Shown in pieces: positions 1-64,000 of a stretch of 64,000 bases of DNA; position 1 is the stretch's first letter, and every line of letters begins with the position of its first letter. This DNA comes from Bryoerythrophyllum caledonicum (Eukaryota > Streptophyta > Bryopsida > Pottiales > Pottiaceae), in assembly GCA_963971425.1 (NCBI GenBank), contig OZ020517.1, positions 12,898,501 to 12,962,500 on the forward strand, read 5' to 3'. The position numbers and the translations under genes are program-made. The notes beneath the pieces are model-generated. The model worked only from the letters and a program-made list of their open reading frames with translations, did not search any database and had not been told where the DNA came from.

Positions 1-1098
1 TTCCCAGTACATGTCGTTATAGTCGCCATTACGGATCAGATGAGGACATGTAGGATTCAAACATCGAAGATGTCCTAAACACTTCACGTACTTGAATGAG
101 AGCTCCGAATTTCGATATGAGATGTTGGTTGTTGCAGTCTCCGTCCAAGCATGCCCATCACTTCGTCGATCCATACCTTCAAGCATTCCTGCTCCTCCTT
201 CCTTGACACAAGGAAGAGGTGGCAACTCAAAAATGACATCCCCATTATATTCAACAGGTAGGTACTTCACCTTCAAATGGGAAAACGACGACAAATCCGC
301 AGATTTCAAAATACTCTTCGAGGATCCTTGATTACCAAGGGCAACAATCAAGTCGTAGATGCTTAATGTGGATGCCTCTGTGGTATCTGCCACAGACGGT
401 TTTGAAGACTTGATCTCAACTGAAGCAGTAACATCAATAGATTCCGACTTTACTGGCATGGAGGTCTGAGATTCTACTGGACAACTGACTCCACGTTGTA
501 TAGATGCCGAGCATGGTGTGTCCTGAGAGAACGACTCTGAAACTATATTCCTTGAAGGCGTCTCAGAAACCTCAAATGAGTCGTCAGCAATAGCGTCAGA
601 GGATTCAGTGATGAGTCCTTTCTGATCACTTGTTCCATCTGCACTGAAATGAAATGTCTGCATCGCTATGTCATCATCATCATCTTCATCATCAGAACTC
701 AACAAGTTGATAGTATTCTCGGGAGACTCTTTAACGGTTGGTAACGCCCGCTTGAGATAATCACGACCTCGTCGCTCAAACGTAGCTATAGACCGAGGAG
801 TGAGAGTAGAAGATTGAGACATATCAAGAGTGGGAAACCCTCCATTGATAGTATAGCTACCTGCACGAAGCGTGTAAACTGTCCTGCCATCTATAAGGTC
901 TGGTTTCTGATAGATAGTCCTGAGAACCACTCCATCAGCTCCCAACTCCTCCTTCTCCACTATTAAAGAGGTCTCATGTAACTGAAACTTAAGACACAAC
1001 AACCTCTCATCAACACTAACAAAGCCTGTGTCATCAACAAGAAGAATGAAAGGAATCGAAGAAGTCAAGAGCCTGAACGATACTACTTGGCTAGCCAT
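1..1098 (-). CDS. Partial gene of unknown function with acidic linker and Cys/His cluster (accessory element)
   Basis: The reading frame stays open for 366 codons from an ATG at 1098 down to the window edge, so the 3' end is missing. The product has a compact hydrophobic N-terminal part (residues about 1-115), a run of acidic residues at about 136-143, a long Ser/Thr-rich and probably disordered linker (about 145-260), and a second ordered part that reaches a cluster C-x5-C-x4-C-x-H near residues 340-351, plausibly zinc-binding. I do not recognise the family. The pattern of a ligand-binding knuckle followed by Arg-Asn-Gly and aromatic residues reminds me of lineage-specific transposon-associated plant proteins, but that is only an impression. 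It is transcribed away from the palindrome copies at 1279-1530, which lie just upstream of its ATG and could be control sites. Confidence 0.6.
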   Translation of the reverse strand, partial: MASQVVSFRLLTSSIPFILLVDDTGFVSVDERLLCLKFQLHETSLIVEKEELGADGVVLRTIYQKPDLIDGRTVYTLRAGSYTINGGFPTLDMSQSSTLTPRSIATFERRGRDYLKRALPTVKESPENTINLLSSDDEDDDDDIAMQTFHFSADGTSDQKGLITESSDAIADDSFEVSETPSRNIVSESFSQDTPCSASIQRGVSCPVESQTSMPVKSESIDVTASVEIKSSKPSVADTTEASTLSIYDLIVALGNQGSSKSILKSADLSSFSHLKVKYLPVEYNGDVIFELPPLPCVKEGGAGMLEGMDRRSDGHAWTETATTNISYRNSELSFKYVKCLGHLRCLNPTCPHLIRNGDYNDMYWE

Positions 1099-1278
1099 GG
1101 TTGTATCAGAAAGAGTGGTATAATCAACTAGAACTGATGTCTTATATACTTAGTACGACATATGATGTAGAGATTGGGATCCATCTTAAAACTGATGGAA
1201 GACTCGTTGTTGGGATCTAGCAAAATATAACAGAATAATAGTTACCTTTATTTGAGCAAAAATAGAGTCATCAGCCTT

Positions 1279-1530
1279 GTTCGGCACAGAACGGCTGACA
1301 TATATTTTAGCCGAAAATTTCTGTTGCGAAAATAGAGCCATTAGCGTCGTTCGGCACAGAATGGCTGACATACACAGCTAATGTGGCCCTTCAGATTCGC
1401 TTAAGGCACTGATGATGCAAACCTGAAGGGCAACACGAGTGCCTTAACGAAATTGGGCCTTTAAGGTTCTAAAATTCTTGAAACACGCAAACCGTTTAGG
1501 TCACTTGATTTATAGCGTTCTGTACAGAAC
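1279..1530. repeat. Palindrome cluster 1 (GTTC-N6-GAAC family), upstream of the minus-strand gene
   Basis: There are three copies. GTTCGGCACAGAAC lies at 1279-1292 and GTTCGGCACAGAAT at 1349-1362, each followed by GGCTGACATA. They sit in a direct repeat of about 70 bp. A perfect 16-bp palindrome, CGTTCTGTACAGAACG, lies at 1516-1531. The first two are in the reverse orientation relative to the copies downstream of 3.5 kb. Confidence 0.85.
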
Positions 1531-1531
1531 G

Positions 1532-2244
1532 ACCATCAGCTATGAACATATATCACTAAACAGTTACATTACGACAATTAAATGCTTGGACCATGGAACA
1601 GTAAATAAAATATATCATATAATGTATAATAATTACAAGTCTGGATTATTATTAATTAAAATAATGTAATAATTATCTCTAAATTATAATCGGAATGATA
1701 AGGGCAACATGCTCAGGAAATGTCTTAATGTAACTTATACAAGTCATGATTAAGGTAAAAGTTTATTATATAACTAATAACAATTTATATGATATACGAG
1801 GGCGTAGGTCAATTATATATTTTACATAGCAGACTGTATAATTGGATAGTAATGGCCAAAAGTGCATTACAGTATATAGTGCGCCAGCAAGAATTGGGAC
1901 AAAGCATAATTGTAAGAGTCAGAGGCGAATACTTTTCTGACGGCTACGTATTCCTAAATTATGCAAAAAGATACCTAAAAATTACTGAAGCCGCCTAAGC
2001 GTTTGAGATCCAATGTGAGGATATTACAATAGCCAATTTGCAAATCACTTTTCAGCGGATACATAGAATCGAATATGTGACCTACTTTAATTCGAATGGT
2101 TACAGCTAACAATTATTTAATACGGCAATTAAGCCATTTTGAAGAATCGGACGGTCCTAAGACGCTTCCCCATCATTATAAGTTTGGTCAAGTCACGGTA
2201 TCTCACAATCATTTCAAGTAGATCTTATGATGTGTTCCTGAGTT
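1532..2244. other. Intergenic, AT-rich, no gene supported
   Basis: I see no supported gene here. Short open frames (for example 1789-1998) lack splice context or recognisable residues. The stretch probably holds the promoter of the small gene that starts at 2245. Confidence 0.5.
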
Positions 2245-2861
2245 ATGGTCGAGACGAGAGCTGTTAGAAGAGCAAAGGCACTACTAGAGTCTGTGGGGAG
2301 ATCTTTGAGTGAGGAGAGGACACCTCCAAAGGCGGATGAATCAGGAAGTGACTATTACTCAAGGACATACTCCAGACGAAGATTAGCTACATCTGAGCGA
2401 CAACTTCAAGAGGTATCGTTTTTCCACACGCAATATTACAAACTTCTACATTTGCATCTAGAGATTTGTTAGTTTCATATGAATATAGAGATGACAATTA
2501 CATCCATTTGTGCTTTTTCCAGAGTCCGATGAAGCCAGAGAAAGCATTCAGTTTAAACATATTAGTGGAGATGTCAACTGAGGCACTTGTACTAGTTGCG
2601 GTTATGGCAGTCATTGTTACATATTATATAGTTCGGACTAGAGATGTTCCGAGAGAGAGACAGAATATGGGACTTCATATAAGAGCGCCAGTCCCATCAG
2701 ACGTCTCATCGGACAAATCCGCTGGCACCTTGAACGATGAGGATCACTTCAGTGAAGCCGATGAGGTTTGGACCCATGAAAAATCATATCACATGTATTG
2801 TGAATTTTATGAGGGGCTTGACGATGAAGCGCTCCACAATGTAGAGAACATGATGGAGTAG
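2245..2861 (+). CDS. Small two-exon gene, predicted single-pass membrane protein, unknown function
   Basis: Exon 1 is 2245-2412 and exon 2 is 2523-2861, joined in phase 0. The GT donor is at 2413 and the intron ends in a pyrimidine-rich TTTTTCCAG at 2522. The product is about 168 residues. The N-terminal third is basic and Arg/Ser-rich. One strongly hydrophobic stretch follows (around ALVLVAVMAVIVTYYIV), then an acidic tail rich in Asp, Glu and His. This suggests a single membrane span with a charged tail, or a hydrophobic helix in a small nuclear protein. I do not recognise a family. It lies between two palindrome clusters and points the same way as the ParB-like gene, so it may belong to the same element. 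It could also be a chance join of two open frames, but the clean splice sites argue for a real gene. Confidence 0.5.
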
Positions 2862-3571
2862 AATTACATAGGATAAGTATCGTTACACTAATAGGCTAAG
2901 CTCTCAAGTTTGATACCCTGATCCTACATAATAAGATCGGTGATACATTAACTACTGTTGGCCTAGTCTAGTGAGCAAATAGAATTGCGACATTGATGTT
3001 GCCATAAATGAATGTAATTTGAACAAAAGTAATCCATATTATATTGCCCTTTATCGTTAATGTGATCTGGTGGATGAAAGCAGCCATAGGGATGCATATC
3101 GTCAAGGTACCTTGGTTTGCAGAAGGTCGTGGTTATGCATCCGCCCATGCCATCAGTGAGCGTAAGTCTCTTGGGTGTGCGCTGTTTGTAATCGTTGGGT
3201 GGGTGATTGCTCATTTCAAAATGATGACTTTAGAGAACTCTTGTGATCTTTGATGCTTGCAATTCGATTTGTAAGTCTGGTCTATGTATTTTTGTTTCAC
3301 TTCGCATTGTTGGGTTTGTAATGAAACCTAGATTCAGAGTTGTCATTTAGGTTCAGATTTAGGGGCGCACTTTGTTCCATGTCCACATTGTTGTAAGCAG
3401 ATCAAGGTTGGATTCTTGACTTCATCGTTTGTGTAGATCTGTTGTTCAAGAATAGTTCTGTTTAGGTGATGTGGTTTTGGGACAATGAGGTTGATAAGGT
3501 TTAGGTTATGGCCAATCCTTTTGGGATCTTAATCCAACACAATGGATGTGTTGTTGACTTTCATAGTTGGT
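2862..3571. other. Intergenic, no gene supported
   Basis: Opposing short frames overlap at 2963-3253 and neither shows domain-like composition or splice sites. I see nothing else in the stretch before the palindrome array begins at 3572. Confidence 0.5.
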
Positions 3572-4299
3572 GTTCTGTACCGAATAGGAGGATACACGCT
3601 AGCTTATGAGTTCAGAAAGTTATATCGATTTGAGATTGAATGATAGTTCTGTGCCGAACAGGGGTATCCTTGGTAGCGCATGACCAAAATGAAGTTCGTT
3701 TTTATTTGAGAGTAGACTATGTTCTGTGCCGATCAGGGGATTCCTTGCTAGAATATAAGTTTACAAAATTTATACGTTTTGATATTATATGATGTAATGT
3801 GCCAAACAGAGGTACTCTGGGTTAACAATATCCAAGGTCAAGAGTGATATACAATACTTGAGGTTGATCTTCAGTGCTGAACAGCGGTACTTTTGGTAGA
3901 TAATGAACAAACCTAAGATTGATTTATTTTACTAGAAGTTGGAGTTCTGTGTCGAACAGGGCACTCTATTGGTTTGATAAAGTGAGATGCATGTTTTTCA
4001 ACTTCGATTTGCATGGCTGTTCTGTGCCGAACAGGGAAATCCGAGCTAGATAAAGGCCATTTTGTACCCTTGCCGAACAGGGGTCCAAAGCCAGAATTTC
4101 GATTCAAAATGTTTAGTTCATTTAAAACGTGACTTGTTCGGCAACGATTAGAGATTTTCTGGGTAGAATATGTCGAAGATCAAGATTGTAATACTTTAGT
4201 GACTAATGGTGTTCTGTGCAGAACAGGGGTAACCTAGGCAGATTTTGTGGATTAACTGTTAGTATTATATGATATGTAATTGCTGTTCTGTGCCAAACA
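3572..4299. repeat. Phased palindrome array: about 10 units of about 75 bp built on GTTCTGTGCCGAAC
   Basis: Copies start at 3572, 3646, 3721, 3794, 3869, 3944 and 4019, with spacings of 74, 75, 73, 75, 75 and 75 bp. After one off-phase weak copy (4065), an inverted weak copy (4136) and further copies at 4211 and 4285 keep the same 75/74-bp step. The consensus is GTTCTGTGCCGAACAGGGG, often followed by TAYCC. The sequence between cores is strongly diverged but still shows traces of unit-level homology (for example CCTTGGTAG or CCTTGCTAG after the core, TTGAGATT before it). This is therefore an old tandem repeat in which the palindrome has been kept best. No gene is visible inside. Confidence 0.9.
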
Positions 4300-4442
4300 G
4301 GGGTCCATAGGACAAATTATTCAGCATTTCTAGGAACCTCATGATATTAACTTAGTTAGATGATAAGCACGTGCATACACATATGTTTTTGCTTTGGTGC
4401 TCTACTGCCTTAGATTTTAAAGAATGTTTGAATAGAATTGTC

Positions 4443-4611
4443 GTTCTGCACCGAACATGGTATCTTGTATTGATTTAATCGGAAATTTCATTTAGATTCT
4501 TAAGAATTAAGCAATTTTTCTCATAAATTTGGAGAATATTATGGATTTTACTATACTTAGGGGAATTGTGAGTAGTCATTAGCTTCTTACACACCATGTT
4601 CTGTGCCGAAC
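4443..4611. repeat. Two further palindrome copies just upstream of the ParB-like gene
   Basis: GTTCTGCACCGAAC is at 4443-4456 and GTTCTGTGCCGAAC at 4598-4611. They are 155 bp apart, roughly two of the 75-bp steps seen in the array before them. The second lies about 70 bp upstream of the ATG at 4683, within the likely promoter or 5' leader. Confidence 0.85.
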
Positions 4612-4682
4612 GACTCACGGACCTAGAATTTTAATTACAGATAGGAAGTCCAAATCAGCTCGCAGAGGGACAGGCAAGCAAA

Positions 4683-7600
4683 ATGGCTGAGGAATTTCAC
4701 CGAAGTGATGATCTCATCCCAGGAGAAATCGGTATGTCAATCAACTTGAATCGCTCCAGTAGTCTACACCCAAGGCATTGTTCTGAATGTAAGATGATGC
4801 GTTCTGTGACGAACGCATGCATGTTGTCAATTGTGAATTTATTTCCCACCTCATTGTGTATTGATTTTTGTTTTCAGATGTAGCAGACATGTTATTCGGT
4901 GGTGACAAAGATGCTAAGGCTGTGCAGCAAACACAAGGGATCATTGGTAATTATATTTGAATCTCGATTTAAATGTATGCTTACATTCTTCTATGTCTTA
5001 TCTCCAGGATACTCACTTTCAGTTGTTGGTGCAGATCCCATAGGTCATGACGGGGTGAGTGAAGCCAACCACAATGATGGTGACGACAGTCCGAGAGTTG
5101 ATGATCATGGTAATGTAACAATTATAATAAAGCAATGTACATTATGACTTACATGCAACTGCGATGCACATTACTTGACTTCAACTGTGGCTACTTTATT
5201 GAAAGCTCCTCTACCGTAGTCTGTGGCAAACGAGTAATATCTCATTAATTTATGCTATCTAATCTTCGTGTTCTGGTATGATAGATGATGACAGCAGTAT
5301 CTCTGGAATGGAAGGCGATGGTGGCCCTGATGGGGATGGCGACAACCATGACATGATAAACAACGAACTTGAGGAGGACGATGCACCCGACAGAGTTGAA
5401 GTCCACAACCACAACGAGGACGATGGCGACGGTGGAATTCTTGAAGGAGAACTGGAGATGTCTGGACCAGCACTGGATTCGGCGCAAGAGTATGAGCTCA
5501 TTGTCGCTCATCGAAAGACCAGGGTGAACTCTATCCAAATCTTGAAGCGCCTGGAGATGTTCGAAGGAGGTAAATCTCACATAGACATACCTCTCTGCAG
5601 AATGAGGAAGTTGCAGGTGGTACGCCCAGCGCTCGAGAATGATATCACCAAGATGCAGGCAGAGTTTGTCCATGGCTACCGCGATGGAGCTGCTGCTTTT
5701 TATGTTTCAACAACAAACTTTGAAGGACAATTGAAGATGGTTACCGCAGAGGATCGAGGAAAATGGAGTCCTCTTTGGCGGAAAAGAGACTTGGAGTTTG
5801 AGGAGTTCTTGAAACGTGACAGGGAGCTTTCATCGCTATCAGACAAATATTTTTACGTGTGGGATGGTAACCACCGTCTGGTAGCGTGGTATGATTTTAT
5901 AAAGAAATCGTACAGAAATGATTATGATTGGCACTTCAGGGTGAGATCAATTGTGCTCCGTACAGCGGACGACGTGACGGATGTACTAACTGCTATGCAC
6001 GACATCAACAAATCGAATGAAAACTCGCATGTGAAGCAGAACCAAGTCCATACTCTTCACCGAATTCAAAAACTCGGATCTTTGCCTATTGAGCAATTTC
6101 CGGATTCACTTGCTCCGGATGAGATGAGTGCGGCTATCAAGGCACAGGAGTTACCTTTGGAGAAAAGGCCGTGGTATCCGATTCCCAGAGCAAGGTTCCT
6201 CGACTTAATTCATAGTGTAAGCAGTATCCAATGCATTCTACAATGTACACTTCTAAAATCTTTATTTCATTTCTTGTATATTAACTATGTCTCATATTTG
6301 TCTTGCAGCAAGAGATCACCGAGGCTGGTGATGAAGGTCAAAGGAGATATGAAGAAGACACACCGCGACGTAGGCGTACAGCCGATGGTTTGCTTCAAGC
6401 AATAAATGGCGCAATGGAAGCAAAGCGAAAGAGCTTATCTGCTGCGTTTACCAAGTTCCTGTCTATTTCGAATCCTGCAAATGGAAAATCATTCCTCACC
6501 GAGGTATTGTTCTATCATTTCAGTCCATGATATTATGTTCTTAATGTACTCTGAGATCGCCATATAGATTTTATACTTAAGTAATCATGCTGTGGGCATT
6601 CATTTTCTCTTCGTAGTATCTTAGAACTCGATCTGCTTGAAAGAGGTTATCTTATCCACGACTGGGTTCCACACGCCGTTCATGGCACTAATGGTATTCT
6701 GTGCCGAACACCACTTTCTGCATGGTAACGAGGACATAGCAGGATATCGAACTAGGGGTGTTCTGTCCCGAACACCCCTCTGAGCACAACAACTAGCAAG
6801 TCATTTGTTTGTGCACCTGGTGCCAATATAAGTATAATTTCATATGATGGTTGCATAGTTCGGCCCTTGGTTGGCCTTGCATTGTCTGTTTTTTTAATTC
6901 TAAAACCTCGGGTTCAATCAGGGTGCTAAAAATTTGGTGCGAGAGCTTCAGGCTTGCGAGTGCTGTTCTTGCTCATCGGTGTTGGTAGAGAGTGTAGTTT
7001 TATCGGACGGATGTGAACTTGTAGTGATGGTCATGCCTTGGGAGTAGATTGTTGTGGTGACCTATGTTGAAATTGATGTACGTCTCACGTATACATCTTT
7101 AATGACTATTCTCCCTAACAGTATTTATGATACTATTTGTCAGATTGCCAAGCACTGGTCTGCGAATTTGACACCAGAGATGACCACAGAGAAATTACAG
7201 AATCTTGCTTCTTCTTGTATACCCTCGACGGAAAAGGAGCAAATTCTGAGAATCTGGAACTCCTCCAAAGAGAACAGGAAGCTCAAGAAGTTTCCCCTCG
7301 CCCCGTTCAATGACAACACCTTCAACACGTACCTCCACAAGTATGTGTTCTGGCATCAACTGAAGGAGAACTCTATGGAGTTCTACAGGGCAATTGCTAG
7401 TGATTATGCACTCACGGATATTAAACCAAGTATAAAGTTCGAGGCCTATGTTGTCTCGAATCGAGTGAGGCAATGGGATTATGCATTCAATCGAGCTATT
7501 CTCAACAAGGAGATCCAAAAGTCCGCGGAATTGGGGAGCCCAAAGCAGCCCCATGGTGAACCTGCCATGGACCGCCTCATCTACCGGTGAGTTCCTGTCC

Positions 7601-9544
7601 ATTTCAAATATCTATGCTGAAAATTCATAGCAAGCGAGTTTGATTTCTTACTATAATATTCAGCTCATGCAACTTACTGTTGTCTTCTTGCTTGCAGATA
7701 TTGGACCAATATTTTACAAGCGGAAGGACTTGTGCCTGAGGCACATCCTTGCTTTGCGTCGTGGCTTAATCTCAACAATGAGGAATCTATGTTTACGGTT
7801 GAGCAAGCGAGTGATTGGAGTGAGGAGCACTTACTGGCTTGCCACTGGTACGTGGAAATTGATCCACTAGATACTCCTCCACATGAAATTGAGAACAGGC
7901 GGTCGGTGGAGCCATCCTTCCAGCGCCAATCTGGTCCTCCTCAAGATAATGTGGAGCAAAGGGCTCATGTCGATGTCACGCTCGGAAAGACCGCAAAGCC
8001 CAAGTCCAGAGGTGGTCCAAGAGGGCCTTCAAATGCTGTTGCGACTTCAAGAGATCATCCCGCTAAGGGCAACAAACGAACAGCCGGTGCAGAAGATGAA
8101 CAGGCAGCCTCGTCAAAGAGAGGCAAGAAAGATGGGGGAATCGCTGATCGGACTGTCCATATTGACGGAGCTCAGTCTGAAGCAAGGTCTTCCAAATCCC
8201 ATTGACATGTCACTAGAAGTATAGGGGGTGGCTACTTGTCCACTTTGCGGACCTCTCTGTTTCAACGTGCTCAAGAAGGAGTGAAATACCACGAACTTGT
8301 CATTAACAGCTCTGTCGGTGATTTCTTGGAGAGCGAGGCAACGACGTTCGAAGAATTTGCTGCCTTGGTACACTCCTAACAATACCCCTATTTCTTTTTA
8401 AATGAGTGAATCCATGTCAATTCCATTACTAATGAGTTAATATTCTTGTAACAATGACAGGCAAGAGGAAGCGTGGAGACCTTTCTTCGCGGCAAGGCAG
8501 GCACGTTCCCAGTAGCGGACCTTGTTATCATTGACCAGCCTTTTGAAACGGTTGTTCCTGGTTTTGGAGATCGCATACCGCCGTGGAACTCTTTGGATGG
8601 TTCCTTTAAAAACTGGTACTCATCACGGTTCGAGTTTACCTACGATTATCTCCACGATGATGGTGCTATTCTGATATTGATGCCCATGGGATTGAGCCAC
8701 GAGATTCTGCACTGGATTCTGAAATACAAACTGAAAACTAAGTGTGAATGGCAAGTTCACCAGTCCGAGCCCCTAACGCACCCAGCCTATGAGGGTATGA
8801 TGGTAAGTTAATCACTTCACCCATGTGTTGCAATTATCTAGAATCCTTGTCGAGGGAAACTGCTATGACTGGAAGATGCCTGTTCGTTTTCAAACAAGTT
8901 CTGGTTATAATTTTTTTAACTAACAGCTTCGCACCCGAACATGGTCAATGGATGGACATTCTAGGATTTATTTATATCATAGGATTTTTCACTTTGTTAT
9001 TGCAAGGTATATATTGACTATCCTTCATACTTATTTGACAGTTATCACATAGGCTCAAAATTAAGACTAACTATCAAAATGATGCCTTGTTCAGACATTC
9101 AATTTCTCAGCGGTGCTGTTAGTAAAAACCGGACGGCTCAAGGACAAGCAGTGGGACAGGTTGCCAATACCGTTGAAGTTGAACGCTGATCCATTGTTGG
9201 CCAATACTCCAGAGGACCCTATGAAGTACCTTACTCTCACTAACTATGTAGGAAAACCATCCACTGACAAACGCGGAAACCCTTGGCGTGGACCACATGA
9301 GAAGTCGGATATTTTCTTCCAAATCCTAATTGACATGTGTTCAAAGCCAGGAGACATAGTTGTCGATTTGAATGCCTCTATAGGGGCATCTCTTTTGGCG
9401 TGCCGAGCTTCCGGGCGCCACTTCTTTGGCATCGAAGAAGACAATGACATATTCAACGCTATCTTGAAGCCGCTGACCAAGCTAGGGGAGGCTAAGAAAT
9501 CATTGAAAAACCGTCGTGGTATGGATGGTAACCTCAGCCCTTGA
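4683..9544 (+). CDS. ParB/sulfiredoxin-like domain fused to a degenerate beta-class DNA amino-methyltransferase domain
   Basis: My splice model has ten exons: 4683-4731, 4878-4946, 5008-5109, 5285-6216, 6309-6503, 7144-7586, 7698-8367, 8461-8802 and 9095-9544, plus a possible unseen junction near 8205. All have GT-AG borders and matching phases, about 1,080 codons in total. An acidic N-terminal region precedes a ParB/Srx-like domain at about 190-310, with the signature DGNHRLVA at about 267-274 (ParB-type GxxRxxA box). A Lys/Arg/Ser-rich linker lies before 8205. The C-terminal third has the beta-class motif order: DQPF near 845 in place of DPPY (motif IV), then a PGDIVVDLNASIG stretch near 1019 in place of the FxGxG SAM loop, followed by FFGIEED. 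Both catalytic motifs are altered, so methylation is doubtful; DNA binding is more likely. One in-frame TGA at 8203-8205 either breaks the gene or marks an intron I could not place. Palindrome copies occur upstream and in its introns. Confidence 0.72.
4801..4814. repeat. Intronic palindrome copy (intron 1 of the ParB-like gene)
   Basis: GTTCTGTGACGAAC lies inside intron 1. With its flanks it forms GCGTTC-TGTGAC-GAACGC, so the arms extend to six bases on each side. Confidence 0.85.
6696..6779. repeat. Two intronic palindrome copies, one with 10-bp arms (intron 5 of the ParB-like gene)
   Basis: ATTCTGTGCCGAAC is at 6696-6709. At 6754-6779 the core sits in an extended inverted repeat with arms AGGGGTGTTC and GAACACCCCT around a 6-base centre. 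The AGGGG that follows the core in most array copies is here mirrored on both sides. The host intron (6504-7143) is the longest in the gene. A weaker copy, TTC-GCACCC-GAAC, lies at 8926-8940 in the last intron. Confidence 0.85.
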
Positions 9545-9870
9545 ACTACAGTGTGGCATATATCGTATTTTATTGGATTCATTGCCTTGCGACGTTCACA
9601 TGTTATGCTTATCTTCTTGACTGTATCATGCTTAGAACTCGCGATATTGTAGCACGCAGTACATTTTTTGTACGAGGACAATGCAATGATAATTTATCAA
9701 TCATCATTTTGAGCCTATTGAATTCTTCCTCCAGTCTGGTCTCCAAGTCTACATGAGCATCCCACGAGTACCATACCGAACAAGGGAGTTTGCTTCGTAC
9801 CTTTGCAGAACCTCCACTCCTATATTGTTTTTACTTAACTGTATCTGCACCCTTCGATTCATGATTTCTA
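9545..9870. other. 3' flank of the ParB-like gene
   Basis: I see no gene here. One half-site of the palindrome family (CCGAACAAGGG) lies at about 9776. Composition then shifts sharply to the AT-rich block. Confidence 0.4.
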
Positions 9871-12660
9871 TGCTGCTGGCGGTATCGTAACATAGCAATT
9901 AGTTAGTATATGATATCAAAACTTTAGTAAGTATATGCTATGAGAATATAGCAATTACAACATTTACATATGTAGAGTTTAAAGTTGACATCAAAGAGAC
10001 TTACCATTTGCACTTAGAATATATATTTAGGGCTATACATATTTTTATATATTAAATACAAATTTGATAGAAATATATGAATATATTTATATATATTATA
10101 CTCTCTATATGTATGTTACTCTCAATATTTGTAAATATATTATACTCAATTTACTCTATGTATATATATTATACACTCTTATATACTTAGAGAATAATTA
10201 TACAAGTTTTTTAGATTGATACTATATATGTTTATAATATATAATAGAATTTATTGCATTCTTCCAAACTTGTATGAAGTCACTTGATCATATACTTTTT
10301 ATTATCCGTTCTTTATATTTAAAAAACGTATATTCTGATTTCTAGCTATATGTTATTATATTAATGTTAAGACATATATTTGAATAAATGAATATTGAAA
10401 TTATTGTTTATATAAAGTAATAATTATTTATAACTATATATGTATATATATATATATATATATATACATATACAATTTATCACTTTTAGTGTCATTTTAG
10501 TGTCATTTGGGGTATAATATAAATTCATTTCCTAAGTTTCAATACAACATATGAATTGTATGTATAATAATTGATACATACATATATTATATATAATTAG
10601 TAATGAATACATTTATATTTTAATGTATTCTATATATTTTAAAATAATTACATAATATAGCTATGAAATATTTGCATACCGATATGGAAATAATTTATGT
10701 CCTTATTAGTACTTATACATGTTTAAACAATTAAATCTAAATTAATGTATTTATATTTTTTTAAAACAATATATACATGTATACGTATGTATATATATTA
10801 GTATTTATATTTACTTATTTATATATGACTTTAATATTCACGTGTATGTCGATCATATCATGCATCCTAAGTAATTTTATACGTCCTAAATGAGATTTGA
10901 ATTGACAATGTATTTCAATTTATTAACTTCTCATAGTGTTATACTATACATATATACTATTGTTCCTTCATCATATTTCATACGTATGATATGATTCTAT
11001 TAAAACGCACTCATAATGACATTCTATTTAACTTAAATATTATTTCAAACTACTAACACTATATTTATAACTTTGGAATTTTCATAATTCTAAATGATAT
11101 CATTTCCAATATGGGATCTAATTTTCTTTTTCAAAAAAGCGTAGTATTTAATTCTTCTTGGTGTCTTAAATATATTTTAAAGTATAATATATATCTTTAC
11201 AATTTCTACAAATAACACTTGCATTTTAATACACCTGGCATAGGATATAAGATATATTTTAAAATTCCAATAATCTCGCCAAATTCAAAATATAAATTTT
11301 ATTGTGTTTATTGCATATAAAAATATATAATTGCTAATATATATATAGAATGTATATATATAGAATATATATATATATAGAATATATATATATATATATT
11401 CTATATATTTTTTAATATTTACATAGTATATTTATGCATTATTTGCATACGTATATATAAATAAATTAAGTCCTTATTAGTGTATATACATGTATAGTTT
11501 TAGAAAATTATATACATGTATACGTATGTTTATTTATATAGATATATATACTTACTTATTTATATATGCTTTTCATATCGACATCTATGTTGATTATATC
11601 TTGCATCTCATGTAATTATATACGTCCCAAATGAAGCCTTTAGATTTGAATTGAAACTACTCTCACATAACAACAAATTTAATTGTTGTATATTTGGAAT
11701 GTATCTAAATTTACTAACTTCTCATAGTGTATATGTATACACATATACTATTTTTTTTTCACCCTATTCAATATGTATGAAATGATATTATTTAAAATGT
11801 ATATATAATAACATTCTATTTAACTTCAATATTTTGCCTTACTTCTAACACTATATTTATAACTTTGGAATTTACATAATTCTAACTAATGTCATTTTCA
11901 ATATGGAATTTTTAAAAGTCCAAAAATCTCGCCAAATTCTCAATTTACATATTATTGTGTTTATTGCATATACAAATATATAAAATTTGTATTCACATGC
12001 GTCTAATAATGTATTGACTTTAATAATAAATATTAAAAAAATATAAATTATTTTACAACAATGAAAATATCCATATATATATATATATATGGATATTTAT
12101 ATAAATCTTAATATATATAGATATGTATAGATATATACATATACATATGATACACCTATATATATAAATATATATATATATATAGGTGTATCATATGTAT
12201 ATGTATATATATACGCATATACTTGTATATTTAATTTATCAAACAATTGAACATGTAGCCTATAAAGTGTAACAAAGACAATTATTTCATTACATGTTTA
12301 TCTACATATTCATTTATCAATAGTAATACATTTTTATAAAAATGATGAATTCTAAAGTATAGTAAGAGGTTGTATCGAATTCCCATTCAATTTTTTGCCA
12401 TCTCTACTATGTATAGACAAATATTTATGAAATGAATACGACATTATATGACTTGGTTAATACGGCCCTACAATAAACATTTATATATATTTTCATATTT
12501 TTATATTATAATTTTATATTCATTATTTTAATCAAATTTAATGTTAGTTTTTCTATATTGTCTATAAATATTCAAAAAGAAACTACAGAGTACAGTGGAA
12601 GTACTCTATTGTTTTTGTCTTATATTCATGCTATAATACATCTAAAAAAAGAAATATATT
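9871..12660. repeat. Very AT-rich block with an internal direct duplication and a perfect 36-bp inverted repeat
   Basis: The stretch is mostly A and T with many (TA)n runs (10440-10467, 11335-11410, 12075-12093). About 10625-11330 and 11398-11985 are diverged direct copies. Both contain, in order, GTCCTTATTAGT, TATACATGTATACGTATGT, a CATCCTAAGTAATT-like or CATCTCATGTAATT-like segment, AACTTCTCATAGTGT, ACTATATTTATAACTTTGG and ATCTCGCCAAATTC. A perfect inverted repeat has arms at 12131-12166 and 12175-12210 around an 8-base loop. I see no coding potential. Easily melted DNA next to repeated palindromes could serve as a matrix-attachment or origin-like region, but that is inference. Confidence 0.75.
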
Positions 12661-12676
12661 ACGTCCATGTATAGGC

Positions 12677-13610
12677 GTTCTGCACGAACACCAATATTTA
12701 GCGCAATTAAAATCTAAAAATAAACAAGTATTGCCGAAATGCTGGCATGTTGTGTCGAAACCAGAACCGGTTGCTATCGGTGTTCTGTTCAGAGCGAGGT
12801 GGTGTTCTGTACAGAACAAAGGGGTGTTCTGCACAGAACGAGGGGGAAGGGAGGGGGGAGGTCTGTTTGGAATGGTGAGAGCGTTGTTATGTACAGAACA
12901 CAATATTTGCATTTCCAGATTTCCCCATTCGGCACCGAACGAGGTCATAGTGAATTTGGAGATGGATTCTGCAGCAGAATTTATAATTTGAATTACCAGA
13001 TTTCTCCATTTGGCACCGAACGGTCATAGAGTATTTCGAGATGGATTCTGCAGTTGTCCAGTCATCCCTTTCTTAAGTTAAGCACTAATTTTGTTTTTTT
13101 ATCAAGTACTAATTGTTTTCTGTTGAATACCCTTAAGTAGGTGCTTCAGATTTGTGATTTCCAATAACTTGAGAATTCAGGTTCGGCACAGAACAGTCAT
13201 TAGCAAGAAAATAAAAAGTAGTTCCCTCAAATTTCCTGAGTTTAAAATTTTGACTAATCTGTTTGCATCAACATATCCCCTTTTATCATAAGTATATCAA
13301 TGTCAGGTTCTAATTCTCTCTACTAACCCTGCACCAAAATGTTAAACACAAAATATAATTTCAAACACCTAATTGACAACATTGACAAGTTTGAGAGGTT
13401 GTAATTCAGTTTTTACGGATTATAAACTACCCGTTCGGCACAGAATGATCAGAAACATAGCACCACTTGAATCTAAAACGAAGATCATCTCATCCAAATA
13501 TTCAAGTAGATTAAATGTTGACGTAGGTCTTGGGTGTCGTGATGATTGTTTACCAAGTCTGCAATAAAAAAATGCAATACTTTATATCTTGACCCGGTTC
13601 GGCAAAGAAC
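12677..13610. repeat. Palindrome cluster 3 with an orientation switch and a G-run
   Basis: Copies start at 12677, 12782, 12804, 12826 and 12886 in the GTTCTG orientation, and at 12927, 13008, 13181, 13433 and 13597 in the GTTCGG orientation. The copy at 12804 is the perfect palindrome GTTCTGTACAGAAC. The three at 12782, 12804 and 12826 are 22 bp apart, about two helical turns. The copies at 12927 and 13008 lie in an 81-bp direct repeat. Between 12839 and 12862 a purine run with several G-tracts could form a G-quadruplex. No gene is supported; open frames across this stretch are incidental. Confidence 0.85.
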
Positions 13611-14211
13611 TAGTATATCATGTCAAACACTAACTGTTGTATGTAAAGCAATATTCAGTAAACCACAATCTTGACAGGTTGAAGAAAACGTATAGCTCGT
13701 AGAGTCGTTCACAAATTTTCCATTGCAGTAATCTGCAAAAATATAAACAAGTATGTTAGAATTCGAATGCATAATTAGAATCTTTACAAACAATTTATGT
13801 AAACTGCAAGACCAGTAACAGTCATGATGTTATTCGAATGCATAATTGGAAAACTTACTAACTATTCAGGTGAAATACATTACACATTTAATTGAATGCG
13901 AACAGGTGTTTGTCAATTACCATACATAGTTGATATGTTCAACAACCATATTAGATAATAGCACTTACGCAGGTTTTGAGTTTCCTTTCAGTCTGATCCT
14001 TGATGCTTCCTGTTTTTATTGCGAGTGAAATTTGTGCCGCCTATATCATTGTTCAAGAATCTTCTCCTCATCTTCGGTTCGGAACATTCACCAACCATAG
14101 CTTCTTTCGTCGTATCTGCACATTCTATTCCAAATCAAGTTGCATAAATGACAATGAGCAGATCAAATTTTGAACTGAATCTATTTGTGCTAAATAGTTA
14201 TTTGCTGATTT
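13611..14211. other. Intergenic, no gene supported
   Basis: This is the 3' flank of the minus-strand RING-like gene. A weak half-site (GGTTCGGAACATTC) sits at about 14077. I see nothing else. Confidence 0.4.
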
Positions 14212-15408
14212 CTATTGTGTCTTTACATTTATATTGAGATGGCCTTCTAACATACCTGGCATTTTGTCAAGGCCTACGCTCCTCTTCCAATTTTCGGTGA
14301 AGGCTGTTTGACATTCCTTCTTTGCGCATCGATCTTCCACCCACGTCTGCATCACTATACACCAAGGATGATACGTGCATTGGCAAGGTGCCACAATGAT
14401 GTCCATGTGTGGGAATTCGCCATTGCACAATGCACACGGATTTATCGTGATCAGATTAGTGCTGTGGCTTGGTAATTCTTCTTGTACATGTTGACTCGGG
14501 CGCAGGTTCATGGGAAATCGAACCCGATCTTCCATCTTTTTGAGGACGCCTTTCAATCGATCCATATCTCCTTCAATATTCCCCATTACAGTCTGCAATC
14601 GATCCAGATCATTCAGGGCTTCAAGAATCTCACCCTTTGAGTCGACTAGGGCTATCTCCTTACGTTTGATTCCGCATTTCAGCTTGATGATCCGCTCCTC
14701 CTCCTTCACCATCCTCTCACGGATCTTCTTCGAAATCTTCTCGCTTCTGCTACCGACGGCTGACTTTTCCTTGCACTTGGCTAAGACCTCCTCTGCCTCC
14801 TGCAACTGAATCTTGAGCACCGACAATCGCTCCAGTAGTCTTTCTCTTTTGGCTCCCTCACTTGGATTTGTTGGTGATGCCATTCGTGAACTAATAAACA
14901 CGTGTGTGTTTCCATAATCGGCGTCTGCTTTGCCGTAAGCCACCCTCAAATCCACGATCTCTCCCTCGAGTTTTGACTTGGCCAGTTCGTAGTATGATAG
15001 TTTCTGCGAGTCTGCTCCAACATACTTTATCACATTTTCGCTCTTTTTGTCTGAGTTCTTGCTCATTCTCCATCTCTCCGATGCGTACTGGGCCCAGTTC
15101 ATTGGGTACCCATGGCAAACCTCTGAAACTATAGCTCGAGCTAAACTCTCAGAAATACACTCATTTTTTGGCATCTCACTAAACTGGTAAATAGCAGGAT
15201 ACAATTCCTCTGCACGTCGTTTCACTCTATCCGACTTAGCTCCTGGATAGTAATATCCTTTCAACTGCTGTCTTTCACCAAACATTCTGCGCAACTCCTC
15301 ATTCTGCACGTGGTTGCAATCTCTCGAAGGATCTAGCCCCCAGTTGGGCAATGACACCTCCAATGCAAACCACGGCTCCATCCCTCTCTCCACATTACCC
15401 CTCTCCAT
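14212..15408 (-). CDS. Coiled-coil protein with C-terminal RING-like zinc finger, single exon
   Basis: An uninterrupted frame of 398 residues runs from the ATG at 15408. The frame is open a little further upstream but has no earlier ATG. The N-terminal part is globular and rich in Trp, Tyr and Glu. A long heptad-like Lys/Glu/Leu region (about residues 165-310) is a likely coiled coil. The last 90 residues hold a Cys/His cluster with spacing C-x2-C-x13-C-x-C-x2-H-x2-C, then two more Cys five residues apart. That resembles a RING or RING-like fold with an unusual Cys in the third-ligand region. Such domains often bind E2 enzymes or act as protein-binding modules; no catalytic role can be read from the sequence. 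It lies at the edge of the palindrome-rich region and may be a further element gene, or an unrelated neighbour. The lack of introns contrasts with its neighbours. Confidence 0.65.
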   Translation of the reverse strand: MERGNVERGMEPWFALEVSLPNWGLDPSRDCNHVQNEELRRMFGERQQLKGYYYPGAKSDRVKRRAEELYPAIYQFSEMPKNECISESLARAIVSEVCHGYPMNWAQYASERWRMSKNSDKKSENVIKYVGADSQKLSYYELAKSKLEGEIVDLRVAYGKADADYGNTHVFISSRMASPTNPSEGAKRERLLERLSVLKIQLQEAEEVLAKCKEKSAVGSRSEKISKKIRERMVKEEERIIKLKCGIKRKEIALVDSKGEILEALNDLDRLQTVMGNIEGDMDRLKGVLKKMEDRVRFPMNLRPSQHVQEELPSHSTNLITINPCALCNGEFPHMDIIVAPCQCTYHPWCIVMQTWVEDRCAKKECQTAFTENWKRSVGLDKMPGMLEGHLNINVKTQ

Positions 15409-16553
15409 TGCTAAACACTCTGTCCTTGCTATCCTCACAAACAGTATTCGATGAAATGTGTATTGTATTCTCTAACTGTTAGACCTTGTTTTTCAGGTCA
15501 AATGAGTTGCGTCGCCATGGCCATGGCTATGGCTGGTAAGTGGATATGGCTGACATTGAACTTTCTTAATTGTTATCAATCATCACTCATTGTTGTTCCC
15601 CAGCAGCCGTTTTATTAACCTAAATTCGTCATCAAGTTGATTGAATTTGACACGTTGGTGTACCAGTCATCATTTCATTTGGAGTATCCTTTGATAGTTT
15701 TCAAATCGTTCATTAGTCATGGATGATTTCATCCTCATATATAGAACGAAACTGTCTTACTAAATAAAGTAATTCATCCGCTCATGGCTCATGAAAACCT
15801 GCTCATGGCTCACGTGCTCATGGCTCTATGCTCATGCTCTAGCATTCCCCCATATTACTGAATAAAGAACCTTGCTCACAATCGAGTACCGCAACAAAAG
15901 CGAAGCAGAAATGCAATGCAATGTAGATCTGGGGTTTAGGAACATGGGAAGTTCAAAGGAGATAGATGTTCCACATTTACAACACTCACTGAAGTCATTT
16001 ACCAAGCCATCCATCCTCCCATTTTGACACCAACTAATGACACGAACAGTGATTGACGATGGTGAATGGTGAAAGTAAGGAATGGTAGGATGACGAGGTT
16101 TAAGGTTTAGGGGATCGATGCGGCTGAGGTGAGTAGGGTCTGCACAGTACTACAGGAATCCAATGCTCGTATGACAAATGATTAACATTTACACTTCAAT
16201 GTGGCGATCAGGAACTAGATCTGCAAACACCTATATGAACACCTCTCTTTCTCTGTGACACAAAAGCGCGCAACTAATATACAGAAAAAACACACTCGGC
16301 TGATGGAACAAATCACCGCTAAAAACTGAACCATGGCATATGAATACACGTGAGCGAACTCTAAAATCTAGTACCATCCCTGCATAGCTCAGAAGTTTTT
16401 GACCCTGCCTACACCACAGTCAAAAATCACCTTCTCCCATGGGCGGGATCGTTGGAATCCGTTCCCAACTGCACCGCTCAGTTACACCGCTGTTGTCGTT
16501 GGTCAAAAATCAGCTTCTCCATCGCAATCTGAGCCTGTTCCAACCAATCCACA
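15409..16553. other. Intergenic between two minus-strand genes
   Basis: The stretch contains the upstream region of the RING-like gene and the 3' flank of the spatacsin gene. A short exon-like piece bounded by CAG and GTAAG (about 15497-15534, plus strand) encodes a Met/Ala repeat but has no partner exons that I can find. GCTCATGGCT is repeated several times at 15780-15840. No gene is supported. Confidence 0.4.
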
Positions 16554-19500
16554 CTACATGAGGGGGATGTACGTCCCGCCGTGGCCCTTGCGCAGAATCA
16601 ACGGCCCTGCGGAGTCCGGGACTTTATCCAGCACTTGCATACAGTTGTCGACGATGTCAGAGAATCCCGTCGCGACAGTGGCGAGCTGGACGCGTACTCG
16701 GATATCTCGCACCAGCTTCAGCAGGTACCTCATGGACTTGCCCAGGTAAGTTGTCTGTTGAAGAGGAGCTCCACCTGGAGTCAGCCATTTGGTGATGTGG
16801 TCCAGGTGATCCCCTCTTGCAGAGACCTCGGCGCGGTAGAAGCGAGCCAGCTCCATGAGCATGCTTGCTGGGAGCGGGAGCACTGCGACAAACTCGGTGA
16901 GGTACTGGTCGATGCGGCCCGATTGCAGCATCTGGTTCCAAAGGACAGGAACCCACTCTGCCGGTTGGTTCAGGTCGTATGCTTCGGCGACGATGAGCGC
17001 CTCCTGGAAGCGCGGCTGGTCCACCAGGCGACGCCTTGCATTCGTCTCGGTTAAGTTGAGCCAGGGGACCTCCGGCATGCGTAGCTGTAGAGACATCAGC
17101 GACGCTTGCGCGCAGCACATGCTCGTGCTCATGCCTGCAAACACAGGAATGTCATAAGTGTGAAGTCATAAAGCTGTAAAAGATTTGGATGTGGACCCAC
17201 CACTAAAAAGTAGGACACTTTTCGAGTGTCTTGAAACACAATTAAGACAACATAGTTCTAGGAGTGAGAATGCATACCAGCTGAAATATTTGCATACGCC
17301 TCTGCGGCTTCCACGTACAAGCGCATAGATTCTAACACCTCTTCACTGTGCTCAGGGTCGTTATGGTTGGCCCATCGCTCCACAGACTTGCGTGCCCGCA
17401 GTTGCAGTAGAATTGCCATCTCCTGCGGCATGTTGAAATGATTGTACACCTGCTTACCCAAATCCCAGAAACCAGTCCGCCAGTACCGCGTGAGAATCCC
17501 AATGTACGGGTTGATGATACCCCCAAAGGCAACATATAGAAATACTCTATTCAGATGACGTGAAATCCACAATTGCAGGATTATTGGTCCAAATTCACCA
17601 TACAGTACCTGGAGGAAGGCATCTTGGTCAAAAGCGTTGAAGCGTTTAAGAGCTGAAAGGACGGCCATGCAGAACCCACGAACCGAGACTGATGAAGCCT
17701 CGATGGCCAGATCAAAGAAAGGCTTCTTCTGGAGAAGAAGCTGCAAGCAACCGTGTTCGATCAACACATCCAGTATAAACCGGAGCCTTTGGAAATTGCT
17801 GACGCCCGTGACAAGCCGTGCAAGAAGATTGAATTCGTTTTCGACCACGTAGAGTTCCACGCGCGTGGAAACGAAGGAAACCAAAACATCGATCCCGTCC
17901 AGGCATGCAGACATTTCGTAGTAGTAATGTGCCAAGATGATGAGCTCCACCTGTACCATGAGCCAGAGCAAATGAGTATCTCTGAAGGAAGAACTAGAGC
18001 TCACTCGTTTCCTTCACATTCTGGCTATGCTATCATGGCTAGTAAGAGAAGTACTCAGGAGCAGCAGGAACCGTCCAGTACCTCGCACGAGTGTGGAATG
18101 TCACGGCCACTAATGACCAGGCGCATTAGTGCATGCCCAACTTCAGGTTCCACAGGGCAGAGCTGAGCCCATTCTTTAAAATCAGAGGACCTCCACAGGA
18201 GCGGAGCTGGACCCTCTTCCCTATAGGATGATTCCATAAATCCTCCGCGATGTGCTGCCAAAAGACCCTGAAAGCACGAAGTAACAGAGTCTATGTGAAG
18301 GACACTCTTACCGACAAAACAGGTATTAGTGGATGTGTATGAACCGCCAACATAAGACATGCATGGTTCGCACTATCTCAAATCATGGAAATGCTATCGA
18401 GTTTACCTTCATGAACGATTCAGCTAGGATTCTCGCAATAACTTGGGCTGGTATGGTGTGGGTATCCACCAACAGCTTCGCCTCGACGAGCGCCTCTTTG
18501 CCCTTGAACGAAAGAAGCTGCAGTAGCGAAGGAGAAGATTTGGAAGACGCTTCTGGATAAGAAAGGCCCAAGAAATGTCCGATCTGCGCAACTGCAGCTA
18601 TCCTTCGGCAATGGCCACGTCCGCACTTCTCTCGACACGCATTTGTCAATGCCTTCAGCACCTGCTCCCTCATCCAAGTCAATGTCACACCACATGAAAC
18701 CGGAACTAGTGGTGGTACCTACCAACATGTCGGCATGAACTATTGGCCAATCCTACCTTACCAGTGCCTAATACTTTTGTGGTGTAGATGACACCTGTTG
18801 CGTGACGACAATCTAAATATGTGTTTTGTTTTGGTCCAAAGTTGACCACAGTTCCTGGCTTATCATCAATAAAAAGCAAAAAAGCAAACCGTTCAAATGT
18901 GAGAAATTATACGTACCTGCATGGGAGTAGCTGTAGTAAAACCCTCGAAGAGATCTGAGGAACGAAGACACTCAACCACGGTTGGAGGAAGAAACCCGGG
19001 AATCACAGAGCCCTTTGCTGTAGGCATAGACAAAGTGGCAATCTTCTGAGCAGCCTCAACGAGCAGAAGCTCCAAAGGAACGTGTGAAGGGGCCAGCTTC
19101 TGCTGCAATTGTCTGGCGGCTGCGACCTGACCAACTTCCACAAGAGCCAAAACTGCTCTCTCGACTTCTCCTTCGCCCACTCGCTCTTCCCACCCTCTTG
19201 TTTCCTCGTCCGGAGCCGGATAATCATCCTCCATGAGGCGACCATCATCTCTGACTTGGATGTCCCTGGATCGACCTTCCACAACCGGAAGGCTGAGATG
19301 CCTGTTCAGGCTCTCTCGGTGGTCGCCGCTGCTGGAGCGGTGGAAGCTATCCCGGCGATCGAGGCTGCTTCTGCGACTGTCTTCCGGAGAACTTGGAGAG
19401 CCGTCATCTGTGGTGTCCAACTGAGTGCGTCTCAGCTGCTTAGTCCTTCGTTTCATCCTTGAAGCTGAACCGCTCCGTGAGCTGCTGACCTCTCCGATTT

Positions 19501-22500
19501 GAATGCTGCGTGAACGTGCCAACCCACGTCCGTTGTCGTCCACGGAAACGCCTGGCTGAGACCTTGTGTTGGTCCTCTTCAAATGACTGTCTACTCCTTC
19601 AACTGCGAATGCGGTGGAGTCTACGGGATTGGCAGGAGCAGGCTCTCCGTTTCGAAGCCCCACGGTTCCGAACACCCCGGACGGAGATGACCGTCCCAAC
19701 AGGACCGTCTCTTGGTCCCTGCCTGCCTGTGCCTCCACTTCTGCCTCCACTGCTAGAAGCCATATTCGAATCTCCAGCTCATGTAGCAAGTGCAGGGGAT
19801 AGATACTGGTATCAAGATACAGTCACACGTGAGCATTTCTTGGTGTTTTTGACTGAACCTGACTTGAGATGAAAATGACACGTAACCGTTGGCATGAATG
19901 GCTACATGGTATCACAGGATTTCAACACCACTCTACAACTCACGACAAGTGCATATCCACCTAGATTGTCTTTGCAGAAGAAAGGCTAAAGGACAAAATT
20001 CAGATTATTTAGAAGCTCGAAGAAGCAGATGAAAAATAATTAATTTACTTACGGAGAAGTGTTGTTGAACGAGCCACTGAGCCACTGAAGGGCCAACAGA
20101 AGAATACTATGTAATTCTGAGGTTGGCACCTGCCCCTCGACTGCATTTGCATGCTTCAGGAAAAACAGACCGGCCTGCATCATGAAAGGATCAATCCCGT
20201 TATTCCAGCTAGGAGAACATAAATTCTAAACACAGTAGAGAGTGTATAATCTACGTCTCAGGCAAATGAAAAACTGACAAAGTTCCAACCTGCAATGGAG
20301 GATACGAGTGCCTGGTAAAAAGCGCTTGGCAGTGACCCCAAAGTGCTGCACGCTCCTCTGGCACATCCCAGAGCAGCTCTTTCCATTCCTCGACCATTGC
20401 TTCTGCCTGCGATGTGAGCAGAGTAAATATCAGCAATCGGAAAAGAACCATAAGGCCTTGCAAATAACCAAAATCAACCCCATCATTCACGACGGGAGAA
20501 ACAGAAATCGTGAACGACCAGATTAATCCAACAAAGAAAATGAAATTTGAGGTCCAGATATTTCTAAAAGTTTTTTCAGATAAGACACTCCGTGCAACAA
20601 ATGATGCTAAGGAATTATAGCAAGATCTTAAATTCTGAGTGTAGCTCAAACTGGTGAAGTAGTTACCTGCGTCTCGGTTACATGATGAAGGGCAGAGCTT
20701 GTGCGCTGTGAACTGAGATCCAGCTGCCCTGCCCAACTCCGGGCTTCCTCCCACTGGCCATTCTTTTCTAGCTCCTCAAGCAATGCTTCGTCCTCTAGAT
20801 CCTTTGCATTGGCCACTAAGCCCGATCTTGAGCGTAAAGCTGGCTCTGCTAATTGCATCTTCCAATACATTTTGCGGAACCGAATGACTGCTAAGCCTCC
20901 GTCCCCAAAATCTGCAGCGGAAAGTATTTGCAGGAGACAACGGCGCTCATAAGGCGATGGGCATCCATCCAACATGGCATCTGCTGCTGCCACAGCCGCC
21001 GATGTTATCCAAACTGTGGAACTCTTCAGATATTTAGGATGCTGGAGTTGCTGCTTGCGTTGCTCATCTTTCAGACTTGCTGAAAAAGATGCCAATTGAG
21101 CTCCAGCTTCAGATATTCGCATCTGTGAAAACGCCTGTACAAATCTCCAACATAATTCAAGTAAGTGTTGCGTTTCACCACAATAGGCCTGGCGACTACA
21201 ACAGAATCTGCATGATGGTAGCATGATCGATTACACCAGCTGAACTATCCATCGATTCCTCACCAATGAGTAGGAGACTGCTCAACAAATTGTCCTCGCA
21301 TACTAGACCAGCTTGAACCTACTCTCTTAGAAAAAAAACAGCCTGAGAAATTGACTCACTACACACCTGCGATTCAATACCCTGCTTATCATATAGTCTC
21401 GACATTACGATTGAAGGACTGAAAACAATGAAAGTTGGTCATGATTAGCTAATATGCAGGTATGCAACACAACCAGTGGATGATCGAACTGACCTGCAAG
21501 AAGCGAATGAACGGCAAAAGCGGTGAGGTGGGAGTAAACAGCTCAAAAGCCCGAAGCAGGGGAACAAAACGTTGCTGCTCGCACAGAACAGCTACCATGG
21601 CTGCCAAAGATTCCTGCTCTTCTGCGGCAGTGGGAGCATACGAAGTAATCTGATTCTTCTGTCTTGCACTAAACTCCTGCACTAAATTATTAGTAGGCCT
21701 GAAATTTGCCTCCAGAGAAACCGTTTCTACAGAACCTTTCTGAGCTATTGTTACATCCTTCGGTGCAACACGACATTGCCTCTTGGAGCATCTCCGGTCA
21801 TAATCAAACGCGCCGGTATTGTTGTTCTCAAGCTGAGCATTTGTTGCTTCCACGGCAGCTCCCACAGATGAAGAAACATGAGTGAAAATATCATTCACCC
21901 GGATTGCAGAAGTTTCCCTGCCAAAAATAACAGTTTTTCATGTCAGTAACTTTGAAAGGGCCAACTCTCTCACAAAAGTAACTTAAGGTAACCTACGTGT
22001 TGCATCTGATTCTACCATAGAACAAGTGAGTCCTGCTTCATCTTGTAAAACTTAGCAAAGCTGTCTACAGTACACGCTTTCTCCAGGGAAATGAGCGACA
22101 GAATAGCAACAGAGGGTTGTATCAGTGCATGATGTGAATAAGATTGGAAAGATTAGAATGATAACAAACCTAGCCGCTGTAAGTTCCAGCCAAGTTGTCA
22201 AGCAAGATAAGGGGGTCACATCGGGAAGACAGGACGCAACAATAGCAAGCAGAGGCCACCGTAAGACTTTGGCTCTGCTCAAGAGTTCTCGGCCTGGTTG
22301 CTTTTCTGTCTCGCACTCTGCCAAAATAGAAAAGAGCTCTCCTGGCACTCCACCCTCAAAAGAAGTCGACATATCGCCTGTGAAGCCCACTGATAAGCAA
22401 TCAAGATAATTGAATATAAATTGCTCTGCATCATGAAGGTCATTAATATGTACAACTGTAGCTGAAATCTTTGTTTCAGAAGAAAAACACCTCATTGCCA

Positions 22501-25500
22501 GAAAACAAGCGAACAACTAAGAGCCAGAAACCTGGGGAAGATAACTTGACATCGTTCTGACAAACCTGATGGAAATTGGGAAACATTCGCTTGTGTTGTT
22601 GGAGACTTTGATGAAGCTGCCGGTAGGCATTTCAAAACTGTAAGGATATGACTTCGCAGGCGCAAGTCTGTGAATTCCTTAGACGCCTGACCATTGCAAA
22701 AAAAATCAGTGAATCTGAAAGGAATAGAAAGGAATATATGCAAACAAGGCATTGGCTCTAAAAAATAATATACCTCGGCATCGGGTGGAATAAGTTAAAG
22801 AGAACTGACCACATTAAGAAGAACATGGATAGGGCAACACTCCAGTTGAGCCTCGCCTAGAAACCCCACCTATCACATTAAAAGAAAAACCGTTAGGAAA
22901 TCCTGTTCGCACTGCATGGAAAACATCGCTTCTGTGTGAATAAGTGCTTTCAATAGCTAAGGAGATACATCACGTGAATAATTCAGAAGATCGTAAGGAG
23001 GTAATACCCAATCGTTGAATCTAGCAATAGTTGCAAGGTAAGTAGTACTCAGAGGAAGCTGATGTCCACGACAGAAAGCTGTAACAAGACTCCAGCGCTC
23101 ACTCATAGACCGTTGCACAGCTCTTAACTCAGCTCCATCACCAACGCCATTCATGAGCCACGCTCCAGCATTACTCTCAAGCTTCTTCAGGCCACCGTAG
23201 CTCAAGCTGGCATTCTCTAGTAGCTGCAATATGACCATCAACGGCTTCCGGGGCCTCGAATTCGTCAACACTTTGCCACTGAGAATTCCTATACCAGAAG
23301 TAGTGTACTCCTCAGCAAGTCCCTGAATCAAGGACTTCATTATATCGCCTTTGGAGTTTCTACCAGCAGCCGCTTCCTGGGGCTTCAGGTACATGCTTAT
23401 GTCCTTGTAATCTTGGTTCTTGATGTAGGATGATATCCGACTAAGAGCTGCAATATCCACCTGCAGAAGTTGTGCCGGAAGCCCACAAAGCTCTAGGAAA
23501 GATGTACAAGCGGTCACCACAACGATGTTATCAAAGTTCGTGATTGCTAATGGAAGTACCTGCACGAGACAGTTCAGAAAAATCAGAAATTACTCCAACG
23601 ACACAAGATTTCAAGAAAAATCTAGTACAAGATATTAAGCTATTTCTTGACAACGATAATGCTCTACTTCCCCTAATAACACCAAGAGTAGTTGACATAC
23701 AACGATATTAAAAAACACATGAGGATTAACCCGTACGTACTCAATGTATATGGATCCTTGACGGACAATTTCTGCCAAGGTCTGAAAGAAAACAAAACAA
23801 AAAAAAACGGGATTCACAATGATAACGTACCGAGGCAATGAGCGACTCCTCAGACTCCGTTAGGCTTGATAAGAAGTTCTGAGAATCATAAGAGGAAGAC
23901 TGTCGACCTGACTGTGGACTAAAAGAATATATCCGCGTAGAGAGAAGCGAGCTGAAGGCTGCTAGAGGACGACCCCTTCGAAGATGATGCTCAACCTCCA
24001 TACCTGCCTCCTAAAATCCAAAAAAAGGCGAGGTTCAAACCAACGAATGTTTCAGCTCAAACTTTGACAACAGTAAAGAAGTACAGTTGCCCGTAAGAGC
24101 CATGACATTTACTATTGATAAGCTTAAACATGGATAATTTCAAGCATAGACTTCGCAACCTTTTCAACAAAACTAGGATCTTTCATGTGTGCAAACAAAG
24201 CCCAAGGTCAATGAAGTTCAGGTCTGACTCAGATGATATTGCAAACTAACCTCTGGAGACAAAGAAAACAGCTCTTCCTTGACAGTGCTCTGTATGGAAT
24301 TTTCCCAACTTAACAAGCTGGCTTCTTCCACTTCAATATCCGATCTTCGAGCTCCACGCTCTCTAGAACCCATATCTGGAATAGCCCGACGTGCAACCTC
24401 ACTCTCATGAACCGCATGATTTTTTGCAATGGCTCCCTGATTCCATTATAAGAACATTTCCACAAGTTACAACTGTTTTCAGATTCTTGATGAGGAACTT
24501 TAAATTCAAATCAATCTGATTGAAACCTTTTGCAAGAGTAACCCAAAGAAAGAGAATATATAACGGAGCCCAGGCCGATTGACCAACCTGAATGGCAAGA
24601 TGAAGAAGACGATGGACACTTTTTGGCATCCAACGAGGCATCATTTCCATGAGTGACGTATCTCCTGCTGCAGATCTGAAGATAGTTTCTCGCCACTCCA
24701 AGTAACCAGGCAAACCCTTCATTCTTCCTACTTCACAATCAATACAGAGGTAAAAATCAAAGAGAAAGACAGAAGATCAAAATAAGCACTGCTGCTCAAA
24801 TCCACATCAGAAATTCTTGGAAAGCTGGGGAGTAGACGACTAGGGTACCTGATTTAAGTGCAAGAGGCCCAACAAAACCCCACGCATCATGTCCATAGCA
24901 TGCAGCGACCAGAGAGTGCCACAAAGTGGGAAAGCTTTGAAGCCCTGGCTGAAGATCTTCCATCAAACACTGCCAGGAGCGGAGATCCTGCCTGTTGACA
25001 CTTCCCAATACTAAACATTTCTGAATAGGCAAGGTTCCATACATTAGAGCTGCGACTGCCATTGTTTCTCTATTCGGCGACAAAATGCCGTCTGCCGCCA
25101 TCATAGATTTCAACCCACCGCTAACTCCTAGTTCATGACCAGAGGTAGAGTTTTGCGATGAAACTGAGAGGGCATTTGCGACAGAGGCATCATATTCCCG
25201 TCCTTTCAAACGCGAAAGAAGTAGCCACTGTGCCCAGTTGCAATTTCCCTGAACACATGAGACAGCACTATCAGCTTGACACCAGAAAAGGGTATACCAG
25301 AATTAACAAAAAGCGTTAAGATAAATCAAGCAGAGAAAAACAAATATTCTTGAAGAAGCATCAAACGACGAGATGAGGATTGCAGTGTCACCACAACAGA
25401 CTGCAGGGCAGCCGCAGACCCTTTCTCAAGAGCTAGGGCGTGATGATTCAGGTACCGCTCCAAGAGATTCGGGAGTGAGTACTTCACACAGTGTCTGATT

Positions 25501-28500
25501 ACAAGTTCATGTAGTGCTCTCACAGTATCTTTGTGAAAGGGTTCTTTTTTGGGGGTTCCTGGGACAACTGTAGGTTGTTTACTTGTGGAGCTGGACGTCT
25601 TCCCAGAGCGAGGTTGGAAGAGCAACCCAGCAGCAGCTATCAACGCCACAAGTTCAGACGTCCCTTGCCAATGAGCTCGTAAGAAAATATGACTTCGAAC
25701 GAGCTTCACTTCCATCATGTGCCATAACCATGCACTGCACATGGGCCGCATGTTGATGCCCAAGAGGTGCACCTTAGGTATCACACACATCACTCCCTCA
25801 GTGTGTTGGGACCTTGGGGAATGCTCATCAGCTGAATCCAAATCCGGGTGTTTGCCATCGTCGTGAAGATAATCCACATCCTCATCTGCATCTAGATGAA
25901 TCCGCAATTCGTCCTCGTCGAGTACAGAATGGGGGATGTTGTCTAGAAGAGCTGAGACCTGAGGCCAGTCATGATGCACCACATGATACTCCAGCTGAGC
26001 ACCCCAGGATTTATGCTCTGTAGTGACAAGCGACTGATCCAATATCACCCGATCCACAGTCACGTCGTCCCAAGCATGCAACCACACCGCTGCCAAGACC
26101 AGGTACCCTGCAGCAGGGTTTGCATGCTCCCCATCCGTGGCATCTGAAGCTTCAGGCGATGCCGCATAATTCCAAGACCCCAGGACCACGCCATCAACTT
26201 CGCCACACTGTAAAACAAATGAGCTCACCGCTCCACTGCCGCAAGTCAACTGTAACATGTTACGGTCATCCTCATTCGATGAAGGCTCGTCTACACTAGG
26301 GCCAGAAGATTTCATCCTCATACTGCGATATGTGCTCCAAAAACTGCTGCTGGGGTATAGATCCTGTCAAAACAAAAAAACAAATGGTTATCAGTCCCAT
26401 AAATCACACAGATGATGTCAGCAATTCATACCACAAATCTCATGCATAAAACCCATGTGTAACCAAAAGGGACTACGACCAATAAATACCTCTAGGAATG
26501 AAGTGATCTCAAGCAATTGGGAATCTCGAGAACCAAGCTGATTAATGCTACGCCGTAGCTCTGCCCTCATCTGCTTACGAAGCCCCCGTCGGACAGTTCC
26601 AAAGGCTAACTCGTATAGAGTAACATCGATTTCTTCTCCTAACCTTCGCAAAGCGGCCATCGCCAGTGCTGTTTTTCCCTGGATCATGCAGCAATACAGG
26701 TCAGGAATTGATGCAACCACCAGATAAGAAATGATCCACAGTTCTATCTGCTCCAATTATACCTTGCACAGCAATTCGTATACGATTCCTCGGCCGATTT
26801 CCTGCACATCCTGAAACACATCAATCATCTGGGGACGCTGATATGGAGCACCGTTCACAGCTGCCTTTGCTCGAATCCTTGTTAGCTGTACAACTGCGAG
26901 AGGGACACGTCCCGCTCGCAATGCATCTCGCACAACATTTTCAGCATTCACTCCCTCGCTTTCCCAACGTGCAAACATGTCCCCAGCACTTTCAGGTGCT
27001 GATCCGCGTCTGCTCTTCCCATCAGAAGGACCACCAGTAGTAGATACACCCCACGAACGCCCTGAACCAGGAAGCGCTCCTGTAGGCACCAAGGCATTTG
27101 AAGCAGCACTAACTTCTGAAACCAGAGGCGCTTTCGGTTGTTCGTCTGTACTGATGGACGCGTTCTCGTATTCGGCACTTTGCCCGGTACTTTCAGCGGG
27201 GAATTCAATGATTGGCCTTGTTTTGCTGATTGCATCTTCATTGCTTGCATCTGCCTGTTCAGGCACAAAAACAAAGCAGCACGAATGATGTTACATAGGA
27301 ACAACCTCATACAGTTTTTGTGAAATAGATTCCAATTTGTTTCAAAGTACACGAGAGAGTAGGATATGATATACCTCTACAATAGCTCCTTTGCATACGA
27401 CCTAGAGATCGCTAACATAGAAAAATTTACACAGAACATGCAATTAACAGCTAGAATGAGACCAATGGCAAATTGTTTGTCTGAAAATCGAATTACCTCA
27501 AAATCATCGTATGCTATGGAAAATTAAATGCCAACAGAGAAAAGAGAGAATACCTTTGTCCCTCGACTTGGTCCGTTTCGCTTCGCCTGTAAACGGCCCT
27601 GCACACTTCGAATCACTTCAAGCAACCGAGCAAGTTCGCTGACATGGCCTACAGGCTTGGCATTGGTCAGGTGCTTATATGAGGATTGTCCGGAAGATGA
27701 AGGGATACTCGTTTCGTTTGACCTGAAACCTTGTCGCTGCCAAACCCCGTGAGAGCGAATAAGTCTTGTTGAGAATCGGGCTGCCAGCTCAAGGAGCCTG
27801 CAACGATCACCGCCACATTAGCATCATATAGTCTTCAGAGAAACCCCTCCCAGAAATGATTGAAAACCACACCTATTTGGGAAATAAGAGTATACCTGGA
27901 GGCTTGCGCAAGCTCATTGTCAGATCCAAAAGAACTAGACATAAGCTCCACTGCTGCAAGCAGCACTTGTGGAATCCCAGCCTCCGCCGCCCCAACCTCC
28001 ATAAGTGCTTCCAGCGACCTGGTCCCCACAAAACAAGTACCTTGTGTAAGCTACAAACAGACCATAACTGGCTAGAATGGTAATGATACATTCAATAGAA
28101 CCTCACAAGGAAACATCTCTCACCTGATTGAACAAAAGGGAAACTACGAAGCAACAAAACGAGCTAATAATACGGCTGCATTTGAAGAAGCGCTTCATCC
28201 TCGACAAAACAAAACAGCACCATTCGAAGAAACTTTCAAAATGCGGCAGTGTCCTTACTTCTCCACTTCATCCACTTGCACATAGTCCAGAGTGAGCTGC
28301 AGCCTCCGCAACCGCATGAGCTGAATGCTCCAGCCTAAGACAAACCAACAAAACAACGCGATTAAGGCACACCAATCAAAAAGACTCGAAATTCACAGTT
28401 CCCCTCACCGAAGAGACCGGAGATGCAGTTATAGGCAAGAATACGCTTAATCGCTCTAGTCTCATACAGAGCGATGTCTATCTGTCTGTCGCTACATTCT

Positions 28501-30662
28501 TACTTTCACACATAGTATCGTTACTAGGATTGCCTCCTAAGTCGTGAGACATAAACAAGAATGCTTCACATTAGATATTCAAACATAGAACGGCACTTAC
28601 CATTCTCCACGCACAACTGCTCCGCTTCTTTCACAGAGTTGAACACAAGGCACCTGTCCAAGACTTCGAACTCCCACTGCCTTGGAGTAGGCTTCAGGCT
28701 CTCAAGAGGCAGCAAGCACGCCCAATTCCTGGAGACATTCACTTTCGCATGGCGCGTTGCCACAGGAGGAAGCACCACATGGAGCCCTGACTGCGACACA
28801 ATGTACAGGCAGCCTTGAGAGGCAAACACCAAAGCATCTCCTGGGCAGACCTTGCTCTGCACAGAAGCCCCTTCCTTAGCGACGCGCAATCCGTTCTGTG
28901 ATAAACTGAGCTCTTGCGAACCGGTGGACATGGCGCACGTGATGCTGTACGCGTTCAGAGCCATTCCGAGGAGGAGGTTGGGAGAGTTTTGGGGGAGGAC
29001 GAGCTTGCGCAGCGGCTGCGGTTGAGTATTTGCTAAACCCACTCCTCGAGTCTCGTACTGTGTGACGCTCTCTCTGGACGTGAACCCACTTGCTCCAAGG
29101 ACAGAAGTCATCAAGATACTCTTCGACGCATCCTTGACATCAGACTCTCCATGCCTGTCGATCCAGCTGCGATTTGGTATGGCACTTCCACGTCGCGCAC
29201 CGCCGATGTCGGACCCTGCAGCTTCATAGCTGGAGAGCGGCTTCAAAGCGTAGCACTCGGCAGCTCGGCTTCCAGACGCGGACGCATCGCTTGCAAAATA
29301 CTCGTCGGTGGACAGCAGCGAAACAATCCCTTTTGAGTCGCTTACAGCGATCAGCAAACAGTCAGAAGTCACTGTGACATGACAGAAACGATTCCTTGAA
29401 GAGGTTTTTTCTTGAGGTGCATCATGGTCTCCTTCGCCAGAACTGGACTCTTCGTTTAGTGACAAGTTCTTCACCTTCAAATCAACCTTGCAGAACTGTG
29501 GGACGTCGATCTCGGCAATGAAATCGCCTGTGATCGACTGCCACAAGCAGACCCGGCCGTCCTCCTGCAAGGCCACAAAGACACGGTCTGCGAGGTGAAA
29601 GTCCGTCCACGGCGCCGCAACCCCTTCCACCTTGGGGCGAATCCGCGACAGAACCTTCAATTTCTGGCAGTAAACCCCGGTAACCACAGCGCAAAATCCA
29701 TTCGCTTCCTCAGAATCCTGTTGCACCAGGAGCGCCACGACGAGGTTCTGTGCCGGATTGGAGAGCAACCTGGAAACCTTAAACCCAGGAGAGTCTTCAG
29801 ACAGAAGCGCGAAGGCAGGAGATGTGTACGGGATGGAGAATGAGACGGAGCTCGCAGATGCAGGCCATGGTTGATGTTTCTGAAACTGTAACTCCAACGC
29901 ACCATCGGCGAATTCCAGTTGCGTATCCACAAGGAACGACTCGAATGGCGACCCGCCATCGACCCCAGCGTCGAGGCTCTTCTCCTCCTCGACGTTGCTG
30001 GATTTTTCATCTGAGAAGAAGAGCTTCCGCTTCCCACGATCAGAGTCCTCTTCATCTCGCCGGATTCGCCTGCAGTCATGATTCTTCCCTTCACAGAAAG
30101 CGTGGATTACCAAGCCTTCCTCTCCTGCAGTGAAGAGGAGATCCGAGAACGGGCCAGGCTGGGAATTCGCAGCGAATTCGTCGCAGGAAGATGCCCACGC
30201 GAAGCATCTGATGGCGTCGATGACGTGAAAGGAGGAGGAGAGCTTGGGCGCGGAATCGGGTCGGGACGTGAGCGCGGACGGCGTGCGCAGCGGCGTGCAA
30301 GCCGACGGCGTGAAGTAGGGCGTCGCCAGGAACGCCTTCCCGTGAGACGACGAGGCGAGCCATGCCGGCGTCGCGTAGGGCGTCGAGGCGAACCGGAGCG
30401 GCGTCGTCGCCGCGGTGTCCTGCTTCGGGGTGGTGGGCTCTTCCGAGTCGTCGGGGGCTGGCAACGAGGAGGGCGGAGGCGGCTCGTCGTCTTTCAAAGG
30501 CACGATCACGACCTGGCTGCTACGCGAGAGAAGCGCGAGGCGAGTTCGAGAGGAGGAAAGAGCGCCCGCGGTGAAGAGTGTCACGGGGAGCGGCGTCTCG
30601 GCCCAATTGCGCAGCCTGAGCAGCGCCACGGATTCCCCCCCGCCCAACTGATCCATCACCAT
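16554..30662 (-). CDS. SPG11: Spatacsin-like protein (plant SPG11 homologue)
   Basis: This is a very large gene of about 26 exons and roughly 3,200-3,300 residues. The ATG is at 30662 (or in frame at 30656). Exon 1 runs to 28601 and encodes about 690 residues. Exons I could bound well are 21917-21494, 21135-20667, 20406-20290, 20174-20053, 19805-18917, 18661-18407, 18267-18082, 17950-17609, 17449-17278 and 17134-16554. Others lie near 28335, 28018, 27798, 27255, 26680, 26365, 25250, 24720, 24436, 24006, 23782, 23560, 22870, 22688 and 22500. The C-terminal region matches my memory of the spatacsin C-terminal domain closely, for example ARRRLVDQPRFQEALIVAEA and VLRKGHGGTYIPLM-like endings (here PLILRKGHGG). 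In animals spatacsin works with AP-5 and spastizin in lysosome and endosome recycling; the plant role is less clear. The frame looks intact. Confidence 0.9.
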
Positions 30663-30739
30663 ACTCACATTCACGTCGGGCAACGAGATTTCTGAACATT
30701 GGATTCAATAAATATATGCGCTTCAATTGCTACTCTCTG

Positions 30740-31250
30740 CAATCTCCACAACGCAGGCGTCAGAAAACCCAACTCCGAAGCAGAACCTGTCTCCTCTCTC
30801 ACGCAATCCTCTCTCATTACCTTTCAAACAATGAAAAACTTAAAAAACGCGCTCACACAACCGAAAAACCCTCTCAGTGGCTAGGATGCTCACAGAACTA
30901 TCCGATCAGACGACGAGAATTCCAATCTCCACAACTCCAGTGTCAGAAACCCATCACCAACAAAAAAAAACCTTGTGTCCTCTCAAGCAATTCACGCAGA
31001 AATCTCAGCTCTCATTGCTTTTCAAACGATGTAAACCCTAAGAAACGCACGCGCACAACCAAAAAAACCTTCTCGATAGCAAGCATCCTCACGCCACCAT
31101 CATCAGACGAAGAGAATTCTAATCTCCACTAACTCAAGCATCAGAAACGATCACCAACCCTACAACCCTGTCCCCGCTCATACACAAACCACGCAGAAAT
31201 CCCAGCTCTCAACCCTAAGTAACGATCAACCAGACCTCCTCCACAATACG
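30740..31250. repeat. Three diverged tandem units of 183-197 bp in the spatacsin/H2A.X upstream region
   Basis: Units start with AATCTCCAC at 30741, 30924 and 31121. They share, in order, a CTCCAC...GTCAGAAAC-type start, a CTCTCA(C/A)GCAA or CACGCAGAAAT segment, CTCTCATT(A/G)CTTTTCAAAC, a Lys-like AAACGC run and AACC(G/A)AAAAA. The second unit carries a plant telo-box, AAACCCTAA, at 31033-31041. Related CAACCCTAA occurs near 31207. Confidence 0.7.
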
Positions 31251-32655
<1,405 letters not shown>

Positions 32656-33685
32656 CCGCATCCACACCCAGACTTGTACATAGCTCTTCCCGTCTGTGCA
32701 TTGCGAGGGATTTGACACGAGATTGAAGGGTCCATGGGATTGACGTAGTTGTCTAGAGGTTCTCAGGTATGGTATCAGACGGCGAGTGTGTGCTTTCTTT
32801 GAACTGGACGTTGCCACAGATGAGATGTGTGTTGTGACAGCTTTCGAGGAGGATGTCTTGGCATGATGATGGTACGAAGTGATACCAGTTTTGTAATGTG
32901 GCTTGATGGTTGTGGATCACAAATTTGACGATGAGCTTTTATGAATCCCATTCTTCTCACGTGTTCTTCATTATTCTAGGATGTTGCCTCTAGTTGCGGT
33001 CATTTGGATTTTTGATTCTGTTACCCAGTGGCACCAGTTTTGCAGTTGGGGATCAGTGGACGTGCAAATTTGGCGATGAACTTGTTCTTCTCGTTCATTT
33101 GTTGTGGTGAATGTTTCCTCCTTATTAGTTCTCAGATGTAGTTTCTGAAGCTGGCACTCGTTTTGTAATGTGGCTTGGTGGTTGTGGATCGGGGACATGC
33201 AAATTTGATGATGAGCTTTTATGATTCCTCTTGTTTTTTATATTTAGTTCTGTGTTATAGTTTCTAGTGATAGTAGTGGGAATTTTGAAGCTGTACAGAA
33301 TGGTGATGCGAAGTTGTGTATTGCAAACCTCTGAGTCACCTGCAACGACGATGTTGCAAGTAGTCTGTATATCCAGTGTGGCCATTCTGCATTTCGTATG
33401 ATTGGTGTATCTTCTCCACGTACGGTGTTGTAGAAATGCATTAAATGTGTCCCGTGTGCTTAACCCAGGTGCTATGGTGCATTGTCTTGAGGACGAGCTT
33501 GTCAAGTCAAACGAAGATAATCGACTCCCCTTTAAACAACAACGGAAGCGAAGAGCAAATGACAATGATAAGATTTTTAATTATCGGTATAGTAGAATAT
33601 CAGAGACGAAGAATCTCAAATCCTATTCAAAGCACTGATTAAAAATCAAACGGATGCTGGACCCTTCCTTCATGTATCCCCTAAG
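32656..33685. repeat. H2A.X 3' flank with three diverged tandem copies of about 120-150 bp
   Basis: Copies begin near 32878, 33028 and 33151. Each has a GGCACCAGTTTTG-like start, TGGTTGTGGATC or GGGGATCAGTGG, then CAAATTTGACGATGAGCTT or a close variant and a TTATGAATCC-like end. No gene is visible; the remainder to 33685 is the 3' flank shared with the convergent SMP-30-like gene. Confidence 0.65.
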
Positions 33686-35693
33686 CTAAACAGAGAATGC
33701 TCTTGAGAATGAGGACCCCTTCACTCCCGGAATTTGCACTCGAAACAGGCCTCCCCTGTGCGCAGAATTGCCTCCATTCTGCTCTTCCGCTAGTATCAAG
33801 TCCGCCGAAACCATGTTAGTGTTGAGGGACCGTTTGCAGAGGATTTTTTACAAAAACAAAACAACTTTAATAACAGAAAACAGAGGATTAGGGAGATGAA
33901 TGCAATTATGAGACTAATCTACGGTAAATCATCTGACAAGTAATGCTTGAATTGTGCAAGAAAGTAATGTACCTCTAGCTCCAGTGGTGACATACAGTTC
34001 GCTCAGGTCCTTGCCTGCAAACAATTCCATCAGCTCACCTTTACCACCAAGTACATCAGCATGAAATCACAGAAGTCAATATCAGAATGATCACCTCCAA
34101 ACGCCATGCTTGTGGGGCACCGCACCGGCATCTCCACTTTCATGAGCGCAGTTCCTGTTGCAGGGTCTATCTGCAAAATAGCTGCGCCTCCATACACTGC
34201 CACCCAAAGCTTGCCATCTGCATCCACAGTCATCCCATCTGCAATACCTGCACATGCAATAACACATAGAAATTAACCCCTCAAATTCCTCACCCAAAAC
34301 ACTTCCAAAAAGTGCAAAGAATAAAAATAAAATTAAAAAAGTAATAATTTCCTACTCCACCTGTAAGATCTTAATTTACACTACTAGTACCACATGCTCA
34401 CATAATTTCAGAATCTCTGACTACACCGATTGAAAGATTGAAGTGAAGAAAAAAAAAAAATCTTCTTCCAGGATCAGCAGACTTTGACTTTACTTGGTGT
34501 GGAGTTTTTGCATTACAAAACGTCTAGATTTAATACCATCTCAATGTATGTGATGTTAGTTCCTTCTACACCAATTTTGAAAGGTATCAGAGAAGTGAAG
34601 CATAGTCATAAAAACTAAGCGGTTCATGCCTCTTCTTGAAGTAAAAAATCAAATGCCTCTTCTTGAGGAAATGAAACTCCTCAAATACGAAGATTAACAA
34701 GAGAAATTGGCTCTAGGTACTACAGAATATGTGAAAAGGCATATACGCTTACCTCCGTACTGTGCCTTTGGAATGCGAGCAACAGTCCTTCGGTTGCTGA
34801 TCGCGCCTTCCACTGGTTCGAAATCAAACACGCACACCTCCTGCAATACGTGTGAGAATCAATAATTTTCTGCGTGCAACGCTTTCAGGATCAATTCAAA
34901 AAGCTTAAGGTCATTGATATCATTTTTTTATTCTAATGGAGAAGACGCAGTAGGGCATGTTAGAATTAACACAAATTGGTGAAAGAGATGTGTGAGAACC
35001 ACCAATCGATAACGAATGTTGCCACCATAACAAGCATCGGCATCAGTGCGTGATTTCTCTCATGACATGCACATACCTGTTTCAAGGAATCGATGTAGTA
35101 CATGAGGTCGCCATGCCAATCCATGCCGTTGGAGATTCCGACCTGGTCCAGCTTCTGCACAAGCTCATACTCTTGCTGCCTCCGTTGCAAGCAGTACAAG
35201 TAGCCCTTGGTGGCGGAGTTCGGGTTCCGCGACGCGTCCACGGCCATGGAGCCCGCCCACAAGCGCCCTTGGAAGTCCACCTTCCCGTCGTTAAACCTGA
35301 TCTTGCTCTCACCGACCAGGTGCGCCTCCGGGATCACAGCGATGGGGTGATCGCCGCTGTTGCCCCCTCCGAAACTCACCGGCACAATCGCGGTCTGCAC
35401 AAAACAAAAAATAAGCATCGTATAGCCATGAGCAATGCATGAGAGATGAGGATTCTTACCTCGAGAGAAGCCAGCAAGTCAAAGCCGGGGAGAGCATCCG
35501 AAGCGCAGGCGACGATGTGTCCCACCAATTTGCCTCCGGTTGCGAATTCTCCCACGGCGCGATTCGCCGCCGCGTCGTAGTCGTAGATCTTGCATCCCTC
35601 AATGTCCACAAAGCGAACGCTGCCGGATGCGTACGTGACGGGGCTCTCGCCCAACCTGCAGTGGCTGTCCACAACCAGCTCCACTCTCGCCAT
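33686..35693 (-). CDS. SMP-30/gluconolactonase/regucalcin-like protein
   Basis: Six exons: 35693-35460, 35394-35077, 34840-34753, 34247-34095, 34014-33973 and 33789-33686. They sum to 939 nt, 312 residues plus stop, a normal size for the family. Phases match at every junction. The family is a six-bladed beta-propeller that binds a divalent metal and hydrolyses sugar lactones (gluconolactonase in ascorbate-type pathways in animals). Signatures seen are RLGESP near the N-terminus (metal ligand Glu), RFNDGKVDFQGRLWAGSM in exon 2 (Asn and Asp of the active site), SNGMDWHG followed by YYIDS, and GIADGMTVDADGKLWVA in exon 4 (Asp metal ligand). It ends with GGLFRV and a GVKG segment, typical of the last strand. 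No signal peptide is seen, so it is probably cytosolic. The intron between exons 3 and 4 contains a dispersed-repeat block also found near 52.2 kb. The true substrate cannot be read from the sequence. Confidence 0.92.
34480..34605. repeat. Dispersed-repeat block in an SMP-30-like intron, matched near 52220-52350
   Basis: Both copies read along GACTTTACTTGG or GACTTCACTTGG, GTTTTTGCA(T/C)TACAAAA, then TTCCTTCTACACCAATTTT or TTCCTTGTATACTAATTTT and end with AAG..GTAGCATA or GAAGCATA. The match is clear over about 120 bp with many substitutions. Confidence 0.6.
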
Positions 35694-36764
35694 TGTTCGC
35701 AACAACCCGCCTCTAATCTAGCCTCGAAAACAAAACTCCGGTACGTCCGAGTTCAGAAATCAGTAACCCACATCCGAAACCTCTTGAAAAGGTGCCAACT
35801 GTAGATTTCTTTGGCTCACTAACTTAGATGTGAAGAATATGCTGAGAATTGAGGACCACCCAATCCCGGCTGCCAGGCTGGTTCGACCGTTCGAGACTCG
35901 AGTCACGAGATTACTATCTAGAGCTGCAGCAGTGCAGCCTGCGAGGCTGACTGCGTGGGCCGTGGCCTCGTGGATGCAGCATCGCCGCACCTCGTCCCTA
36001 AGGACTCCCCGGGTCGCGCTTTTGAAAGTTTGCCGGGAATTGTAGCAGGTTTAGAATTAATTAATCCCTCTCGCCCAAGAGATTCTCAAATTTGTTTCCG
36101 ACTGCAGCCGAGGCTGGTGGCGCACTGACTGGTACTCCGAGATTCAGTAGTCTTCGAAGAAAAGTTGCGTGAGAGGAGTCGAAAGTGCTGGCGGTATGCA
36201 AGTCTTTTAGCGCTTCCACATCGAGATCGACGAAATTCTTGACTAAGTGATCAGTACTACACTGCCACCCCTGTGTTCTGTTCTAGTTGCCTCAACGTTT
36301 TCCGCATACTTTGAACATTGTTTTTTTATGTTGTATATTGTATGTAACAGTGTTGATATCATTTTGGTATACTATGGAAACCGGCTTCATTATGAATGAT
36401 CAAGTTTTTGGCCGGTTGTCATTACAATGAAAAGATCATGTAGTCTCTTTTGTTTGAGTAAGTGATCTTCTCAAACACTTGGTAGGATCTCGTAGAACCG
36501 AAGAAGCATCAGCTGACCATTATGAAGATTCAAATTCATGATGACGGACTAAGGTAGGATGACCCAAAATCGACATGATATCCAATGTTGTGTTTCCTAT
36601 ACCCTTCCTAGATTTTGGGGAGGAAATGTAGCTTGTCCCTACGTGGTGTATGCATTGATCTGTGAATTTTTAAGTGATGTGAAGAGAGGTTAAATTTCCT
36701 CCCTAAATTCTAGAATGAATGTAGAGTAGAGAAGAGTGGTATTAGCTTGTTGGTCAGTATTGGG
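35694..36764. other. SMP-30-like upstream region and repeat remnants
   Basis: I see no supported gene. A block at 36481-36580 (TCAGCTGACCATTATGAAGA, then ACTAAGGTAGGATGACCCA) recurs in diverged form at 54484-54580. Its ACTAAGGTAGG part also resembles the ends of the adjacent MITE-like element, so it may be another end of the same family. Confidence 0.5.
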
Positions 36765-37295
36765 TAAGGTAGGGGCACCCAATTCCGATCAATAGAGTAT
36801 GCATGGAATGGTGCATGGAAATGGCAAATGCTTGAAATGGAGCATGAAGAGACCCAAAACGGATAACTCAAAATCTGAAAACTCCAATCATTATCGACAT
36901 TGGGTCATGTAGTGTGCAATGTTGGGTTGCTCCACCTCAATTGAGCTCTTATTGGTGGCCTTGCCTTGAAAGTCAAACAAGGCCAATCGGCATTGGGTAC
37001 CTCCATGAGTTGGTTATCCATGGCATGTCTTCTCTCTTTTTACTCACTCTCACTTATTGGCATTGGACAAAAGAGGGCACCAAATCTCACCTACTCTATA
37101 GTTTGATTATAGGCTCCGGTGGTTTAGGGGCTTCTAAATTCTATATCAATTGCAAATCTTTGAGATTAAATTTGAAAAAATATTTGTTGACTTTCATACC
37201 TAATTTTGCATCTTTCTACACAAATGTTTTTGACATACAATGTCATTTGAGTCCCCAACTGCCTTAAGTGATCGGAATTGGGTGCCTCTACCTTA
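36765..37295. mobile_element. MITE-like element, 531 bp, with 27-bp terminal inverted repeats
   Basis: The left end at 36765-36791 begins TAAGGTAGGGGCACCCAATT. The right end at 37269-37295 is its reverse complement with one mismatch. I could not identify a convincing target-site duplication. The inside has no transposase; an open frame at 36914-37267 looks incidental. An internal GGCATTGGGTACCTCC at about 36992 resembles a degraded third copy of the end. It is therefore a non-autonomous DNA transposon of unknown superfamily. Confidence 0.65.
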
Positions 37296-38370
37296 GTCCT
37301 ACCTTGGGGGCCAATGGAGAAGTGCACTTGTTGGTTAAGAATTTGAGCATGGTTATTTGAAGCAAGGGATGGCATGCGGGAGAAGATGAAAGTCAAAAGA
37401 GTTTTTTTCAAAAGTATAGAGGATAGAGACTCCACATGTGACCTTAAATTGTGGAGTTGATTAAGTTGAACGAAATTAAATTGTGGAAGGAAAAGGCTTG
37501 GGCGACATAAAGATATTGGACGGGTAATAATGTTGGACGGGTAATAATGATGGAGGGCGAAATTTGGGGACAGAGACTATGGGGCACCATTCTTTGCCAC
37601 CTTAACAACATTTCACAAATAGCATTAACGTGCATTGTTCCTCATGCACCTTGGCCCACGAAATACGCACAGTCAAGTTCCTTACATTGCAAATAATTAT
37701 GTTTTCATATCTCATATTGCATTGTGGTTTAGAAAAGGACACATGGTCCAAAAAAGATGTTCTTTTTGTATGACTAAAGTTGACCACCTTATTAAATGAA
37801 GACTTTAAGGAAAACTCTAATCTTAAGAAGTCTTGACCGGCCGTAGTGTGACCATTTAGAGAAGTGTACTAGATAACTTCATCAAGCCAAGAAGTTCATG
37901 GAGAACTTCACCAAATGGTCATGGGTAATTATAGTAGAAATTTTACCCCCAAAAATGACCATTGTATTGGACTTTTTAAAGAAAATATATTGATCAAAAA
38001 GCTAAAAATGTAATGCCAATGTTTTGAACTGTCCAGCAAACCAATATTTTTTGAGAATACTCCATCTTGTATTACATCTAAAATTTGATTCAAATGTAGG
38101 AACCTATATTTATCTTGAGATTTCTCAAGAATAAGATATATTTGGGCCTACAAATATATCTTAAGGAAGTTTGTCCATCTCAATTTTAAATAAAATACGC
38201 AAGTCACATAAATTAGATGCAAGTGACTTCATTTTATTTATGTGTTATTAAAAATACTTCTATTTTGATAGTGGTCAAGGTTAAATGATTGAATAAATTA
38301 TTAAAAATTAATAATATAAGTAATTTATTTGTACTATCTAAATGTTAGTGAAAGTTTTTGTATGCGGAAA
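37296..38370. other. Repeat-derived DNA, no gene supported
   Basis: The stretch contains a short doubled GGACGGGTAATAATG near 37518-37550 and, from about 38090, sequence related to 44735-44810 (TTTGTCCATCTCAATTTTAA and AAAATACGCAAGT). No coding signal was found. Confidence 0.4.
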
Positions 38371-41300
38371 GATCTACATGATGTCTCAATATAGTTGGAA
38401 ATGACTTAGTAAAAACTCATGTAAAAATTCTTTTATTCTTGAAAAACATAATTATATATGTTGAACTATATAATTTACAAGTGTAATATTGGCAATTGGA
38501 AATTTTGATTGGAAATGCTTTGAAATTGTTTTTTTTTTCAAAAAAGAATAAGTAAATGAAAAATAAGATTAGATGTGCTATTTAAAAACATTTTTACGTC
38601 TAAATATATTAAAGAAAATCAAAATTTGATGATTCATAAAGAAAAAAAATGAAAAACATCCAATACAATTAAATTTTTTAAGATAACATATTTGAATATT
38701 ATCAAAATGGTTTTCAGAATAGATTAAATCAATATCAATAGAGAATGATTTTTATTGAAAAATTGGTTTATCACATAATTTATAAAGATTGTTATTAATG
38801 ATTTGTAGCTTCAAAGAATATTTAGAAACTATAGATAAAAGGATGCCTCTATGACATATTGCTTACCTAAAAGAGACTTATGACCATATGAAGAGATAAA
38901 AGACAAGTGATGATATAATTTCTTTTTAAATTGCATCAAAGACAAGTACTTTTTAATTGCAAAAGACTTATATTGACAATTCAACAATTATGAAATGGAA
39001 AGTATGAATGATTCCAAAATATAAATAGGCATTAATAGTAACAACTCTTAATGGAAGAAAATAAAAAGACATTTAAATCTAATCAAACAACATGCATGAG
39101 AATCTTCACTATTATCACAATGGATCCAATTGTTATTTTAACACCCTTTTGTGATTCTTTTCTGATTTTCATTGATGTCCATGATTAAATTTCTATGATT
39201 TTAATAATTTTCTTGACTAAGCCTTGGGTACTTCAAATTGGTTTTGTAAAATTATGTTGAATTCTCTAAATTCATCCTTGTGTAAATTTTTTGATGTAGT
39301 ATTCGGCTTGGCCTTTTCGAGATAGTGATGATTTTCCTAATACAACATTTGTGTGATTTACATGTTTTTTATGTGATTTAATGATCTTTATAATTCAACT
39401 TGTGCAATTTTGATGATTTCTCTTACTTGACCTTGGATATGATTTTGACACTCTTGACTTTTTGCCCACATTAATTTTATTGACCAATTTAAAACTTAGT
39501 CTTTGTTATCTTTTACCATTTTAAGCTCAATAATTGTTTTCTTTTACTATCCATGACTCAACTTCCCATATTTTGTTGATTTATTTTCTTCAACTCACCT
39601 TCTATATGTTTTTGAGTCTCTTGACTTGTCTTGGCTTTTGTGATCTTAGTTTATTTATGTTACTCAATCTTTATATCATGTCAACTCTTTTATCTCCTAC
39701 TTTGTTGTCTTTTCCATCCATGACTCAACTTTGGCCTTTTCATAATTTGGATGGTTTTTGTAGCCCAACCTCTAGTAATTTGGGCTCCTTTGCCTCCATT
39801 CATGACATTGTCCATATTATGTGATTTTGATGAAATTTTCTTCTATCAATTTGTGAATAATTTTGACATTCTTGACTTGTTGTCTACATTTTTTTCCTTT
39901 ACACTTTCTAATTGGTGTACATCACTCACTTTGTTCTCCTTTGTCCTTTATCAGACTTAACCCAAGCCTTTGCATCTTTATGATTTGATGATATTTGAGG
40001 ATGAGCTTCTCCATCATTCAGTCCTTTTGTCTTCAACCTTGTTCTTTTCTATCATCTGTAACTTTGTCTCCTATGTTTTTCTCTATATCATCTTTGACTT
40101 GACCTTTGTAATTTGGATGATTCCTCTAATGGGCCTATGTACGATTTCAACTTTCTTGACTTGTTACCTACTTTGTTCTTGTTTATCTTCTCCAATCAAT
40201 GAACATCATATACTTTGCCCTCTTGTGCTACTAAAAGACAAAAACGCTAGCTTTATCCCACCAACCTCCACCGTCCTTCCTCCAAGGTGTCTTCAAACAT
40301 TCAAAGGGCAAACAAAGTCCAGTTGCACTTCAAAATTTCAACTGGTAAAAAGCAACATCATGAATCAACGTAGAATTCCTTCCCTCAAATTCATGCCATG
40401 AACAACAAGCCAACTACTAAACTTTGCCCCATCAAAGCATCTATCATTGGCCCCTTCCAAAAAAATTATCTTAAAATGCACTTCAAAAATTAAATTATTA
40501 AAATTGCACCTTTTTATAAAAAAACATGTCTTGATGCATATGTATACCCAATTGTTTAACTTACACCAAAATCATCCAAAGATAGTATGTTGCTATTCTC
40601 TAATCTTCTTCTAGTCTTATTTTATTAAAAATTAGACATATGTGAAGTGAACATTTTTACAGGATTATTGATGATTTTTTAACATTTTTCCACTTGATTG
40701 TATACAAAAATGCTTCAAAAATCATACAAATCCAAACGGACATTTTTTATGCGATGAAAGAGATTAACAACACAAAACAATGAAGAGTCTTTTATAAACA
40801 GATTGCAATAAAAGTTTAAGAGCAAAATCAAATTCCATCTGTTTAAAATACAACATAGTATTGTGTGGCATGGTATTTGAAGATATTCATTGTATTTTAA
40901 TGTATGTGATTTATTTTGCAATGTCTTCCTAGCTTTTCTAGGAGTCCTATAACTCCAAATTGTCCTGTCTCCATTCATGACATTGTCTCTGTGTGATTTT
41001 GATAATTTTTTAATCAATTATTGCATGATTTTGACACTCTTGATTTCTTGTCTACGTTTTTTCTCCTTTACCCTCTCGAATTGGTGTATGCCACTCACAT
41101 TGTTTTCCTTTGTCTTTTACCATCCTTGCTCCAAACCTTGCCTTCTTTTTTATTTTGATGATTTTTGTGCCTAAGTTTCTTCACAATTGAGAGTTCTTTG
41201 TCTTCTATGATGTTTCCTTCTATTATCTTAAACTCAACTTTTGTGATTTAGATGATTTCTCATAAGAGCTTCTATATGATTTCAACTTTCTTGACTTGTT

Positions 41301-44300
41301 GCTCACGTTGTTCTTGTTTACCTCCTTTAATCAATGCATGCCATTCTCTTTGCCCACTCTCGCCACGAAAAGACAAAAATTCTAGCTTTATTCCACCAAC
41401 CTCCACCAATCTCTACCGTCCTCCCTGGCAGTTGTCTTCAAACATTCAAGGGGCAAAGTAAGTACCGTAGCACTTTCAAATTTCAATATTTCTATAGAAG
41501 AAGGGCCATTAAGAATCAATGTACAATTCTTTCCCCTTAATTTACGCTATAAACAACAAGCCAACAACCAAATTGAACGCATCAAAGCATCTACAACTTG
41601 CCTCTCTAAAAAAATGTTTTAAAATGCACCTCAAAATGTAAATAAATAAAATTGCACCTTCCTTCCAAAAAGAACATGTTTTGATGTATACATGCATTGA
41701 ATCATTTACTATACACCACTAATCCAAATATAGTATGTTGCCACCGCTCTCCTCTTCAAAATCTTTACTATTTAAAAATCATAACACCAAAGAAAAATAT
41801 CCATTGTCAATCAAAACCAACCTTAAACCTTAAAATGAAAAGACAAACTATAAACATTATCATTGATCACTTGTAGCCAGAGAATTTTTAGAAAGGTTGC
41901 ATCCATTGCACATTGGTTACCAAAAATAAATTTATGACCATATGAACAAAGTAGTAACTAACGATGATATAAAGAAAAGTAACAAAGTTGCAACAAAGAC
42001 AAGTAATTTTTAATTTCAAAAAACTTATAATCACAATTCAACTATGCAGGAGACTTATATGACAATAATATCAACTATTATAAAAGAGACATTATGTGTA
42101 ACAAAAAATATAGATAGACTATAATAGTAATAATTATTGATGAAAGAAATAAAAGCTAATTAGACAATATATATGAGATTTTTTGATATCATATAAATGT
42201 TCCAATAGTTTTATTTACACCCATTCTATAATTTAGATTGATGTGGTTTTAATATGATTTTCATGATTTTCATGATTTTAATATGTTTTTCATGTTTAAT
42301 CCTTTATGTAATTTGAATGATTTCCTTGACTAAGCCTTGCATAATTTAAATATTTTTTGTAGTTTATAATGATTTTTCTAAATTGATCCATGTGTGATTT
42401 TGATGTGCTATTTGACTTGGCTTCTTTGTGGTGTTGATGATCAGCTTAATTTAGCATTTGTGTGATTTTAATGATGATTTGTATAAGTCAATCTGTAAAA
42501 TTTTGATGATGCCGTTGACTTGACTTTGGATGTGATTTTAACACTCTTGACTAGTTGCCCACATTGTTTTTTTACCATTTTAAATTCAATCTTTGTTATC
42601 TTTTATAGTTGATGACTCTAGCTTTGTTTTCTTTTACTATCCATGAGTCGGTTTTCCTAGTTCAATGATTTAGTTTCTCTAAATTACCTTCAAAAGTCTA
42701 AGATGATTTTGACTCTCTTGACTTGTCTTTCAAATGATTTTCCTTCACCATCTCTGATTCAATTTTGGTTGGATCTACTATCTAAATTTATCTTTTGTGA
42801 CTAAACCTTTATACCATTGTCAACTCTTTGACTTCCACCTTCCTCTCTTTTGCCATCCATTACTCAACCTCAACATCTTTATGATTTGGATAATTTTATT
42901 GCCCAACCACTAGATAATTTCTCTATCCATGACAATGTTTTCTCTATCTGATTTTGATGATTTCTTCAATGAATTTGTGCGTGATTTTGACACTCTTGCC
43001 TTGTTGTTTACGATATTTCATTTACCCTCTCTAATTAGTGTCCCTTCTGCACTTTGTTCTCCTTTGTTGTTTACAACCTATGTGATTTTGATGATTCTTC
43101 TAAAAAGTCTCTATATGATTTCAACTTTCTTGACTTGATGCCCACGTTGTTCTTGTTTACCTTTTCTTAGCAATGTATGTCATTTTCTTTGCCGCTTTTT
43201 GCCACTACTATGATAAAAGACTCTAGCTTTATTCCACCAACCTCCACCGTCCACCTTGTCCAAGACTTGTCGCCGGCATTGTTATTATTTACCTCCTTTG
43301 ATCAATGCACGTCATTATCTTCTGCGCCTACTACCTCTAAAAGACAAAAAACATAAGCTTTATCCCACCAACGTCCTACGTCCATCATATCTATTCAGTC
43401 CAACCTCGACATGTCCAACTTGTCCAATCTCACCTGTCCACCTTGTCCAATCTCCGCTTCTCTACCCTATCCAATCTCCACCTATCCACCTAGTCCAATC
43501 TCCATCTATCCACCCAGTCCAACCTCTACATGTCTGCTCTAAAAGCTATCATCAAGCATTCAAGTGGCAAACTTAGTTCAATAGCACTTTATAATATCAA
43601 CAATAGAAAGCACCATGAAAAATCCAAGAATGATGGCTTTCCCTTAATTCATGCCATAAACAACAAGCCAACAACCAAACTTTGCCCTATCAAAGCATCT
43701 AAAACTAGCATATCTCAAAACAATCTATCTAAAACTAGTATATCTCAAAACAATCTATCTAAAAATACACCCGAAAATTGAATAAATTGGACATTTCATC
43801 AAAAAAGAACATGTTCTAATATATATGTACAATTAATCATTTAATTTACACCAAAGACCTTAATAAAGTACGTTGTCACCCCTCTTCTTCAAAGTCTTAT
43901 TCTATTTGAAAAATTAGAATACTAAAGAAAAGTATCCCTTGCCAATAAAAACCAAACTAAATTAGTAAATTAAAAAAGACAAACTACAATTAATTTCAAC
44001 CTACTTTAATTAAAAATTCAATAAAGCATATACTACTATTCAAACAGCCGAAATCACCTCAAATTAACCCCAGAAGGACCAAGACATTCTTGAGGAATCT
44101 CTACTTCATTGATTAAAACTACCAAAATGAACTTTTTGAGAATGTAGATGTAAACATTTGTGAATTTTGGCTATACAAATTGAAAGATAATTGTAGTCAA
44201 AGTGAAAAAGTATGTCCCCAAAACACACACTTGGTCTTTTAGTTTGGTATATATCCAAACTAACACTACTACCTCAACCACCATGACCTACATAACACCC

Positions 44301-47300
44301 TTGTCTCACACCATCCTTCATCCCAAACAAGCCCAAAAACCACAAGAAAAGAAAAACATCTCAATTTCTTCAATCAATTTGTGCGTGATTTTGACACTCT
44401 TGACTTGTTGTCTAGGTTTTTTTCTTTTACCCTCTCTAATCGGTGTCCCTTCTGCACATTGTTCTCCTTTGTTGTTTACAACCTTTGTGATTTTGATGAT
44501 TCTTGTAAGAAGTCTCTATATGATTTCAACTTTCTTGACTTGATGCCCACGTTGTTCTTGTTTACCTTTTCTTAGCAATGTTAGTTATTTTCTTTGCCGC
44601 TTTTTGCCACTAAAAGATAAAAGACTTTTGCTCTTGAGCCATAGCTCACCTCTCCTTTCACCTTGTCACTCCTCCACTATGAGGTGACACCACCGCACAA
44701 TCATAGGGTGCCCATCTATACTTTCTAAGTAGAGTGGTATATCTTATGTAAGTTTATCCATCTTGATTAATATATAAAATACGCAAGTTGCATATATTGC
44801 ATGTTGGTGGTTTGAACTTATCCAAATTTTATATTGTTACCTTCTATGTTAAATATGAGTAGAGGTTTGATGTTTGTATAAGAGATAAAATATTTTCAAA
44901 TGGAAGTAATTTGTTTGCTCTATTCTAATGCAAGTGAATCTTTGTATGTCAAAGTTCTACTCTATGTCTCTATGTAAGAGGAAAGGACTTAGTTTATTAA
45001 AAAATTCTTTAAACAAATTCTTGAAACAAAATCTTTTATTCCCCACAAAGTTCATAATTGATGAATGTTCCATATACTTTACAAGTATATCATTCAAGAC
45101 AACTGGACGTTTTGATTGAAGATGCTCTTAAATTAATTTTTTCATCAAGACTTAATAAATGAATACTAAAATTAGATGTTTTGTTTTGAAATATTTTCCA
45201 TTAATATATTCTAAAGAAAATATTCTTTAATTATACAAAAAAGAGAATTAAATTTGAAAAACATCCAAAATGAATAAAAATTTAAATACTAATATGATAT
45301 AATACCACAAAAATATTGATATAGTTTATAATCATTTTAGAATCTGAAATCAACAAGGACAAAATATATATAAATTTTATTTTACCAAAATTAACAAAGA
45401 TGATCTCATAAATATATAGCAAATGGCAGTCTTTATAATGGAATGCATGTATCACAATGAACGTTTTGACTATGGTTTTTATCATAGAACCATATCAATA
45501 TAAATAGAGAGTGATTTTCTATGGTAATAATGGTTTATAAAAATAACTATGAACATTATTATAAATGATTTGTAGCTGAGAGAATCATTTTAAAAGATAA
45601 AGAAAGGATTGCATTTATTACATATTGGTTACCATGAAAGAGACTTCTGACCATATGAAGAGATGAAAGACAAATGATGATATAGAAATATTAAATAAGT
45701 CGCACGAAAGACAAGTATTTTAAATTGCATGGAACTTTTATTGACAATTCAACTATAATTAAAGGGACATTCAGAATGACTCAAAAAAATAGATAGCCTA
45801 ATACAATAAGAGTTGTTGATGGATGAAAGACAAGACAATGGATAAAAGAAAAGACAATTACAGCTAATTGGACAACAAACAAGCGATTTTTCTTTATCAT
45901 ATTAATGAATTCAATATTTTTACAAACGCCCTTTTTTGTGATCTTTCAAGATTTGATTACAATTTTGATTTATTTGATTCAACCTTTATGTAATTTGAAA
46001 AAATTCCTTGACTAAGCTTTGAGTAAATTAATTTTCTTTTGTAAAGTTATCACAAAATCTCTGAATTGTTCTTTGTGTGATTTCTCCAAATTGATCATTT
46101 TGATGTGGTGTTTCACTTCGCTACTTTGTGAACATTTGTATGAAGCAATTTTTTCTTAAACTCAACTTGTGTGATTTTAATAATAACTCTAACTTGACCT
46201 TGGCTATGACACTCTTGACTTATTGTCCACACTATTTTCTTTGACCATTTTAAACTTAAACTGTGTTCTCTTTCACCATTTTAAACCCAAAGTTTTGTTA
46301 TCTTTTACTATCCATCACTCCCCTTCCCCTAGTACGTCAATTACTTCTCTATAATCACCTTTTATAATATTTTGACTCAAATGACTTGTCTTTCAAATGA
46401 TTTTTTTAACACCTTCAATGCAACCTTGCCTTCTCTGATCTAAGTGATTGTAGAGGCACAACTTTTACATCATATCAATCCTTTTTTCTCCCACCTTGCT
46501 CTCTTTTGCCATTCATGACGCAACTTTGGTCTTTTATAAGTGTAAGCCACTTACTTTGATCTTGTTTGTCTATTCCCATCCTTGGCTCAAACCATTGCTC
46601 TGTTTATTATTTTGATGATTTTGATGGCTAAGTTTCTCCTCCATTGTTAGTAATTTGTCTTTTAGGTTGTCCACTTTCATCATCTCTAACTCAGCCTTTG
46701 TGATTTTGATGATTTTGTCAAACCAGCCAACTCAATATGTTGAGTCTTGATGGTGATTTTCTTGACTTGTTGCCCACGTTATCCTTGTTTACCTATGATC
46801 AATGCACGTCGGCCTCTTCACCGTCTTCATCCATGAAACGACAGAAGTACTCTAGCATCATTGTACCAACTCCACCATCAACCATGTCTTCCGGCAGCAA
46901 TTTCCACCCTCTACCTCTATACCTTGTCCAAGACTTGTCGCCCACGATAAATGCTCTAAAGACGTCTCTCTACCTTCTCTGATAAATGCTCGTCATTATC
47001 TTGGCTTTGTTCCACCAACCTCCACCGTCAACTTTGTCCACCTTACACCTGTCCACCATGTCCGAGACTTGTCGCCAATGGTGTTCTTTCTACCTTGTCG
47101 GATCAATGCTCGATACTATCTTCGCCACCTGCTGCCACTAAAAGACAAAAAATCTAGCTTCATTTCACCAATCTCCACCGTCAACTCTGTCTACCCTCCA
47201 CCTGTCCACCCAGTCCAAGACTTATCGCCCATGTTGTCATTTCTACCTACTCTTATCAATACACGTCATAATCTTTTTCCCTTGCTACCACTAAAAGGCA

Positions 47301-49150
47301 AAAAACTCCAAGTGTATCCCACCAACTTCCACCATCCACCATGTCCACCCTCCACATGTAGACTTTGAAAATTGTCTTCAAACATTCAAAAGGCAAATTT
47401 AGCTTGTCGCACTTAAAAGTGAAAACAAAAGAAAGCACCATTAAATGACACCATAAACAACAAGCCCACAACCAATCTTTGCCCCTACAAAGTATGTACT
47501 ACTGGCAAAAACATTTTATCTCAAAATACACCCCTTAAAATTAAATAAACAATAGTACCTTTCTTCTAGAGGGACATGTTTCCAAGTATACATTCAATTT
47601 ACTGCCTATTTTACACCCATCACCTAAATGTAGTATGTTGCCACCGCTCTTCTCTTCTAATCTTCTCCAATCTTAAGAAGATCGTGATACCAAAAAAAAT
47701 ATCCATTGTCAATTAAAACCATCTGTAAACCTTTAAAATGGACAAGTCAAATTACAGTCAATAAAAACTCAAACAAATTCAAAATAATATACGACTAACG
47801 ATATTATTACACCTCCCCCAAATCACCTCAAAATACTTGTTAAGGACCAAAGGTATCTAAAGAGAATCGCTACTCCATTGATTAAAAAGACTACCAAGGT
47901 AAACTTTTCCATGATGAAACGGTACAATCTTCTTCTAATCTTACATGCAATGATATGATATAAAATTGGTGAATTGTGACCATATCAAAAGAAATATGAT
48001 CCCATTCAAAGTGAAAAAATATATCCTCCAAAAAGCCACTTGGTCCTCCACTAGCTAAACATTTATCCAAAGTGACACAACTACCTATACCACCAAGACC
48101 TACACAACCTTGGTTCACACTAACCTCCATCCCAAACAAGCCCAAAAACCACCAAAGGAAAAAAGAAAAAAGAAAAAACAACTGGAGCCCTCAAACTGAA
48201 ACCCCAAAAACCCGTTCCCAAATCCAACCTCCAAAGTCATCGTTACCATACACAATATGCATGAGATTGTTTGAAATAATATCAAAAGATCCAATAGTTA
48301 TATGAACACCCTTTCTATATAAAACATTGTGATTTTGATATGATTTTAATGATATCTATTATTAGATCTTATGTAATTTTAATGATTTCCTTGACTAAGA
48401 CTAAGAATTTTTTTTGATTGTTTTGAGGAATTACAGTCATTTCTCCAAATTGATCCTTGTGTCATTTGATGTGGTATTTGACTTGGCATCTTTGTGATAA
48501 TGATGGTTTCTTTACTTAAGCATTTTTGTGATAATAATGCTCAATCTTTGTTTTCTTTTACTATCCATGACTCAGCTTCCTTGGTTCAATGATTCAATAT
48601 CTCTAACTAACCTTCTATTTGAATTTTACTCTCTTAACTTGTCTTTCACATTATTTTCATTTTCCATTTCTAATTCGATCTTGGCTTCTACAATTCTGGT
48701 CATTTTTGTTACTCAACTTTGTGTCATGTCAACTCTTTTATGACCCACCTTACGCTCTTTTCCCTCCATAACTCAGCCTTGGCATCTTCATCATGTAAAA
48801 GACTTTTTGTGGCCCAACCTCTTGGTGATTTTGACTCATTTGTCTCCATCCATGACATCCTCTCCATGTAATTTTGATGATTTCTTCAATCTAATTGTGC
48901 ATGATTTTGACACTCTTGACTTGTTGACTACATTTTTTTTTATCCTCTCCAAATGGTGTACACCACTCACTTTGTCTTTCTTTGTCTTTTACCATCATTG
49001 ACTCAAACCTTTGCGTCTTCAAGATTTTGATGTTTTTGTGCCTTGAACTTCTCCACCATTAATAGTCCTTTGTCGCCCAAGTTGTTATCTTTTATCATCT
49101 CTGACTCTGCCTTTGAGATCTTGATAACTCATTTGATCAACCTTTGGACA
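38370..49150. repeat. Degenerate array of large repeat units (about 2.4-3.7 kb), at least four copies
   Basis: The same succession of segments recurs. First come A-rich pieces with GATTTGTAGC, then TGACCATATGAAGAGAT and GACAAGTA...TTAATTGC (near 38810-38990, 41870-42020 and 45575-45740). Next is a CCAATAGTT...ACACCC junction (about 39120, 42200, 45910 and 48290). Long T-rich DNA follows with many TGATTTTGATGATTT, CACTCTTGACTTGTTG and CCCACGTTGTTCTTGTTTACC pieces. A C/A-rich end carries CACTAAAAGACAAAAA, CCACCAACCTCCACCGTC and CTTCAAACATTCAA. Within the T-rich half, shorter diverged subunits of roughly 75-110 bp repeat around a core CCATCCATGACTCAACCTTT. All open frames in it are short. No reverse transcriptase, integrase or transposase frame is visible, so the repeat class is unknown. 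Confidence 0.7.
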
Positions 49151-51345
49151 ATTTCAACTTTTTTGACTTCTTGCCCACGTTGTTCTTGTTTACCTTCTCC
49201 AATCAATGCACGTCATTTTCTTTGCCCTCCTTCAGCCACTAAAAGACAAGAACTTCAACTTTATCCCACCAACCTCCACCTACTCCTTAACCCCTGTCTT
49301 TAGACATTCAAGGGACAAAGTGAGTCCCATCGCAAAGACAAGAACTTCAACTTTATCCCACCAACCTCCACCTACTCCTTAACCCTTGTCTTTAGACATT
49401 CAAGGGACAAAGTGAGTCCCATCACAGGTTGATCTTGTTTATCTTCTCTAATCAATGCACCTCATTTTCTTTGCCGTCCTTCAACCACTAAAAGACAAAA
49501 ACTTCAACTTTATTCCCCAACCTCCACCATCCTCCTTGACACAAGTCTTTAGGCATTTAAGGGACAAACCGAGTCTCATCACACGTTGTTCTTGTTTACC
49601 TTCTCTACTCAATGCAAGTCATTTTCTTTGCCCTCCTTCAACCATTAAAAGACAAAAACTTCAACTTTATCCCACCAACCTCCACGTGATCGTCCTCCTT
49701 GACACCTGTCTTTAGACATTCATGGGACAAAGTGAGTCCCATCGCAGATTGATGTTCTTATTTACCTTCTCAAATCAATGCACGTCATTTCCTTTGCCCT
49801 GCATAAGCCACTAAAAGACAAAAACTTCAACATTATCCCACCAACCTCCACCGTCCTCCTTGACACCTGTCTTTAGACGTTCATGGGACAAAGTGAGTCC
49901 CATCGCAGGTTGATCTTGTTTACCTTCTCTAATCAATGCACGTCATTTTCCTTGCCCTCCTTAAACCACTAAAAGACAAAAACTTCAACTTTATCCCACC
50001 AACCTCCACGTGATCGTCCTCCTTGACACCTGTCTTTAGACATTCATGGGACAAAGTGAGTCCCTTTGCTTGTTGTTCTTATTTACCTTCTCAAATCAAT
50101 GCACGTCATTTCCTTTGCCCTGCATAAGCCACTAAAAGACAAAAACTTCAACATTATCCCACCAACCTCCACCGTCCTCCTTGACACCTGTCTTTAGACG
50201 TTCATGGGACAAAGTGAGTCCCATCGCAGGTTGATCTTGTTTACCTTCTCTAATCAATGCACGTCATTTTCCTTGCCCTCCTTAAACCACTAAAAGACAA
50301 AAACTTCAACTTTATCCCACCAACCTCCACGTGATCGTCCTCCTTGACACCTGACTTTAGACATTCATGGGACAAAGTGAGTCCCATCGCAGGTTGATCT
50401 TGTTTACCTTCTCTAATCAATGCACGTCATTTCCTTTGCCTTGCATAACCCACTAAAAGACAAAAACTTCAACATTATCCCACCAACCTCCACCGTCCTC
50501 TTTGACACGTGTCTTTAGACGTTCATGGGACAAAGTGAGCCCCATTGTTTGTTGTTCTTGTTTACCTTCTCTAATCAATGCACGTCAATTTCCTTGCCCT
50601 CCAGAAACCACTAAAAGACAAATACTTCAACTTTATTCCCCAACCTCCACCGTTCTCCTTGACACCTGTCTTTAGACATTCAAGGGACACAGTGATTCCC
50701 ATCGCACGTTGTTCTTGTTTACCTTCTGTACTCAATGTAGGTCATTTCCTTTGCCTTGCATAACCCACTAAAAGACAAAAACTTCAACCTTATCCCACCA
50801 ACCTCCACCGTTCCCTTGACACGTGTCTTTAGACGTTCATGGGACAAAGTGAGTCCTATTGCTTGTTGTTCTTATTTACCTTCTCTAATCAATGCATGTC
50901 ATTTCCTTTGCCCTTCATAAGCCACCAAAAGACAAAAACGTCAACTTTATCCCACCAACCTCCACTGTCCTCGTTGTGACTTGTCTTAAGAGGTTCACGG
51001 GACAAAGTGAGTTCCATCGCAGGTTGATCTTGTTTACCTTCTCTAATCAACGCATGTCATTTTCCTTGCCCTCAATAAGACACTAAAAGACAAAAACTTC
51101 AACTTTATCCCACCAACCTCCACCGTCCTCCTTGACACCTGTCTTTAGACGTTCATGGAACAAAGTAAGTCCCATCGCGGGTTGATCTTGTTTACCTTCT
51201 CTAATCAATGCACGTCATTAACCTTGCCCTCCATAAGCCACTAGAAGACAAAAACTTCAACATTATCCCACCAACCTTCACCCTCCTCCTTGACACCTGT
51301 CTTCAGACATTCAAGGGACAATCTGAGTCCCATCGCACTATAAGT
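49150..51345. repeat. Satellite-like tandem array, unit about 160 bp, about 13 copies, with a 320-bp higher-order period
   Basis: Units begin at (GTTGTTCTTGTTTACC or GTTGATCTTGTTTACC) near 49178, 49430, 49584, 49754, 49910, 50074, 50230, 50392, 50550, 50707, 50865, 51026 and 51181. Each carries CAATGCACGTCATTTTC, CACTAAAAGACAAAAACTTC, CCCACCAACCTCCACCGTCC and CTTTAGACATTCATGGGACA. A pair of adjacent units at about 49754-50073 is repeated almost exactly at 50074-50390, an offset of 320 bp, which shows a recent dimer duplication. An extra 93-bp fragment is duplicated at about 49333-49425. The unit is the C/A-rich end of the large repeat described upstream, amplified locally. Confidence 0.9.
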
Positions 51346-52970
51346 TTTCAACAAAGTACCATCTACAGTCAATGTACATTTCCTTCCCTTCAATTCATTG
51401 CGTAAAAGACAAGCCAACAACCATACTTTGCTCCATTATAGCATCTGCCACTGGCCCCTTCCAAAAAATCCAACTCAAAATACAAACCACAAATCAAAGA
51501 GTTAAAACTTCAGCTTTCTTTTAGAAACAACATGTTAGAATGTATACGTACAACCAATCATTTGATTTATACCAATATTAACCCAAATATTGTATATTTC
51601 CACCCCTCCCATCTTCAAACCCTTATTTTGTTAAAAAATCAAAACACCAAAAAAGAGTATTGGCTGCCAATCAAAACCAACCTGACCTTAAAATTGAAAA
51701 GGTAAACTTCAATCAACAAAAACCTACTTAATTCTAAATCAGGTAATGCTAACACTACTATCCAAACCACCAAAATCACCTCAAATTAACCCCCTAAAGG
51801 ACCAAAGAAATTTAGAAGACTCTCTACTCCATTGAGCAAAAAGTGCCAAGATGAATGGAAATGTAGGATTGTCTTTTAAACTTATGTGTTATGATGCTAT
51901 AAACAAATTGGAAAATTTTCCGTACAAATGGAACGATAATTGCAATAAAAGTGGAATAATTTATCCTCCACCGGACACTTAGTCCCTTAACCACTAAATT
52001 TATATGACAATTACACCAAAAACACTTCAAAAAGGTTGATTCCAATGTAATGAGTAAAGAAGGAAACCAAAACTTTTATTTCAAGTTTAAGCCGAAGGAT
52101 TTCAATTAAGACTTATTAATAGAGCTACTCAAAATATTTCATAAACTTTTATTACACTATTTGAAAGATTATAGTATTTGAATTAGAGAAAAAATTTCAT
52201 TTTTTTCATGCCTTGAGTAAATTAGCAAACTTTGACTTCACTTGGGTGTCAAGTTTTTGCACTACAAAAGGTCTAAATTCATTACCATCATGTCAAACAT
52301 GATATTGGTTCCTTGTATACTAATTTTAGAGGTAGGAAAGGGATGTAGCATATTTAAAACAATTTTTATTTGTTGCCTTTGCGCTTGGTTGTGTTTAAGG
52401 TTACTATTTTATTTCTCCCAAATCCGGTCTTTTTAGCTTATTTAAAACAATTGTGCAAGAAGTAGAGGTTCTAATATTGCGTATTGATGTTTTAATTTTT
52501 TGTGAAATTAATATGTTTTAGTACTATATTCCAATGATCAATAAGGAGGTTTACACAAAATCTAGTAGTAGGGGAAAAAAAGTAAAATATAAAGAATAAA
52601 AAAATGAAGATTTCTACATTTTATGTGGAAAAGAGAAAGTTTTTTGGTACCTTGCCCGACAATGTGTGACAATAAGTGAAAGCATTTGATTTGGGTTTAA
52701 ATTCTCATTTTCTCAATAGTTAAGAAATGATTTTTGACTACATGAAAGAAAATAACATTACTTGCTAGTATAAAAAATCTCACACTTAAAAGAATGTCCT
52801 GGTACTGTACTCGTTCCCTAACCTGGTTGTTCCCATCCAACCCCAGCGTTCCCACTTCCACCACTTTTCGTTCCCACGCGAAACCCATAAGTAGCCAAAC
52901 AGAAAGAAGCCATTACAAGCTACATCTCCACAACAAGCTACATCTCCATAACGTCCTTCTGATCCACTTC
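51346..52970. other. Tail of the large repeat and dispersed-repeat DNA
   Basis: To about 52050 the sequence follows the large repeat unit (ACAAGCCAACAACC, then CACCTCAAATTAACCCC and a YCTCTACTCCATTGA segment also seen at 44100 and 47870). The block 52220-52350 matches the SMP-30 intron block. No gene is supported. Confidence 0.5.
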
Positions 52971-52971
52971 T

Positions 52972-52995
52972 GATCGGTAGCTGCAGCTACCGATC
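52972..52995. repeat. Perfect 24-bp palindrome
   Basis: The half GATCGGTAGCTG is followed directly by its reverse complement CAGCTACCGATC. It is flanked by short GATCCACTGATCCACTGATC repeats and lies about 240 bp upstream of the broken H2A.X copy. Confidence 0.8.
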
Positions 52996-53159
52996 CACTG
53001 ATCCACTGATCGCCTGCTTCACCACCGCCTTCGACTCCCCGCGATACGCATTCTCACTCCCAACTCTCCATTCCATTACACATGTTTGTATGCAGACCTC
53101 GTCTCTTTGATACAACTCAAACTAGTGCGGAATGGATGTTAGATTTGGTCTCAAGCTGT

Positions 53160-53420
53160 AGAATTGATCTCAGTTTGGTTGGTGATTGAAGGGGGAGGTG
53201 CTGGTGTGTTTTGGATTTGCAGGCATTCATGACGATGAGTTCTCCGGGCGGGGAAAGCGGGGGCCGGGGCGAGTCCAAGTCCGTGTCGTGGTCGCAGAAG
53301 GCGGGGCTGCAGTTTCCGGTAGGCAGGATTGCGCGCTTCTTGAAGGTCGGCAAGTACGCGGAGCGCGTCGGAGCTGGGGCGTCCGTGTACCTGGTTGAAG
53401 CTCTTAAGTTACAAGCTGCC
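53160..53420 (+). pseudogene. Broken copy of H2A.X exon 1 with its leader
   Basis: The ATG equivalent is at 53235. From there about 60 codons match exon 1 of the intact H2A.X at 31830, including [18 protein letters not shown] and [10 protein letters not shown], with changes such as a Trp in place of the Arg before SQK, and loss of several residues in the N-tail. Homology ends near VYL, just before the position of the intron, so exon 2, the docking domain and the SQEF tail are all missing. The upstream GAAGGGGGAG...TTTGCAG leader-intron end is kept, so this is a DNA-level duplication and not a processed retrocopy. The frame continues with unrelated residues to 53471. It cannot make a working histone. 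Confidence 0.88.
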
Positions 53421-53659
53421 AAGATTCAGACGCAACACACAGGATTACCACACATTGCCACACACAGCTGATTGGCATGATCAGGTAGTTGTTACATAGG
53501 GCCGCTAGTTGTTACAACAACTGCAGCGCGCGCTCACAAATCCAGAAACAGATTTAGTAACTGTAGTGACAAGAATCATGTAGATGGACACATAGCAAGC
53601 CCAGCCATGGACCAGTTGTTACAGCATCATGATGAGACCTCCTTCATGATCAACTCAGG

Positions 53660-54060
53660 CGCTCTTGGATGTGGCCGGAGCGAACACCATGTCGCCCTCG
53701 ACCAGGAGCCGTCTAGAGCGGCCTAGATAACCTTGGTGTCCGTCACGCTCACATTAACTTATACGTCTTTGATGGGAATGCGATATGGTGACACACGATT
53801 ATCTTCTTACGCTCCGCAATAGAACGAGACTTCCATGATCTTCACAGGAAGCCTTCACAAGGGGAGCGGAGGAGGGCGCTCAAGTGGTCGGAGAAGTTCA
53901 CGGTGAAGGCTCTTGTGATGATCGTGAAAGTCGTCTTTGTTGCCGAGGATAAGAAGATTGTCGTGTGCCATGATATTGCGTTCCCACCAACGATGTATCA
54001 CTACCATTGTGTGACGGACACCAAGGTTATCCAAACACGAATCCCGCTTCATATTATTGA
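53660..54060. pseudogene. Possible BURP-domain gene remnants in inverted arrangement
   Basis: In the plus strand about 53880-54045 encodes a stretch with DKKIVVCHDIAFPP and a further HYHC about ten residues on. That recalls the CH-x10-CH core of BURP domains, cell-wall-associated plant proteins. The interval 53735-53870, read on the minus strand, is a diverged copy of the same DNA (shared GTGAAGGCT, AAGAAGAT, CGTGTG and GACGGACACCAAGGTTATC). The two copies therefore lie in inverted orientation. The reverse copy has stops. The rest of the domain is not seen. The assignment rests on a short motif. Confidence 0.35.
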
Positions 54061-54359
54061 AGAAAGGAATTATTCTATTTTGTTTTGCTCAAGGTGTGTG
54101 AAATTGTCAATGCCAATTTTGGGATCATGATAATGGTTGGGGGGAAGTGTACATACTTGGATGTTATTTCAAAAGCTGAAAGAGGATTGATACCACATAC
54201 AAGCACTCCCGGGCATTACCAATTGCTTACAAGGATCCAAGTACAGTTCCGGATGATTACCCGACAGATTGAGAGAATCCATGGCTGTGCGAGGTTGATC
54301 GCAAGGTTATCTCTTCGAGACTGCTTTCAGTTGATGGAGTGTGGTTTCTGCTGCTGAGT

Positions 54360-55980
54360 CATTCTTGAGGGAATGTGATTCGGTAATAGCCTAGTATGAT
54401 TTCGTGGCAGCAATCTGCATTGTGAGAGTGAGATTGATCATGTGAATTGTAGCCTCTTGTGTTGGAGTTAGTGATCGTCTTGATAGAATCTTTGGTTAAC
54501 CAAACAGAATTAGAAGCATGAACTGACCATTCTGATGATTCATATCCTGATGACCAACTAAGGTAGGACGACCCAAAACCGACCCGTGACCCAATTCCTT
54601 CCCAGATTTTACAAGAAGAGATGGAGCCTGTTTTATGACCAAGGAATTTATAAGTAACTTTCCAGACTTTTAAAAAGGAGGTGGAGCCTGTTTTGTGACC
54701 AAGGAATTTATAAGTGATAGTGTAGAGGTCTGTTGTCTGCATGGGGGTAAGGGCAATTCTCATGTGTGGGCACAATACATTATCTGAGCGTGGTACCATG
54801 TTCCAGCCCAATTCTGTATCACTTAGCATTTGTCACTTTACTTGAGAGCTCAGGCGAAAAGAATCAAGGTTTGTTGTTTCATTCAAGTGTAGTTTTGAGA
54901 ATCAGGGTGCCGGTGTACTGACTTGTGTGAAAATTTTGCATTTCAAAACGCACCTTCATATCCTCCAAAAAGTCTCTCAACCCCACCAAACACAACATTT
55001 AAAGCTTTCATATGTAAATGAACATCAAAATATCAAAACCACAACCGCATTAAAAGCCTTGCACACACTGGCCCATAATCTGAAGCCTAGTTCACGCAAT
55101 TGCTCTGAATGTTTGATCTACCAACCACAATGATGATAGTAACCAAAAAGATTCATGAGTGTGATAGCTTGTGTGAAAGTCAAAAATTTCAAAAAGGAAA
55201 TCACTAAGAAATTTGCCAAAGACTACTTTGCCCGATTAGAGCATTTCCAAAAAACTCCCAAAAAGCTCCTAAAAAACTATCAGACCCCATTACATTAGCC
55301 TTTAACGCCTACGAAACACTAGTAGGATTATCTATTGTGCTTTTGGTGTTGTAACTTTCACCATGATTACCTATTGTTGTTGCCTTATTCATAACACACT
55401 TTGAGCTCCGAGAGCTCTCCAAACGCATCTCTTTGATCTTCAATTGTGTAGTGGGGTCGCAATGAAATGTACCTACTTTGTAGATGACATTATGCATAGT
55501 CTATTATAATTGTAGATTTTCCGAGTGCCTCATGATCCACTTACACGTCACCAGGTTGATGTTGGAACCACGTTGCTAACAATTTGTAGAGTCCTCCTAC
55601 TAATACATAATCCTTCCAAGGATAATCGCATGCCTGCTTCAGATGATCATACATGATTTATTCATGCTTCAGACAATCATACATGATTTATTCATAGGCT
55701 TCCTCTCTGCTCTGATAAATTGCAACGAATCCTCTGAGTATGAAGGCGCTATCTTGTGGCTCCATCAAATCCCTGAACAATTCAAATTGAACAAAAGCTT
55801 GATCCGAAGACATGACAAACAAACAATTGATGATCTAAACACAAAACAACAAATAGAGACAAAAAATGATCAATGATCCTCATCACATACCAAAGAGAAG
55901 AGGTTCCAATGAATGCAAAATTCAAGTACCAACTCTCATGAAACCAAGATCATGCCCGATAGAACAAAATTGGAGCTACG
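54360..55980. other. Repeat-derived DNA, no gene supported
   Basis: The block 54484-54580 matches 36481-36580. A 60-bp unit with GGAGCCTGTTTT(A/G)TGACCAAGG is doubled at about 54620-54715. A direct repeat CAGA(T/C)(G/A)ATCATACATGATTTATTCAT is doubled at 55638-55696. No coding signal is seen. Confidence 0.45.
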
Positions 55981-55983
55981 ACT

Positions 55984-56114
55984 ATAATCCTTAAAGGCCG
56001 GGCTGGCTATGGCCGATGGTTGAATCTACAAGTGTGATAGATTCTAAATAACATCATCTAGTACACTCGTAGATTTTTCATCAAGCATAGCCAACCCGGC
56101 CTATAAGGGTTAAG
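55984..56114. repeat. Imperfect foldback (arms about 50-60 bp)
   Basis: The left arm (about 55984-56043, with AGGCCGGGCTGGCTATG and ATCTACAAGTGT) pairs with the right arm (about 56056-56114, with ACACTCGTAGAT and CATAGCCAACCCGGCCT). The loop is short. The arms differ at several places. It could be a foldback MITE or a small hairpin RNA gene. Confidence 0.6.
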
Positions 56115-58488
56115 CTACCAGGTAAACACAACCATAAGAACAATAATAAATGCTCTTAGATGAAATCAATATGATTTAAGAGAGTCTATTACTTTATCAA
56201 TTAATAGGTTTTTGCAGAATAATTCATACTTTGAATGAAAGAGTTTCAGATGTGCAATAGATTGAAAGGTTTGCATCGACATATCACAAGTGAATTAAAC
56301 ATTTTTGCATGATTATCGATGATTTTTTTACTTTTGTCTGATTGATTGTATCCAAAAGTGTTCCAAAACTGATATGAATCAAAAAAGAAGTTTTTCTATG
56401 CAATGAGGGAAATTAACAATTACAAAACAATGAAGAGTCTCTCAAAGACAAATTGCAATCAAAGTTTAAGACCAAAATCATAAATTTGCATGTGTGTAAA
56501 ATACAACATAGTATTGTGTGGGCCGTGTGGCATGGTATTTGTAGGTATTCATAGTATTTTGGTGTACTTGATGTATTTTGTGATGTATTTCTATCATTTT
56601 CAAGAGTCTCGTAACTTCTACTCGCCATAAGAACTTTGCAAAGTGTACTTCTACTTTGTGGACAAATCTAAGCTTCAAATTTCACAACCTATTCCCTCAT
56701 CGATATGATGGAAATTGAGATTTTACACATCCAAAGACCACATTTGGGTCTCTCAAGCACTAAAGGGTTCAAAGTGGAGCTTCATTCAATTTGCAATAAT
56801 TTAATTATTGATCTTGAATGATGCATTTGATATTTTTTACCTCAAAATTTGGCTTCTTTGTGAACATTTGTGTGACATAATGATTTCCTTGACTCAACTT
56901 GTGTGATTTTGATCATTACTCTAACTTGACCTTGGCTATGACACTCTTGACTTATTGTCCACATTGTTTCCTTTGACCATTTTAAACTCAAACTTTGTTC
57001 TCGTTTACCATTTTGAACCCAAAGTTTGTTATCTTCAACTATTCATCACTCCTCTTCCCCTCGTACGTCACTTTATTCTCTCTAACTCACCTTTTACAAG
57101 ATTTTGACTCTCTTGACTTGTCTTTCAAATGTTTTTTGACCGTCTTCAATTCAACCTTAGCTTCTAGTATGATCTTTGTGATTGTTGTCGCACAATCTTT
57201 ACATCATATTAACTCTTTTTCTCCCACGTTGCTATCTTTTGCCATTCATAATGCAACTTTGGTCTTTTCATGATTTAGATGAATTTTATAGCCCATCAGT
57301 AGGAATTTTGGCCCCTTTGGCTCCATTTATGACATTGTCCAAATGTGATTTTTGGTGATTTCTTCTATCAATTTGTGCATAATATGATTGACACTCTTGA
57401 TTTGTTGTCTACATTTTTTCCTCTAGCCTCTTTCATTGGTGTAAGCCACTCACTTTGATCTTGTTTGTCTATTCCCATCCTTGGCTCAAACCATTGCCGT
57501 CTTAATGATTTTGATGATTTTGATAATTTTGATGGCTAAGTTTCTCCTCCATTGTTAGTAATTTGTCTTTTAGGTTGTCCACTTTCATCATCTCTGACTT
57601 AGCCTTTGTGATTTTGATGATTTTGTCAAACCAACCAACTCAATATGTTGAGTCTTGATGGTGATTTTCTTGACTTGTTGCCCACGTTATCCTTGTTTAC
57701 CTATGATCAATGCACGTCGGCCTCTTCACCGTCTTCATCCATGAAACGACAAAAATACTCTAGCATTATAGTACCAACTCCACCATCAACCATGTCTTCC
57801 AGCAGCCTTTTCCACCCTCTACCTCTCCACCTTGTCCAAGACTTGTCGCCCACGATAAATGCTCTAAAGACTTCTCTCTACCTTCTCTGATAAATGCTCG
57901 TCATTATCTGGGCTTTATTCCACCAACCTCCACCGTCAACTTTGTCCACCTTACACCTGTCCACAATGTCCGAGACTTGTCGCCAATGATGTTCTTTCTA
58001 CCTTGTTGGATCAATGCTCGTCTCTATCTTTGCCAACTGCTGCCACTAAAAGACAAAAAATCTAGCTTCATTTCATGAACCTCCACCGTCAACTCTGTCT
58101 ACCCTCCACCTGTCCACCCAGTCCAAGACTTGTCGCCCATGTCGTCATTTTTACCTACTTGTCGTCCTTTTTGCCTACTGTCATCAATACACGTCATAAT
58201 CTCCACCGTGAACTCTGTCTAGTACCCTCCACCTATCCACTCAGTCCAAGACTTGTCACCTATGTTGTCATTTTTACCTAATCTTATCAATACACGTCAC
58301 AATCTTTTCCGCCTGCCACCACTAAAAGGCAAAAAACTCTAAGTGTATCCCACCAAGTTCCACCGTCCACCATGTCCACCCTCCACCTGTAGACTTCGAA
58401 AATTGTCTTCAAACATTCAAAGGGCACATTTAGCTTGTCGCACTTTAATATGTCAACAAAAGAAAGCATTATTAACAATCAACATACA
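56115..58488. repeat. Further partial copy of the large repeat, including a near-duplicate of 46540-47440
   Basis: 56270-56590 matches about 40650-40930 (CACAAAACAATGAAGAGTCT, then ACAACATAGTATTGTGTGG). About 57441-58470 is a close copy of about 46540-47440, with long identical runs such as TATGATCAATGCACGTCGGC and CTAGCATTATAGTACCAACT-like pieces, plus an extra short duplication near 58150-58250. The relationship is direct, with an offset of about 10.9-11.0 kb. Similarity stops near 58488, where the next element appears to begin. Confidence 0.8.
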
Positions 58489-59195
58489 TGACATTGTCCA
58501 AATAACTCCATATTCGTTATATTGGGAGATTTAGCGACTCCCAAATTAACACATGTTGGACATAAGAGCTAAAGTGCACATCTAAACTCTACACTATGGA
58601 GGGATATGAGTTTCTATGGAATTGGGAGGTAATGTTCACTACAAAAATCCCTAGAAAAATAAGTATCACGGATAACATTACATTTCAAATCTAACTATAA
58701 TATTCAAAAGATGTACATATTAGTCGACACTTCTTTTATACCACATGTGTTCATTGAATATGAATAGCTTAATATTCAAACTGAAGCCTTAGAAGTTACA
58801 AAATTCTCTCCAAGCTACTAACTCGGGTTATCACCATGCTCGAAGTTTAGCCAAAAGTGAGCTACATGACGGACAAATAGCCACTTGTAAGAAAATTAGC
58901 TAAACATATTTTGAAACCGTATTTAAATTCAAAAGAATTTCAGCTCACCTTGTGGAATACATGGCTAATAAAATATGTCGCGAGTTTCAAATGATGGTGT
59001 TGAGAAGTGGAAAAAAGTTGCACACACGGTAGCTCTCTTTGAGCTAAAGTGTAGCCATCACTTAGAGGTGCAATGAACTAAAAAAAGTAATTCCACACTT
59101 TAGCTCCACTTGACCTAAAGTGCGCACCATTACTAAGTGCAGTGAACTAAAAAGAAAATTTGCTCACACTTTAGCTCCACTAGAGCTAAAGTGTG
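58489..59195. repeat. Left flank of the transposase gene with AGCTC-N5-GAGCT palindromes
   Basis: Copies are AGCTCTCTTTGAGCT at 59031-59045, AGCTCCACTTGACCT at 59102-59116 and, at 59165-59195, an inverted repeat with 13-bp arms CACACTTTAGCTC and GAGCTAAAGTGTG around five bases. A half-site GAGCTAAAGTGCAC lies at 58566-58579. A separate hairpin TTGGGAG-N9-CTCCCAA lies near 58537-58559. These look like subterminal repeats of the element whose transposase follows. I could not find a terminal inverted repeat. Confidence 0.75.
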
Positions 59196-59733
59196 CACCA
59201 ACATTTACTTTCTATCATAAACCATGAAGGCAATTACTGGAATTATTGGTTTTAAGATTAGAGGCAATTTACCACATTGTTATATCAAAAAGGGAACAAA
59301 AACATACTACAAATTATCACTGGTACGCAAAAATAATGGAGAGAATAATATGCCCAAAATTTAGCTCAAATCAACTACAAGGTGAATTAGTCAATACTTC
59401 ATAGCAATCATTGGCATCAAATGTAGTCATACAGAGAGTAATCAAATACAAATATCTATAATCTCTGCACCAATGGATCTAACCATACTACATGATGTAT
59501 CACGCATCAGAATCCAAAATCTTGGAAAAGGAAAGTTCATTTATCTAAGTCTATTACAATTCGGACGCAACAAGTGCTTCCAAGGAGGCCTTGATAATCA
59601 CTACTTGCCCCCTCAAAATTTTTGTAGTTGAATCTTGTACATGACCTTCATCCCTCTTTGAAGACCTAAGTTTCCATGCTCTCAAGATAGAATCGGTAAT
59701 CTCCCACGTCATGGCTATCACCTTTTCATCTGT
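59196..59733. other. 3' flank of the transposase gene
   Basis: One half-site TTTAGCTC lies at about 59360. No gene is supported. Confidence 0.4.
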
Positions 59734-62343
59734 CTAGCGAAGGTTGCCATCTGTATCCCAATCTTCATAGAACTTCAGAACATCCCGATCGTGTGATATA
59801 GGGCGGAAGAATTGGATACGGACGGTATTTGGCATATCCGGATTAGAGTTAGGATTTGAAATTGCTTGAGCAATCCAAAATGGGCGCTCGTCTCTATCAC
59901 AAGGCCGCAATGCAACAAAATAGCCAGCAAAAATATCACGACCAACTCTAAAAGAAGGAGGTGGACGATCGCGCCTCTGGCCAACAAAATGCTCATCTTT
60001 ACCGTACTCCTTGCGTACCTCATCCTCCGTTGCGAATTCATCTTCAATAGCATGGGCGATTCGCGTCGTTGGCCAAAAGTCGTCTTCCAATGATATGGGC
60101 GTATCCATTGGATGAGTTAGAGCATCTCTAACGACGCGCCAATAGTACAATAGCCGCTCATAACGTGATCTAGATCCTGAAAGTCTCTTCACCACCTCAA
60201 GGAGATGACGCATCGTAGAAGGCTTCACTGCAGCAGGTTCTCCGCGAGGCCATAAAGTTCTTCATTCAGAATCTTCCTTCCATAATTTGATGCCACTACC
60301 TTCTCCTCCTTTAGGAAGCCAATCCTCATCATCACAAAGGATTTTATACTTCATTACCGGACAACCACTTGAGTCGAGATAAAACTTGAACTGATGAGCC
60401 TTCGTACGACCCTGCAAAGCTTCATCACCGTCCGCAATCATGTCCCCGATGAACTTCTTAATGTCAAGAACCTCTTAGATGAGATGCGAGATTGTGGGAA
60501 CACTCTCATTTTTCATGAACAACCTCATGAGCAAAGGAATGGTTGGAAAACTCTCCTTCCTCAGTGTCATACTCCAACGTCCAAATAATACATCTATATC
60601 ATCATGTGTGTGACCAACTAGCATGAAATTAACATATACCTCGCGGAAGATGCTTTTTGCAACAAGGAGAGACCAAAAACAAAAAACAAATTAATTTTTG
60701 TTATTACCAACAACATTGTCCATTTGCACGTTCAATATTGGAGGCAAAGGCCTCCCTGGAACTAGGATATCTGGAATCTGTCCTAATGGATCCAAAGACA
60801 TCTCTGCACCCCATAATACCGCCGTATACAATGGATGAGAACTATATTCAGGAAAAAATTGACGGGACGATGATTTCGGAGGCACCTCCAGGTCACGCAA
60901 TAGTTTTGCGAACGACCCGACCGTGTAATTGGCATCATGGGAGTATAAATCAAGGCCGTAATGGGCGTAACGTTGGTCCACTAGACCATGGGCAACCATG
61001 CCTGTGACTGCAAGAGGCAACTTCAAAAGCCCATCTAAGTGCTTTGTTTTATGTGAAAAATTTGGGGAGGTGGTCTTTGAGTGATCCATCTTATCATGCA
61101 TGAAGGTTTGAACCTCATAGGGCGCCGACTTTGAGCAAAATCGGTTGAGGTAGTACAAGTCCCAATGTGCAAAAGCAGAATCGATGTGGACCTGCATCTT
61201 CTTTTGCCATAGTAGTGATGCTTGTGTTCCAGGCTGAGTAAGCTTCTTTTGATCCTGGTATTTGTCACACGTAGAACAATGGGCAAAGTTATCTCCACCT
61301 TTCTTGGCATAGTTTCTCAGGGAAGCTCACCCGCCAAATCATATTCAAGTTTGAGGTTGAGATTGGCGGCAATCCACAGTTAGCGAGGTGATCATTAAGA
61401 AGCGGTATTTGATCCTTCCACTTAAAACTTGTAGGAAGGACCTTTGCCACAGCCTTCTTGCTAGATGGAAGAATACAAAACTTGTGAGGCATGTGGTCCA
61501 CATGTCTATCGAGGATGGCTCGAAGAGCAGCAGTAGCCACAACCGTATAACCTCTAGGCTTATGCAAACCAGTATTCCTGTGGTGTTGAGCCGTATGACG
61601 AGTGGCAACGTCCTTCGCATTTGGATAGAAAGTACTCGAACTTACACCCATGATTTTCATCTAGGCATGGGCACAGACGTCTACATCCTCTGGAGTCACA
61701 ACCTTCCTACCCACAGCGTTTCTATGAAACTGTCTGTAAACGTTGAGTTTGATATGATTTTGAAACTGTACGATGGTCTCATTGTACAAGCGTGTCCGGA
61801 GGACTTTTCTTTTATCTCTATGGTAGTGTTGGACACAGTTTTGAATGCAACAGCTATTGCTCGCAACTGCGTTAATGGAATGAGGGGTCATGAGGAATTG
61901 AGCATTCCTAGACACTGTTGGACGTGTATTTCTTGAGGAATTGTCGTACGAACAAGTGCTCCCACCTAGAGGTTTGTTACGCTCAACCAACCAGACATTG
62001 TAATCGTCTCTAAGGCAATGATGGAAGAGACTCACATCGTTTAAAAAGATTTGTTGAATTGGCCAGGACTTAAATGAGTACGTCTATTCATCAGGAGCTT
62101 CCTCCTCAACAAAAGTAATGGACACTAGTACTACATTATTTGAATTGCCAAGATGACCAGAAGAGCTTAGAATTGCACTAGACCGAACATTGCAAACCAA
62201 CCCTCCGCAATGCGAACATCCAAACCATTGTGAAGCGAAACAGTCATCCGGACCCAGAGACGGCAAGGAATAACATTAAACTCAGGAAGGTCCCGGTTCA
62301 CGAGAGCGTCAACATGAACCTCGTCATTCTCCGAGGAAGACAT
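59734..62343 (-). pseudogene. Decayed DUF7869-like transposase gene
   Basis: Successive minus-strand frames between an ATG at 62343 and a stop at 59734 read as one protein family. In order they show a Cys-rich N-terminal part with CCIQNCVQ, a segment GVSSSTFYPNAKDV, a zinc-like C-x2-C (FAHCSTCDKYQ near 61270), HDKMDHSKT near 61095, NVQMDNVVGNNKN near 60710, and GHTHDDIDVLFGRW near 60610. The conserved Asp/Asn residues and the GHTHxDID motif are what I know from DUF7869-type proteins, thought to have an RNase-H-like transposase core. The last part (60228-59734) is open for 164 residues and rich in Trp, Arg and Asp. An in-frame TAG lies at 61661-61663 before MKIMGVSS, a frame change occurs near 61300, and another stop lies near 60475, so the gene is dead. 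Palindromes of one family flank it on both sides. Confidence 0.7.
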
Positions 62344-62710
62344 CCTGCATTCCAATAAGTAAAATATTAGATTATCCTTCCAATCAGTATGGGTGAATAC
62401 CTTGTAGGAATGGAAATCAATGCAGAAGCAGATGAAGTGGGTAATTTAGCTCGAACTGAGGTAAAGTCTGGCACTTGGAAAAGAGGACTTGCATTTAACT
62501 AAATTGACATTGTAGAACAGGCAAATTAAGCTCGACTCGAGGTAAACTCAAGTGGTATTATTTGACAAGAATACAATTTCATGTCAACGCTACTAATGCG
62601 AATATAAAATAATCACACCCTTGACAATGACAATTTAGCTCGACCCGAGCTAAAGTGTCAAACTTCAAACATTATGACAGTTTAGCTTGACTCAAGCTAA
62701 ACTGTCCTTC
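62344..62710. repeat. Right flank of the transposase gene with TTTAGCTC-GAGCTAAA palindromes
   Basis: Copies are AGCTCGAACTGAGGT at 62448-62462, AGCTCGACTCGAGGT at 62529-62543, TTTAGCTCG-ACC-CGAGCTAAA at 62634-62654, and a 31-bp palindrome at 62676-62706 with 15-bp arms (GACAGTTTAGCTTGA and its exact complement) around one base. This is the same family as on the left side of the transposase gene, which ties both flanks to one element. Confidence 0.8.
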
Positions 62711-63325
62711 CGTGATTATCGCTATCATTTTTGGGCATAATGTAGACCAATGCTTCAGCCTATGAATCTGCCTTTCTGTATATCAGAACCGAAGTCTTTG
62801 CGTTAGTAATCGAGAAACTCACAGTGATGCTTCAGAATCACACTTGCAACTGGAACTAGAGCAATAAGCATCATTGTCACATCCTAATTGCTAGAATACA
62901 CGGAGAATGCAAGAAGTATACTTTGTTCACCATATGCAGTAGACAACCGGACCCGTACGTTGTTGCCTCGCGCAAGCACCCTGCTCAACGATGCAAAACC
63001 TATAATCGTTGCACTCCTCAAACTCCCGCAGTTGTACCACCTCCAAGCTTCCCATCCACCACACTTGCACATCAACCAAATTGAGAAAGACAGAAAAGAA
63101 GAAACTCAGCGAGGTCCGCCTAGGTCAGTCATGGACACACGACCGCTTCAATTGCGGGCTACAATTTCAAAATTGGCGGGAGGAAACTTTTACACAACCC
63201 TTAAAAAGTGCAAATTTGAAATCTCGACAGAAACTGAATCAACTATTTCTCGGTCGACTAAATTAAGAATATTACATCCCTCGAATATACTTGCACATGT
63301 GACTAGTATACACATAATTGTGGGA
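62711..63325. other. Possible right end of the transposase element, no gene supported
   Basis: A 155-residue open frame (62888-63355, plus) has no domain-like pattern that I can recognise and runs into simple repeats. I see no terminal repeat that pairs with the left side. Confidence 0.35.
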
Positions 63326-63475
63326 TTAAAGGTTAGGGTCAGAGTAAAGATTTAGGGTTTAGGGTTTAGGGTTTAGGATATTTAATTTAGGGTTTGGGGT
63401 TTAGGGTTTAGAGTTTAGAGTTTAGGATTTAGGACCTAGGATTTAGGATTTAGGGTCCTTGGATTTAAGGTTTAC
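63326..63475 (+). repeat. Degenerate interstitial telomere-like tract (TTTAGGG)
   Basis: About fifteen copies of TTTAGGG and one-base variants (TTTAGAG, TTTAGGA, TTTGGGG) run in one orientation. Three are perfect and contiguous near 63352-63373. The unit is the common plant telomere type. Confidence 0.85.
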
Positions 63476-64000
63476 CCTTGTGATGAAATCTCATGGCAAT
63501 TTACTGATACTGTGAATATTTTGGTAATTGACAATACAACTAAATCTTAGAAAGATTTAGAAAAATGTAGTGAAGATATGGAGATGATTGAAATGAATTT
63601 TTATTAAATTCCAAATAGGACTTATCTGTAAAGTTGAAAGAAAAGTTCTTGACAAATGGGTTGCATTAAAAAACCAAATTTTTTTGGTTGTGCACGTGTA
63701 TTTTGAGCAAAAAAGTATGAATTCAAACATACTTTTGAACATCATTTCTTTGGGGTTTTTTTAAAGTGCATAATGTTGTTATTTTGTGATCATTTTAGTA
63801 TGTTCATTCTTTTGAAAGAATCCCCAGTGTCGCCATGGTATGGATTTGGAATTGAAATAGGTTACTATCCACTAAGTACTCAAAGATTGAAAATATGCAA
63901 AAACTAATAGTTGGATTAATATTTTTATTCTTGAGTTCACATTGTATTATCAGGAGTTTACTCGGTGACAATCTAAGCATGACATGAAAGATGTAAGAAT
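63476..64000. other. AT-rich DNA to window end
   Basis: I see no gene, repeat or signal that I can support. Confidence 0.4.

Follow-up and report, generated by a model that had tools for sequence, protein, structure and literature searches.

The closest described counterpart of the locus analysed here comes from an alga. The Sola-1 transposon of Ectocarpus (Sola1-1_Ec32) carries a gene for a 1104-residue protein that combines a ParB-like part with an N4C/N6A methylase and is encoded on the strand opposite the transposase (extracts of PMC12477816). The same extracts note similar proteins in green and red algae and suggest that they bind, and epigenetically modify, the elements that encode them; the sites bound by the algal ParB-like/methylase proteins are not named there. 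Fusions of a ParB-CTPase with an N6_N4 methylase are, in the excerpted text of PMC12704722, found more often in phages than among bacteria, with an enrichment in prophages. A different protein, VANC21 of Arabidopsis, is described in part of PMC5735166 as located on the VANDAL21 transposon in introns, between genes and in terminal non-coding stretches; there it occupies short motifs that form part of tandem repeats, and it causes methylation to be lost (extracts of PMC5735166 and PMC10398659). We found no case of a ParB from a moss, or from Physcomitrella, in searches of an open-licence library.

The window, a 64-kb stretch of DNA from the moss Bryoerythrophyllum caledonicum, contains a locus of similar architecture in its first ~14 kb (Table 1). 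A ParB-like/methylase gene lies on the plus strand at 2245-9544, with about eleven predicted exons, several of whose edges were set by eye, and one in-frame stop at 8203. The span given in the original prediction starts at 3572; tblastn of P0001 places exon 1 at 2245, and the palindromic sites at 3.6-4.8 kb are consequently intronic. The moss Ceratodon purpureus has the closest relatives of the predicted protein, P0001 (M758_1G295400, 1147 aa) and P0002 (KC19_7G101700, 661 aa), the former with 74% identity over the searched part of the window protein. They were the only ones found in protein searches that reach relatives sharing exact words with the query, which gave 2 relatives in 2933 scored candidates and then 2 (one of them the query itself) in the 7999 candidates sharing most words, all from C. 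purpureus. Across the stop at 8203 the alignment shows residues in P0002 and a short gap in P0001, so the stop is either a nonsense change or an unplaced splice; a gene model with a 38-nt intron spanning it was rejected, as the reading frame is broken. With an in-frame stop ahead of the methylase domain, the window copy may be decaying.

Table 1. Coordinates of the predicted gene parts and palindromic sites in the window.
Feature	Position	Strand	Basis or remark
Transposase-like gene, 5' part, 366 open codons, cut at the window edge	1-1098	-	Open frame and relatives P0003-P0008
Three palindromic sites (1278, 1348, 1516)	1278-1531		Shared divergent upstream region
Exon 1 (MVETRAVRRAKALLE...)	2245-2412	+	tblastn of P0001, 53% over 45 aa, E 8e-7, 2245-2379; 3' end by eye
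Decayed ~75-bp tandem array, intron 1	3571-4299	+	10 units: 9 matrix-level palindromes and a degenerate one at 4135
Three more sites (4442 and 4597 in intron 1; 4800 in intron 2)	4442-4815		Matrix
Small predicted exons 4683-4731, 4878-4946, 5008-5109	4683-5109	+	Open frames and splice consensus, by eye and script; outside the P0001 tblastn alignment
Exon with ParB-like box WDGNHRLVAW (GxxR)	5285-6216	+	73% identity to P0001 over 248 aa; ParB call at motif level
Exons 6309-6503, 7144-7586, 7698-8202, conserved middle region	6309-8202	+	Splice sites by eye, P0001/P0002 alignments
Two sites (6695, 6759)	6695-6774	+	Intron between 6503 and 7144; mismatch scan and matrix
In-frame TGA	8203-8205	+	ParB-like/methylase gene, window copy
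Exons 8227-8367, 8461-8802, 9095-9544, N6_N4 DNA methylase domain	8227-9544	+	PF01555 and phage methylase alignment
Nine sites, right-hand non-coding region (12781, 12803, 12825, 12885, 12926, 13007, 13180, 13432, 13596)	12781-13611

The ParB/Srx-like box DGNHRLVA that had drawn attention to this gene is located at 5863-5886, within the largest exon; extended to WDGNHRLVAW it is identical in P0001 and fits the GxxR of Box II. The assignment to ParB is a motif-level one. PF02195 (ParB) is not listed for the scanned pieces at E up to 1, 2 or 10 (HMMER filters drop most lines above about 0.1), scans of Pfam, PHROGs and NCBIfam reaching to E 10 list no ParB family, and the seven lines returned by a PDB sequence search with the ParB-like exon (E 0.57-4.3) include no ParB. 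The original prediction had cautioned that it could see no helix-turn-helix, and the Pfam scan gives no significant one and a single sub-threshold line to an E2F/DP winged helix (E 0.2 over 19 residues; score 11.9 bits, cut-off 25.7). The middle region of the protein, some 450 residues, has no family match.

The C-terminal exons encode an N6/N4 DNA methylase domain. PF01555 (cut-off 26.7 bits) matches the window piece with 28.8 bits (E 1.5e-6), P0001 with 30.4 and P0002 with 35.0 bits, and PHROG methyltransferase families match P0002 with E values of up to 8e-9. In a PDB sequence search the DpnA methylase is matched weakly (E 0.053), and all other lines are weaker. The tblastn matches listed against phages and plasmids (1 of 1 for P0002; the best 25 of 140 and 30 of 350 for P0001) cover the methylase part only, and the methylases at four phage loci (L001-L004) are stand-alone, by annotation for L001-L003 and by a 255-aa open reading frame for L004. 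A virus or phage origin of the locus itself was considered and rejected, the IMG/VR scans with P0001 and A2 having yielded 1 and 19 pattern matches and no confirmed relative. The moss methylase is permuted, with motif IV (DQPF) preceding motif I. Active β-class amino-methyltransferases have a GxG in motif I (DPFxGSGT) and (D/S/N)PP(Y/F) as motif IV, and the moss proteins depart from both. Motif I reads DLNASIGAS in the window, DLSASTGAS in P0001 and DLAASTGAS in P0002 (in all three the first glycine is replaced by serine), whereas the aligned phage proteins have DPFGGSGS, DPCAGSGS and DFTMGSGT. Motif IV appears as DQPF, DTPF or DQPY in the moss sequences; on its own it is not diagnostic, since phage methylase L002 carries DIPY. 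From the degenerate motif I we infer that SAM binding is weak or lost, which suggests a reader rather than a writer.

The ParB-like/methylase gene forms a divergent pair with the transposase-like gene on the minus strand. Relatives of the latter on ENA contigs (P0003-P0008) are 39-58% identical to it, and in the longer ones the sequence continues with a cysteine/histidine cluster and with a stretch resembling, by eye, a DDE transposase. The family has no Pfam match at the cut-off and no match in a PDB profile search, and from the features of its relatives the gene is a putative transposase. The ends of the element were not found in the window; the left end would lie outside it. On the other side adjoins a spatacsin gene on the minus strand (Spatacsin_C of Pfam at 16.5-18.0 kb, E 1e-31 and 8e-29), which from its open frames apparently extends to about 30.7 kb. 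With this neighbour and the Ceratodon relatives, the window is taken to be nuclear DNA of a moss.

Iterated through this locus is a 16-bp palindrome with the consensus TGTTCTGTRCMGAACA. The exact pattern TGTTC-N6-GAACA occurs four times in the 64-kb window (4018, 4210, 6759 and 12803) against 0.09 expected, a count reached in none of 100 dinucleotide shuffles. Allowing one arm mismatch gives 19 matches, every one at 1278-14086 and none across the other ~50 kb; with two mismatches there are 55, split into 34 within the first 16 kb and 21 across the 48 kb that remain. A weight matrix built from the 19 one-mismatch matches, and to that extent circular, was applied at a threshold of ~0.5 chance matches per 64 kb of simulated sequence and gives 29 sites in the window: 26 at 1278-13611 and three weaker ones (16136, 28853 and 35391, the second inside the spatacsin gene span). 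Seventeen of the 19 are among the 26 matrix sites, the exceptions being an intronic match at 8881 and one at 14071 that falls in an exon set by eye on the right-hand side. The earlier estimate of about 28 palindromes between 1.2 and 13.6 kb was therefore close, and the clustering is genuine and confirmed. Chance as the origin of the palindromes was rejected on the shuffles and on the other 50 kb of the window. All 16 positions of the consensus depart from background, the outermost two least; the half-sites are TGTTC[T/G]G[T/C], the core CTGTRCMG is specific and conserved, and the site at 12803 is a perfect, fully symmetric DNA palindrome. CG is present in 20 of the 26 matrix sites.

The 26 matrix sites of the locus lie in non-coding DNA: intron 1 holds 11 of them and intron 2 one, two fall in the intron after 6503, the divergent upstream region has three, and nine are at 12.8-13.6 kb. 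Predicted exons, which make up 37.7% of positions 1-15438, are touched by none of the 26 (p = 5e-6 if the sites are independent, 8e-4 if they are collapsed to 15 clusters; the exon set includes one small right-hand exon placed by eye, which holds the non-matrix match at 14071). Part of the iteration is tandem. The right-hand sites at 12781, 12803 and 12825 form a 22-bp tandem triplet, and in intron 1 nine sites and the degenerate palindrome at 4135 follow one another in steps of 73-75 bp, with one step of 117 bp. Over 3540-4060, lag 75 has the highest self-identity among lags 20-259 (5.4 s.d. unmasked) and is still the highest with the palindromes masked (3.4 s.d.); the value drops to 1.5 s.d. 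once 18 further bases to the right are masked as well, so it is chiefly the palindrome and the flank to its right that show the tandem origin. Across the ten array units identity is 0.77 in the palindrome, 0.38 in the left flank, 0.52 at right-hand positions 0-15 and 0.38 at 16-29. The best non-overlapping 16-column window reaches 0.515 against 0.77 for the palindrome, a contrast that is inflated because the units were partly picked by their palindromes.

Compared with Sola1-1_Ec32 of Ectocarpus, the moss locus has in common a ParB-like part (at motif level in the moss) and an N6/N4 methylase in one protein of similar size (1104 aa there, 1147 aa in P0001), encoded opposite a transposase (a transposase-like gene in the moss) in what would be a large DNA transposon. 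It differs in belonging to a moss and not an alga, in its 26 candidate sites and in its degenerate SAM motif. The likeness is one of architecture, and since the same architecture has been published for Ectocarpus Sola-1, the moss gene looks like a member of this recently noticed algal ParB-like/methylase class. The phage ParB-CTPase/N6_N4-methyltransferase fusions share with it the domain combination and the GxxR of Box II (extracts of PMC12704722; Bce_0392, PMC5512222). Unlike these, the moss protein is eukaryotic, is encoded by an intron-rich gene, has a ~450-aa unmatched middle and lacks a profile-level ParB match. The bacterial parS site is a 16-bp palindrome with a CACGTG core that is read by the helix-turn-helix of ParB. 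The moss palindromes have the same length, the same TGTTC/GAACA arms and the same iteration near a gene with a GxxR box; however, their core is CTGTRCMG and not CACGTG, the protein has neither a PF02195 match nor a significant helix-turn-helix, no ParA was seen, and many of the sites lie in the introns of a plant gene. A kinship with parS, which the original prediction had raised with the caution that the arm match may be coincidence, is not supported. A parS/segregation reading was rejected on the points of core, ParB profile and helix-turn-helix; silencing control, one of the three roles originally offered, is supported, in line with the self-binding and self-marking proposed for the algal proteins (extracts of PMC12477816). 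The broader claim, that a ParB-like box sits beside its own iterated sites in a locus resembling a mobile element, is supported; the co-occurrence of palindromes and ParB-like gene is seen at one locus. That prediction makes no mention of a methylase domain, of exon 1, of a transposase-like gene in divergent orientation or of the 75-bp array.

In their placement the sites resemble the targets of VANC. Both are short motifs iterated in introns, in intergenic or terminal non-coding DNA and in diverging tandem repeats, and the moss motif, like that of VANC, is confined to the non-coding DNA of its element and is partly tandem. The VANC21 motif, in contrast, is 9 bp long and is not described as palindromic in the extracts cited above, which mention no ParB or methylase domain for VANC; the moss gene has a methylase domain and, at motif level, a ParB-like box, and no VANC-related family is listed among its pieces scanned against Pfam. 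Methylation loss has been shown for VANC21, whereas the moss sites are candidates for such a function. Two other eukaryotic systems bear on the methylase. Bdelloid N4CMT is likewise a captured permuted amino-methylase; it carries SPPY, is active and takes part in transposon silencing (extracts of PMC8885841). The TET/JBP genes of fungal DNA transposons are also transposon-borne DNA-modification genes and are thought to counter silencing, their products being dioxygenases (extracts of PMC12730594).

The reading that we favour, with a probability of roughly 0.45, is that a transposon accessory protein of the moss binds its own 16-bp palindromes, most likely in VANC-like anti-silencing. The first ~14 kb would be part of a DNA transposon in which a transposase-like gene is paired divergently with an accessory gene for a phage-style ParB-like and N6/N4-methylase protein of ~1100 residues. 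A protein encoded by the element, most likely this accessory protein as a dimer, would bind the palindromes. Bound in the introns, the shared upstream region and the right-hand non-coding part, it would control the chromatin of its own element, and sequence-specific anti-silencing like that of Arabidopsis VANC is the most likely outcome. The palindromes are good candidates for sites at which the element's own protein binds to control it; we infer both the binding and the relief from silencing. An accessory protein that reads its own iterated sites is the simplest account joining all the parts, and its main rival is self-marking by an active methylase.

In that rival the protein would read the palindromes and write N6-methyladenine or N4-methylcytosine as a protective or activating mark. 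The domain architecture and the bind-and-modify proposal for the algae (extracts of PMC12477816) suit it, and a motif IV of the DxPF/Y type is allowable given the DIPY of the aligned phage methylase, but the degeneration of motif I in three moss proteins relative to three phage proteins and the stop ahead of the methylase domain in the window copy make it unlikely. We give the same low standing to the idea that the transposase of the element binds the sites, for transposition or autoregulation, and that the ParB-like gene has nothing to do with them. Iterated transposase binding sites are known in plant elements, and palindromes occur in the region upstream of the transposase-like gene as well as in the non-coding DNA on the right; against this, introns at 2.4-7.1 kb hold 14 of the 26, at a distance from that right-hand part. 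Less probable again is a host transcription factor driving the element. A 16-bp near-palindrome built around a conserved core is what a dimeric factor typically recognises, and the upstream region and intron 1 are where such sites occur here, but the other 50 kb has no one-mismatch match and three weaker matrix sites, one of them (28853) in the spatacsin span, and tandem amplification within an intron better suits an element-specific reader.

The last two alternatives are very improbable. The palindrome could be incidental to a mutated tandem or dispersed repeat devoid of function, as some copies did arise by tandem duplication and adjacent copies share some flank. What speaks against this is that the palindrome has been retained where the flanks have decayed, that copies in five separate non-coding regions have the palindrome in common and, by eye, little flank, and that predicted exons hold none of the 26. 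Of even slighter probability is an RNA hairpin in introns or untranslated regions, with a TGTTC/GAACA stem and a conserved 6-nt loop. The loop is asymmetric and the sites are for the most part oriented like the nearest gene, as such a hairpin would have it, but 12803 is fully symmetric as DNA and complementarity ends at 16 bp, flank positions at offsets 1-9 pairing in 5-8 of the 26 sites, which is about chance. The hairpin was rejected for this want of pairing beyond 16 bp over the 26 sites. By eye, the sites at 6695 and 6759 have longer complementary arms.

Returning to the accessory protein as reader of its own sites, a more far-reaching version, which we hold to be doubtful, is that a land-plant transposon turned a phage-type ParB-like/methylase protein whose SAM motif is degenerate into a sequence-specific palindrome reader, a second and independently built counterpart of VANC, possibly with nucleotide-gated loading of the ParB kind and spreading outward from the sites. 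The 16-bp palindrome would have been multiplied by the element within its introns, in the upstream region and in the non-coding part on the right. These iterated sites, which resemble the target motifs of Arabidopsis VANC, are the new part. The algal proposal of self-binding and self-marking comes, in the extracts of PMC12477816, without a named target, and the moss locus supplies a candidate one of 16 bp. With a concrete target, and with the decayed 75-bp array that has kept its palindrome as an internal evolutionary control, the proposal is directly testable. If it is true, the ParB-like/methylase class would extend to land plants, and unrelated proteins would at least twice have given rise to sequence-specific self-recognition by transposons.

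Those copies of the 16-bp palindrome at 1278-13611 that are asymmetric have an orientation, and the strand is mostly that of the closest gene. In the shared upstream region, the sites at 1278 and 1348 are in minus orientation, 13 of the 14 sites within introns of the ParB-like/methylase gene are in plus orientation (the exception lies at 4442) and the right-hand group at 12.8-13.6 kb has six of its nine sites in minus orientation.

The ParB-like/methylase gene carries an in-frame stop codon at 8203-8205, which separates the middle region from the methylase domain; this copy may give a product without the methylase half. Between the gene and the right-hand sites, the stretch 9900-12700 is very AT-rich (19% GC at 10-12 kb). 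Several hundred bp are duplicated within it, with pieces of 10611-11117 matching pieces of 11382-11909 at 74-84% identity, and an inverted repeat with 61-nt arms lies at 12110-12231.

Further features of the window
Feature	Position	Strand	Description
Coiled-coil-like gene	14215-15471	-	C-terminal CxxC/HxxC cluster, RING-like by eye
Satellite-like array	49334-51337		units 158/321 bp; 12.6 copies of 158-bp unit
DUF7869 fragment	60691-61197	-	DUF7869 match, E 1.7e-9
Interstitial telomere-type repeats	63348-63456		TTTAGGG, about 15 copies

The satellite-like array falls within a region of strong GC skew (46-52 kb), and the DUF7869 fragment perhaps comes from another mobile element. For the coiled-coil-like gene, Pfam gave nothing at cut-off and NCBIfam no match, and relatives were absent from the protein-search matches, for which the length filter was set by a joined query. 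This gene may be a third one of the putative transposon.
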